Source: Malania oleifera (taxonomy: Eukaryota; Streptophyta; Magnoliopsida; Santalales; Ximeniaceae). From it: a stretch of 64,000 bases of DNA. Positions 1 through 64,000 of this stretch are shown piece after piece. The DNA lies in the NCBI RefSeq assembly GCF_029873635.1, contig NC_080423.1, positions 99,134,397 through 99,198,396 of the forward strand, read 5' to 3'. Position numbers and translations under genes: made by a program. The stretch's first letter is position 1, and the number at the start of each line of letters is the position of its first letter. Below the pieces are notes generated by a model. It was not told the DNA's origin and made no database searches. It saw only the letters and a program-made list of their open reading frames with translations.

Positions 1-1129
1 TTGATGTGAAAGATTTTACGAACCAAGCATTTATAAAAATATGAGTTATGTTGTGATAAATGATGTATTGTCAGTATATGTATTTATGTTATTGGAGCGA
101 GGCCATGTATTTATGTTATCGTCACGAGGCCGTATTTATGCTATCGGCACGAGGCCGTAATTATATTATTGGCGCGAGGCCATATTTACTATGATTTTGG
201 CGCGAGGCCATATGTATGATTTCGGGCCGAGGCCGTATCTATGTTTTCGGCATGAGGCCGTAATGATGTTACGTATGATCATATATTATATATTTTCACA
301 ACCAGGATGTTAGTTTAGCTCAGACCAGGAATTCGGTATCGTAGCTATGGGTTAATTTTGGCACGAGGCCTTATTAGTGCTACCGTCCCACGAGGGGATG
401 GGAGATGGATAGTCGATGTGGCTTTCAGTAGAGTGTGGACGTCCACCTGGCAGTCCGGACCAGGGTGTGGCGGGCTCATCGTACTTACAGACATATTTGA
501 TTCGGCAGTGGTCGGCCAGCCATTGTCGGGTCCCACCTTCGGGCTGCACAACCCGTCATGGGGGATAATACATGACACTAGCTAGCTAGTCATCCTGGGT
601 TTGTTTTCAGTACTACAGTTATAACAGATGATTTTATGTATGTTATGATTTATTAACAGATGTGAAAATATATGTTTACCTAATACGATATGATTATGTT
701 TATAGAATTATGAAATGTACTGTATACGTACAAATGCATTAAATATTCATGTTGCCACATAGCTGTATTTAGTTTATTTCCCTTACTGAGAAGTGTCTCA
801 CCCCCAAATTTAATTAATTTTTTCAGGAGCTCCTAAGAGACTGGCAGGTCAGGGCCGCCACTGAGCTAGTGAGATTACCCTGTGAGAAGGGTAAGATTTT
901 GTAATAGCGTCAGAGTTATTTTGTGTTTGACCCTAGAGATATTTGGATGTATGTGAGGATGTATAGAAAGCTCTGGTATTATATTTTATGATTAGATGTT
1001 TGAGATTTTATGTTTACTGCTGCTAGGTTTTTCGCTGTGTTTGACAGGTATCCCCGCTACCCACGGGTTCGAGTTGACCATTTTATTTATTATGTGATAT
1101 TTTATGTTAAGAAATTGAGGGACGTTACA
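1..1129 (+). repeat. 5' LTR of element 1 (3' portion only)
   Basis: This stretch aligns with about 8520-9752, the end of the 3' LTR, including the GGCCGT tandem array, the block near 400-560 and the CTTACTGAGAAGTGTCTCAC motif near 783. It ends TTACA at 1129. The LTR start lies left of the window. Confidence 0.88.
100..262 (+). repeat. Tandem array, about 25-base unit with GAGGCCGT core (5' LTR)
   Basis: About six imperfect copies of a unit of the type ATTTATGTTATCGGCACGAG followed by GCCGT. The same array with more copies recurs in the 3' LTR at 8643-8900, so it is part of the LTR and varies in copy number. Confidence 0.85.
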
Positions 1130-1154
1130 GCAGCAAAGGACTATACCTGTAGAG

Positions 1155-4100
1155 ATGACTTGGGAGCGATTTAGAGAGATATTCTTCGACAGGTATTTTC
1201 CAACCTCTTCCAGGAAGGCTAAGATTACGGAGTTCATGAATTTGAAGCAGGGACAGTTATCAGTACAGCAGTACGAGGCGAGGTTCATCAAGCTATCTCG
1301 CTTCGCCCCGTACATTATTCCAGATGAGACGAAGAAGGTACGACAGTTTGAAAGAGGCTTAAGGAGAGAAATTTATAAGAAGGTATCAATTTTGAAGTTG
1401 CAAGACTTCACCGAGCTGGTCGACCGAGCCATTATAGTAGAAATTGGTGATCGGTTGGAGGCTGAGGAGCAGAGGCAAAAGAAAAGGACTACACCTTCTG
1501 GTTTCCTGCAGGGACTTGGCCGTGCCGCGTGGAAGAGAGGTGGCTATTATAGGAACCAGATACAGAAGACCGGGAATCATGGTTTCCAGGGCATGCAGTC
1601 ATCTCCAGCTTGCCCATCTTGCAGGAAGAGACACCTAGGAGAGTGTCGTGCTGGGCGAGGTGTTTGCTACAGGTGCGGGGAGTTAGGACATATGATGAGG
1701 GAGTGTCCGACACAGACTAGTACTGCTCCTAGACCTGCACGAGGAGGTTACCAGGCACCACGAGGAGGCCAACAGAGGAATACGGCCCCAGCTAGAGTTT
1801 TAGCTTTGACGCCAGGAGATACTGAGGCAGCAGGAGATGTGGTGACAGGTACTGTTTCAATACTGTCATTTAAAGCTACTGTTTTGTTTGATTCTGGGGC
1901 GACGCATTCATTTATCGCCCGAGATTATGTTAAATTGTGTGGGTTTGAGTTTCAGCAGTTAGAAATTAGTTTGTCTGTTGCTACGCCAAATGGGACCGTA
2001 GGGGTATGTAGGAAGGTACTCAGGGACTGTCCAGTGGATATTCAAGGGAGGTATTTGTTAGCTAATCTGGTGGTTTTAGACATGCATGGGTTTGATGTAA
2101 TTTTGGGCATGGATTGGCTAGCTGCCCACTATGCTAGCATTGATTGCCATCAGAGAGTGGTAGTGTTTAGACCTCCAGAGGGACAGGAGTACAGATTCGT
2201 GGGATCACGTGTGCGCACCCCACCTCCGTTATTATCTGCTATTCAGGCGTGTAGATTGCTATCAGAAGGTTATCAGGGATATTTAACCTATGTGAAGGCT
2301 GTATCAGAAGGGGAACTGAGGGTGGAGGATATCCCAGTGGTAAGGGATTTTCTGATGTATGTCCCGAGGATTTGCCAGGACTACCTCCTGATCGTGAGGT
2401 AGAGTTTGTTATTAAGCTTGTTCCAGGGACAGCGCTGATTTCGAAGGCGCCATATAGAATGGCACTGGCAGAGTTGAAAGAACTGAAAGAGCAGTTGCAA
2501 GAGCTGTTAGATAAGGGGTTCATTTGACCTAGTGTGTCACCCAGGGGAGCACCGATTTTGTTTGTGAGGAAGAAGGATGGCTCGATGAGGTTGTGCATCG
2601 ACTATAGAGAAATAAAAAAAGTAACTATCAAGAATAAATACCCGCTCCCGCGTATTGATGATTTGTTTGACCAGTTACAGGAAACACAAATCTTTTGGAA
2701 GATAGATTTACGCTTCGGGTACCATCAGGTGAAAGTCAGGGCGGAAGATGTTATGAAGACGGCATTTAGAACACGGTATGGTCACTATGAATTTCTAGTT
2801 ATGCCGTTTGGGTTAACGAATGCTCCTGTGGTGTTTATGGATCTTATGAATAGGGTTTTTCACCAATACTTGGATTAGTTTGTGGTAGTATTTATTGATG
2901 ATATACTAGTGTATTCGAAGAGTCTAGAGGAGCATGAGGAGCATCTGAGTATAGTGTTGCAGGTATTGCGAGAGAAGAAGCTATATGCGAAGCTCAAAAA
3001 GTGTGAGTTCTGGCTGGAATAGGTTACCTTCCTTGGACACGTTATATCCAAGGGTGGTATTTCTGTTGATCCGAGTAAAATTGAGGCGGTGGTAGACTGG
3101 GTACAACCAAAGAACGTGCACGAGATCAGGAGTTTCCTGGGATTGGCTGGGCACTACCACAGGTTTGTTGAGGGTTTTTCTCGATTGTCAGGCCCGTTGA
3201 CCAGATTGACCAGAAAAGGAGCGAAGTTTGAGTGGTCTGATGAATGTGAACAGAGCTTCCAGGAGTTGAAGCAGCGACTCATCACTGCACCTGTGTTGAC
3301 AATTCCTTCAGGAGAAGAGGGGTTCGTAATTTATAGTGACGCGTCCCATAAAGGGTTCAGATGCGTGTTGATGCAGCGGGGGAGAGTAATAGCCTATGCC
3401 TCATGACAGTTGAAAGAATATGAGAAGAACTACCCTACCCACGATCTAGAGTTGGCGGCTGTTGTTTACGCACTGAAGATTTGGAGGCACTATTTATATG
3501 GGGGTAGGTGTGAGATATTTATTAACCATAAGAGCTTAAAGTATTTCTTCACGCATAAGGAATTGAATATGAGGCAGAGAAGATGACTGGAGCTAATAAA
3601 GGATTACGACTGCACTATCGGCTACCACCCGGGAAAGGCTAATGTGGTTGCTGATGCTTTAAGTCGGAAATCAGTGGAATCATCTGTATCTGCAATGGAG
3701 ATTCAGCATCTGATTCAGATGGATCTGAAGAGGCTCGGTGTGGAGTTGGTGGAGGGCGATCACCAAGCGTTTATTGCTGGATTGGTTTTGCAGCCGACTC
3801 TACAAGAGAGGATTAAAGCAGCTCAGAGGAATGATGCAAAACTAGTAGAGCTTATGGGAAAGGTATAGGATGGTCAGGAACCAGAATTCAGCATTTCAGA
3901 TGATGGAGCCCTGAGGTTCCATACCAAGTTATGTGTTCCAACCGATCCTGAGATCAAAAAAGTCATTCTGGAGGAAGCACATTGATCCTTATATACTGTA
4001 CATCCGGGTAGCACTAAAATATACAGGGATCTCCGAGAGTCTTTCTGGTGGAGCAACATGAAGAGGGAGATAGCTCAGTTTGTGGGTCAGTGTTTGACGT

Positions 4101-5233
4101 GCCAGCAAGTGAAGGCTGAGCATCAGAGACCGGCGGGATTGTTGCAGCCACTCCACATTCCTGAGTGGAAGTGGGAGCATATAGCGATGGATTTCGTCTC
4201 AGGATTACCGCCAGCATTGCATGGATAGGATGCTATTTGGGTAGTGGTGGATCGATTGACGAAGACTGCCCACTTTTTACCGATTAGAGTTAGCTACTCC
4301 ATGGACAGATTGGCTGGGTTATACATCCAGGAGATAGTTAGACTCCACGGCGTCCCAGTGTCCATAGTTTCAGATAGAGACCCACGGTTTACATCTCATT
4401 TTTGGAAGAGTCTGCAAGAGGCCATGGGTTCTAGATTGTCGTTCAGCACAGCTTTTCATCCTCAAACAGATGGACAGACAGAGAGGATGATACAGATTTT
4501 GGAGGATATGCTGCGAGCATGTGTGCTGGATTTTGGAGGTCGTTGGATGCAGTATTTGCCACTGGTTGAGTTTACGTATAACAACAGCTACCAGGCCAGC
4601 ATTAGGATGGCACCGTATGAGGCACTGTATGGCAGGAAGTCCCGATCCCCATTGTACTGGGATGAGGTTGGAGAGAGATAGGTATTGGGGCCAGAGCTGA
4701 TACAGCAGACTCAGGATAAAGTCAGACTCATCAGAGATAGGATCAGGACAGCGCAGAGCCAGCAGAAGAGTTATGCTGATACTCGTCGGCGAGAATTGGA
4801 GTTTGACATAGGAGATCACGTGTTCCTGAAGATGGCACCGCTGAAGGGTGTTATGAGGTTTGGGAGGAAGGGTAAGCTGAGCCCTAGATATATTGGATCA
4901 TTCGAGATTCTTGAGAGAGTGGGTCCAGTTGCCTATCGTTTGGCATTACCACTGGTCCTATCTAGGATCCATGACGTATTCCATGTTTCTATACTGAGGA
5001 AATACGTCCCAGACCCCTCCCATGTGATTAGATATGAAGCACTGGAATTGGGCGATACTTTAGCTTATGAGGAAGTGCCAGTGCAGATTCTTGACTGGAA
5101 GGAACAGGAGTTACGTACGAAGAAAATTCCACTGGTAAAAGTTCTGTGGCGCAACCATGCCATTGAGGAGGCTTCCTGGGAACTAAAGGATCAGATGTGC
5201 CAAAGATATCCGCACTTATTCAGTGGAGATTAG
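1155..5233 (+). pseudogene. gag-pol remnants of element 1 (fossil)
   Basis: Recognisable parts in order: a retrotransposon gag domain (about 1155-1480), a CCHC zinc knuckle (CYRCGELGHMMREC, near 1665-1710), an aspartic protease with DSGATHS (near 1890), reverse transcriptase (about 2440-3000), RNase H (about 3290-3650), integrase with a zinc-binding HHCC region and core (about 3960-4680), and a chromodomain-like tail (about 4960-5233). The coding region is broken and cannot make the family's polyprotein. It is treated as a fossil with about eight to ten breaks. Confidence 0.88.
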
Positions 5234-5697
5234 AACTGAGCCAGTCATGTGAATGGAATAATATTGTAGTTTTTATTTGTATAGTGTAACATAAGATAGA
5301 TAGAGTTTTTAGTTTTGAAATGTGAATGGTTTTGGGAGAATTTTGAATAGTTGTGATCTCCCAGAGCCCTCGTTGTAACCACGGTATTCCTCCGCCATAA
5401 GTGAGGGTAATCAATAAAAATTGAAAGTATTTTCACTAAAAAAGAGAAATAGGGGAATGGCAAATTTCGAGGACGAAATTTTTATAAGGAGGGGAGAATA
5501 TAAAAACCCCAAAAAGAGATATAAAAGATTAGTGGATTGATTTCCAAAAAAAAATTAATTAATTAATCGGATTTAAAAGAAAAAGAAAAAAAATTAATTA
5601 AAATTTATTTTTATTTTATTAATAAAATATATTATTATTAATATTAATTAAATATATATTTTTTATTTTTATTATTATTATTATTATTCTTTTACAT

Positions 5698-5718
5698 CCT
5701 GAAGCTTCCAGCTTCAGG
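5698..5718. repeat. Short perfect dyad in 3' LTR
   Basis: CCTGAAGCT and AGCTTCAGG form a perfect 9-base inverted repeat around TCC. It sits in the U3-like part of the LTR, just before the CT-rich leader. Confidence 0.7.
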
Positions 5719-6822
5719 ATGACTTCTTCTTCTTCTTCTTTACGTTTTCTTCTCTTTATTTATTTCCTGCAACTCTTTGTAATCTCTCTCTCTCCTCACG
5801 TTCTCTCTCCCTCTCTCCTCGATTTCGTGACGGATTTTCGCCCGATCGAAAAACCAAAGATACCATTGGACTCCATTCGCCGCTGCCGTTATTTCTACCA
5901 GAGCGGATCGGTGGTAGGAGCGGCATAAGCGTATTCCCTGGGGTAAGCCATTTTCCCCTTTTTCTTTAATTTCTTGCAAAATATAAGCCCAATTGATGAA
6001 CGGACATTGACTCACTCGAAAAATGAGCAGTTCGAAAGCTATCCCAAGTATAAGAGTTACGTTGTATAATATTAAGCCCAAGAGCTAGATCGTCTCCTCA
6101 GGGAATGCATTTTAATCTCAAATTTTACGTTCCTCCAATCAAAAATAAAAATGCACTGAACTCAGTTCAGATTCGGGATCTCAAGTTTGTTCAATTTCAC
6201 TTTTAACGAATTAAATAACACGTAAATTGAAATCCTAAACCAACATGTATTGAACTAAAAAACACTAATAGAAACCTTAACCTCCTCAAGGAAACATCGA
6301 AGCACACATTAATTAAGGATAGTAACCTAGAACATGGAATTAAAACACGCAGGAACGGGAACCTAATCAAACACAGACACGCGCGGAATAAAAATCAAAT
6401 CTTTAACATTAACTAAAAATTACAAATCAAAATCACAATTTAAACGTAGACTAAAAGCTGAACTTTTAATAAGAGCCAAGAACTCGAACCGAAGGAACAA
6501 AACACAAACAAAGATCTAAATTTAATGAAACACAATAACACCTTTCTCCTTTTTTTTTCTATTTTTATGTAAGAACTAGAATGGACATCACCAAATTAAG
6601 GTACTAAATCGAGCTTTACCGATCCTAACACATACTCAATTAAAAGAAAAAGAAAATAAGTAATAAATACTATAAGAAGAATAAAAAAGCCTAAATAAAT
6701 ATCCCAATGAAAATTCATACTTTAATAAAAAGTCTAAACAACAATCAAAGTCTAAAATAAACTTCAAACCAATTTAATTCAATGCTCAACAGTTAATACT
6801 AATAAAATAATCATAAAGAAAA

Positions 6823-6881
<59 letters not shown>

Positions 6882-8642
6882 AATTAAAAAACAGAGCTTG
6901 AGGGTCTTCGGCTGTGTTGCAGCGTGGAGGTAGCCTCGTGGGTGATTGCTGTTATGCATGGGAATTTCGGGCAACTGCTAGAGAGGAGCTCGGGATTGCT
7001 GGAGCTGATTTTCTACTGGTCTGTCTTGGGTTGTATTGCAGAGGGCCTTGGCTATGGTGGCTGGAGAGGGCCTCGGGTGGAGGAGCTGTACAGCAGGGGG
7101 TTGGAGTTGCTATTGGTGACCGAAGGGACTGCTGCTGCTGCAGAGTGGAGTAGCTGCTGTGTGTGGAGAGAGGGGCTGCTATGGAGAAATAGGGGAAAGG
7201 GTAAGAGCAGAGGGGAGAAGAAAAGCAAGAGAAACAGCAAGAAAGGAAGAAGGAACAGCAGAAGAGAAGCTGCGAGAGAGCGAATAGAGAAAAGCTAAGG
7301 GAAAGAGAAGGAACAAGAGGAAGAAGAAGAAGAAGAAGAAGAAGAAGGAGAAGAAGAGGGGAGAAGAGTGGTGTGCAGGGCACAGCTGGGAAAGAGGAGA
7401 AGAGAAGAATAAATAGAGATTGGGGAAGAAAGCCCTAGACCCGGATAGGAGACCCGACCCATTTAGAGGACCCGAATTATTATATTTTTTTGTTCTCTGT
7501 TCATACAAATTCTGCTCTTTTTGAGCCCTTATCTCGCAAAATGCAAAACACGAAAGTTGTAGATGATCCTTTCCTCTTTCTCTAGAAATTTGAATCGTCT
7601 CAATCGGAGTTCGGACGGAAAAGTTATGCACGAAATACAAATAGGTGTTGGTTTTAGTTCTCGGGAATTTCCCTGCGACAAAAAATTACCAAAACTTCAT
7701 AAATAGTGCAATAAAGTTCAAGAATGATGATTTTGGCACTTTATTAAAATATTGGACAATTTTAGACATTTAATTAAAAATATAAACGGTAAAGCCCGGG
7801 TTAAGCGTCCAATTACGCAGTCTTGACGCGTAATCAGACATCACCACGAGAATTTAGGGATGATTCTCTACAAGTCTAGTGGGACGGAATTCTCATGGAG
7901 GTGTCGGGCCAAAACCCCAAATTTGGGGTGCGGCGATTATTAAGGGGCTTATTTTTAATTAAATAGAATTAATTTAGAAATGTTAAATATTAAGCATCTG
8001 GGACTGAAGTAGGATTTTTGGAATTTAGGGCCCGGGTGAGCGCCGCGGATGTAATTTTGGGACCCGCAGGAAAAATTTAAAAAATTAAGTAGGGATGTTA
8101 AATAATAGTTTAAATATTAATTTGAGGTATATGAAGCCTAGGGAAGGCTAAATGAGTATTATTTTGGAGAAATAGGTTAATTAATCTAGAGAAAATGTAA
8201 ATTGCAAGGGTTAAATTTTGGTCGCCAAGGGCGTATGATTTGGGTCCTAACGAATTTCTCAATAGTCAGGTAAGGGAATAAACTAAAACAGTAATTTTTC
8301 ATACAAATTATTATTGATTATGTGTAAATTTATTTTCAGAAAAGCATATGTTATATTGTGTATTACGAATAAAATGTACGATTGGGAAAATACTGCTATG
8401 ATGATTAAAATGTATATGTATGTATGAGATGTAAGTAATTCACGATTTTAGAATATGAAGTATGACTTTTAACAGCATATGTGTGGCATGAATATTATTT
8501 TGTATGAAATGTATTATGATGTGAAAGATTTTACGAACAAAGCATGATTTCAGGTATTATAAAAATATGAGTTATGTTGTGATGGTTTTGACGATTATGT
8601 GATAAATGATGTATTTTCAAAATATATATACCTGAAACAATT

Positions 8643-8900
8643 TTGGCACGAGGCCATATATTTATGTTATCGGCACGAGGCCATATTTATGTTTTTGACG
8701 CGAGGCCATATATTTATGTTATCGGCACGAGGCCGTATTTATGCTATTGGCGCGAGGCCATGTATTTATGTTATCAGCACGAGGCCATGTATTTATGTTA
8801 TCGGCACGAGGCCGTATTTATGTTATCGGCACGAGGCCGTATTTATGTTTTTGGCACGAGGCTGTAATTACTATATTTTCAGCACGAGGCCGTAATGATG
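8643..8900 (+). repeat. Tandem array, about 25-base unit with GAGGCCGT core (3' LTR)
   Basis: About ten imperfect units containing GGCACGAGGCC followed by a TATTTATGTT-like spacer. The array makes overlapping open frames in all three plus frames, which are artefacts of the repeat. It corresponds to the shorter array at 100-262 in the 5' LTR. Confidence 0.88.
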
Positions 8901-9754
8901 TTATATATATGATCATGTATTATATGTTATCACCACCAGGATATTAGTTTAGTTCAGTTCAGGGGCTCGGTACCGTAGCTATATGTGTAGATCAGATATC
9001 TACGTCAGATTAGTGCTAACCATCCCACCGGAGGATGGGAGATGGATATTCGATGTGGCTTCTAGTAGAGTGTGGACATCCACCTGGCAGTCCAGACTAG
9101 GGTGTGGCGGGCTCATCGTACTTACAGACATATTTGATTCGGCAGTGGTTGGCCAGGCATTGTCGGGTCCCGCCTTCGGGCTGCACAACCCGTCATGGGG
9201 GGTAATACATGACACCATCTAGCTAGTCATCCTGAGTTTGTTTTCAGTACTACAGTTATAACAGATGATTTTATGTATGTTATGATTTATTAACAGATGT
9301 GAAAATATATGTTTACCCAGTACGATATGATGATGTTTATAGAATTATGAAATGTACTATATACGTATAAATGCATTAAATATTCATGTTGTCACACAGC
9401 TGTATTTAGTTTATTTTCCCTTACTGAGAAGTGTCTCACCCCCAAACTGAATTAATTTTTCAGGAGCCCATGAGAGACCGGCGGATCAGAGCCACCGTTG
9501 AGCTAGTGAGATTACCCTATGAGAAGGGTAAGATTTTGTAATAGCGTCAGAGTTATTTTGTGTTTGACCCTAGAGATATTTTGATGTATGTGAGGATGTA
9601 TAGAATGCTCTGGTATTATGTTTTATGATTGGATGTTTGCTGCTGCTAGGTTTTTCGCTGTGTTTGACAGGTGTTCCCGCTACCCACAGGTTCGAGTTGA
9701 CCATTTTATTTATTATGTGATATTTTATGTTAAGAAATTGAGGGAAGTTACAGC

Positions 9755-10050
9755 ACCCCTCTGCTCTGATACCTTATGCAACCTATAGTCACAACTGAAG
9801 CATATCAAGACACTTATCTTACTTAGTAAGCCCTCAGGTGGATGGTTTATCTCGTATTCACAACATTCACACAAATTTTTTAACGGCGAAGGCTCTCGAG
9901 AATGAGGAAGTTTACCCGTCCATACAAGTAGTTTCCCTCTGCCCTAATACGTTATATAGCCCATAGTTATATCTAATACCTATTAGGGCACTCGCCTTTC
10001 TCAGCAAACCCTTGAGCGGAGAGTATACCTCGCCTCAAATATGTATAATA
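9755..10050. repeat. Diverged tandem duplication, unit about 118 bases
   Basis: A stretch starting CCCCTCTGCTCTGATACC (9756) is echoed by one starting TCCCTCTGCCCTAATACG (9933). Both continue in register to a TAAGCCCTCAGG / AAACCCTTGAGC block and a CTCG-containing end. Identity looks like 60-65%. It lies in the distal part of the older minus-strand LTR. Confidence 0.55.
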
Positions 10051-10299
10051 TTACTATATTTAATAATGATAATACTTTACTAGATTACTCTGTATGTTAT
10101 TATCTCTGTATTATTCATCTTTTAATGTTCTCAACTTTCACATTTCTCTGTTTTTATATCATTCTTGTCTACTATTCTCATATCTGCTATTCTCATATCT
10201 ATTGTTTTCATATTATCACTAGTTAAATTAACAATTATGCATTTAGAACTCTCTATACTGATGGAGAAATCACTATCACGCTTCCGCCCCATGACGGGT

Positions 10300-10769
10300 T
10301 GTAACAACTCGGGATTTTTGCACAGGGTTCGTCGACGAATACAGGAGATTTGTCGACGAGTGCATAAGGGACTTCGTCGATGAAGCCACGTCTCGTCGAC
10401 GATGTAGACACCCTATTTTTGCCCTAACTAGATAGAAGAAAGGGTCTATTCTTATTTTCATTATTTTTAGTATTACCTTATTATTATTATTATTTTATTA
10501 TCACTATTATTTTTATTTATTTTATTATTTTTATTTCTATTATTATTATTAGTATTTTTTATCTTTATTTTATTATTACTTTCTTGTAATTATTATTACT
10601 AGTAGTATTATTAGTATTGCTTTACTACTATTATTTTTTATATACTATTATTATTATTATTATTATTATTATTAGTTGGCTATTATTTTTATTTTTATTA
10701 CACTTATTATTATTATTATCATTTACTATTATTATTTCTATATTCATCATTATTAATATTACTTTATTT

Positions 10770-10801
<32 letters not shown>

Positions 10802-12533
10802 CATCATCATCATCATATCTATTATTAATACTATTATTATATTTACTTTGTTATTACTATTATTATTAATTATTTATTATTACTATTCTTATTAATATTA
10901 TTATTACGTTACCATTATTATTAATATATTGTTATCATTAGTATTAGCAATATTGGTATCATTATTCTTTCCCTCTCCTTCTCACATAGTCGGGAGCCAA
11001 GCAAAAATACAAAAAAAAAAAAAAAAACCCCTATTCTTTTCTCACAAAAACACGCATCGCAAGTCAGAACACCAGAAATTTTTTTCTCTTTATCCATCTT
11101 CTTCTTCTGCTCCTTCCCTAACTGCTCTCTGCCTCCCTGATCTCTCTCTCTCTCGTCATTCATCACAGCTAAGCCTATCCTCCATCTTCTTCTTCAACCT
11201 CACTCTGCTCTACGTTCCTGTCCGCTCCGGCAGAAGCAGCAGCAATCATCTCCCGCTCCAGTTCCTATCTGCAGCAATCTAGACCACACGAGAGACTCCC
11301 CTGCTAATCCTCATGACCAGTTGTTTCGGTCCTCACACCCAGCCTCCAGCAGTGTCGCCATTGCTCCAACAGTCACGCCCAGCAAACCACCAGCCACGAC
11401 CCCCGCCGCAGCACTGCCACCAGCTACCACGCTACCGCCGTCGCCGGCGGTCCACCACCAAAGCAACCCACGGTCAGCATACCCATAACTCTCCGGTCAT
11501 ACAGTCCAACCGAGAAGACACCATCTCCAGCAGCACGGTTGGAGTTCTCTACTACCATCAACTCCAGTTGCAGCAGTCCCCTCTGAGCACCCACGGTGAG
11601 TCCCTGCCTCCTTCTGCTATATCTGCACACACACACACATAAAGTTTAAGTTTTTCTTAGTTTTTACATGTTGTGTATACTTTAAGTTTTCTTATTATGT
11701 ATTTATTTTATTTTACTTACTTGTTAGATAATCAATATAGTAATATTATCTTTAGTGTTTAATGTCCATTTTTTTAATTCTCATAATGGTAAATATTAAT
11801 TGATTTATTTTTCTTGGGTGCAGGATTTTTGTTCATATTTAAATTTTTATTATTTTTTTATGCATATTAAATACTAATTGATATATTTTTCTTGGATGCA
11901 GGATTTTTGTTCATATTAGATATTTGCTTGATGTTTAAATATTATTATTGAACTTGTGTTATTTAAGTCATATCTCTTTAAGGTATGTTGTAATATTGTT
12001 GTTTATTGATATTTTTGTCATGTATATATATTTAGGTAATATTATGATATATTATTTTATATTGCTTTTATTATTTTGGTATAATGTTATTACGTATATA
12101 CATGTATATCTAGATTTATTATGGTTTAGAATATCGTTTCTATATCATGCACATATTATGATTTTATGTTGTATGTAATATTAGGTTTACCACTTAATAT
12201 AATATTATTATCATGTATATAATTTTGTTATTAATATGGTATCATTTAATATAGTATATCTTTTAGCATATATGGTGCTATAGTCGCTATTATTTATCAT
12301 GATATTTTTAATATTTTGAGATATTTAGTGTTACCTTAAATGTGTAGCATTACGTATTTTTAGTATGTTAAGATTGTGTTATTTATGATAGTATTTTATT
12401 TTGGTATATATGGTATTATTCATTATGGTATTTATTTTCATTGTTTTTATTATTGTTGTTATTATTATTCTAGTTTATATCATACGTTTATATTTAATAC
12501 TACTAATTGTGCTATTTTTAGTATTGTATGAAC

Positions 12534-12605
<72 letters not shown>

Positions 12606-13240
12606 CTTTATGTTTATTTTTAGTATAAAATATTTTCTTGATTTTTTTATCCCTATGATTTTAATGCTAGGGTATGAGCTTTCGGACTTCACGTACCTTA
12701 AGCTCTGAGGGAATATATGTGTATATATTACATTTATTTATTTATTTTTCATGTGTATTTATAAATTCATAAAAGGGGTAATTTAAAGACTTTTTAAATT
12801 AACTTAGAGATAATTCTAAATTAATTAGGTACCGTTCGTAAGAACGAGAGCGTAGTGGGTGCTCGTACCTTCCCCTCGCGTAACCGAACTCCCGACCCCA
12901 GCTCTGGTAACGTAGGCCCATTCTACCCCTAACGGGGTAGTAATCATGTGTTCTAACCACACTAAAGGTTAGTAGCGACTCTGACATTCCCTATTTTTCC
13001 TCAAAAATTAAAACTGATTTTTATTTTGCCGCCCGGGTCACACGAGCTCCGAGACGTCGCAACAAACGAGAAAATACCGAGAGAGGTTTTAGGGCAGCCT
13101 AAAATTTGTCGATGAGGAAGTAGGGTTCGTTGACAAAATTACTGAAAGATTCGTCGACGAGATGACGTGTCTCGTCCATGAAGACCACAGTAGATATAGT
13201 GTTTAACCCAAATTTTTGATGAAAAACAGTGCAAGAAATA

Positions 13241-13314
<74 letters not shown>

Positions 13315-15129
13315 GTCCCTCTCTCACTTCTCTCTTCGTTTTCGGGCCTGTTTCTCGTCGGATCGAAGATTTGAGGCTACCACGACACTCTTGTTTTTGC
13401 AAGTTTACCGGAGCTGATCATTGGAAAAGTTGGGTTGGATTTTGTCCCAATCTCAGGGTAAGGCATTTTATTCAGTATTTGTCTTTCCCTCAGTTATAAG
13501 AAATGTTATAGGTAAGAAAATACTAATATTTTGTTTTGGGGGATTTTGTTTTCAGGATGTTGAGTTAGGAACCCTGCGGGTATAGAGCCAGAATTTTATA
13601 GGGGTTTTTCAAAGTTAAGGTAAGGGAAATATGCTATGGTAGGAGTTTTCATAATGCTATCAGAGATTTCATAGACATACATTTATACCAGTTTATTATT
13701 CAGTATTTATAGAATATGAGTTTAAATGTTTGTGTGACTTGAGTAGATTTTCATGTGATGAAGAACTTATATAGCTTTTATAATGTATCATACTATACTG
13801 AATACACAGATATAGACAATATATACAACTTATATAGTTTTTCCCAGTATATGGAGATTATACAGAATATACCAATATAGATATATATTCATAGAGATTA
13901 TACAGAGAAATTTATAGGCATATACAACTTTTATACGAATAGTTTCATGAAACAAATATATATATACATATACATGTATACAGTTTTATTTAGATCAGTA
14001 TATATATTACAGCTTTATGCAGAATAGTATATACATAGTTATTGCATGTCATGTTTCCTATTACCATAACATAGAGAGTATACAGACAGAGTATACAGAC
14101 AGATATACAGAGGTAGCATCAAGATGTTACAAATACAGTATACAGAGATTACAGCATTTATAGTACAAAAAGATAACGTTATGGTAATTTTAGAAACACG
14201 ATGAAAACAGTAAAATAGTATATATGTATACATACATATATATATATATATATATTGTATCAGATCCCTGTGGAAAGATTACAGACAGATACAGTACAGA
14301 TATAGATTACAGAGCACGATACCGTTGCTATATACAGATAGAGTGCAACCACATATCTCAGATAGTGTGTGGGTATCGTCAGTCATGCTCAGAGAGGTTG
14401 CAGCTCCCCAGTTCACTAGGTGGAGGGGGCCGGTTTGACGAGGTAGTAGCCAATCCCGAGCCTAGGAGTGGATGCAGTTTGGCCGGGCTGAGGTAGTGTA
14501 GAGTATATTGACTTATCTAGAGGGCCGACCAAATGAAGTCCCGCTTACGGGCTGCATAACCCTGTCGTGAGGGGTCAAATCATGACGTACAGAGTCCCAG
14601 AGATAAAGCAGAGTTATGTATATGTATACAGTTTTACAGTATAAGATGAGTATAGTATGATATTATCAGTATGAAAAGTAGAAAATACAGATGATACAGT
14701 TATATTTTAAATTGTGAAAAGAAAAACATGTTTTACACATTATTTATTTCATTATAGTTCAGTTACTATTTAAAAAGTATTCTTAACTTAGTTGTCAGAC
14801 ATTAGTAATAGCATATTTCCACTTACTGAGCGTCGACTCACCCCATTACTTTAACATTTTTCAAGTGAACCAGTTAGGCAAGCAGATTAGGCTCGCGAAT
14901 AGAGAGTATTTTGATTACCCCAGTTATAGGGTGAGTTTTTGACAGAGTTGTGTATATTATTGGGTAGATGATGATGGGGGGTTATTTTTGTGTGGCTATG
15001 GTCTGTATATACTTGATTATGGTATTGTATAGTATATATGTAAATGGTTGTATGAATTGTGTTTCCGCTGCTTAGGTATGGATGAAGATACACAGATATA
15101 TATATGGTAAGAATTATGAGGGTGTTACA
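10300..15129 (+). repeat. 5' LTR of element 2 (contains nested solo LTR)
   Basis: It starts TGTAACAACTCGGG and ends GTGTTACA. It carries GTCGAC palindromes on both sides of the nested insertion (10328-10400 and 13108-13185), a TATA-like ATATAGTG near 13194, a CT microsatellite (13245-13312) and several TA-rich tracts. It aligns with the 3' LTR once 10403-13069 is left out. Confidence 0.9.
10403..13064 (+). mobile_element. Solo LTR of Ogre/Tat type nested in element 2's 5' LTR
   Basis: A 2662-base unit begins TGTAGACACCCTATTTTTGC and ends GTCGCAACA. It interrupts a stretch that is continuous in the 3' LTR (CGACGAGAAAATAC at 20274). Flanks GACGA (10398-10402) and AACGA (13065-13069) look like a 5-base target duplication with one change. 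No internal coding part is present, so it is a solo LTR. The TGTAGACACC start, the GGTACCGTTCGTAAGAACG block near 12829 and the GGTCACACGAGCTCC end resemble Ogre/Tat LTRs as I remember them. The unit boundaries are firm and the family call is less so. It holds two ATT-rich microsatellite zones (10478-10925 and 12536-12602). Confidence 0.78.
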
Positions 15130-15133
15130 TTTT

Positions 15134-15146
15134 TGGTATCAGAGCC
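15134..15146 (+). other. Primer-binding site of element 2
   Basis: TGGTATCAGAGCC, complementary to the 3' end of initiator methionine tRNA, lies four bases after the LTR end TGTTACA. This is the usual spacing for plant LTR retrotransposons. Confidence 0.9.
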
Positions 15147-15452
15147 TAGGTTGGTAGGTTCTGTGGACTCTAGAGTGCAGCGAAAAACAATACCAGAATA
15201 TAGGAAAAAGATTTGAGGTTTTATTCTGTGATCTGGATACTGGATTTCTTGATTGTTTATATGTTTTTCCTAGGGTGACAATTTTAGGAAAACCATAATA
15301 AACCGTCGACAAGTCATGTGTTTGGGTTGCAGGAGTGGATTTTGGGGTTAGGAGCAAGAGGGATAGTTAATAGAGGATTTAGAGTTTTAGTTGAATAAGT
15401 TGGGTCTGTAGGAAAATAGAATTTTGAAAAGGTGTTCTATGTGTTTGTAGGG

Positions 15453-18400
15453 ATGAACCCAGGAGGCAATAGCGCTCACGCCAGTGGGGATGATGGAGCT
15501 AGAGATTCTGGCGCAACAGGTGGGGATTCAGATGCTGTGCCATGTAGTGTGGCTCAGTAAGTTATGGCTGAGATAGTGCGGAGTTCTAGAGAGCGGCGAG
15601 GTCCATCCTCAGCTCAGGGATGTACCATAGAGAAATTTATGAAAATGAATCCGCCAGCTTTTTTTGGAGCGACTGATCCTGCAGTTGCAGAGAACTGGGT
15701 GCAGGAGGTAGAGAAAATTCTGATAGTACTTCATTGCACCGATGAGTAGAGAGTTTTATATGCTACGTATAGGCTGGTGAGGGAGGCCGAGAGATGGTGG
15801 TTAGCCACCAAACTATTAGAGGAGCAGAGGGCGATACCAGTGTAGATGACCTGGGCTCGATTCAGGGACATATTCTTTGATAGATATTATCCTACTTCAG
15901 TTAAAGATGCTCAAGTGTAGGAGTTTCTGAGTCTGTCCTGGTGGTCGTTGACTGTCCCGCAGTATGCGGCGAGATTTATTGAGCTCTCTCGTTTCTGCCC
16001 CTATATTGTCCTAGATGAAGCAAAGAAGCCTAGAATGTTTGAGAGAAATTTGAGGTGTGATATTTACAGCAGATAGCGGTACTAAGGATTCAGGATTTTA
16101 CAGAATTGGTTGACAGGGCCACTATAGCGGAGGAGAGTCTATCTAGAGAGACGGAGACGCAGAGTTAGAAGAAAAGGGTTGCGCCCTTGAATTTTTAGGT
16201 GGGTCCCAGCCGAGCCCCTTGGAGAGGAGGTAGATATGGCAGAGGGCAGAGGCCAGAGACAGATGGTAGAGCATGGTGGATTTCAGGACGGACAACCTCC
16301 TGCCATTTGTCCTTAGATGTGGATGGAGACATCCTGGTGAGTGCCGACTAGGGGAGAACGTTTGTTATCGATGCGGGAGGCCCGGTCATATGGCTCAATC
16401 ATGTCAGATGTCATCAAATTATGCACAGGCTCCGAGACCATTTCGAGGTGGATATTAGGCGTCCCATGGTGGTCGGTAGAGGAACACTGCACCGACAAGG
16501 GTCTACGCGTTGACACCGGGAGACGCTGAGACGGCTGGAGATGTGGTCACAGGTACTCTTACTTCTTTACCATATATAATGATTGTTTTGTTTGATACAG
16601 GTGCCACCCACTCTTTTATATCGGCGGGGTATGTGAAAATAACTAGAATAGAGACACAACCATTAGATATAGAATTGTTTGTGGGTACGCCGATGGGATT
16701 TGTGATTAGATGCAGGAGGGTACTTTGGAATTTTCCAGTAAGTATTCAGGAGAGAGTGCTTTTAGCCGATTTTTTGGTCCTGGATATGTAGGGATTTGAT
16801 GTGATACTGGGTATGGATTGGTTAGCCATTTATCACGCTAGTATTGATTGTCATCAGAAAGAAGTAATTTTCAGACCCTCGGGTGAGTCAGAATTTAGAT
16901 TTACGGGTTCACGCATGCGTGCCTCGCCACAGTTGGTGTCGGCTATTCAGGTGAGGAAACTGCTATAGGATGGTTTCTAGGGGCTATGTCGCATACATAT
17001 AAGAATTTCTAAAAGAAGAATTGGGACAAGCTAACATACCAGTAGTAAGGGAATTTCCAGATGTATTTCCAGAAGAATTACCTAGTTTGCCACCTGATCA
17101 TGAGATTGAGTTCACTATAGACTTATTGCCGGGATCTGCACCAGTATCTAAAGCACTGTACCATATGGCACCAGTCGAGTTGAAAAAATTAAAAGATCAG
17201 TTACAGGAATTACTAGATAAGGGTTTTATCAGGCCCAGTGTGTTGCCCTTGGGAGTGCCAGTTTTTTTCGTGAAAAAGAAAGATGGAACCATGAGATTAT
17301 GCATTAATTATAGGGAGATAAATAAATTGACAGTCAAGAATAAATATCCTCTCCCTAGGATTGATGATTTATTTTATCAACTCTAGGGGACCCAAGTTTA
17401 CTCTAAAATTGAGCTGCGATCAGGTTACCAGAAGTTAAAGCAGAGGACATTTCGAAGACCGCATTTAGTACCAGGTATGGGCATTACGAGTTTTTAGTGA
17501 TGCCATTTGGGTTGACTAATGCACCAGCGGTTTTCATGGATTTGATGAATCAGGTGTTCCGCCAGTATTTGGACCAGTTTGTGGTTGTGTTTATTGATGA
17601 TATATTGGTCTACTTGAGGAGTTTTGACGAGCACAAGCATCATTTGAGGTTGGTATTGCAGGTATTAAGGGAAAGGAAATTATATGCAAAATTCAAGAAA
17701 TGTGAGTTCTGGTTAAGACACGTTACTTTTCTTGGCCATGTGATCGCAGAAGCAGGGGTATTAGTTGATCCAAGTAAAATAGAGGCAGTGGTGAGTTGGG
17801 AAAGGCCGAGAAATGTTCAAGAAGTCAGGAGTTTTCTGGGATTAGTAGGTTATTACCGATGTTTTGTGGATGGTTTCTATAGGCTATCAGGTCCATTAAC
17901 ACAACTTATGAGGAAAAATGTAAAATTTGAATGGACTGATGATTGTGAGCAGAGTTTCCAAGAATTAAAGCAACGGTTAGTTTCAGCTCCAGTACTGGCT
18001 ATTCCATAAGAGGAGGACGGTTTTGTAATATACAGTGATGCCTCTTTGAAGGGTCTTGGATGTGTGTTGATGCAGCACGACAAGGTCATTGCATATGCAT
18101 CTAGGCAGCTTAAAGAATATGAGAAGAATTATCCTATCCATGATTTAGAACTTCCTGCAGTGGTGTATGCTCTTGGAATTTGGAGGAATTATTTATATGG
18201 TGGAAAGTGCGAGATTTTCACAAATCATAAGAGTTTGAAATATTTCTTTACTCAGAAAGAGTTGAATATGAGCCAAAGAAGGTGGCTAGAACTTATTAAA
18301 GACTATGATTGCACGATTAGTTACCACCCAGGAAAAGCAAATGTAGTGGTAGATGCTTTGAGCAGAAAATCAGGGGGATCCATACTGGCAGCTGTGGAGA

Positions 18401-19920
18401 TTCAGCACTTAATTTTGGTGGATTTGGAGAGACTCAGTATAGAATTGGTGGAGGAGAGTCCTCAAGAAGTTATTGTCAATCTAGTGGTTCAGCCTACATT
18501 TTACGAAAGGATTAAAGCAGCTCAGGGTGATGATGCAAAGTTGGTAGTAGTGATGGCTAGAGTGCGGGGTGGTCAGGGTGAGGAGTTCAGCATATCAGAT
18601 GATGGAGCTTTACAATTTTGTACTAAGCTATGTGTTCCTGTAGATACTAGGATCAGAAGAACTATACTTGAGGAAGCTCACAAATCCCTATACACGGTCC
18701 ATCCCGGCTTACTAAAATGTATAAGGACGTACGAGAGTATTTCTGGTGGAGTGGAATGAAGAAGGAGATAGCCGAATTTGTTCAGCAATGCTTGACGTGT
18801 CAGCAGGTTAAAGCTGAGCACCAAAAACCAGCAGGACAGTTGCAACCATTGTTTATTCCAGAATGGAAATGGGACCACGTTTCGATGGACTTCGTTACAG
18901 GGTTACCACCAATACAACAGGGACTGAATGCTATTTGGGTGGTTGTAGATTGTTTGACAAAAACTACTCATTTCATCCCTATTAAAATCGGTTATTCCAT
19001 GGACAAATTAGCAGAGATATATGTTCAGGAGATAGTTCGTGTTCATGGAGTACCAGTATCCATAGTCTCGGATCAAGATCCTCGATTTACTTCACAATTC
19101 TAGAAAAGTTTTCAGGAGGCTATGGGTACGCAATTAGCTTTTAGCACCGCTTTCCATCCCCAGACAGATAGTCAAACTGAGAGAACAATTCATACATTAG
19201 AAGATATGCTTTGTGCTTGTGTGCTTGATTTTGGAGGCAGTTGGATTCAATTCATGTCATTGGTTGAGTTTGCTTACAATAATAGCTATCAGGCTAGTAT
19301 CGGCATGGCTCCATACGAGGCATTATATGGCAGGAGATGTCGTTCTCCTCTTTTCTAGGATGAAGTAGGTCAAAAACGAGTTTTGGGTCCCGAGATAATA
19401 CAACAGGTGTCCGACGAAGTCCGATTAATTAGAGAAAGAATCGGTACAACACAGAGTCGGCAGAAAAGTTATGCAGACACTCGCCGCCGAGAGTTGGAAT
19501 TTGATGTGGGAGATCGAGTATTTTTGAAGATAGCTCCTCTGAAAGGAGTTATAAGGTTTGGAAATAATGATAAGTTGAGCCCTAGGTATTGGCCCTTTTG
19601 AGATACTTAAGAGAATAGGGTTAGTTGCCGGCTAGCTTTGCCGCCAACTTTGGCTTGAATTCATGATGTGTTTTATGTTGCCATGTTAAGGAAATATGTC
19701 CCAGATTCACCCCACATCATCAGCTATGCAGAGATAGAGTTTAAGGATTCATTGGCATATGAAGAAGTACCAGTGCAGATTTTGGATAGAAAGGTTCAGA
19801 CTTTACGCACTAAAGAAATACAGTTAGTTAAAGTTTTATAGAAGAATCACGTTATAGAGGAAGCTTCTTGGGAGCTCGAGGAGTAGATCAGACAGAGATA
19901 CCAGCAGTTGTTCCAAGAGG
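15453..19920 (+). pseudogene. gag-pol remnants of element 2 (fossil)
   Basis: Parts in order: gag (about 15453-16230), CCHC zinc knuckle (CYRCGRPGHMAQSC, near 16357-16400), aspartic protease with DTGATHSFI (near 16595), reverse transcriptase with FIDDILVY (about 17060-17760), RNase H (about 18010-18370), integrase (about 18640-19360) and a chromodomain-type tail (about 19640-19900). It is collinear with element 1 and clearly related. It is broken, with a dozen or more breaks, and treated as a fossil. Confidence 0.88.
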
Positions 19921-20176
19921 TATTGAAGTACTCAGGTAAAGTATAATAGTTAAATAAGTTTTTCTTGCAAGTACATGTATTGATTTTAGTTAGTAAATAG
20001 TTTTTAGTTTTATATATGTAATATCCCAAGAGGTAAATGTAATCACGGTATTCCTCCACCATAAGTGAGGGCCTGGAATAAAATAAGTAGGCATTTTTCC
20101 TTTATGGAATGATGGAGTGTATAGATGGGATATAGATAGTAAATTTCAAGGACGAAATTTTATAAGGAGGGGATAA

Positions 20177-21088
20177 TGTAACAACCCGGGATTTTTGCAA
20201 GGGGTTCATCGGCAAATACAGGGGATTCGTCGATGAATGCATAAGGGACTTCTTCGACGAAGCCACATCTCATCGACGAGAAAATACTGAGAGAGGTTTT
20301 AGGAAAGCCTGAAATTCGTTGACGAGGAAGCAAGGTTCGTCAACGAAATTACTGAAAGATTCTTCGATGAGATGACGTGTCTCGTCGACAAAGGCCGCAG
20401 TATAAATAGTGTTTAGCCCGGATTTTTGATGAAAAACAGTGCAAGAAATCTATCCTCTCTCTCTCTACATCCCTCTCTCACTTCTCTCTTCATTTTCGGG
20501 CATGTCTGCCAGAGCTGGTAAAGTTTTTTGCAAGTCTGCCAGAGCTGATTGTTGGAAAAGTTGGGTTGAATTTCATCCCAATCTCAGGGTAAGGCATTTT
20601 ATTCAGTATTTGCCTTTCCCTCAGTTATAAAAAATGTTGTAGGTAAGAAAATACTGATATTTTGTTCTAGGGGATTTTGTTTTCAAGATGTTGAGATAGG
20701 AATCCTGCGGGTTTAGAGCCAGAATTTTATGGGGGCTTTTCAAAGTTAAGGTAAGAGAAATATGTTAAACTAGAAGTTTTCATAATGCTATCAGATATTT
20801 CATAGACATATATTTATACCAGTTTATTATTCAGTATTTACAGAATATGAGTTTAAATGTTTGTGTGGTCTGAGTAGATTTTCATGTGATGAAGAATTTA
20901 TATAGCTTTTATAATGTATCATACTATACTGAATACACTAATATAGACAGTATATACATCTTATATAGTTTCTCCCAGTATATGGAGATTATAAATAATA
21001 TACAGAAATATAGATATATATTCACAGAGAATAAATAATGAAATTTACATGCATATACAACTTTATTATGAATAGTTTCATGAAACAG

Positions 21089-21130
<42 letters not shown>

Positions 21131-21465
21131 TATACAGAGAAATTTACATGCATATATAGCTTTTATACGAATAGTTTCATGAAACATATATATATATACA
21201 TATACATGTATACAATTTTACTCAGATTAGTATATATATTACAGTTTTGTACAAAATAGTATATACAGAGTTATAGCATGTCATGTTTCCTATTACCATA
21301 ACATATAGAGTATACAGACAGAATATATAGGCAGAGTATACAGACAAATATATAGAGGTAGCATCAAGATGCTACAGATACAGTATACAGAGATAACAGT
21401 ATTTACAATACAGAAAGATAGCGTTATGGTAATTTTGGAAACACGATGAAAACAGTAAAACATTA

Positions 21466-21514
<49 letters not shown>

Positions 21515-22352
21515 TCAGATCCCTGTGAAAAGATTACATACAGATACAATACAAATATAGATTATAAAGCATGATACCGTTGCTATATACAGATAGAGTG
21601 CAACCATATATCTCTGATAGTGTGTGGGTACCGTCAGCCGTGCTCGGAGAGGTTGCAGGTGCTCAGTTCATTGGGTGGAGGGGGCCGGTTTGATGAGGTA
21701 GTAGCCAGTCCCGAGCCTAGGAGTGGATGCAATTTGGCCGAATTGAGGTAGTGTAGAGTATATTGACTTATCTAGAGGGCCGACCAGATAAAGTCCCGCC
21801 TACGGGCCGCACAACCCTGTCATGAGGGGTCAAATCATGACGTACAGAGTCCTAGAGATAAAGCACAGTTATGTATATATATGTATGCAGTTTTACAGTA
21901 TATGATGAGTATAGTATGATATTATTAGTATGAAAAGTAGAAAATACAAATGATACAGTTATATTTTAAATTGTGAAAAGAAAGACATGCTTTATAGATT
22001 ATTTATTTCATTATAGTTCAGTTGCTATTTAAAAAGTATTCTTAACTTAGTTTTCCCACACTAGTAATAGCATATCTCCACTTACTAGGCGTCGACTCAT
22101 CCCATTACTTTAACATTTTTCAGGTGAGCCAGTTAGGCGAGCAGATCAGGCTCACGGATAGGGAGTATTTTGATTACCCTAGTTATAGGGTGAGTTTTTG
22201 ATAGAGTTGTGTATATTATTGGGTAGATGATGCTGGGGGGTTATTTTTGTGGGGCTATGGTCTGTATATACTGGATTCTGGTATTGTATAGTATATATAT
22301 GAATGGTTGTATAAATTGTGTTTCTATTGCTTAGGTATGGATGAAAATACAC

Positions 22353-22397
<45 letters not shown>

Positions 22398-22425
22398 TAA
22401 TGGTAAGAATTTTGAGAGTGTTACA
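20177..22425 (+). repeat. 3' LTR of element 2
   Basis: It runs from TGTAACAACCCGGG to GTGTTACA and follows the purine tract AAGGAGGGGATAA. Layout: GTCGAC palindrome cluster (about 20205-20395), TATA box TATAAATAG (20401), short CT tract (about 20455-20466), long TA microsatellites (21090-21130, 21472-21511, 22355-22396) and the block with CCCGCCTACGGGCCGCACAA near 21795. Confidence 0.92.
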
Positions 22426-23722
22426 CGGGCTGTGTGGCCTGATGGCTAGACTTAACCCTAGTCGGCCTATCAGAGCTAAATCAACCACATTCTACAATTT
22501 GTAGGTCCGATTAGTTGTTCACATAGTGGTCTAGACTCTAGGGGGACCCTACCCTTCCCAGCACAATTGACCATCCCATCTTCACACTCTCTCTAAGACG
22601 TGTGAGTGCACTAGTGCTACCAAATATACCCGCAACAGTACTATGCCTATTCTGGTCCACCGAAGTTCTCAAACCATACATTTTAATTTAACATTCTCAA
22701 ACACATGCAGAATAAATCATATCACATTTTAATTCTCAATACATTTCTAATATTTCCTGCATCTCATACATATGTTATAGTTCAACACAGAAACTTCATT
22801 TTACTCATGACACACAATTTAACAACATATTTTATACACTTACTGTAAAATAAGTCAACCCACATTCATCATTAATATACTGAAAATATATATTTAGTTT
22901 CTTACACAATTATCCATAAAATCCGTCGTTTTAACTTTCTATTTTCGCAAATAATATTTAGTAGCATTGCCTTAGGCTCAAAAATTTACAATTTGAACGA
23001 TCGGCTTTTCTAAACTCATGTGAAAATCATATACATATACACATAAAATTCCCATCTTTCACCTGTTATTTCCTCAAAAATCTCAGTTTAATATATTCCC
23101 CTTACTTGGTTCCTTGAACTACGCCAGCAGGGACCCCAAAACGATGTCTGCGGTGTTCACTGGAATCTTGATTCAATAATCCTAATTTAATCAAATCAAC
23201 CCTAAATAAAATACTATTTTAACATTTCCTAAGCTCATAAATTCCAAATAACAATTAACCTCTCGAAAATAATCAATTTTCTTAATTCCCTAAATCCCAC
23301 TCTCGCTTTGGAGTGATGCCTAAGACCCCCAAATTGAAAATTTGCTCTGGTCAAAATGACGACAATCGAGACTAAGATCCCGTGGTGGTGCCCGATCGTC
23401 GATTTAGTTAAAGATTTAAAGACAAATTAAGGAAAAAGATGAAGTATACATTTCTCTAGAAGTGATGCTTACGTTGGTCCTACGACAAATCCGCTCCAAT
23501 AGAAATGTCGGTGGCAGAGATAAGAACCCAACGATATCTTCCGTTTTCCAATCGGCTAAATATTTGTCGAGAAAATGAGGAGAGAGAGAAGGAGTGATGG
23601 AGGAGAGCATAACGAACTGAGACGCTGAGAGAGAAACAATCTCTCTGTAATTTACTTATATATATATATATATATATACACATTTAATTAATAATTTATT
23701 TTATTTTTTTGGAATCACTACA

Positions 23723-24175
23723 TCTCTCTTCACCTTGAAATCAAATTGAGCATTGTTTCTAACCTTTTTCTTTGTTCTAATACTCTTCTCTATAAATTTA
23801 TTATTTAGATCACCATTTTTACCATGTTTACATCACCTCTCTCTAATAGTTCCTCCAAAAGCTTCAATAAGAAAATCCTTATTATTTCACCTTTGCCTTG
23901 CATGTGTTACAAACAAGAACAACTTACTCAGAACTCCTTAAACTCCTTTCTCACTTTAAATTTCCAATCCCACATTGGGAATCAATTCTTGGAAACAAGA
24001 CCTCAACTTTTTTTTCCCACAAATTGGGGCACATTAAAATATGATTAATGAAATAGTCTCATTTTATACACATATTTTTAACTACTTAAACACACAAAGA
24101 CACACATATTGTGGGAAATACATTATGTAAAAAAAAAAAGAAATCAAAGGTGTGTATTAGCAAAAGTTGGCCTAT
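23723..24175. other. Gene-free 3' flank of the receptor kinase gene
   Basis: AT-rich sequence between the end of the older LTR and the stop codon of the kinase gene. Short open frames here resemble nothing I know. It probably contains the 3' UTR of the minus-strand gene, but I could not pick a clear polyadenylation signal. Confidence 0.5.
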
Positions 24176-27100
24176 TTAGATACCTACTTCCAAGCAATCA
24201 CCTAATGTTTGTTCAAAAAATGGCTTATGCAAAGGTGGCCTTTCAACTGATAATTCTTTTGAAACTTGTTGCATTGTAGGTCGAAATTGAGGATTGTCTT
24301 GCAAACACGCAAACGCTAGCTTCACAATAGAAACAACTTCATCTGCAACTTTACCCATAGGAGGCGATATTCGTTGATCTACCACATCTTTCAATAGTAT
24401 TAATTGATTAGCAAATGACAGTAATGATGATGTTTCTGATGATGGTAAAGACAAGATGAGATCGCCTGGATGCCTCCCCATAATTGCTTCCATTGACACG
24501 ACTCCAAAGCTATAAACATCGGCCTTTTCAGTCACTTTCATTGTATAAGCGAACTCTGCATGCAAAAGATCCTTCAAAATATTTTCAAATATTCTCAACT
24601 TTTCTCAAATATTAAAAGATGGAATCCAATTATAAACCTTAATTAGATGCAACCGTTGCAATATCTACAAGAGCTAGAAAATTTTTTTAAAAAAAAAATT
24701 GTCGCAAAAACTAAAACTATTTTTAAATTTTTAAAATATTTGTAGCATAAATACCACAATATGTAAGATTTTAAATAATTTTAAAATCAAAACATTCTCC
24801 AAATTTTTTGGTATATCTCCCACATACCTCTTTTTTACAAGTTTCATGTGGCTTTGTGTATGTGCATGCATGTTTGTAGGTATTTGTACGTACACATGCA
24901 TACGAGTGAGGCTAGAATATAAATTCTCCTAAGAAGAGATGCTGCTACTTTGGATGACATGCATGTGTAAAGACAAATATAAAAGTTAAGAGATACCTGG
25001 AGCTATATACCCAACAGTGCCAGCCAATGAACTCCAATTGGAGGAGTCAGGCTTCAAAAGCCTAGCAGTCCCAAAATCAGACACACGAGCCTCGTACTCC
25101 AAATCCAACAGAACATTGTTACTGGAAAGGTCTCGATGAATTATTGGTGGTGAGCAATCATGGTGCAAGTAGGACAAAGCATTTGCAACTCCTCTCACGA
25201 CCTTTACCCTCTTACCCCAATCTAACTCCATTGCTTGCTCCTCATCGTTGCTTAACATCTTTCCCAAACTTCCTCTTTCTATGAACTGATAAACAAGAAA
25301 AGATTGCTCCGTATGTGAACAAAAACCATAGAGCTTCACAATGTTTCGATGGCGTATTTCTGTCAACACCCGAACCTCACTTTCAAAGGCTTTTGAGTTT
25401 GCCATCTCGCCACCCTGTAAAGGGCAAAGTTTCTTCACGGCAACGACATGACCGGTACGAGGAAGCTCCACTCTGTAAACGACTCCATATCCACCTGCTC
25501 CAATGCAATATTTGGGATCAAATCCATCTGTTGCTTCAACTATTTGTTCATACACCATCTTCCCATCATACATCCATGCTGCAAAAATGTTTTTATTTTG
25601 TAGTTCTCGTGGTCGTTTATCCCTCTTCTTCTCTTTTTCACGAGCGAGGAAAAAAATTCCAACTATAATGAGTAGGACAAATACTGCTGCTAAAATGGGG
25701 ATTATAGTTAAGATCATGACTTTTTTTCCCTTTTTCCCTTGAGAATTATCGCTCATCACAGAGGAACAAGCCTCCAACCCTGTAACATTGCCGCACAAGC
25801 CTGTGTTTCTATATGAATCAATCTGAGCAATTTGAAAGGGCTTTGTGGTAGGAATAGGACCCTGTAAATACTTATTATATGATACATCAATGGATGTTAA
25901 GCCAGAGAGATCATCAAAAGTAGATGGAATTAAACCAGAGAACTCATTGTGGGAGAGATTCAATGTTTCTAATTTGATCAATTTACCAACCTCCTGTGGT
26001 ATCTCTCCTACCAGCAAATTCATACTGAGATCAAGAACCTGCAAAGAGACTAACTCGCCGATTTGAACTGGCAAAATTCCTCTAAATCTGTTATTGCTCA
26101 TATTTAAGCTCCATAGTCTCGAGAAGCCCCCCATTTCTTTGGGAACCATGCCGCTTAGATTATTCAAAGCCAAGTTAAGATGTTCCAGATTTGAAAGCAT
26201 TTGAATTTCTGCAGGAATACTACCTGAAAGCCTATTCTTGTCAAGCAAAAGTACCAACAATGATGACAACCTTCCGAGTTCCTTTGGGATCTCCCCAGAA
26301 AGATGATTCGAGGAAAGGTTAAGCACCTTTAGTTGGGTAGCCTCCCTGAGCTCAAGAGGAATCTCACCAGAAATGTTATTCCTAGAGATCTTTAGGGCTG
26401 TCAAATTATAGCATCGGCCCCATTTAGGAGAAAGCTCACCGTAGAATTTGTTGTCACTTAAATCAATGTAAGTTAGATACGGATATACACCAAATTCATG
26501 GGATATGTTCCCAGTAAGTTGGTTTCTTTCAAGCCTAACTCTGGTGAGGCTACTGCAATCTTTCAATGTTTTAGGAATGGAGCCCATGAAATTGTTTCCG
26601 GATAAAGTTAAACGCTTCAATAATCCACCAAGACATATATCCTGAGGCAAATGACCTGTGAATTTATTATCGTCCAAAGCCAAATCATTCAAATGTGTTA
26701 TATTATTCATTTCGAACGGAATGGAACCATAGAGTTTGTTTGCACACAAGCTCAAGCTTTGAAGGGATTTCATTTTCCCTATTTCTGGAGGGATAAGGCC
26801 CGACAATTTATTAAATGATAGAGCTAGATCATTAAGTTTAGTTAAGTTTCCCATACTAGAAGGAATGGATCCGGAGAGCTTGTTGTCAAAAAGGTACAAA
26901 AAGACCAAATTGCTTAATTCTCCTATGGTAGTTGGGATTGGACCTATGAGGTTGTTACCTGACAATTCAAGATCATTAAGAGATTTAAGCATTCCAATCT
27001 CCTTAGGAACGGATCCGGAAAGTATATTTTCGTAAAGATACAAAGTGGTTAAGTTGCCTAACTTTCCTATCAAAGTTGGAATTGAACCTGTGAGATTGTT

Positions 27101-27676
27101 GTTTGACAAGTCTAGGTGATTGAGAGATGTAAGCAGTCCTATATCTGGAGGAATAGGCCCATAGATCTCATTTTTAGACAAGGAGAGGCTGACAAGCCTT
27201 TTTAGGAAGCTTATTTCAAATGGAATAATTCCAGAGAGATTATTGGAAGATAGGTCAAGATGGGTGAGCCTTGAAAGGTTTCCAAGGTGGGATGGGATAT
27301 TTCCGAAGAGAGAGTTGTTGCTAAGATCAAGCTTGCGGAGATGAGGAAAAGATGAGAAGTTCAAACCATGAAGCTTACCTCTCAAGGCAAGGCTTGTGAG
27401 ATTTATAGATGAAATGCTCATGTTCGACTTATGACATCCAATTCCTATCCATTGACTGCAAGGATCGCTTCCTACCCAAGAAGAAGACAGAAGAGATTGG
27501 CTATCGAGGCTCGCCTTCCATGCCACCAAAGCATATGCTTCAAAAGAAGAAGAAGAAGCACTTAAAGCATTGCTGTGGGAAAAAGAAGAAGCATAAGAAA
27601 AAGAAGGCAATACAAGAAAGAGAAAGTAATTCATAATGATAAACAAGTATAAGAATAAAACAAGTTGGCTACACAT
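24176..27676 (-). CDS. LRR receptor-like kinase, MIK2-like (LRR-XII group), two exons
   Basis: Exon 1 is 27676-24997 and exon 2 is 24555-24176, giving 1019 residues. The 441-base intron has a GT donor (CCAG|GTATCT) and AG acceptor (TGCAG|AGTTC), and joining restores the conserved GYIAPEFAYTMKVTEKADVY. Seen: hydrophobic signal peptide (about 1-28), an N-terminal cap with a cysteine pair (DPCSQWIGIGC), 21 LRRs of 24 residues, a C-terminal cap (GLCGNVTGLEAC), a transmembrane helix (about 654-678) followed by a basic stop-transfer stretch, and a kinase domain from about 719. The kinase has GAGGYGVVY (about 725-733), catalytic VAVKK (Lys about 748), HRDLSSNN (Asp about 849) and DFG (about 867), so it is an RD kinase with all key residues. 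Family knowledge: MIK2-type receptors sit in the plasma membrane and sense peptides (SCOOPs) in immunity and growth. The ligand here is unknown. A second ATG at residue 15 is an alternative start. The gene looks intact. Confidence 0.93.
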
Positions 27677-27747
27677 TGGTTTTCTTAAGAAGCTAGGACA
27701 ACATTCATGATTTGGCTACAGCAAAGGCCACTGTGTATAACATAGAT

Positions 27748-27812
27748 GAATGGATGGATGGATAGATGATGAGTGCAACTGTGAATTCATGGATGGATGA
27801 GGAGTGCAACTG
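27748..27812. repeat. Duplicated GGATGGATGA / GAGTGCAACTG block in the kinase leader
   Basis: Two neighbouring copies (27748-27781 and 27783-27812) each contain ATGGATGGAT and end GAGTGCAACTG. They lie between the putative TATA box and the start codon, so they would be in the 5' UTR. Confidence 0.6.
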
Positions 27813-27824
27813 CATTTCAGAGGG

Positions 27825-27833
27825 CATTTATAG
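27825..27833 (-). promoter_or_regulatory. Putative TATA box of the receptor kinase gene
   Basis: On the minus strand the sequence reads CTATAAATG, about 150 bases upstream of the start codon. Initiation about 30 bases downstream would give a leader of roughly 120 bases. No experimental support is visible. Confidence 0.5.
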
Positions 27834-28390
27834 AGATGAAAATGGATGACTTATAAAAGTCATATTTTTTGGTGAAGTATCTATAGTCTCTTTCAACAAC
27901 ACACTTCCATTCCTAATTGGAGTAGAAAAGTGTGGTGCTAATTTACAACTCATGTTCATTTATTGGCCGGCATCATTAATAAATTTTTTTTCTTGGTAAT
28001 ATTTTAGATATGAGAGTAAATAACATGAAATAAAAGTTTATTTTTTCATTTTTATTTATTTTTCCAAGAACATCTTTTATCCAAATGGAGCTTGAGAGTT
28101 ACAATATTGTAAAAATCAACTATGCTATCATTTTTAAAATAATATTACAATATTTTCCTATAAACATAAATTTGTTGTTTATTTTAATATTACAATAGTT
28201 TATTGTTATAAATATCAATGTAATGGTGTGTTATAATACAATATTATAAGGTCGCATATATTATTATATCATTTTTAATACAATAAAATAATATTAAAAC
28301 ATTATATTGTTCAGCATTGTTAAAAATATGTTTATTTTTACTTATTTATTGTGGCTTTTATCACAGTCGTTGGATCGTCTCTAAATCCAA
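27834..28390. other. AT-rich spacer upstream of the kinase gene
   Basis: Upstream promoter region of the minus-strand kinase gene, then AT-rich sequence up to the copia LTR. Beyond the TATA-like site I see no gene or clear motif. Confidence 0.5.
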
Positions 28391-28728
28391 TGGTGGTGTA
28401 GTGTCATATATATGTTTGCCAGTCATGGGAAAATATAGGGATTGCTTGTCATTTTGTGCAAGGTGAGCAAGAGGGGGGTTCTCTCGAGGAAGAACTTTTC
28501 TTCAACGGGTTGAATGTAAAGGGATGTACATGGGATCTGGGATCGGGGAGAGACTAATTAGATCTTGTACTGTCATCGTTTCATAGTGTATTTTTCTTCA
28601 GGTGCACGCTCCGTAGACATAGGCAACCTTGCCGAACCATGTAAAATCTCTCATCTCCATTTTTCTATGAATGTTCTTTGTGTAATTTAGTTTGTTGATC
28701 GAAAGATTAAAATTGTTGTGCGTCAACA
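28391..28728 (+). repeat. 5' LTR of element 3
   Basis: It matches 32765-33103 over the stretch from GTGTCATATATATG to the end. It is followed by the dinucleotide AG and the primer-binding site TGGTATCAGAG. Confidence 0.82.
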
Positions 28729-31700
28729 AGTGGTATCAGAGTACAGTTTCAATTGGGTGCAAATATGATAGATCAGATTGGAAGAAATTTTTTAGATATG
28801 AAGTTTTTCCGCATGAGTGTTCAAGATCAGAGTGGTTCGTTCAGATCGGATTGAGGTATGTGAAGATTCAGATCAGGTGCCAGAAAATTATTCCAAAATT
28901 TTTTCAATTGAAGGAGGATCATTTTTCAATTAAAGGCATGAAAAAAAAATTCTGATTAAAAAAATTTTTCGCGGATGAAGAACATGATGAACAGTGCCAG
29001 AATTGGGTGGCAGACCCAGATTTAGAATCGGGTCAGGTACGGAATGCAACAGGTTGACACGAGGGTTAAGAGGGTGGGTTACGGGTTGAATCCAAGTGAA
29101 ACCTGCCAGGTTAAGGTGCGGATCAGCATCCAAGTCGGATAGAACACGTGTCGGTTGCACGTGTAGTGGATCAGGGATCTAGGTCGAACGGAATAGGTTG
29201 GACCCAACAACTGAGTCAAGGTGCGAGTCAGAAAGGGTCATTTGGGCTAGGTGCAGGTGTAATTGCTGGCATCATCCTGACAGGTGCTGACGTCACTGCT
29301 GACATAAGAGGAGAGAAGGAAAAAAAAAGAAAAAAAAATTAATGGCGAGTACTTCAACGGCCAAGTTGGAGGTGGAGCCCTTTAATGGGAAAAATAATTT
29401 TAGTTTGTGGCAGAGCACTGTGAAGGATGTGTTGGTCCAACAGGGATTGATTAAGGCACTGTGAAAGACAAGAAGCTAGAGACCATGTCAGATGATCAAT
29501 AGAAGGAGCTGGAAATGAAAGCGGTAAGTACCATTCTTTTAAGTTTAGCTTCAGAAATTAAATACAATGTGTTGAATGAAATATCAACAGTTGAGCTTTG
29601 GAAAAAATTGGAGAATATTTATATGTCCAAGTCCCTAGTTAATAGACTATATATATTTGAAAAAATAGTTGTATCAATTGAGGATAACTGAGGGCACAGA
29701 AGTCAGAGACCACCTCAATTATTTCAATAAGATAATCACGCAGTTGCAAGTATTGAGGTAAAATTGAGGATGAAGATAAAGCATTGATTCTGTTGTATTC
29801 GCTTCCTAGCTCACTTGATACTTTGAAAACCACACTATTGCTAGGTAAAGAGACTCTTACGATTGATGAGGTGACTACTGTCATTCTGGATAGTGAGAAT
29901 TTTCACAAACCAGATCACCCAAGACATGAATAAGGGTTGGTGGCTAAAGGTAAGTCTAACCAACAGCGGGGCAGGAGTTCTAGTAGGGGTAATTGGAATC
30001 GAGGGAAATCTCAATCCAAGTCCAGGGGTAAGAGTGGGAACTGGAGGAGTGGTTGCTTTTATTATAGGAAATAAGGACATATGAAGAAGTTGTGTCTAAG
30101 GAGGAAAAGAGATTTAGAAGAAAAGAACAAAAAAGACTAAGTAGGTTACTATAGTGGAGAGCAGTTCATCAATTTTTTATGGGGATCTTTTGGTTGTTAC
30201 TACAGGTTCCAGTTACTTAGCCGATACCTAGACTTTGAATTCGGCGTGCTCATATCATATGTGTCCATACAGGAACTGGTTTGACTCCTATGAACCAATC
30301 TCTGGAGGGATGGTGTTGATGGGTAATGATGCTTCTTATGGTATTCTTGGTATTGGAACGGTCAAAATCATGATGTTTGATGGTGTGGCTAGAACCATCA
30401 GGGATGTGAAGCATGTTCCAAATCTAAAAAATAATCTGATTTCCTTGGGCTCTTTGGACAATAATGGTTTCTTTTTTTCAGTTAGGGATGGTGTGCTGAA
30501 AGTGGCTAGAGGTTCACTGGTAGTAATGAAGGGTCATCTGAGGAACAATTTGTACCTCTTGTGGGTAGCACAATGATAGGTGGAGATGCAGCTAGTACCT
30601 CTTTAGATATAAATACAGATGATACTACTCTGTGGCATATGAGGTTGGGTCACATGAGTGAGCGTAGTTTGCAGGAGCTGCACAGGCGGAACTTACTGAG
30701 AGGTAATTCTTATTGTAAGCTTAAATTCTGTAAATACTGTTTGTTTGGTAAACAGTACAGGATAAGTTTCAGAATAGGAAAGCATATAAGCAAGGAGGTT
30801 CTGGAATACATTCATTCAAATGTATGGGATCTAGTATAGGAACAATATCACAGTGGTGCTATTTATTTTGTCTCATTTTTTGATGAATTTTCGAGGAAAG
30901 TATGGGTGTATTTTCCGAAGCATGGGAGTGAGGTATGCAGTAAGTTCAGGGAATGGGAAGCTTGGTAAAGAAGCAAACAAGGAAACAAGTGGAATTTCTG
31001 AGATCTGACAATGGACTGGAGTACAAAAGAAGCCAGTTCATTGACTTCTGCAAGGAAGAGGGGATCACTAGGCACTATACATGTCCACATGGGTCAGAGC
31101 AGAATGGGGTAGCTGAAAGGATGAATAGAACATTACTAGAGAGGAAAAGGTGTATGAGGATTCAGACTAATCTGCCTAAGTCATTCTGGGTAGAATGAGT
31201 GAGTATGGCATGCTACCTGGTAAACAAGTCTCCTTCTGCAACTATTAATGCAAAGGTTCCTGAGAAGGTATGGATATGTAAGCTAGTAGATTACTCTATG
31301 TTGATAATATTTGGTTGTCCATCATATGTGCATGTGCAGGAATAGGACAGATCAAAGTTAGACTCTAAGTCCAAACCATGTGTATTTCTTGGTTTCTAAG
31401 AAGGAGTGAAGGGATACCGATTATGGAACCCTATAGCACGGAAGGTGGTCATTAGCAGGGATGTGGTCTTCGATAAGGAAGCCATGTTGAAGGAGAATGC
31501 TGATAAGAATGTGGAGTCTAATTCAGTGGGAGTACTTATTCAGGTGGAGATGGACAGTATTCAGAATTCAGGTATGGGTAATACTCATACTACTGTTGTT
31601 GATTCTGTTGCACAAGATATAGTGAGACAGGCTACAGTTCCGCACGATATTCATCAGACATGTGATAGACATAAGCCTACAGGGCTAGCCACCGGCAGAG

Positions 31701-32764
31701 AAAGAAGGAATGTTAAGCCTCCGATCAGGTATGGATTTAAGGACTTAATTGCATTTGTTCTAATTACCAGTAGTGGAGATCCTTCTAATTTTTCAAGAAG
31801 CAGTTCAGAGTTCTGAATGAGATTGTTGGTTTGGAGACATGGTTGAGGAGATGGAGTCTCTTCATAAGAATGGCACTTGGGTGTTGGTTCCAAAGCCCAA
31901 GGACATGAAGTTGATTGGCTATAAGTGGGTTTTCAAAAAGAAAGAACCTACTTCAGAATCAGAAGGGATAAAATATAAGGTCAGGTTAGTAGCAAAATGA
32001 TACAAACAGGAAGAAAGTATAGATTATAATGAAATCTTTTCTCCTGTTATTAAGCATGCTTCTATTAGATCTTTGTTAGCATTGGTTGCCATACATGATT
32101 TAGATTTAGAACAGATGGATGTAAAGACAGCTTTCCTTCATGGTGAGTTGGAGGAAGATATCTTTATGGAGCAACCAGAGGGATTTGTGGAACAATGTAA
32201 AGAGAACCTGGTATGTAAGTTGAATAGGTTTCTTTATGGTTTAAAGCAATACCCTAGGCAATGGTATAAGAGATTTGATTCTTATATGTTGAGGATTGGG
32301 TATGTTAGAAGCAGTTATGACAGTTGTGTTTACTTCAGATTTCTTAACAGTGGTGTATATGTGATCCTTATGTTATATGTGGATGACATGTTGATTGCCT
32401 CTAACAATACTGATCAGCTAAATGTGTTGAAAGCTAGGTTACAGGATGAGTTTGAGATGAAGGATCCTTGGCATGGAAATCACGAGGGACAGACAACAGA
32501 AAAAGTTGTGGTTGTCATAGGGTAAGTATATTGAGAAGGTGTTGGAAAGGTTTAACATGGATAAGGTTAAACCAATAAGTACACCTCTAGCTGCTCATTT
32601 TCAATTGTGTGCTAAACTGTGTCCTTCTACTGATGAGGATAAGTTGGAAATGGCTAGTGTGTCTTATGCCAGTACAGTAGGGAGTCTGATGTATGCTATA
32701 GTATGTAGTAGACTAGACTTGTCATATGCAGTTAGTTTAGTAAAAAAATATATGGCTAAATCCA

Positions 32765-33103
32765 TCGGTTGTGTGGTGTCATATATATGTTTGTAAACCA
32801 TGGGAAAATATAGGGATTGCTTGTCATTTTGTGCAAGGTAAGCTAAAGGGGGGTTCTCTCTAAGAAGAACCTTTCTTCAACGGGTTGAAGGTGAAGGGGT
32901 GTATAGGGGATCTGGGATCAGGAAAAGACTGATCAGATCTTATACTGTCATCGTTTCATAGTGGATTTTTCTCTAGGTGCACGCTCGAAGAACGTTGGCA
33001 ACATTGCCGAACCATGTAAAATCTCTCATCTCCATTTTTCTGTGAATGTTCTTTGTGTGATTTATTTTGTTGATCGGAAGATTAAAATTGTTGCGCGTCA
33101 TCA
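32765..33103 (+). repeat. 3' LTR of element 3
   Basis: Second copy of the LTR, ending GCGCGTCATCA. It shares the CCGAACCATGTAAAATCTCT block with the 5' copy. Confidence 0.82.
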
Positions 33104-33375
33104 AGCCTCTTATAAAATGCCATAATTAAGAATCCCCAACTTCTTCTCAAAAACCTCTTATTTAGTATTTTGTAAGAATTTAAATTACATCAAGTTAGTG
33201 GAATATTTATTTCTTCAAGTAGAATGGGAAAATACAGGAATGTAATATAAACTAAATGGAGATATAATTTTTTTAAAGAAAAAAAGAATCACTCGTGTAA
33301 AAGTTTGTTATGAATTTATAAAGAAAATTAGGAATAGACATTTATTATCTATTTTTCATGTTATGAATTCATAAA

Positions 33376-33974
33376 TGTTATTTATAGCTCTTATACTTCT
33401 ATTTTGGTAAGCAAAGAAAGAAGGAGGAAAAACGTGAAGGGGCAAAATAGCAGAACTCATCGATGAGAGCCCTGTATTCGTTGATGAGAGTACAACAGAG
33501 GTTACCCTCATCAACGAAGGCTCTAAAGCTCATCGACGAATAATTACCGAGAGCAGGATATTTTAGACTTCTGGCATCGTCAATAAGAACCCTATATTCA
33601 TCGACGAAGGTTCTTCTTGGTCTCGTCAATGAAACCCCTATGTTCGTCGAAGAGAGGCGCCTGGGCTGTGGCAGTTTTATGAAATTTTGAATTTTTAAAC
33701 GTTGGGTGGTTGGGCAAACAGAGGGAAACCTCCGAGGAAACTCTATATATGTCATCTAAACATATTTTGAGAGTGTGAGTGATCATTATTGAAGTGTACT
33801 GTATACATTTTGATTTCCTTAGTGAAATTTGTGTGTCATTACTTCCGTGAATGTAGGCTTTGTCGAACCACATAAATCTTTGTGTTGATCTTGTTCTGGT
33901 TATGTGTGTTATTTACATTCACTTGTTATTATGTTTATTCCGCTGTGCATCTTCATTATATGATCCATTTCACA
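33376..33974 (+). mobile_element. Decayed solo LTR-like remnant with GTCGAC-type palindromes
   Basis: The segment has a cluster of CATCGACGAA / TCGTCGAAGA-like motifs (33455-33660), a TATA-like CTATATATG (33742), and a TGTAGGCTTTGTCGAACCAC block (33853) like the U5 of copia-type LTRs here (33003 and 40835). The ends TGTTA and CACA with flanks ATAAA / ATAAT are only a guess at boundaries. It has no internal part. Superfamily probably Ty1/copia. Confidence 0.45.
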
Positions 33975-34433
33975 ATAATAAAAACTATATTATCATTTGC
34001 TTTATAGTTACAACACATCTTCTTTTGAAAATATAGCAAACCTCATGTTGTGATTATTAGTATCCAAAAAATAAATAACATTCTACGAACTAAATATAAT
34101 CTTAATGTTTATTTACATTTTCTATAACGAACGAAACACTATTTTGAAAGAGTTGCAACCAATTCGAATTTGATTTGAAAAGCTCTAATATTATAGTTAA
34201 TGAAGCATAAATGATATAACCAATGCCCAATTTTTTTTTGTGGATTGTGTCTAGGTATAAAGTTGTCCCTAAAAGGATACCAACAAATAAATAAGTAATG
34301 GATAAATAACTTTTGTTCATACCACTAATTAGCATTTATTATAAATATGTTTAGTTTCATGTCTACAATATACTTTTAACCATAGATATTATAAAGTGAA
34401 ATAAAGTTCATTTTGATTTAAATGTCATTGTAT

Positions 34434-34650
34434 GCACACCCACTATTAATTTCTACTTGACAATAGTTTGTGAATGGGATGGTAATGTTTACTTTCTGGC
34501 ACATTATGGCAAGATTCAATGTTTAGGTACTACATTTGATATTAGATGTCAAAGTCTCTTGATGTAACGCACACCCACTATTAATTGCTACTTGACATTT
34601 AGTTTCTAATCATTTACTTTCCCTGCATGTCATGGCAAGATTCAATGTTC
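34434..34650. repeat. Imperfect direct duplication, period 135 bases
   Basis: GCACACCCACTATTAATT begins both copies (34434 and 34569), and both reach ATGGCAAGATTCAATGTT. Nothing here looks like a gene. Confidence 0.65.
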
Positions 34651-34874
34651 CCAACTATCTTATTCATACACTTTTTGGTGACTTTTAAGCACTAAATTTT
34701 GATATTTTTATATTGAAGATTGAAATTAAAATTTAAAATTATAAAGCTTCATTTTTATGTTAGAAGCTTTAGGTTTAAATTTTGAGAGGATTAAAAGAGA
34801 TACGAGATAATAAATTATAAAGGTAAGAAAAACTATATGGAGTTGTGTACCCAAAGGGTGAAAGCAAATCAGAG

Positions 34875-35390
34875 CATGCCCCTTGCACTTCACATCCAAT
34901 ATCGTTGTTAAAATATGTCTTAGTGAACTAATGAGAGTGACAAAGCATTTGCAACTCCTTTCATGGTGTTTTGATCTCGATTAAAATTTTAAAAATATTT
35001 AAAAAAAATTGAATTATGAAAGAATTTATTTTTTTTATATTTGGTTATCGAGAAAAGCCAAAGGAATATCCCAAATTAGTGAGCAAATATTTGGTTTTAC
35101 GTATCATGAACATTTTTTTTTCTAATTTTTAATCATGTTAGAATAAATTTTTATTTTAATAATATTTAGTATACATCAAAACATATATATATTAAACAAT
35201 AAATTTCCTTTTAATTTTCTTTTCCCAAACCAATTTTCATCCAAATGAAACATTATCCTCATGCTCCAATCCAACTCCACTGCTCTTGATCATTGCACTG
35301 CATCTTTCTTTTAGGCTTTTTCTTTTCATAAATGGTAGGGAAGAAAACATAGTTGTGCATGTGAACAGAAACCGTAAAGCTCATCTCACT
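34875..35390 (-). pseudogene. Degenerate LRR-kinase fragment, split by an AT-rich repeat
   Basis: Two blocks match the kinase part of the gene at 24176-27676. Block one (about 34875-34966) includes CAAAGCATTTGCAACTCCTT, which is 25175-25194 of the gene with one change, and reaches back to a damaged DFG region. Block two (about 35253-35390) includes CTCCAATCCAACTCCACTGC and TGTGAACAGAAACCGTAAAG, matching 25214-25233 and 25314-25333 with few changes. Order and strand agree with the gene. The roughly 285 bases between the blocks are an AT-rich repeat absent from the gene. It is a dead duplicate of this or a sister receptor kinase, lying 7 kb upstream of it on the same strand. Confidence 0.75.
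34967..35252 (+). repeat. AT-rich dispersed repeat, copy A (inside kinase pseudogene)
   Basis: It contains ATTTGGTTATCGAGAAAAG (35038), the signature shared with copies at about 43060-43340 and, reversed, about 54395-54665. It separates two blocks that are contiguous in the kinase gene, so it behaves as an insertion. Ends and class are unknown. Confidence 0.5.
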
Positions 35391-36008
35391 TTTCAGTGAT
35401 TTACATTTTAAATTTTAAATTTTAAATTTGCAGTGATTTATTTTTTATTTTTTTATTAAAATTTGTACCTGGCTAACTTAATCTACAAAAGTGAATTGTG
35501 GACATTAAACTTCTCCAACAATTGGCTATTACCACAACTTAAGATCATAAATTTGATTCTTAGTTTTTCACGACATATGAAAGCCATACATATAGTCTTT
35601 AATTTTTGTCATAACAATTAAAAATCAACAACAGAAATATAAAACTAACAATAGCAAATGTATGGTCATCACCTATTTTTTCACTCAACTGCAGCATAAA
35701 CTAAAAAATAAAAATGATATCAAACAACTCCTAATTAATTTTAGTTAGTAGACATGCATTACGAGTAAAATGAGTTAGCCCCAAGATTTTATTAACCTGA
35801 TTTTGATAATAACAAATTTTATGAAGGACTAATGGCTTTTCTACTTAAGTTGTTCTACAGAATTAAACCATTGAAGTTAAAGTAAAGTTGAAAATTTGAA
35901 AGAAGTTTGAACACTTAATTTGATTTTTATGTAATATTTTTCTCTCATTTGTATTATATTTTATATTGTAAAATCGTGAGAATATGTAAGTGTTAGTTTT
36001 ACCATAAT
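35391..36008. other. AT-rich spacer
   Basis: No gene, RNA or clear mobile element recognised. Confidence 0.5.
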
Positions 36009-36568
36009 ACCAAGAGGGGGGGGGTGAATTGGTATTTTTAAATTTTGTCCACTAGGTCAATCTCCTAACAACAGTATTACACAAGCCTAGGGTCAATCTA
36101 GTGCAGATAAGTAAATGAATATAAATACACAGTGAAAATTAAAATGCACAAATAATTTAGCTAAGAATGCACAACAAAACAGTAAATAGAGATGACACCC
36201 AGAAATGTTATCAAATTTCGGCAAACTGCCTACATCCCCGCCTTGGCTAACAAGTATAAGGATTATCACTATAAGCTCACTTAACGGGTGGAGCGGCACC
36301 TAAACAATCAGGTCAATTAACACATGGCTAATCTCAACCTTTACAATCAATCCTTATCGGACTAGATTGTCGCCCCCTCAGACCACGCCTAGAATACAAC
36401 AAATTTCTCAATATAATTAGGTACAATGATTATGTTTTTCAGTCAAGCAAATATGTACTAAATGTAATCAATCAAATGCACATCAATTATATAGGTAAAT
36501 GTAAGCTCAGAGATGTGTATTTTTGTGCAAGTCATACTCAACAAGATATGATCTCAAGAATGCTTAAG

Positions 36569-36901
36569 TGTGACAACCTGAATAATAATAATATTTAGAT
36601 AATAAAGAGGAAGGGAAATGGAAACAGTAACAAAAGAAGGAAGTCGACTTCGTCAACGAAGACTGAATTTCGTCGACAAAGAAATACCGAGAGAGATTTT
36701 GAGCCGACTGAATTTCGTTGACGAGGACTGAATTTCGTCGACGAAATTATTTAATGATTCGTTGACGAATGACGTGGTTCGTCGACGAATCTAGTTCTAT
36801 AAATATAGAAGAATCCGAATTTTGTTACTTCACAACTAAGCAAGCTCATTCTCTCTCTCTCTCTCTTCCATTCGGTATTCTCTCTCTCTCTCTCTCTCTC
36901 T

Positions 36902-36988
<87 letters not shown>

Positions 36989-38749
36989 ATCGATTTTGGA
37001 CCAGATTTACGCCAGATCGATAATCCGAAGTCACCACGACGCTCTTGAGAAAGTTCTCTCCAAATCTGCCGGAGTGGATCACTGGTGAAAGCAAGTTGAA
37101 AATCATCCCTAAGTTGAGGTAAGGTTTTCTAAGCCAAATTTAATCTTACGGTAGTTATAGGAAATGATGTACACGTAGAAATACTGAAATTTAGTACTAA
37201 AAGTTTTCATTTTCAGGGTCTTGATCAGGAAATCCTACGGGTGTTAGGCTATGATATTTTAGGAGCTTTCTCAGTAGTCAGGTAAGAGAATAAACTAAAG
37301 CAGTTGCTTTCTTGCAAATTATTGTTATTTATGAGAAAAGTTATTTTTAGGAAAAGCATATATTATATATGTATATTACGAAAGAAATGTACATTTGAGA
37401 AAAATACTGTTACTATGTTGAAATGTATACATATGTATGAGATGCCAGAAACTATGACTTTAGAATACAATGCATTGTTTTTATACAGAACTTGTGTGGC
37501 ATGAATATTATTTTACATGGAATAATATCATGACATGATAAATATACAAATGGAATATGTTTTGAGAAATTATGAAAGAGTACAGTACATTACAATGTAG
37601 AAATACATGATAAATGATTTATTTTCAGAATGATACTATGATATGTGCGGCACAAGGCCGTAATTTATGATATGTTCAGCGCAAGGCCGTAATTTATGAA
37701 ATGTTTGGCTCAAGACCGTAATTTATGATATGTTCGGCGCAAGGCCGTGATTTATGAAATGTTCAGCGCAAAGCCGTAATTTATGAAATGTTCGGCGCAA
37801 GGTCGTGATATATGAAATATTTGGCGCAGGGCCATATTTATGCAATTATGAAAGATGCTATATGATTATGTAATATATGTTATCAGAACCCAGACATTAG
37901 TTTAGTTTAGTTCAGGAGTTCGGTACCGTAACTATTTATAGATTAGATATCTATGTTCAAACTTGTGCTAACCACCTCACAAGCGGGTAGGAGATGGATA
38001 GTCAATGTGGCTTTCAGTGTAGAGTTGTAGACGTCCACCTGCCAGTTCGAACCAGGGTGTGGCCGGCCCATCGTACTTACAGACATATCTGACTCGGCAA
38101 TGGTCCGCCAGCCATTATCAGGTCTCACCTTCAGGCTACACAACTCGTCATAGGGGGTAATACATGACATTAGCTAGCTATTCATCTTGGGTATGTTTTC
38201 AGTATTATCAGTTACAACAGATGTTTTATGTAATATATGACTTATTAGAAAATATGAAAGCATATGATTATTTAGTATAATATGATGAACGTTTACAAAA
38301 ATATGAAATATACTATATGTGTATAATTGTATTAAATATTCATGTTGCCACACAGTTGTATTTAGTTTATTTTCCCTTACTAAAATGTGTCTCACCCCCA
38401 ACATTAATTAATTTTCAAGAGACCCTGAGTGACTGGCGGGTCGTGGCCGCCATTGAGTTTACTAAGCTACCCCGTTAGGAGGGTAAGCAATGTACTAAGA
38501 TCAGAATTATTTTGGTTATAAGATCCTAGATGTATTTTGAAATATTTTTGGAAGAATGTAAATAAATACAGTATTTTGGGAATGTAGATAACTCTGGTAT
38601 TATGTTTTATGGTTTGATGATTGAGATTTTATACTTGTTGCTGCTTCGGTTTCCGCTGTGATTGACAAAGTGTCCCCGCTACCCACGGATTCGGGTTGAG
38701 ATTGTTAATATTTATGTTTCATTTATGTTAAATTAAGCAGGTCGTTACA
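36569..38749 (+). mobile_element. Tekay-like solo LTR
   Basis: A 2181-base unit begins TGTGACAACCTG and ends GTCGTTACA, with a perfect 5-base target duplication TTAAG (36564-36568 and 38750-38754). It has the same plan as the other Tekay-like LTRs: GTCGAC cluster (36640-36790), TATA box CTATAAATA (36796), CT microsatellite (about 36849-36987), GGCCGT tandem array (37645-37840) and the block near 38085-38160. It has no internal region, so it is a solo LTR left by LTR-LTR recombination. Confidence 0.9.
37645..37840 (+). repeat. Tandem array, about 29-base unit with AAGGCCGT core
   Basis: About seven imperfect units of the type GGCGCAAGGCCGTAATTTAT plus ATGATATGTTC. It occupies the same LTR position as the arrays of element 1. 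Confidence 0.85.
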
Positions 38750-39790
38750 TTAAGAGTGTTCTAATCAAATTATTTCTTTGAAACAAGTTATATCAAATCT
38801 CAATAAATAAAAAAAATTAGAGTTTCAAAGATGCTGCAACAATATTTAAATCAATTCAAAAATATTTTCTTTAATGAAATATGCTCAAGAGTTGTTTGAA
38901 AGAATAATATAGCTTGTAAAAATGTTTGCACAACAAAATATAGCTATAGGAATCTTGCAACGACAATGCAAAGATCCTCAAGCTACTAGGTTTTTTCCAA
39001 CACAAGATTTACCAAATAAAATATGTGGGATAAACCTTATTCAACTCTCCAAAATCAATACCAATCAACCAAGCAAAGTAATGGGAGTATAAGCAATAAT
39101 AATACGCACTAGCACAACAATAAGCTCTCACAAAGCTAAGATGAATCAAAAGAATGATTGTATGAGAGTTTTTGGAAGTGTTATACGCAAAATAGGATTT
39201 TGAGTTTGAGAGAATTTTGGCTAATGATTTTTCTTAATCTCTTGTTAATCCTCACAAATGAACTCATATTTATAGACAAAGGCCAAAATATAACCATTTA
39301 GGACGTGTAAGGAATTATTAGAATTGTTGTAAAACAATTTAGCAATGTCAACCTGTTTAAAGACTTTTAACCTTAATAAAAAAAATAAACAATCCGAGAG
39401 TTTTCGGGTGGCTGAACCTTGGTTCAGTCGCCCGAATAGACTTAGTTAAAAAAACAATTTTTAAACGTTCGGGTGCCCGAATTTGGGCCCGATTGGCTTA
39501 ACTAAGGCGAAAATCATTATATCCGCATTTCGGTCACCCGATCTATACTTCGGTTGATCAAACTCAAGTGTTTGGTCACCCAAGGGTAAAATGAACGTGA
39601 GATTCGGTTGGCTAACTTGGTGAGAACGGTCACCTCAGCGGTTTGGTCGCCCGTGGATGGTGCGGTCAAATATATTCGGCTGCCCGAATCCAAGTCAACA
39701 TGTTGACTTGTCCACGGTTCGGGCGCCCGATGTGTTTTGAACACAAAGGATTCGGTCGCCCGACCTCTCTTAGAATTTCCTATGAAGTCC

Positions 39791-40405
39791 AATTTATTTC
39801 AATTTGATCCCGCCCCTGATTGTGCAAGTGATAATAGTGACTTATTTATGCATATGTGTTGGGACCCTAAGGTCTCACTAAGGTCTATTGAGCTTACAAT
39901 TTATCCTATATACATGATATGCAGAGATTTATTACAGACATGAAGTAAAGCATGAAGACCCTGAAGATCATTTTATATTGTATTTCTTTATTATTCAATT
40001 TATCTTATATGCATGATATGCAGAGATTTATTACAGACATTTTTCTCCTAATTACTATTACAGACCCAAATTGAATAATAAAGAAATACAATATAAAATG
40101 ATCTTCAATGTCTTCATACTTTACTTCATGTGTCATGTGTATCTGCTAATATAAATCTGCACATGAACTAGATATCCATCAAATACTTGAGTATTTGTTA
40201 TTATCAAAATCAAATGTAACCTATGAGGTCAACAGTAAGGCATAACACGTATGGACCTCAACTCGTAAAATGTGATCAAAATGTATACCAAATCTAGCCT
40301 TGTGCTAAGGGGCGATCAACTGACCCAGCCAGAAGACAAAGGCGATCAACCAGTCTAGAAAATTTTGCCTGCAATGATCTTCTTATTATCTTTAATGATT
40401 AGTAA
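39791..40405. other. Spacer containing a strong inverted repeat
   Basis: Apart from the inverted repeat at 39939-40130 and a direct repeat (CATGATATGCAGAGATTTAT at 39913 and 40013), I see no gene. Confidence 0.5.
39939..40130. repeat. 63-base inverted repeat with 66-base loop
   Basis: Left arm 39939-40001 (starts CATGAAGTAAAGC) and right arm 40068-40130 (ends CTTTACTTCATG) are complementary at 60 of 63 positions. A weaker complementarity extends further outward. The loop repeats 29 bases found just before the left arm. A transcript would form a long hairpin. It could be a MITE-like foldback, a local inverted duplication or a small-RNA precursor. Confidence 0.8.
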
Positions 40406-40978
40406 TGTTGGAGATGTGACTCATATTCAGAGCGGATCATATGTACTGGAAAAAGCTACGTGATGCGAGGGACAAAGGGACAGAAGCAAGGTGCAGCTAA
40501 GGAGGGCAAATTGTCGTCAGTTTCTAGCAATAACTGTAATGAGTTTTCTTCTGCTCCAAATAATCGACGGTTTGGTCAAATCGTCGATAGTTTCCATCAG
40601 CGCAAATTGCATATTTTCAAATCGGGGGCTTGTAAATTGGGCTTATCAGAGGGATTTCCTCCAAGGGATTGCTACAGGCATAGTTTAATTATACTAGAAC
40701 ACTTCTGTATGCATTAGATTGTTATATAAACATCATTATGTAACCCTAGATGGGATTAAGCTTCAAGTAAGCTTCAAAGATTGTAGCTTTGACATTGATC
40801 ATAGTGAAAACTGAAGTGCTGCTCCCGTGGATGTAGGCTATTGTTGAACAATGTAAATCTTGTGTATTTTAGTTGTGTGTTTGTTTCATCATTAAGTGAT
40901 TGCATTAGTGGTTGTTGATTGTTTCGTGTTTAATTGTGTGCTTCCGCTGCATGTTTTCAAGTTTAACGAACATCAACA
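40406..40978 (+). mobile_element. Solo LTR, probably Ty1/copia
   Basis: A 573-base unit begins TGTTGGAGATG and ends CATCAACA, with matching inverted ends TGTTG / CAACA. Flanks AGTAA (40401-40405) and AGTAC (40979-40983) are a 5-base duplication with one change. The U5-like block TCCCGTGGATGTAGGC (40831) resembles copia LTRs. A TATA-like TTATATAAAC is near 40722. No internal region is present. Confidence 0.65.
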
Positions 40979-43451
40979 AGTACGCGGTTAATCGGATGTA
41001 GTAAGAGATTGACCAATTTGGCCAACAAAAAGACTCTAACAAACAAAAACGAATTAGCTTTCATCCAATCTTTGTATATATGCTAAGCCTTGAGAATGTT
41101 AAAGAACAGACTTATACTAAATATTCAAATCCTTGTTCTTTCATTTTCTCTCAATCTCTCTTTGTGCCTTATTCGCTTACCTATGAAAGAACATCAAGAC
41201 TCTTGAACTTTTCACTGTGATCATTTTTTGAGAGTTTATTTTGCGAGCTCAAATTAAATATCTTTCTCTTGAGGATTTTGTTTTGCAAGTAGTGTTCTAT
41301 TGGTCAATTGGTCTGTGAAAGCAAGGATTGTATTGTGATTGTCATGTCCCTATAGAAAATAAGGGGCATCTTGATTTACTTTTCTTTTATTGATTTCCTT
41401 CATCTCCATTAAAACAAAGGGAAATTAATGGAACCTCGAGACAATAGGTTTTGAGAGAGTAGACATAGTTTAGTTGATAAACCACTATAAAAGGAATTTA
41501 CAAATATTTCTTCCTTCTCTTTTTTGATTTTATTGTTTTTATATTTTTGTGATTTGCTTGATTATTTTATTTGTTTTAATTTTTGTATCAAACATTTAAT
41601 TTTTTATTAAATTCAATTCACCTCCTCGCCTTGGATTGCTACTTGGACTAACAAAATAAATAGCATATGATTTATTCTATATTTAGAAAATAAAATTTAC
41701 ATTAATGTGATATTGGGTTCTAATCCATACTTTGCACAGAGAAATTACATAAAAGATTCCAAAATTTTAAGAACATAATAATAATCGTACAATAGGTTAA
41801 AAATAGTTTTCATTTCTTTCGCAACTTGAAAATTTGGAGATTTAATATTTACACAGGAAAAGAGATTTTTTTTTTTTTCTTATTGAATAAGTGTAACCAT
41901 TACCACTATTTTATTTTCTTAGGTGTAATTGGGCCAATTAATCTTCTATAGTAAAAATATTATTGATTTATCTTAATTTTATTAAAAGAGTAAGATTGAT
42001 TATGTGTTAGTTTATTTTAATATTTTAAAATTTTATTAATCACCTTAGAAAAGGCATGTACCTTGGAGTTTGACATCTGTTTAATTGAATCTCGGCATCT
42101 ATTTCATTTAGTCTTTGAAAAGGACATATATCTTGGAGTTTTATTCATTGAGTCTTTAATTAATATTTTCATAAATTCAAAAATATTAAATGTATATTGA
42201 TTTAAGGTCTTGTGTGCCTATAAATAGATCCTATCATTTGAATTTTTAAAGAGTTTGACAACGTAAGAAAGGTATTTTATCTACACCTTTGGATTTTTCC
42301 ACTTGTATAGAATTGGAAAGAGTTGTACAATTTAAATCAGATTGTTGTATATTGAGGGGGACAAATCAAGTGAAGTTTTACTACAGTGAAAAAAATTGCG
42401 AAGGACTTGAATCTCCTTAAAGAGAGTGAGATATTTATGTTTTAGTCTAATTGTGAACCATATTTATATTTGATTTTTGTTTAAGTTTATTGCAATATTT
42501 GCACCAAATTCCTAACAATTCTAAGATGAATTCAAAAAATGTGGAGCCTATAATTGGAGCCCAATGAAAATACTAAAGATTTCAATAAATCCTTTAGGTT
42601 TAAAGGAGTCAACTTCAGGAAATAGAAAGACAAGGTACTCTTCTTCTTTAATCTTCTCAAGGTTGCTATATACTTACTGAAAAAACATCCGAAAAAAATT
42701 AATACCGATAACATGAATGAAGATAAGTTGACTGATCACTTGTGATCACACACTCTCCATGGTTTTTTTCTAAAATTTTATATTTATTTTGAAAAGTAAT
42801 TATAGAAAAATAAATAGGACTTGAAGGATATTTAAATTTGATTAGAGAATAATTATAATGATACTTAACTTGAAGAGTGTTTTGGGATGGTTATGTGTAG
42901 TTATAAAAGGTATTTTGAATAGTCTAAAAATCATTAAGGCAATAGTTATGATTATTTAGAAGGACACTTTGGGATAGTAATAGATAGTTACAAAGATATG
43001 TTGGGTAGTTTAAAAACTACCAAGAAAAGGGAATTTCTTTTTAGCATTAGAAATTTTCTCATGTTTTTTCTATTTAATATTTTCAGTCCCGTTTGAGACT
43101 TGAGAAATATTAAGAAGAGAATTATAGTTTCATGTTTGATTATCAAGAAAAGTGAGAAAGAAAACAAAAAATAACTATAATTTACACATCATTAATATTT
43201 AATTCTTTTTAAATTTTAATTATATTAAAAGAATTCTCATTTTTAATAATATTTAATATATAAAGAAAATATAATAAAACATAAATTTTCTCTTCATTTT
43301 TCTTTCTTTCCCTTTTCCTAAGTAAAATCCTTAACTCAAAGGAACCTTCAAGTTTTAATCAAACCCTGAGAAGAAAAATTGTAACTTTCTCAATCCACAC
43401 ATTGAGTGGGAAAGCTAGGAACAACTTGTGGAAATTTAAAAACAAAGGAAT
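40979..43451. other. Long AT-rich stretch without a recognisable gene
   Basis: The part 40984-41660 looks like the tail of a decayed LTR (CAATTCACCTCCTCGCCTTGG at about 41622). The rest is AT-rich without coding signal, except for copy B of the AT-rich dispersed repeat (about 43060-43340). Confidence 0.45.
43060..43340 (+). repeat. AT-rich dispersed repeat, copy B
   Basis: It carries TGTTTGATTATCAAGAAAAG (43133), then TTTACACATCATTAATATTT, and ends near CCCTTTTCCTAAGT. The same order of motifs occurs in reverse at 54395-54665. Confidence 0.55.
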
Positions 43452-43467
43452 GCTCTAACTACATAAT

Positions 43468-43681
43468 GCCCAACTCGGTTAGTTCAAGTGGTAAGGGTGA
43501 CTTGTGACTTTGGTGGTCCCAAGGTCACGGGTTTGATTCCTCCTTGAAAGTTTACCTTAGTGAATTACCAAAAGTACTTCAATGGGTGAGCAGCTTTCAC
43601 CCCCCAGGTTTTGTGCCGCACCATAGTGTCCAAAGTGGCGCAAGGGTGGCTGGAGTCCTTCGATTATCAAAAAAAAAAAAA
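43468..43681 (+). mobile_element. tRNA-derived SINE
   Basis: A 214-base unit with a polymerase III A-box-like TAGTTCAAGTGG (43480-43491), a B-box-like GGTTTGATTCC (43530-43540), a tRNA-unrelated body and a 13-base poly(A) tail (43669-43681). It has a perfect 16-base target duplication GCTCTAACTACATAAT. The left copy is 43452-43467. The right copy begins at 43682 and is cut after GCTCTAAC by the next insertion, resuming as TACATAAT at 52518-52525. The family name is unknown to me. Confidence 0.9.
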
Positions 43682-45110
43682 GCTCTAACTATTAATAGAT
43701 GATGTATTCTTAAATTATTAGTTTAGAGTTGTTAATTCAGTTGTTAGTTCATTACATTTACTAGTATAAATATTGTCACTTGCATGTACAACTTTTCATT
43801 ATTTCGAAATATACATTTTATTTATTTAACATGGTATTAGAGCATTTTCTCTTTCTCTCTCTCAGTTTCAAGAAAGCTTGAGAGTTCTTCCATGTCAATG
43901 TTCCCTACGAAGAGTTCTTGGTTCCTCCGCCGAGCGTCCTGCCATATTCCTTTGCAAATCCTCTTGTGGTCTCGCCTCTCAGAGCGCTCGCCTCACAGAT
44001 CTGCTCCGCTCTGACGCTCTCCTCTGTAGATCTTCCTATTTTCGTTTCCGACAACACTCTTCACCTCATCCTTGTCTTCATTTCCTTCAGTCATAGCCGT
44101 TCGAAGGTTCGTCATAGCTCTCATAGCCACCGCCACCAGTTCGCCCTTCCCGTACAAATCCTCTGCAATCGCCGAGACTGCGGACTTTTTGGCGACCGGC
44201 TCGTCGCTCCATTCCGACATTACTATCAAGTCGGATCGGGATCGTACCCCCTGCGAGCTCATTTCGGCTCTCAATGCAAATCGAGATCTTCCTTTGCCTT
44301 GTCCGATCCTCTTGCGGCCTTACCTCTCAGCCCTCAACTCTCCAAGTTTTCCAGTGACCTCATGCTTTCCAACTACTTCTATGGCTCCGGTGTCCTTATT
44401 CTGGCACCCGTGTTAGAATGTGGTTGCATTTTTGGAGCTCGATACCTCCGCTTTCTTTGATTTTTTTTAGCTACAGAGATTACAGATCTAGAGCCTCGCA
44501 CTTCAGAGTGACTTTGCAGCTCTCCACTCTCATCTCTGGTTTGATCTGCTAGTCACTGTCATTGTCTCCATCTCATCTCCGACTCACTCGTATTTGGTCT
44601 AATCTGTTGGTCACGCCATTCCCTTGCTCCAGCTATGCCGTGTCTCATCACTCCTTCTCAGAGACAGTTGATCTCTTCATCAAAAGCAACTTCAGATCTT
44701 GCCTCAAAGTGTTCGATAAATTTCAGTTGATGCTACAAATTTCTGGTTCCGCTTTGTCTTCTTCTTCTTCCAAAATTTCTTTCTGATAGACGGCGCTGTC
44801 TTTGATCAACACTGAGTATTTTCTCTTGAACATCAAGTTCCAATGGTTCTTGTTTCGCGTTTTCAGTTCTTTGAGTTCAATTGAAGAATTCATCATTCCT
44901 CAAATTCATCTGTTGTGGGATGATTTTGTTAATCCCTATTTTTTTTACACCATGGGTTTCATTTTCTTGATTTCAAATTTGGAATCTGAAATTTCAATTT
45001 GCTCCTTCAACTGTGCATCTCTCTCGTTGTGCCGACGTCGACTCTGCTATTCTCTCGTCGACGTTGACCTTACCTCTTTCTTGTCGATGTCAACAGTACA
45101 TTTCTCTCAC

Positions 45111-45297
45111 TGAAAGAAGAAGCTATTGAATATTTTCTACATTTATTTGTTCATATGTACATCCCAATATATAATATGATTACGTATTCTAAACAAGGAA
45201 ACAATTTCCTTACTGAATAATATCAAATCCCCCATATTTACCCACTTCCCTAATTTGTATATTATTTACAATGATACTCGGGATTGGGATTTTAAAA
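45111..45297 (-). repeat. 3' LTR of copia element 4
   Basis: 187 bases, 179 of them identical to 52101-52287. It is flanked by the CTCAC target duplication on the left and by the purine tract on the right. Confidence 0.92.
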
Positions 45298-45867
45298 CTC
45301 CCCCTCAAGTTGGATCATAAATATTAATCATCTCCAAGTTGCTAATAAGATCATCAAAGCTCTGTCGTCCCAACTCTGTAGTGAGAATATCTGCAGTTTG
45401 TTCCTTGGTTGGTACATAAGTCATACATATAATTCCTTCTTCAATTTTCTCTTTAATGAAGTGTCTGTCTACTTCCACATGTTTAGTCCTATCATGTTGA
45501 AATGGATTGAGATAAATGTTGATAGCTGCATTATTGTCACTGTAGAGTTTGATAGGAAAGTTCACTGGGACCTGTAATTCCTCCAAGAGTTTTCGTAACC
45601 ATAATCTTTCACATATCCCTTGAGTGACTGCTCTGAATTCAGAGTCAACACTACTACGAGCCACCACATTCTGTTTTTTGCTTCTCCAAGTTACTAGGTT
45701 TCCCCAGACGAATGTACAATAACCTGTGGTGGACCTTCTATCTTCTACTGATCCTGCCCAATTTGCATCTGTCAAGATCTCTACTTCCTTACTTTCACAT
45801 TTCTTAAAGAAGAGTCCTCTTCCCGGGGATCCCTTGAGATATCTAAGGATCTTGTATACAGCATCTA

Positions 45868-48116
45868 TGTAACGACCCGAATAAAATGGAAATTAAATAA
45901 TGAAAGAAAAGGGATATGGAACCTGGAAACAGAAGGAAGCCGTCGACTTCGTCGATGAAGGCTTTGAAGATTTCGTCGACGAACACAGAGCTTCGTCGAC
46001 GAGACAATATCGAGAAAGGTTCTGAGGCAGCCTGAATTTCGTCGACGAACACAGGGCCTCGTCGACAAAATTTGTGAAGGACTCATCAACGAAGGTCGGG
46101 CTCATCGACGAAATCCTGTTTTATAAGAGGGAAAAATCCGGGAGAAATATCATTTTTTTCAAAACCTCTCTCTCTCTCTCTCTCTCTCTACGGTTCTCTC
46201 TCCCTTCTCTCTATGTTTTTGGCCCCACCAGTCGTCAGATTAACGATCTGAGGCTACCACGACGCTCCTGGCGAAGTTCCTTGCGAGTTTACCAGAGCGG
46301 ATCGTCAGGAAAACGGAGTTGGGAATCATCCCAGAGTTGAGGTAAGGCTTTTTAAGCCATATTTGGTCTTGCACTAGTTATAAGAAATGTTGTGCGCATA
46401 AAAATACTGAAGTTTAATACTGGGGGTTTTCAGTTTCGAACTATTGGTCAGGAAACCCCTCAGGTGTTAAACTTGAATGCTTTTGGGTGAAAACTTTCTA
46501 TCTAATATTTGGATTTTTGGCAGTTGAGGAAAATATTGTACGCTTTGAAATACTGAACTTTAATTCTGAAATTTTTCATTTTCAGAGTGTTGAGTTAGGA
46601 ACCCTGCGGGTGCGGGGCAATTTTATTAGGGGCTTTCCAGAGATCAGGTAAGGGGATAAACTAGGCTAGTATTGTTTTGGAAAATGTTTATATATATATA
46701 TATAGTTATCATTTGATTTATGGAAAATGCATACGATTATGTATATATGTCTTATATTTGCAAAACACTGTGAAAATGATCGTATGTTGAATATGTGGAA
46801 AATCTACTGTGTGGCATGAGTAAAAATGTTGTGAAATGTTATTTTCTGGGAATGTGGGTGAGATGGATTTTTATGATGGAAAAATCGACGTACGGGTCGA
46901 GATGTTTTCATATATATATATGGATGTGAATTGCCAGCGTATGGGTCGTGTTATGTGATTTGCCGGCGTACAGGCCGTGCTATGTGACTGTGATTGCCGA
47001 TGTACAGGCCGTGCTATGAGATATGATCTGCTAGAGTACGGGCTGTGCTATGTGTAGCTGGCGTACGGGCCGAGCTATGATAAAATGTGTAATACCGGCG
47101 TACAGGCCGATGATTTTCATGATACACGTATATATGTGAAATGATATGATTGATGTGAAAATAAATGATATGAGATATTTATGTATGACGGTTTCATTAT
47201 ATGTATATGATATCAGAATCTGGTTGGCTTGGTTTAGGCTAGCACTTGCACGGTACCGTTGCTATGTGTCCATGGTTCTCGTGATCATGATATCTGTGTT
47301 AACGTCGCTGTGCGGAGTGGTGTGAGATTGGATGGTCAATGTGGTTATGTTTAAGGAGTGTGCTGTTATCGCCCCTGGTGTACGGACCAGTCTGGGTAGA
47401 CCCATCGGACCTACAGACTAGACTATTGACTTAGCAGTGGTCGGCCACCATTGTCAGGTCCTGCCTTCGGGCCACACAACCCAGTCATGTGGGGGTAATA
47501 CATGACAACAGCCAGCTAACCTACCAGAGATTGTTTTATGTTATTATTATGATATGAGATGAGATATTATGTGATGAAAATGCAGTAAGTTCTGTTATGT
47601 TTTGAAATACATATGTTTTCCCAAATTTGATAAATAGTATTGAATATGTTATATATGATATATGTAGAACACGGATACTCATGTTGCCATACACTAGTAT
47701 TAGTTTATTTCCCTTACTGAGAGGTGTCTCACCCCTAAATTTCATAAATTTTTTAGGAGCCGCACATAGGAGAGCGGGAAAAGCCCCGCTGACATAGTGT
47801 AGATTATCTGCCCTTTTTGAAGGGTAAGCTTTTGGTAGGGGTAGTACGTTTTTGTGGGAATTGTCCCTAGATTCATTTTTGGGATGTATATGATGAGAGA
47901 TAGTGTTTGTAGTACTCTGGTATGTGTTATGCACATTATGATGAGATGTATATGATTTTATACTTTCTGCTGCGTTGGCTTCTACTGTATGTTTTGTTAT
48001 ATCCCTGGTACCCACGGGTCCAGGTGGATGGTGACCTACTGAGTTGTGATGTTTGATGTTGATATTATTAATATATATATATATATATATATGAGAAAAA
48101 TGAGCGGGTCGCGACA
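45868..48116 (+). mobile_element. Tekay-like solo LTR inside copia element 4
   Basis: A 2249-base unit begins TGTAACGACCCGAA and ends GGGTCGCGACA, with a perfect 5-base duplication ATCTA (45863-45867 and 48117-48121). GTCGAC cluster (45950-46110), TATA-like TTTATAAGAG (46121), CT tract (about 46163-46190), GGCCGT-core array (46890-47115) and the block near 47390-47510 follow the Tekay-like LTR plan. It separates the RNase H and RT parts of the copia element and is its youngest passenger. Confidence 0.92.
46890..47115 (+). repeat. Tandem array with GTACAGGCCGTGCTAT unit
   Basis: About seven imperfect units of 25-40 bases built on GGCGTACAGGCCGTGCTATG. It is the positional equivalent of the arrays in the other Tekay-like LTRs, with a different unit but the same GGCCGT core. 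Confidence 0.8.
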
Positions 48117-51100
48117 ATCTAAGTGAATTTATTTTGGTGAATTCATGTGTTGACTTACTACACTGACTACAAAAGCAATATCTGGTCTAGTATGTAATAG
48201 GTAGATTAGCTTGCCAACCATTCTTTGATACATCTCCTTTTCTATTGGTTTTTCATAGTCTTCAACCCTTTTTACTGTCTCCATCGAGGTTTTGCTGGGT
48301 TTGCATCCCAGCATGCTAATTTCAACTAGGAGGTTAGTAACATACTTTCGCTGAGAAACACTAATTCCCTTTTTCGTTCTTGCCACTTCCTTGCCCAAAA
48401 AATACTGCATCTGTCCCAAGTCTTTAACTTCAAATTCAACAGCCAGAACCATCTTCAATCTCTCCATTTCTACAGTATCATCACTAGTAAGGATTATATC
48501 ATCAACATACACTATTAGAATTGTTCTCTTACCTCCTTCAGACTGTTGGAAGAACAATGTATGGTCTGATTGCCCTTGTCGATAACCTTGATTCTTTCGT
48601 ACTTTTGCGAATCTGTCAAACCACGCTCTAGGAGATTGTTTGAGGCCATATAAGGATTTCTTGAGTTTACACACTCTGTTTTCTTCACCTGTTTCACTGA
48701 ATCCGGGTGGTATAGTCATGTATACTTCCTCTTCTAATTCTCCATTTAAGAAAGCATTTTTAATATCAAGTTGTTGTAGTGGCTAATCTAAATTGGCTGC
48801 CAAGGACAAGAGAACCTGAACTGTATTTAAGTTTACCACTAGTGCAAAAGTTTCAATATAGTCAATGTCGTAAGTCTGTGTAAAACCTTTTGCAACAAGT
48901 CTGGCTTTATATCTTTCAATTGTTCCATCAGATTTATATTTCACTGTGAATACCCATTTACAACCCACTGGCTTCTTCCCTTTCGATAGATTTGTCAACT
49001 TCCAAGTTCCATTTTTTTTCTAGGGCTCGCATTTCTTCCATGACTACCTCTCTCCATTTCGATATTTCTAGAGCTTCCTGAATGTTCTTTGGCATTTTCA
49101 TCCTGTCAAGGTTAGAGACAAACGTACGATATCCTGTAGACAAACTTTTATTAGACATGTATTTAAACCAAGGGTATTGAGTACATGATCTGGTTTGTTT
49201 TCTGATTGCAATAAGTAAATTGATATCATCAGGTGCAAGATTATCAGAGGAAGACTTAATTACTAGATCGGGATTGGGCATGGGTTCATGGTTATTCGGA
49301 GCCATCACTGGTTCCAACGCTCTTGGTGCCTCAGGTATGAGATTCTCCATATCCTTTGTTTTCAGCTTTCTTGAGTAAACAAGTATGTCTGCGTTGTTTT
49401 GCTCTCATGTATCTCCCCTTGAGGGTAAGTGTTCTATTGTGTTTAGAAAGTCAAGAAGTAATGCAATGGAAGGCTCGATAGATGGATCATAGAATGGAGT
49501 AACTAGAAAGAATGGCGCAAATTCAGTAGTAAAAAGGTCAAAGAACCGATCTTCACTCCATTTCTCCCCCTAAAAAGAGGGTTTTGGGAAATAAGGAGTG
49601 GTTTCAAAGAAAGTGACATCAAGACTAACGAACAATCATTTTGAGACCGGATCATAGCATTTGTAGCCTTTCTGGGTAGGCGAATAACCAAGGAAGACAC
49701 ATTTAATGGCACGAGGATCCAATTTATCTCGATGGTGTGCATGAACATGAACAAAAGCAGTACAACCAAAGATTTTCAGCGGGCGACTGGAGGGGAGTCG
49801 AGAGGTAGAAAAGTGTTCCTAGAATTTTTGAAGAGGAGTGGCAAATGAAAGTGCTCGACTCAGCTTTCGACTAATGAGATGTGTAGCTGTTAAGATGGCA
49901 TCACCCTAAAAATAATTTTTCATGTTGGTAGTAAACATTAATGCCCGGGCTACTTCAAGTATATGTCTATTTTTTCATTCAGCAACCCCATTTTGTTGAG
50001 GGGTATCCACACAAGAACTTTGATGAACAATCCCATTATCTTGAAGATAAGTCCCCAGGATAGTATTAAAATATTCTGTACCATTATTAGTACCTAAAAT
50101 CTGAATATGAGTCTGGAACTGTGTATGAATCATGGAATGGAAACTGATGAAAATGGAGTAGTTTCAGTTTTGTCTTTCAGTAAGTGGACCCAACAAAGAT
50201 GAGTATGGTCATCAATAAAGGTAACAAACCATTTTGTATTGGTGCGATTGAGGGAACATGAGGGACCCCATACATCACTGTGAAACATAGTAAATGGGTG
50301 AGATGGTTTGTATATGGATGATGGAAAAGAAGTACGACGATGTTTGGCAAGCTCACACACTTCACATTGAAACTCAGAAGCCATTTTATTTGAACAAATG
50401 GAAGAAAACAAACGTTTTAAATATTGAAAATTGGGATGACCCATCCGTGAATGCCATAACAAAAGTTCATTATTTCTAGAAGTAGATGCAGAATCACAAA
50501 TTGCAGTATTACATAGTTCACTCAAACTTGCCTCCTTAAAGTAGTAGAGTCCCTCATACGCTTTAGCAGTGTCAATCGTCTTCCCCGATGATAGGTCCTG
50601 AAAAACACAATGAGAGGAAACAAATTTAGCAGAACAATTTGAGTCTTTGGTTAACTGACTGATGGATAACAGGTTGCAAGATAACTTGGGGACATGTAGG
50701 ACAAATTGTAAGTTAAAGAATCAGATATGCGAATACTTCCTTTTCCAGCAACTGGTGTGAGAGAGCCATCTGCAATTTTTACACTCAAATTCCCGGCATA
50801 TGGTGAGTAAGATGAAAAACATTGATAAGACCCAGTCATATGATCGGATGCACCCGAATCAATTATCCATGGAGATTTGTAGCAGAATGTAGTATTTAAA
50901 GCTGATAGATAATTACCTCGGTGAACCAGGGAACTAGAGGAAGACTGATCCGATGTTTGAATTGACGAAATCATCTTATATATCTGATCCAACTGTTCAG
51001 GATTGAATGCACTACTAGGAGAGGTATTGGTGTTTTCTCCTTGTAATCTTTCAGTTGATCCGTTAGTGCTGGCCTGGTACCCACGATTTTTTTGGTATTG

Positions 51101-52100
51101 TCTCGGTTTCTAATCTTCCGGTTTTCCATGAATCTCCCAACAAGTATTTTTTTTAAATGACCTGTTTTTCAGCAATGTTCGCACCATAATTTACCTTTTT
51201 GTGGTCATTAACTAGGTCCCCCTGGGCCTTTCGAAACAAGAGCTGAAACATCCGGCCCAGCGTGTCCAGCGTGTCCAGCGTGCCCATCTAATTTTTGGGC
51301 AGATACGGGTACGGGGATGTCTAGCCCAGCAGGTTCATTTTAAGGCCTTAGCATCACACGCCTCCTATTCTCCTTCCTCCTGACCTTTACGAAGACCTCT
51401 CGGGTTGAAGGAAGAGGTTGCCGACCGAGGATCCGTCCCCTCACGTCGTCGAGCTCTCGATTCAGGCCAACAAGGAACTCAAAGACCCTCTCGTTTTCGA
51501 GCCTCCTTCAGTATCGTGTGCTGTCACCGGAGTACTCCCACTCCTCGTCGATGCTCAGATCGAGCTCCTGCCAGAGATGAGTCATCTCAATGAAATACTC
51601 AGTAACGCCTCTCTCACCTTGCCTCATCTGCCACAATCAGGTCTTGATTTCGAAGATTTGCGAGTAGCTTTCGATGTCGGAGTATGTCTCACATACGGCT
51701 TCCCAGACTTCCTTCGCCATTGGCAAGAACAAGTAGACTTTTCCAATTGATGGCTGCATCAAGTTGACGAGCCAAGTTGTGACTATGGAGTTTTCGGACC
51801 TCCATCTTTGCAAGGCTATAGCGTCGGTAGGGTCTGGTGTTCTCCGCTCACGGGTAAGATAACCTAGCTTACCTTTTCCCTCAATCACCAATTTCATGGA
51901 TTGAGCCCATTCACGGAAATTTTTTCCGTTTAATTTTTCCAATGAGAGTGGAAAGGTTGTGTTATCCAACCCATTCGAACCCCCAACGGATGTGACCTCT
52001 GAGTCACCGTTGATATTTGCAGAAGAGGTAGAGCCTTTACTGTTGACGGTGTTGTTGGCCATTGTTTAGTTAAGGTTAAGAAAACCTAGCTCTGATACCA

Positions 52101-52287
52101 TGAAAGAAGAAGCTATTGAATATTTTCTACATATCTTTGTTCATATGTATATCCCAATATATAATATGATTATCTATTCTAAACAAGGAAACAATTTCCT
52201 TACTGAATAATATCAAATCCCCCATATTTACCCACTTCCCTAATTTGTATATTATTTACAATGATACTCGAGATTGGAATTTTAACA
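52101..52287 (-). repeat. 5' LTR of copia element 4
   Basis: 187 bases, directly beside the primer-binding site. It is followed by the target duplication CTCAC. Confidence 0.92.
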
Positions 52288-53309
52288 CTCACCGATCAGT
52301 TACTACTTTTCTTCATCTTTTATGCAAGATGGAGATGTTAAATCTTCATTCACCATCTCCATCTTGAGAGAGCGTATTAGCATATGTTGTATTCTTAAAT
52401 TATTAGTTTAGAGTTGTTAATTCAATTGTTAGCTCATTACATGTACTAGTATAAATACTGTCACTTGTACAACTTTTCATTATTCCAAAATATACATTTT
52501 ATTTATTTAACCCTAACTACATAATTTCAAATGGGCAAGCAAGTTTTCAAATTTTTAAACTTCAGCCGACAATAATTTTTCACAATCAATAAATAAATGA
52601 TAGTCCCCCTAACCATTGAAAAATGGTACACTGAATGGAATGGATGAAGATATAGTGAATATGTAAATTTTTAAAAATCAATTCCATTTAATTCTTACAT
52701 GCTAAATAAATATTTTTTTTCAAACAAAATAAAGGTGCCAACATTCCCTAAGTTAAATGTGTTTATCCCGGATGGGTTAATCTCTCCAACTTATTATGGA
52801 TGTGTTTTGTTTTGAAGGTTGTTGTTTCTTATTTGAGTATGTTAGACATTTGATAGCATAAATGTACGTAAATATAATCTTGACCATTAATAAACATAAA
52901 TGTTTTTTATAAAGTTTTGGTAATTTAGGTTGTTGATATGCTAAAAGAATCTAGGAGTTCTAGAAGTGAAATATTGAGAAAAGCTCTAAATTTTATTTTC
53001 ACAATCATGTTGAGTTATGGTTTATATTTAAATGGGTTATTCACTTGAAGTTTATTACAAATGAGAGGATTTAGGGACTCGCGGCTCAAAAGGGTTATTC
53101 ACTTGAAACCTGTTAAAAACTAATACTTGAAACTTCTATACATGAAACTTCTTCGCCTACTTAAATCAGCTCGGCGAGGGTATGTTGGGGGGTTCATCCC
53201 CGCAATATGGTGTTATATGTTTGAGTTAAAGCAATGTAATTATATTAGCATATGAGATATTTTAGAAATGTTTATATGGAGATATATATACATATTGTAA
53301 CCAAAGATT

Positions 53310-53971
53310 GAAACCCTAAAGACAGTTTTCCTTTGATGATAGGACAAATTGTACAAATGCTCCATAAATATAGGCACATTATCGAATCACGTAAGTTCAT
53401 TATTTTTTTTCTCTCATTTAATTTTTTTTTCTATTTTCATAATTATTGTGTATGTGTGCATAACCTTGGAGCGTGATTTCGTGACAAAGCACAATCGCTA
53501 TTAACCACAGAAACTATAAGTGCAACTACAACATCAACTATCAACAACGCAATCGCCAATAACAAATAGTTCATTAACCCCTTTGGAAGATCAACTGTTC
53601 TACATAATGACAAGCAAATAGTTGAAATCCTAGTCACAAGCTACTACCTCTAATAATTGCATACCAAAGTATTTGGAATCCTATTTAATTGAATGAAACC
53701 TAAGATAGTTTCCCTTTGATTATAGGAAAAATTAGACATAGACACATTGTTGAATCACATAAATTCATTATTCTTCTTTTTCTCTTTTAACTTTTTTTAC
53801 TTTTTCATAATTATTGTGTATGTGTGCATAACCTTGGGCATGATTTAGCGACAAATCACAATCGCTATTAAGCATCAACTATCAACAGCACAATCGCCAA
53901 TAAAAAATAGTTCATTAGCCCCTTTGGAAGATCAACTGTTCTACGTAATGACAAGCAAATAGTTAAAATCC
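53310..53971. repeat. Tandem duplication, units about 320 and 277 bases
   Basis: Units 53310-53631 and 53695-53971 share long stretches, for example CATAATTATTGTGTATGTGT and CCCCTTTGGAAGATCAACTG, in the same order. Identity by eye is about 85% outside gaps. Confidence 0.85.
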
Positions 53972-54394
53972 CATTTGATTAGATAGTCATCTTTTTATCA
54001 AATTTTGAATAAAAAGAAGATTATCAAATTTGACCCCAATAATTGATAAAACTTATATTTTGAAGTTTAAAGTTTGAGAATTAATTTACAAATTAAGAAA
54101 CTTAATAAAGTCTGCAAAGGCTCATTGAACATACCAATATGTTCTCCAAATTTCTTCATGACAAACTAAAGGTTTAAATTCTTTTAAAAAATAAATAAAA
54201 GCACTTAAACAAGCTAGGCAAATTATATAATCAAATTAAAGTCCAATTTAATAAATATTGATACACTCATTCAAGCCCACACATGTAATTTCCCAGCATG
54301 CCAACAAGCTCAATTAATAAAGCAACCAATTAATTTTACTAAGGCTTTGCTATTTTTCAAGTTTCGTGCCTTGGATTAAAAGTTTTACTTGAAG

Positions 54395-54665
54395 AAAATA
54401 AAATAAAATAAAGAGAAAATTTATTTTTCCTTACATTTTAAATTCATTTTTCCTAACATTTTCTTACTTTATTAAATACTATTATGACTAAAAGTTAAGA
54501 AAAAATTAAATATTAATGATGTGTAAAAACAAATTTTAGTTCATAATTTTAGTATTTTTTTTATGTTCTTTTTACTTTTCTTGATAACCAAATATAAAAA
54601 TATGAATTTTTGATATTTTCTTTTACTTCGTTTTAAATTTTTTGAGTTCCAAACAACACCTTACC
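54395..54665 (-). repeat. AT-rich dispersed repeat, copy C
   Basis: The complement carries ATATTTGGTTATCAAGAAAA (54577-54596) and TTTACACATCATTAATATTT, matching copy B in order. Confidence 0.55.
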
Positions 54666-55200
54666 AAATAAGTGAGTTGAGAAACTCTTAGTAAGAGGAA
54701 AAGACAAAGCCATTAATAGGCTTTACCAAATATGTCCAGTTGATTTATGTTTAGCTTTCGAAATAAAATGAAACATAAATAATATGAAATGAAAAATTAT
54801 ATAAAAATTGAGTGATAATTCAATTTCATTTAATTCGAATTGATTACGAATCATAAAAAATTGCTCTCTACTCTTTTAACCATTTCCGTTCAGGAAAATC
54901 AAGTTGTACTGCAGCGCAATGAAGGTTTTTCGAATAACTGTGTCCTGTTTCTCAAGTGTAATTTCCATGGTGAAAGTTGGTTTTCCAGCCTCTTACCCAA
55001 CTGTACATTGATATTTTTTACACATAATAAATACCCCTTCGCTGCGACACAAATGTAATGATCTTACAAAAATTTTTTTTTTTTTGGTCTCCTAACTCAC
55101 GACTTGGTTGGGACTTCAGCGTCCCCTGTTTCTACTTTCTGCTTCTTGAAACAAAAGACTTCAAAACTGGGAATCTGGGATTCAAGACATGAAACAAAAA

Positions 55201-57219
55201 TCACCAGATATCCCTGCATGAACAAGACCCATCTTTAAAATGGTGAAAACAGTTTGGGTCCTTTATGATGATTTCTCGTCCTACCATCTTAGAAATAACC
55301 TTTGCAGAATCATGGCAGCTGTGGCACACCCGTAGGTTCTTGGTTAAACGAATTGTTGCCTCTTCTTGCGTACTGATCAGACCAAACGACAAGGCCAGCA
55401 TCTCACTGTGTCCAATTGGAATGCACTCTCGCTCGTCCTCTACGTCGTGGAAACTGAAGTCTGAATAAACCTTCTGCTTGTTCTCTTCATCGTCCATTCT
55501 TCTCATCAAACACTGTAACTCCCAATATATTCTCTCTGATCTTGGGTGGGATAAGTCCCCTGTTCCAAACACATGAACTTTGTTTTTCAACTCTATCCAA
55601 CTACAACCTTTCTTTGGGTTCAAACCCATGTCTCTAATCATTCTTCTCACTTTATCCACCATGTCCAATCTTCCACTTTCAGCATACCAGTTCGACAGTG
55701 AAACATAGTTTTCAGCATTAAGCGGTTCCAAATCACAGAGCTGATCTATGACTTGCTTTCCCATTCTAGTATGCCGGTGGATTCTGCACCCATGCAGCAT
55801 TGCTCTTAAAATATCCGGATTCCTTTCAATCTGCCGTTCCTTGATAAATATTTTTGCCTCATCAAAAAGCCCAGCACGAGCTAGTAGAGAAACCATTAAA
55901 ACAGAGTGTACAACCAGAGGTGCTCTAATGCAGTTGAAGTAGAACTTTCCCTCCTCAACCATGCATGCTGTACTACAAGCATGAAGCACAGCAGCATAGA
56001 TGGTTTGGTCCATTTCATCGCCCAAGTTCTTCTCCACCTCGCGGAACAAATCAACTCCAAGCTCTCCCTGTCCATGAAGGCTATAGCCCAATATCATCAC
56101 AGTCAATGAAACAACATCTCTATTTTTCATCCCTTTAAAAATCTTTGCAGCATACTCAATGAATCCTGACTTCACGTACATGTCCATAACAGCATTCTGA
56201 ACTGCAAGATTCAAGTCAATTCCATTTCTAAGAAGATAACCATGAATTTCTTTGCCATTCTTGTGAGCTGCTACTCTTGCACAAGCTGGAAGAATGCTCG
56301 ATACGGTGAGAGAATCAGGTTTTAGCCCTTCCGCAATCATCTGCCGACATAACTTAAGACCCTCATTGAACCCTCCATTCTTCACGTATGCCTGGACCAT
56401 TGCTGTCCATGAAATGGTATCTTTCAAGGGCATTTTGTCAAAAAATGCTCGAGCATGTTGGATACTTCCACAGTCCGCATACATTTTCAAAAGTGAATTA
56501 CTCACTAAAGGATCAAATTCTAATCCACACTTCTTGGCAATCTTGTGAACCCTTATTCCTTCTTGCAGTGATTTTGACAGGCAACAGGCACCAATTGCAG
56601 TTGTCAATGCCACTGGATCTAGCTTAGCTCCTGATTCCACCAATTGATTAAACACATGAATAGCCGAAGTGGGTTTCTCCTCCAATATGTACAACTTAGC
56701 TATCAAAGTCCAAGAAACTAGATTATTCCCGCCTGGTGAATTACAAAGCAACCATTTTGCAGTGTTCGCACTATCAAGGATTCCATACATTTCCACGAGG
56801 GCTGATATTACGTAGTCGTTGGAGGAGAAACCGAGTTTTAGTGCCTGCCCGTGAACCTGCTTCCCAAAGAATAAGCTGCTACTGGAGAGGCGACAAGCAG
56901 TTAAAATGCGGGGAAGAGTGTGCTTGTCAGGACGCACACCGCGACGCAGCATTTGCTGATAAGTCAACAAAGCAAGGAAGGGATTCTTGTCAGCGAGATG
57001 GGTCTGGAGGCAATTGTTCCAAGCAAAGGTGTCTGAAAGAGGAATTTCATCAAACATTTGATCGGCCGAAGCCAAGCAAGATTTGTCCACTCTCTGGGCC
57101 AGAGTCCTTCGACTGTGAGTTAGGAGACGGAGTGTGGACTTGCATTGGGTTGTACCATCGCCAAATGGGTTCTCAGTTCTGAAGAAACAATGCATATATG
57201 GGGATGAAAGGGCCTCCAT
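55201..57219 (-). CDS. PPR protein of the PLS-DYW class, terminal DIW
   Basis: A single open frame of 672 residues without intron, as usual for this family. Seen: a Ser/Arg-containing N-terminus that could be an organelle transit peptide, PLS-type PPR repeats over about residues 60-520 (for example DTISWTAMVQAYVKNGGFNE and NAVMDMYVKSGFIEYAAKIF), E-type motifs, then a DYW domain from the PG box (PKKGCSWIEL, about 535). The DYW domain has the deaminase-like HSE (604-606), CHSC (632-635), the FHHF/CSC zinc ligands (657-668) and ends DIW rather than DYW. Family knowledge: these nuclear proteins bind organellar RNA and many carry out C-to-U editing. All zinc and catalytic residues that I can place are present, so editing activity is plausible. 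The target is unknown. The start at 57219 is the first in-frame ATG. The gene looks intact. Confidence 0.93.
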   Translation of the reverse strand: MEALSSPYMHCFFRTENPFGDGTTQCKSTLRLLTHSRRTLAQRVDKSCLASADQMFDEIPLSDTFAWNNCLQTHLADKNPFLALLTYQQMLRRGVRPDKHTLPRILTACRLSSSSLFFGKQVHGQALKLGFSSNDYVISALVEMYGILDSANTAKWLLCNSPGGNNLVSWTLIAKLYILEEKPTSAIHVFNQLVESGAKLDPVALTTAIGACCLSKSLQEGIRVHKIAKKCGLEFDPLVSNSLLKMYADCGSIQHARAFFDKMPLKDTISWTAMVQAYVKNGGFNEGLKLCRQMIAEGLKPDSLTVSSILPACARVAAHKNGKEIHGYLLRNGIDLNLAVQNAVMDMYVKSGFIEYAAKIFKGMKNRDVVSLTVMILGYSLHGQGELGVDLFREVEKNLGDEMDQTIYAAVLHACSTACMVEEGKFYFNCIRAPLVVHSVLMVSLLARAGLFDEAKIFIKERQIERNPDILRAMLHGCRIHRHTRMGKQVIDQLCDLEPLNAENYVSLSNWYAESGRLDMVDKVRRMIRDMGLNPKKGCSWIELKNKVHVFGTGDLSHPRSERIYWELQCLMRRMDDEENKQKVYSDFSFHDVEDERECIPIGHSEMLALSFGLISTQEEATIRLTKNLRVCHSCHDSAKVISKMVGREIIIKDPNCFHHFKDGSCSCRDIW

Positions 57220-57241
57220 TTCAGCTCTCCAGTGTTCCTAT

Positions 57242-57423
57242 TTTGATAAGATTCTCTTGTTTGTGTTAATATACTCCTTGAGTATTAACTTCAAATAGTC
57301 ATTCCTACCTTAAAAAATACCAAGTAAAAAATTAATATCTATGTAAAATATGGAAGTGTGAATATCAAAATATTATCAAATTTATACAGTGTAGATTATT
57401 TATCACAAGAGAATCTTATCAAA
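57242..57423. mobile_element. MITE-like element with 19-base terminal inverted repeats
   Basis: TTTGATAAGATTCTCTTGT (57242-57260) is repeated as a perfect complement at 57405-57423, bounding an AT-rich 182-base unit without coding capacity. It begins 23 bases upstream of the PPR start codon, so it probably forms part of the PPR leader or promoter. I found no clear target duplication, which leaves the superfamily open. Confidence 0.6.
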
Positions 57424-57944
57424 CAAACCCTCTTATTTCTCTTTAATTTTCCTACCTCCCATCCAGTAAATCAGAGTACATCATCTACAAGCTCAAGGAG
57501 ACAGGGAAGATAAGAGGAAAAATGTACTGCAAATCTGCAATCAATTTAGCAAGCTCATTCGGAACAAAGTCAGAAAGATTGCATTTCCTGATCTATTCAA
57601 GAATCACTTGTGACGGTGAAAAATGAAAATACCCATATAATTCTCTCCATATGGAAGATGCAGGATTGGTTCATTTTTCCCAAATAATTTGCAAGTGTAC
57701 ATGAATTGCAATAAATTGATGGCAAGAAACATTTTAAAAGAAATCGTATATCAACCACTGTTCAAAATTAGTTTAATACAAATTCCTTGAAATAATTAAA
57801 AGATGAGCTCAAAAGAAAAAGGAACACTGATCATGAAACAGTAAAGAGCCACGTCAAACCATGATTACTACAAAGGAGCATTTGTAAAGGGATAAAGCAA
57901 ATGCAAAATGAACGATGTTAATAGAGAAAAAGAAAAAAAAAAAC
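57424..57944. other. Spacer between MITE-like unit and LINE
   Basis: No gene or element recognised. Short A-rich tract near 57928. Confidence 0.5.
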
Positions 57945-60870
57945 AACAACAACAAGCCTTAAGTCCCACTAGGTCGGGTCAGGTACATGAATCCTTTCGT
58001 GCCAATTCACTCCCTCTAGAGCATTTTCCTCTATTAGATTAAGGGCTATTAAACCTTTCCTTGCTACCTCATTCCAAATTATTTTAGGCCTAGCCCTATC
58101 CCTTTTCATGCCAGAAAAAATAACTCACTCATCCTCACAGGTGCTTTACTAGGCTTGCGTTTCAAATGCTTGGCCTTCTAAACCGCCCTCCCTTATCTTG
58201 TTTTCAACCAGTGCTATACCTAAATTATTGCGTATATACTCATTTCTTACTTTATATTTTAATATTAAACCACTCATTCACCTTAACATACACATCTCAG
58301 CAACTTTCATTTTTTGTATATGTTGTTTCTTAGTTGCCCAACATTCTGAATCATAAAGCATAGTTGGCCTAGTAGTCGTCTTAAAAAACTTTCCTTTTAA
58401 TTTTAAAGGTATTCTACAATCAAACAACACATCTAACATACTCCTCCATTTTAACCAACTTTTCTTAATTCTATGTGCTACATCTTCTTCAATTTCCCCG
58501 TCATCTTGCATAATAGATCCAAGATATCTAAATCTATCAATGCTATTAATCTCTTGATTATCCAGTTTAGTCTTCTCTCTATGGCTACTCCTTACATTAC
58601 TGAAATTACATTTCATATATTCTATCTTATTTCTACTTATCCTAAACCCTTTAGACTCTAATATTTTTTGGATATTCCTAGTTAGTTCATCATTACTAAA
58701 GTAAAAAGATAAGGACTCAAAGTAAAACCTTGATACACACCAATTGTGATTGGAAACTCTCTAAAATCTCCTCCTGCAGTCCTAACGCTAGTCACTTCGC
58801 TATTGTACCTATCCTTATTGACCTCCGTATATCTACTACGAACTCCCTTCTTTTCTAAAACCCACCAAAAAACTTCCCTAGATACTCTATCATAAGCTTT
58901 CTCTAGGTCAATAAAAATCATATACAAATCCCAATTCTTGTCCCTAAACTTCTTCTCAAAAGATAAATAGCTTCTATTGTTGATCTCCTAAACATAAACC
59001 AAATTGATTTTCTGAAATCTTCATTTCTAATCTTATTCTATGTTCAATTACCCTTTCCCATAATTTCATCATATGACTCCTAATTATAATTCCACGATAG
59101 TTATTACAACTTTTAATATCGCTTTTGTTTTTGCACAAACGTACTAACATTCTTTTCCTCCATTCTTCTAACATGTTCTTGATTTTTATAATAGTATTGA
59201 ATAGATTAGTTAACCTAATAATTCTTTTATCTCCTAAACATTTCCAAACTTTAATTTGTATTTTATCCAATTCTATAGATTTCCCACTCTTCGTATTTTT
59301 TAATGTCATCTTAACTTCAAAGACTTTAATTTTGCAAATAAATCTCCTATTTTTAACCTTCTCCTCATTTGCCACTTCCAAGTTCAATATTTCATTTTGG
59401 TTTTCATTAAACAACTTATCAAAGTATCTCCGTCGCCTCTCTTTCATATCTTATTCTCTAATTAAGATATTATCATTCTCATCCTTTATACATTTTACAT
59501 CACCTAAATCTTTACATTTTCTTTCTCTAGCGGTAGCAAATTTATAAATATCTTTTTCTCCTTCTTTTGTATCAAGTTTAGTATATAAAGTATCATAAGC
59601 ACTATGTTTAGCTTCATTGATAACCTTTTTTACATTTTTTCTCACTTCTATGTGTCTTTCAAGATTTTCTATATTTCTACAATTTTTCCATATTTTATAC
59701 CAATTTCTTTTTGTCTTAACAGCTTTTTGGACTTCTTGATCCCACCACTAACTTTCTTTAGTACCCAAGTATCTCCCATTGGATTCACCTAAAACCTCAT
59801 TTGCTATCATTTTGATAGAATTTGCTATTTTATTCCAAACAGTATTTGCATCAACCTTATCCCCTACAGTCCAATAACACTCACTGTTCATTTTATCTTT
59901 GAATTTTACTATATTATCTCCCTTCAAGTTCCACCATCTAGTCCTCTTGTGCTGATTTATACTACTTCTTATCTTCCATTTTTTAATATGCATATCTAGT
60001 ACTAAAACTCTATGTAGTGTAGCCAAATTTTTATCTGGAATAACTTTACAATCCTTGCAAGATAGACGATCCCCATTCTTAGTTAAGAAGAAATTTATTT
60101 GACTTTTATTATACCTACTCTTAAAAGCTATTAAGTGTTCTCCTCTTTTTATAAACCAAGTATTCAATATAACCAAATTGAGAGACATGCAAAATCTAAG
60201 ATTGTATCACCGGCTTCATTTTTATCTCTATATCCATGGCCTCTATGTATCTTCTCCTATATTATCCTTGTCAATGTGACCATTCAAAGCAGCTCCTATG
60301 AATGTCTTTTTAGACATTGGTATCCCCTGTAAAATACTATCCATATCTTCCCAAAATTATCTTTTCAGATTTTCTGCTAAACCTATTTGGGGATCATATG
60401 CACTAATGGCATTCATCAATCTATCCTGATTTTAATGATCCATCCCCTATTCTTATAACACCTACTACATTATCTTTTATGTCTTTATCTACAATAATAC
60501 ACACCCCGTTTTTATGTTTCTCTTTACAAGTGTACTATAGTTTAAATCCTGATTTTTCAATTTCTTTTTCTCCTACCCATTTCATCTCTCGAAGACAGAT
60601 TAAGTTAATTTTTATCCCAAACATTATTTCCACTAATTCCATATTTTTTTTCCCATAAGAAGCCCTATATTCCAAATTGCTAATCTCATCTTAGTTTCTT
60701 GAGCTACCCTCTTCCTTTTATACTGACCCATTTTACTCCCTTGAACCAAGTGAATTTGGTAAGAACTCATGATAATAAGATCTGATAAAGTTTTATGCTA
60801 ACTGTCAACTACCTAACACAACCCTACTCCTTTATCCCGGCTTAAGACCAGCTGTGTGTACAAAGAATTT
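57945..60870 (-). mobile_element. RTE-clade LINE, minus strand, inactive
   Basis: Read on the minus strand it runs from about 60870 to 57945. An endonuclease begins near 60690 (MRLAIWNIGLL), with later blocks such as SLNLVILNTWFIKRGEHLIA (near 60170) and RTRWWNLKGD (near 59940). The reverse transcriptase follows (about 59400-58280), with FIDLEKAYDRVSREVFWW (58910), and then RFRYLGSIMQDDGEIEEDV and CWATKKQ. The 3' end has GACCCGACCTAGTGGGACTT and a (TTG)n tail, as known for plant RTE elements. Anything odd: the RT passes from LFTLVMMN almost directly to ILESKGFRISRNK, so the block that normally holds the catalytic [FY]ADD is missing, and several stops and frameshifts split both domains (for example near 60390, 59750, 59455 and 58680). 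It is a dead copy. The 5' boundary is approximate. Confidence 0.88.
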
Positions 60871-62318
60871 GTGTTACATGGGCAAAGTACACATTTGTGG
60901 TTTTTTTTTTTTTTTTTTTTTTTTTGCAAACTTATTTCACATAGACAACTTTCTAAGTCTCACCCTACAACTAATAGAAACCACACACAAAATACGGTGG
61001 ATTAAAAAAAAATTATAGCGTACAATTTTGGGTGTTAACCAAGCTAGACTAAAATTAAAAACCATGCAATAGTACTTTTTGAAAAAATTTGTATATTCTA
61101 ATACTTGCAAATGAAAAACACAAAAATGCATATACTAAGCCTACAAATCAAAAACACAAATCTCCACTACTAACCAACTATTGGAAAAAAATTTAATAAT
61201 TGTAATAAGAAAAAAAATAACAAGAGAGGAGAAGATCTCACTGGTGGCTGAAACTAAAAAAGGTAACGACAACTGCTTAAAAAATACTATCATAAGTACC
61301 TTTGATGCAAGAAATTTGATGCTGCTAACAAAAATCAATTCGAATAATATTAAAGCAACAAGGGATTGCAAGAATTCTTCAAACCTAAATTCAATTCAAA
61401 TCCAAGAAAACTGAAGAAACAAGATTCTTCAACCCATAAATCTTTATTGCTTCTTCGTGATTTTAAGGCTGAAGAAACAAGAATCTTTGGATTTGTTTGA
61501 GTCTTTAGGAGAAAAGAAAGGAAAGGAAAGGAAAGGAAAGGAAAAGGAAAGAAAGGAAGTTCAGAAAGCAGATCTGTTTGATTGGTGAGAAACAAAACCA
61601 GAAAAGAGAATAGGATACAAGAAAATCTTGTTTCGAAAAATGGAAACTACTGGAATTTTCTGAAAAGCTCAGAAACTGCAGAACTACTTTTTGGTTTTTC
61701 TTTTTTTAACAGAAATTTCGGAACAGAGATGATGAGATGAAATGCTCAAAGCGAAGGAGAGATTAATGAAGAGACTGGAAGATGATGAAGAGGAAGAAAG
61801 GAGAAAGACAGAACAGAGGAGAAGGGAGGATTGATACAGAACATAATAGTGAAAGAATAGAACAGGGGCAGAACAGAAAACTAGAGAAGAAGAAGAGAAG
61901 AAAGAAGTAGCAGCAGCAGAGAGGGAGCGAGAAGTAAAAGAACAGAGGAGAGAAGGAAAGAAGAAGAAGAGAGTTTTTGGTTGGAAAAGACCAGAAAAAG
62001 AAACAAAGGTTGAAAATAAAAGAAAGTCTTAAGGTTGCCATGATGGAAGATTCAATAGTAGATTCAATTTCATATGTGAGTCTGCTATGGCATGATCAGG
62101 TTGGGCTGTCATGAATGACATAGCTGCCAATAGATTTTAAATATGTAGCTCCAGCCTAGACTGTCCAATAAGAGTCACTGATCATGCAATTGGAAATTCA
62201 AATAGAAACAAGTGAATAAGGTCAATAGCTTATTAGCTCACGGCATGTGTTTCCACTGTTCAAGGGCATTGTGGTAAGAATTTTTAAGCCTCAAAAGATA
62301 AACACCTTCTTAAATCTG

Positions 62319-62368
62319 ATAATGTTAGGATGCCTCAAAGATCATAATGTTAGGATGCCTCAAAGATC
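62319..62368. repeat. Perfect tandem duplication of 25 bases
   Basis: A 25-base unit starting ATAATGTTAGGATGCCTC occurs twice without change (62319-62343 and 62344-62368). Confidence 0.92.
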
Positions 62369-63132
62369 TATGGTTTATTATTTCCCTCAGAATATTCTCA
62401 TCAATCTGGAGCCAGAAACAGAATTTTTATTAATAACACTATCAACCAAAAGAAATTATAAATAAAATAGTTCTGAGTTTTGTCGATGATACGTAAAATA
62501 TAGAAAAAGGAACTGATTTAAACTAACTCAATCCCTGGTCTTAACATGATATAACACACGTTCTTTGATGTATAACACAGAATGTGTCAAAAATCCCAAA
62601 ATGCAATCAAGTATGAAATTGAAGATTTGACTGTCAATAAAGACACTCTTGTTTTCAAAAAATCTGCACATCCAATATAAATTGAAAATAAAAGACTCTT
62701 TAATAATGGTCAAGTACCACAACTTCCAAGGACACGACCAATTGATTTCACTTTGTATGCAGGAGCTTTGTGCACTGAGCCATCCTTTTTTTTTTTTTAA
62801 TATATATAATTATGGAGAAAGGTTGAATAACTTGGGGCCTTGATGGCCCAGAATTCAGCCACTAGTTTAGTGGATTCAGTATGTGAATGTGATGGTGGCT
62901 TGGGTTGAAATCCATGTCTATATATAATCATTAGTGCATATTTAAGGAACCTTTGATTGATCATATTTGTTCTTATTCTTATATATGCAGGCATGAAAAA
63001 GGAAATTTCGAAGGGAAAGGCAGAATACATAAAAGAAGTAAATAAGATTAAGTATACGAGAAGTATATAGGTCCAGGAAGAGAGCACCTAATACTCATAA
63101 ACACTGTGACTTATTATGCACATACTAAGTAT

Positions 63133-63261
63133 AATTGCATAGATTTGAAAGATATTATTGGGAATGTTCATATCATAGAAGAAGGACGGGCCATATAATT
63201 GCATTGCGTAGATTTAAAAGATATCATTGGGAACGTTCATATCATATAAGAACAAGCCATT
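63133..63261. repeat. Tandem duplication of about 64 bases
   Basis: Two units, 63133-63196 and 63197-63261, share AGATTT-A-AAAGATAT-ATTGGGAA and GTTCATATCATA with scattered changes. Confidence 0.8.
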
Positions 63262-64000
63262 GGCAAGTTCTACAAGATTCTGTTCAAAGAGACCTCCAAC
63301 TTCAGACCAAGACTTCATGATCTGGAAATTGAGGTAATCCATGGAAAGTAAGCTGGTAGGACATGGATCCTATTTTTCGCTTGTTGGAATGGATATGGAA
63401 GGTTAAAATTGGAGTTAGAAAATTGAAATAACTCGCCATCAGGAAACAAAAAAAAAATGAACAGAAAACTGAGAATCAAATTAGCTCTTTGATGATTGAT
63501 TAAAGCCAAACCCTCAGTACCTCTTGTTTCAAGCAATACAGATTTAACAAACATGCTTCATAATATAAGGCATATATTATTTGAGAATGATATAGTAAGT
63601 ATTGGAAATTTTTATATAAAGGTATGCAAAGAATTATATGAGAATGATAGTGAGTACTGGTTTCAAGAAATATGCTACTATTCAAGTATTAGGATAACAC
63701 CCAGCAAGGGGGCAAACAGCAAGCATAAAATGAAGCAAAGAGTACTCTTCTTTCTGCAATAACAAACAGTAAGATTACATGAATCAAGCAGAAAAATTTA
63801 TAGATAATATAAACTTAAAGAAAGCCACTCTCCAACAATTTTTGCAAATTAGATAGGCAACAAGTAAGGAAATAGTTTATCTATTAAACAGAATCAAGCA
63901 GGATATCAGAATCAGAAGGCATAAACAAAGAACATTTCTGCCATGTACCTCGGAAACACTCATGTTGCTACACTGCGTTTCCTCTGAATGATTTTTTTGG

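Follow-up and report, generated by a model that had tools for sequence, protein, structure and literature searches.

Structure of the locus and its target duplications

The window, that is, the whole stretch of 64,000 nucleotides of Malania oleifera DNA that was analysed (contig NC_080423.1), contains four mobile elements, one within another, which together occupy approximately 9 kb and whose description agreed to the base with the original prediction (features lie on the plus strand unless the minus strand is given). The outermost layer is a tRNA-type SINE with a poly-A end (43468..43681), which is preceded by an intact left copy of its 16-bp target duplication, GCTCTAACTACATAAT (43452..43467), the only exact copy of that duplication within the window. 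The right copy had been predicted to be split by a small LTR element, and this was verified: its first part, GCTCTAAC, is located at 43682..43689, with the final 5 bp doubling as the left CTAAC duplication of the small element (43685-43689), and its second piece, TACATAAT, is located at 52518-52525, or, when CTAAC is counted on both sides and the right CTAAC (52513-52517) is thus included, reads CTAACTACATAAT (52513..52525). The small element forms the second layer and spans 43690-52512. It consists of a left LTR of the form TATTA...TTTAACA (43690..43831), a non-coding interior that contains the primer-binding-site-like sequence TGGTATTAGAGC and runs through the left CTCAC of the next element (43832..45110), the 3' part of the interior with a purine-rich stretch ahead of the LTR (52293..52374), and a right LTR (52375..52512). 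The third layer is a copia element on the minus strand (45111-52287), flanked by CTCAC at 45106..45110 and 52288..52292. Owing to its orientation, the LTR at 45111..45297 is the 3' LTR of the element and that at 52101..52287 its 5' LTR. The part of its interior at 45298..45867 is the reading-frame end, which is the RNase H side by position and has an ORF without a Pfam match, and the part at 48117..52100, recognized from Pfam domains and a collinear relative, has broken frames. The fourth layer is a Ty3/gypsy solo LTR of 2,249 bp (45868..48116), TGTAACGACCCG...GGGTCGCGACA, which lies within the copia between two copies of ATCTA (45863..45867 and 48117..48121).

All four duplications (16-bp, CTAAC, CTCAC, and ATCTA) were exact, in register with the element ends, and at the positions predicted for a four-layer nest. 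When positions in the window are paired at random, about 0.17% of the pairs match over 5 bp and 5 per million match over 13 bp (3.8e-08 for the latter from base composition alone). These duplications also bear on whether the nest could have been created by a false join of repeat-rich contigs during assembly. Repeats are prone to misjoins, and the published Malania oleifera assembly lists 596 gaps (PMC10199050). However, four layers with exact and rightly placed duplications on both sides are not expected of a misjoin, and the window does not contain a single N, which makes an assembly artefact exceedingly improbable.

The nest has genes to its left and right: it is flanked by a long host ORF for a leucine-rich-repeat kinase (24986-27715, minus strand) and another for a PPR-DYW protein (55201-57237, minus strand). 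The window also contains other repeats. Two pairs of gypsy-type LTRs, 78-1132/8708-9755 (87%) and 13066-15105/20276-22364 (about 85-89%), have related pol regions between them, and the region at 36569-38749, which is about 70-75% similar to gypsy LTRs and has no evident partner, is probably a solo or truncated LTR. A pair of copia-type LTRs (28381-28730 and 32756-33105, 88.6%) has an RVT_2 match between its members, and a MITE-like sequence at 39938-40131 has 64-bp inverted repeat arms that are 95% complementary and 66 bp apart. Further dispersed repeats are found in the host flanks of the nest, at 43092-43361 and from about 53008 rightwards, of which the left one matches 54366-54608. Two ORFs at 58278-59450 (minus strand) resemble by eye a broken non-LTR (LINE) reverse transcriptase and gave no Pfam match.

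Identity of the four elements

The outermost element has the features of a tRNA-derived SINE, namely a length of 214 bp, the poly-A end, the 16-bp duplication, and dispersed copies. The genome search for it, starting from 1,605 first-look candidates, listed 40 matches including the element itself (39 others), and the best-scoring among those listed were 82-83% identical. When 15 of these 39 relatives were aligned, at least five (L002, L003, L004, L005, and L082) were seen by eye to have long flanking duplications. The sequences TAGTTCAAGTGG and GGTTTGATTCC in the SINE presumably represent A and B boxes, whose promoter consensus we take them to fit, and a tRNA gene call on the SINE was negative.

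The small element, which is approximately 1.64 kb (about 1,641 bp) when the copia is not counted, has the structure of an LTR retrotransposon, with two direct LTRs, TGGTATTAGAGC after the left LTR, which we take to be a primer-binding site of the initiator-methionine type, and CTAAC on both sides. A Pfam scan of its four ORFs gave no match. The search for its family gave 313 candidates, of which 40 were scored, and it listed 77 matches, the longest of the best matches being 78-84% identical. Eight relatives have both LTRs and are about 1.5-2.2 kb in length; 5-bp duplications next to them, searched at offsets of up to 8 bp, were exact in four of the eight and had one mismatch in the other four. 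The 5' end was TATTA in 12 of 12 copies inspected there, a count that is biased because these copies were selected for alignment from the first base of the LTR. The small element thus belongs to a multicopy family that is non-coding and has atypical TA...CA ends, which is mildly unusual.

Members of this family (43690-45110 and 52293-52512 in the window, and L020-L048) share a common 5' interior, whereas their 3' interior exists in two or more versions. The small element in the window is of the L020 type to the left of the copia and of the L021/L025 type to its right, and so, judging from these alignments, it looks like a mosaic of the two versions, as though it had arisen by recombination or were an intermediate form. 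We rejected the idea that two small elements had been rearranged through the copias that they carried, since no mismatch is found in the CTCAC, CTAAC, and 16-bp duplications across the locus. Capture of a host gene by the interior found no support, as the four ORFs had no Pfam match.

Alternatively, the small element could descend from a formerly autonomous copia that has since decayed, without being a copy from a mobile non-coding family; the order of the nest would then be unchanged. Its presumed initiator-methionine-type primer-binding site and its 5-bp duplication are compatible with such an origin, and its ends differ from TG...CA by a single base at the 5' end. At one locus (L040), moreover, a second related LTR is located approximately 5.7 kb away; it was found in a search with the LTR only, intended to find an autonomous partner, which listed several LTR-like places beyond the earlier listing of small elements. 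However, a 1.2-kb piece from between these distant LTRs matched other repeat DNA and not the copia of the nest, the four ORFs of the small element had no Pfam match, and the eight two-LTR relatives span only about 1.5-2.2 kb, from which it follows that the short form itself was copied. We therefore regard a decayed copia as unlikely and favor a mobile non-coding family. Its members would presumably have been moved by proteins supplied in trans by another copia element, and neither the LTR-only search nor the piece from L040 identified such a helper.

Two kinds of known elements resemble this family. TARE1 of tomato is likewise a multicopy element of the copia type with short LTRs that begin with TA and end with CA (PMC3701649). 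In contrast to the small family, which has no coding match, spans 1.5-2.2 kb, and has longest best matches of 78-84%, TARE1 is described there as autonomous and recently inserted (PMC3701649). A TARE1-like autonomous copia was accordingly rejected as the identity of the small element, on the grounds of the four ORFs without a Pfam match and of the size of the two-LTR relatives. TRIM elements have in common with the small element LTR ends, the absence of coding capacity, and a small size (PMC4717578), but at approximately 1.64 kb the small element is larger than most of them: more than 77% of the TRIMs in that survey are under 1,000 bp, and up to 23% are 1,000 bp or more (PMC4717578). Our literature searches, which were aimed at neither Malania oleifera nor the small family, found no description of it. 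It is possible, and we propose this tentatively, that the family of the small element is an undescribed and long-lived one, non-coding and of the copia type, with TA...CA ends and a size between those of most TRIMs and of ordinary copias.

The assignment of the third layer to Ty1/copia is based on Pfam matches that follow one another in the order expected for the minus strand: gag_3 (gag, 51637-52065), Pol_BBD (beta-barrel domain, 50651-51109), gag_pre-integrs (gag-pre-integrase, 50130-50720), and RVT_2 (reverse transcriptase, 48129-48782), all on the minus strand, with no Pfam match to an integrase core in the element. One relative, L091, is collinear with the right part of the copia (48117-52287) at 92.8% identity. 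Another, L090 (G000:C1:127464020-127468420), lacks two large interior blocks matching 49017-50772 and 51411-52024 of the window and is 88-92% identical in the remainder; it is possibly a deletion derivative.

The innermost element had been described as a Tekay-like solo LTR. That it is a Ty3/gypsy solo LTR was supported through one relative, L089, in which five of the six listed ORFs between two LTRs of the same family were scanned and matched zf-CCHC, RVP_2, RVT_1, RT_RNaseH, Integrase_H2C2 (below the cut-off), and SH3_Tf2-1, an order typical of gypsy elements. Tekay chromoviruses are marked by a chromodomain after the integrase and by a Tekay-type reverse transcriptase. The support thus reached to Ty3/gypsy and not to the Tekay lineage; the five scanned ORFs of L089 gave no Pfam match to a chromodomain. 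The best-scoring relatives of the solo LTR are 85-87% identical to it. Because a lone LTR sits within an intact duplication, its most likely origin is a full gypsy element that inserted here and whose two LTRs later recombined. In having a lone LTR with an intact 5-bp duplication and a two-LTR relative with gypsy domains in the same genome, it is like other Ty3/gypsy solo LTRs, and no difference from them was found.

Order of arrival

The order predicted from the duplications, with the SINE first, followed by the small element, the copia, and the gypsy LTR, was upheld by the duplications, by uninterrupted relatives, and by junctions that occur only once in the genome. The duplications, the boundaries, the uninterrupted relatives, and the unique junctions were all demonstrated, and we consider it highly probable (approximately 95%) that four separate retrotransposition events took place at this locus in that order. 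The SINE must have preceded the small element, because its uncut 16-bp target, GCTCTAACTACATAAT, was no longer available once the small element had cut it. In the case of the two inner layers, the order follows from the nesting, unless a host element moved in already loaded with its passenger.

This last proviso means that the gypsy LTR could have arrived within the copia, or the copia within the small element, so that the order of nesting would not be the order of arrival. Nesting by itself is compatible with such hitch-hiking, and there is a precedent in soybean, where a subfamily was amplified while carrying a foreign solo LTR (cited in PMC3701649). When the assembly of the window itself was searched (1,494,336,490 bases in 510 contigs, 13 of them chromosome-sized), however, both junctions were found only once in the 1.49-Gb genome with up to 3 mismatches allowed, that between the copia and the solo LTR as a 33-mer and that between the small element and the copia as a 32-mer; control words read backward gave 0 matches, and a source copy that had decayed by more than 3 mismatches would escape this search. 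In addition, all 12 copia relatives that were fetched, from the 39 others listed, are uninterrupted at the site of the solo LTR and lack it. They align base for base at this site, with a single ATCTA in 11 of them and a single ATTTA in 1, and one relative (L080) is missing about 36 bp slightly beyond it. For 29 other small-element loci, each taken as the match plus approximately 1.5 kb on each side, no match to the copia LTR was obtained, although in some of them this span does not reach the copia site. The LTR distances of the second and third layers also lean in the direction expected without hitch-hiking, non-significantly. The junction searches therefore largely close this loophole in this genome, and we consider hitch-hiking very improbable.

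Relatives of the small element likewise continue past the copia site without a copia. L020 and L026 align to 45109 and 45108, respectively, and diverge immediately to the right of the site; the alignment of L042 reaches 45110 and picks up 3 bp later at 52325; and L021 and L025, which differ to the left of the site, match from TCAC (52289) onward to the right, with no copia ahead of it. No single small-element relative aligned closely on both sides, as a base-for-base empty copia site would. For the nest as a whole, a search for the two host flanks with a single GCTCTAACTACATAAT between them found 0 matches in the same genome with up to 3 mismatches, and neither a paralogous nor a second-haplotype locus for comparison was found there. 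Among the scored candidates, in a search that skipped very common words, no other match was listed for the left flank (43363-43451) or for the right flank to about 53007.

In the sequence of separate insertions that we favor, the tRNA-type SINE would have inserted first, creating its 16-bp duplication of host DNA. The small LTR retrotransposon, non-coding and with TA...CA ends, would then have entered the right duplication of the SINE, duplicating CTAAC, and the copia would have entered the small element on the minus strand, duplicating CTCAC. Finally, a Ty3/gypsy element would have entered the copia, duplicating ATCTA, and later lost its interior through recombination between its LTRs. SINE insertion is target-primed, and insertion of the three LTR elements is integrase-mediated with a 5-bp stagger.

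LTR divergence and meaning of the nest

The LTRs of the small element and of the copia had been predicted to differ by about 8% and about 4%, respectively, and these values were confirmed: 11 of 138 aligned bases differ for the small element (8.0%, plus one 4-bp gap; K2P 0.085 +/- 0.026) and 8 of 187 for the copia (4.3%; K2P 0.044 +/- 0.016). The further suggestion that these differences agree with the order held for the direction of the ranking and not for the separation of the two values, as the 95% intervals overlap (4.3-13.3% for the small element and 2.0-7.9% for the copia) and the difference is non-significant (Fisher P = 0.23), with a posterior probability of 0.92 that the LTR divergence of the small element exceeds that of the copia. 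LTR age was therefore rejected as an independent proof of the order. It had also been proposed that a copia seeming older than its host would refute the order, and this proposal failed: in a survey of plant genomes, 1,042 of 4,126 nested pairs (25%) had LTR ages that ranked wrongly (PMC7251063). Because a quarter of the surveyed pairs rank in this way, LTR age neither proves nor refutes the order. The innermost layer, being a lone LTR, offers no LTR pair for dating. For the SINE, a star model with 15 of the 39 listed relatives gave a terminal branch of about 0.118 substitutions per site, which is larger than half the LTR distance of the small element (0.042), itself larger than half that of the copia (0.022). 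However, an arithmetic estimate gives only a 1-2% chance of zero mismatches in the 16-bp duplication at 0.118 per site, and because this duplication is intact, the branch is an upper bound and not an insertion date, which suggests that the true insertion of the SINE is younger.

Nested LTR retrotransposons are well documented in plants, with 1,491 pairs in 12 genomes (PMC6911290) and 4,126 pairs in 15 species (PMC7251063), and it is standard practice in these studies to read relative age from nesting (PMC6911290, PMC7251063). The nest described here is like those pairs in that one element lies within another and the inner is younger than the outer (PMC6911290, PMC7251063). It differs from them in that its outermost layer is a SINE, which was cut in its duplication and not in its body, and in that four layers are found in 9 kb. 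It is ordinary plant genome history, and a neat example rather than a new kind.

The nest provides a secure relative clock at one locus, in which four events are ordered without a substitution rate, and it illustrates that the divergence of short LTRs alone cannot carry an order of insertion (8.0% versus 4.3%, P = 0.23). If the non-coding family with TA...CA ends is new, it would be one more case among the families with atypical ends that have been reported. If the small element does belong to such a long-lived family, its copies would need a TA-accepting integrase from a helper that has perhaps been lost from, or is unrecognised in, this genome, and the family would be a system in which to test trans-mobilisation with non-canonical ends.
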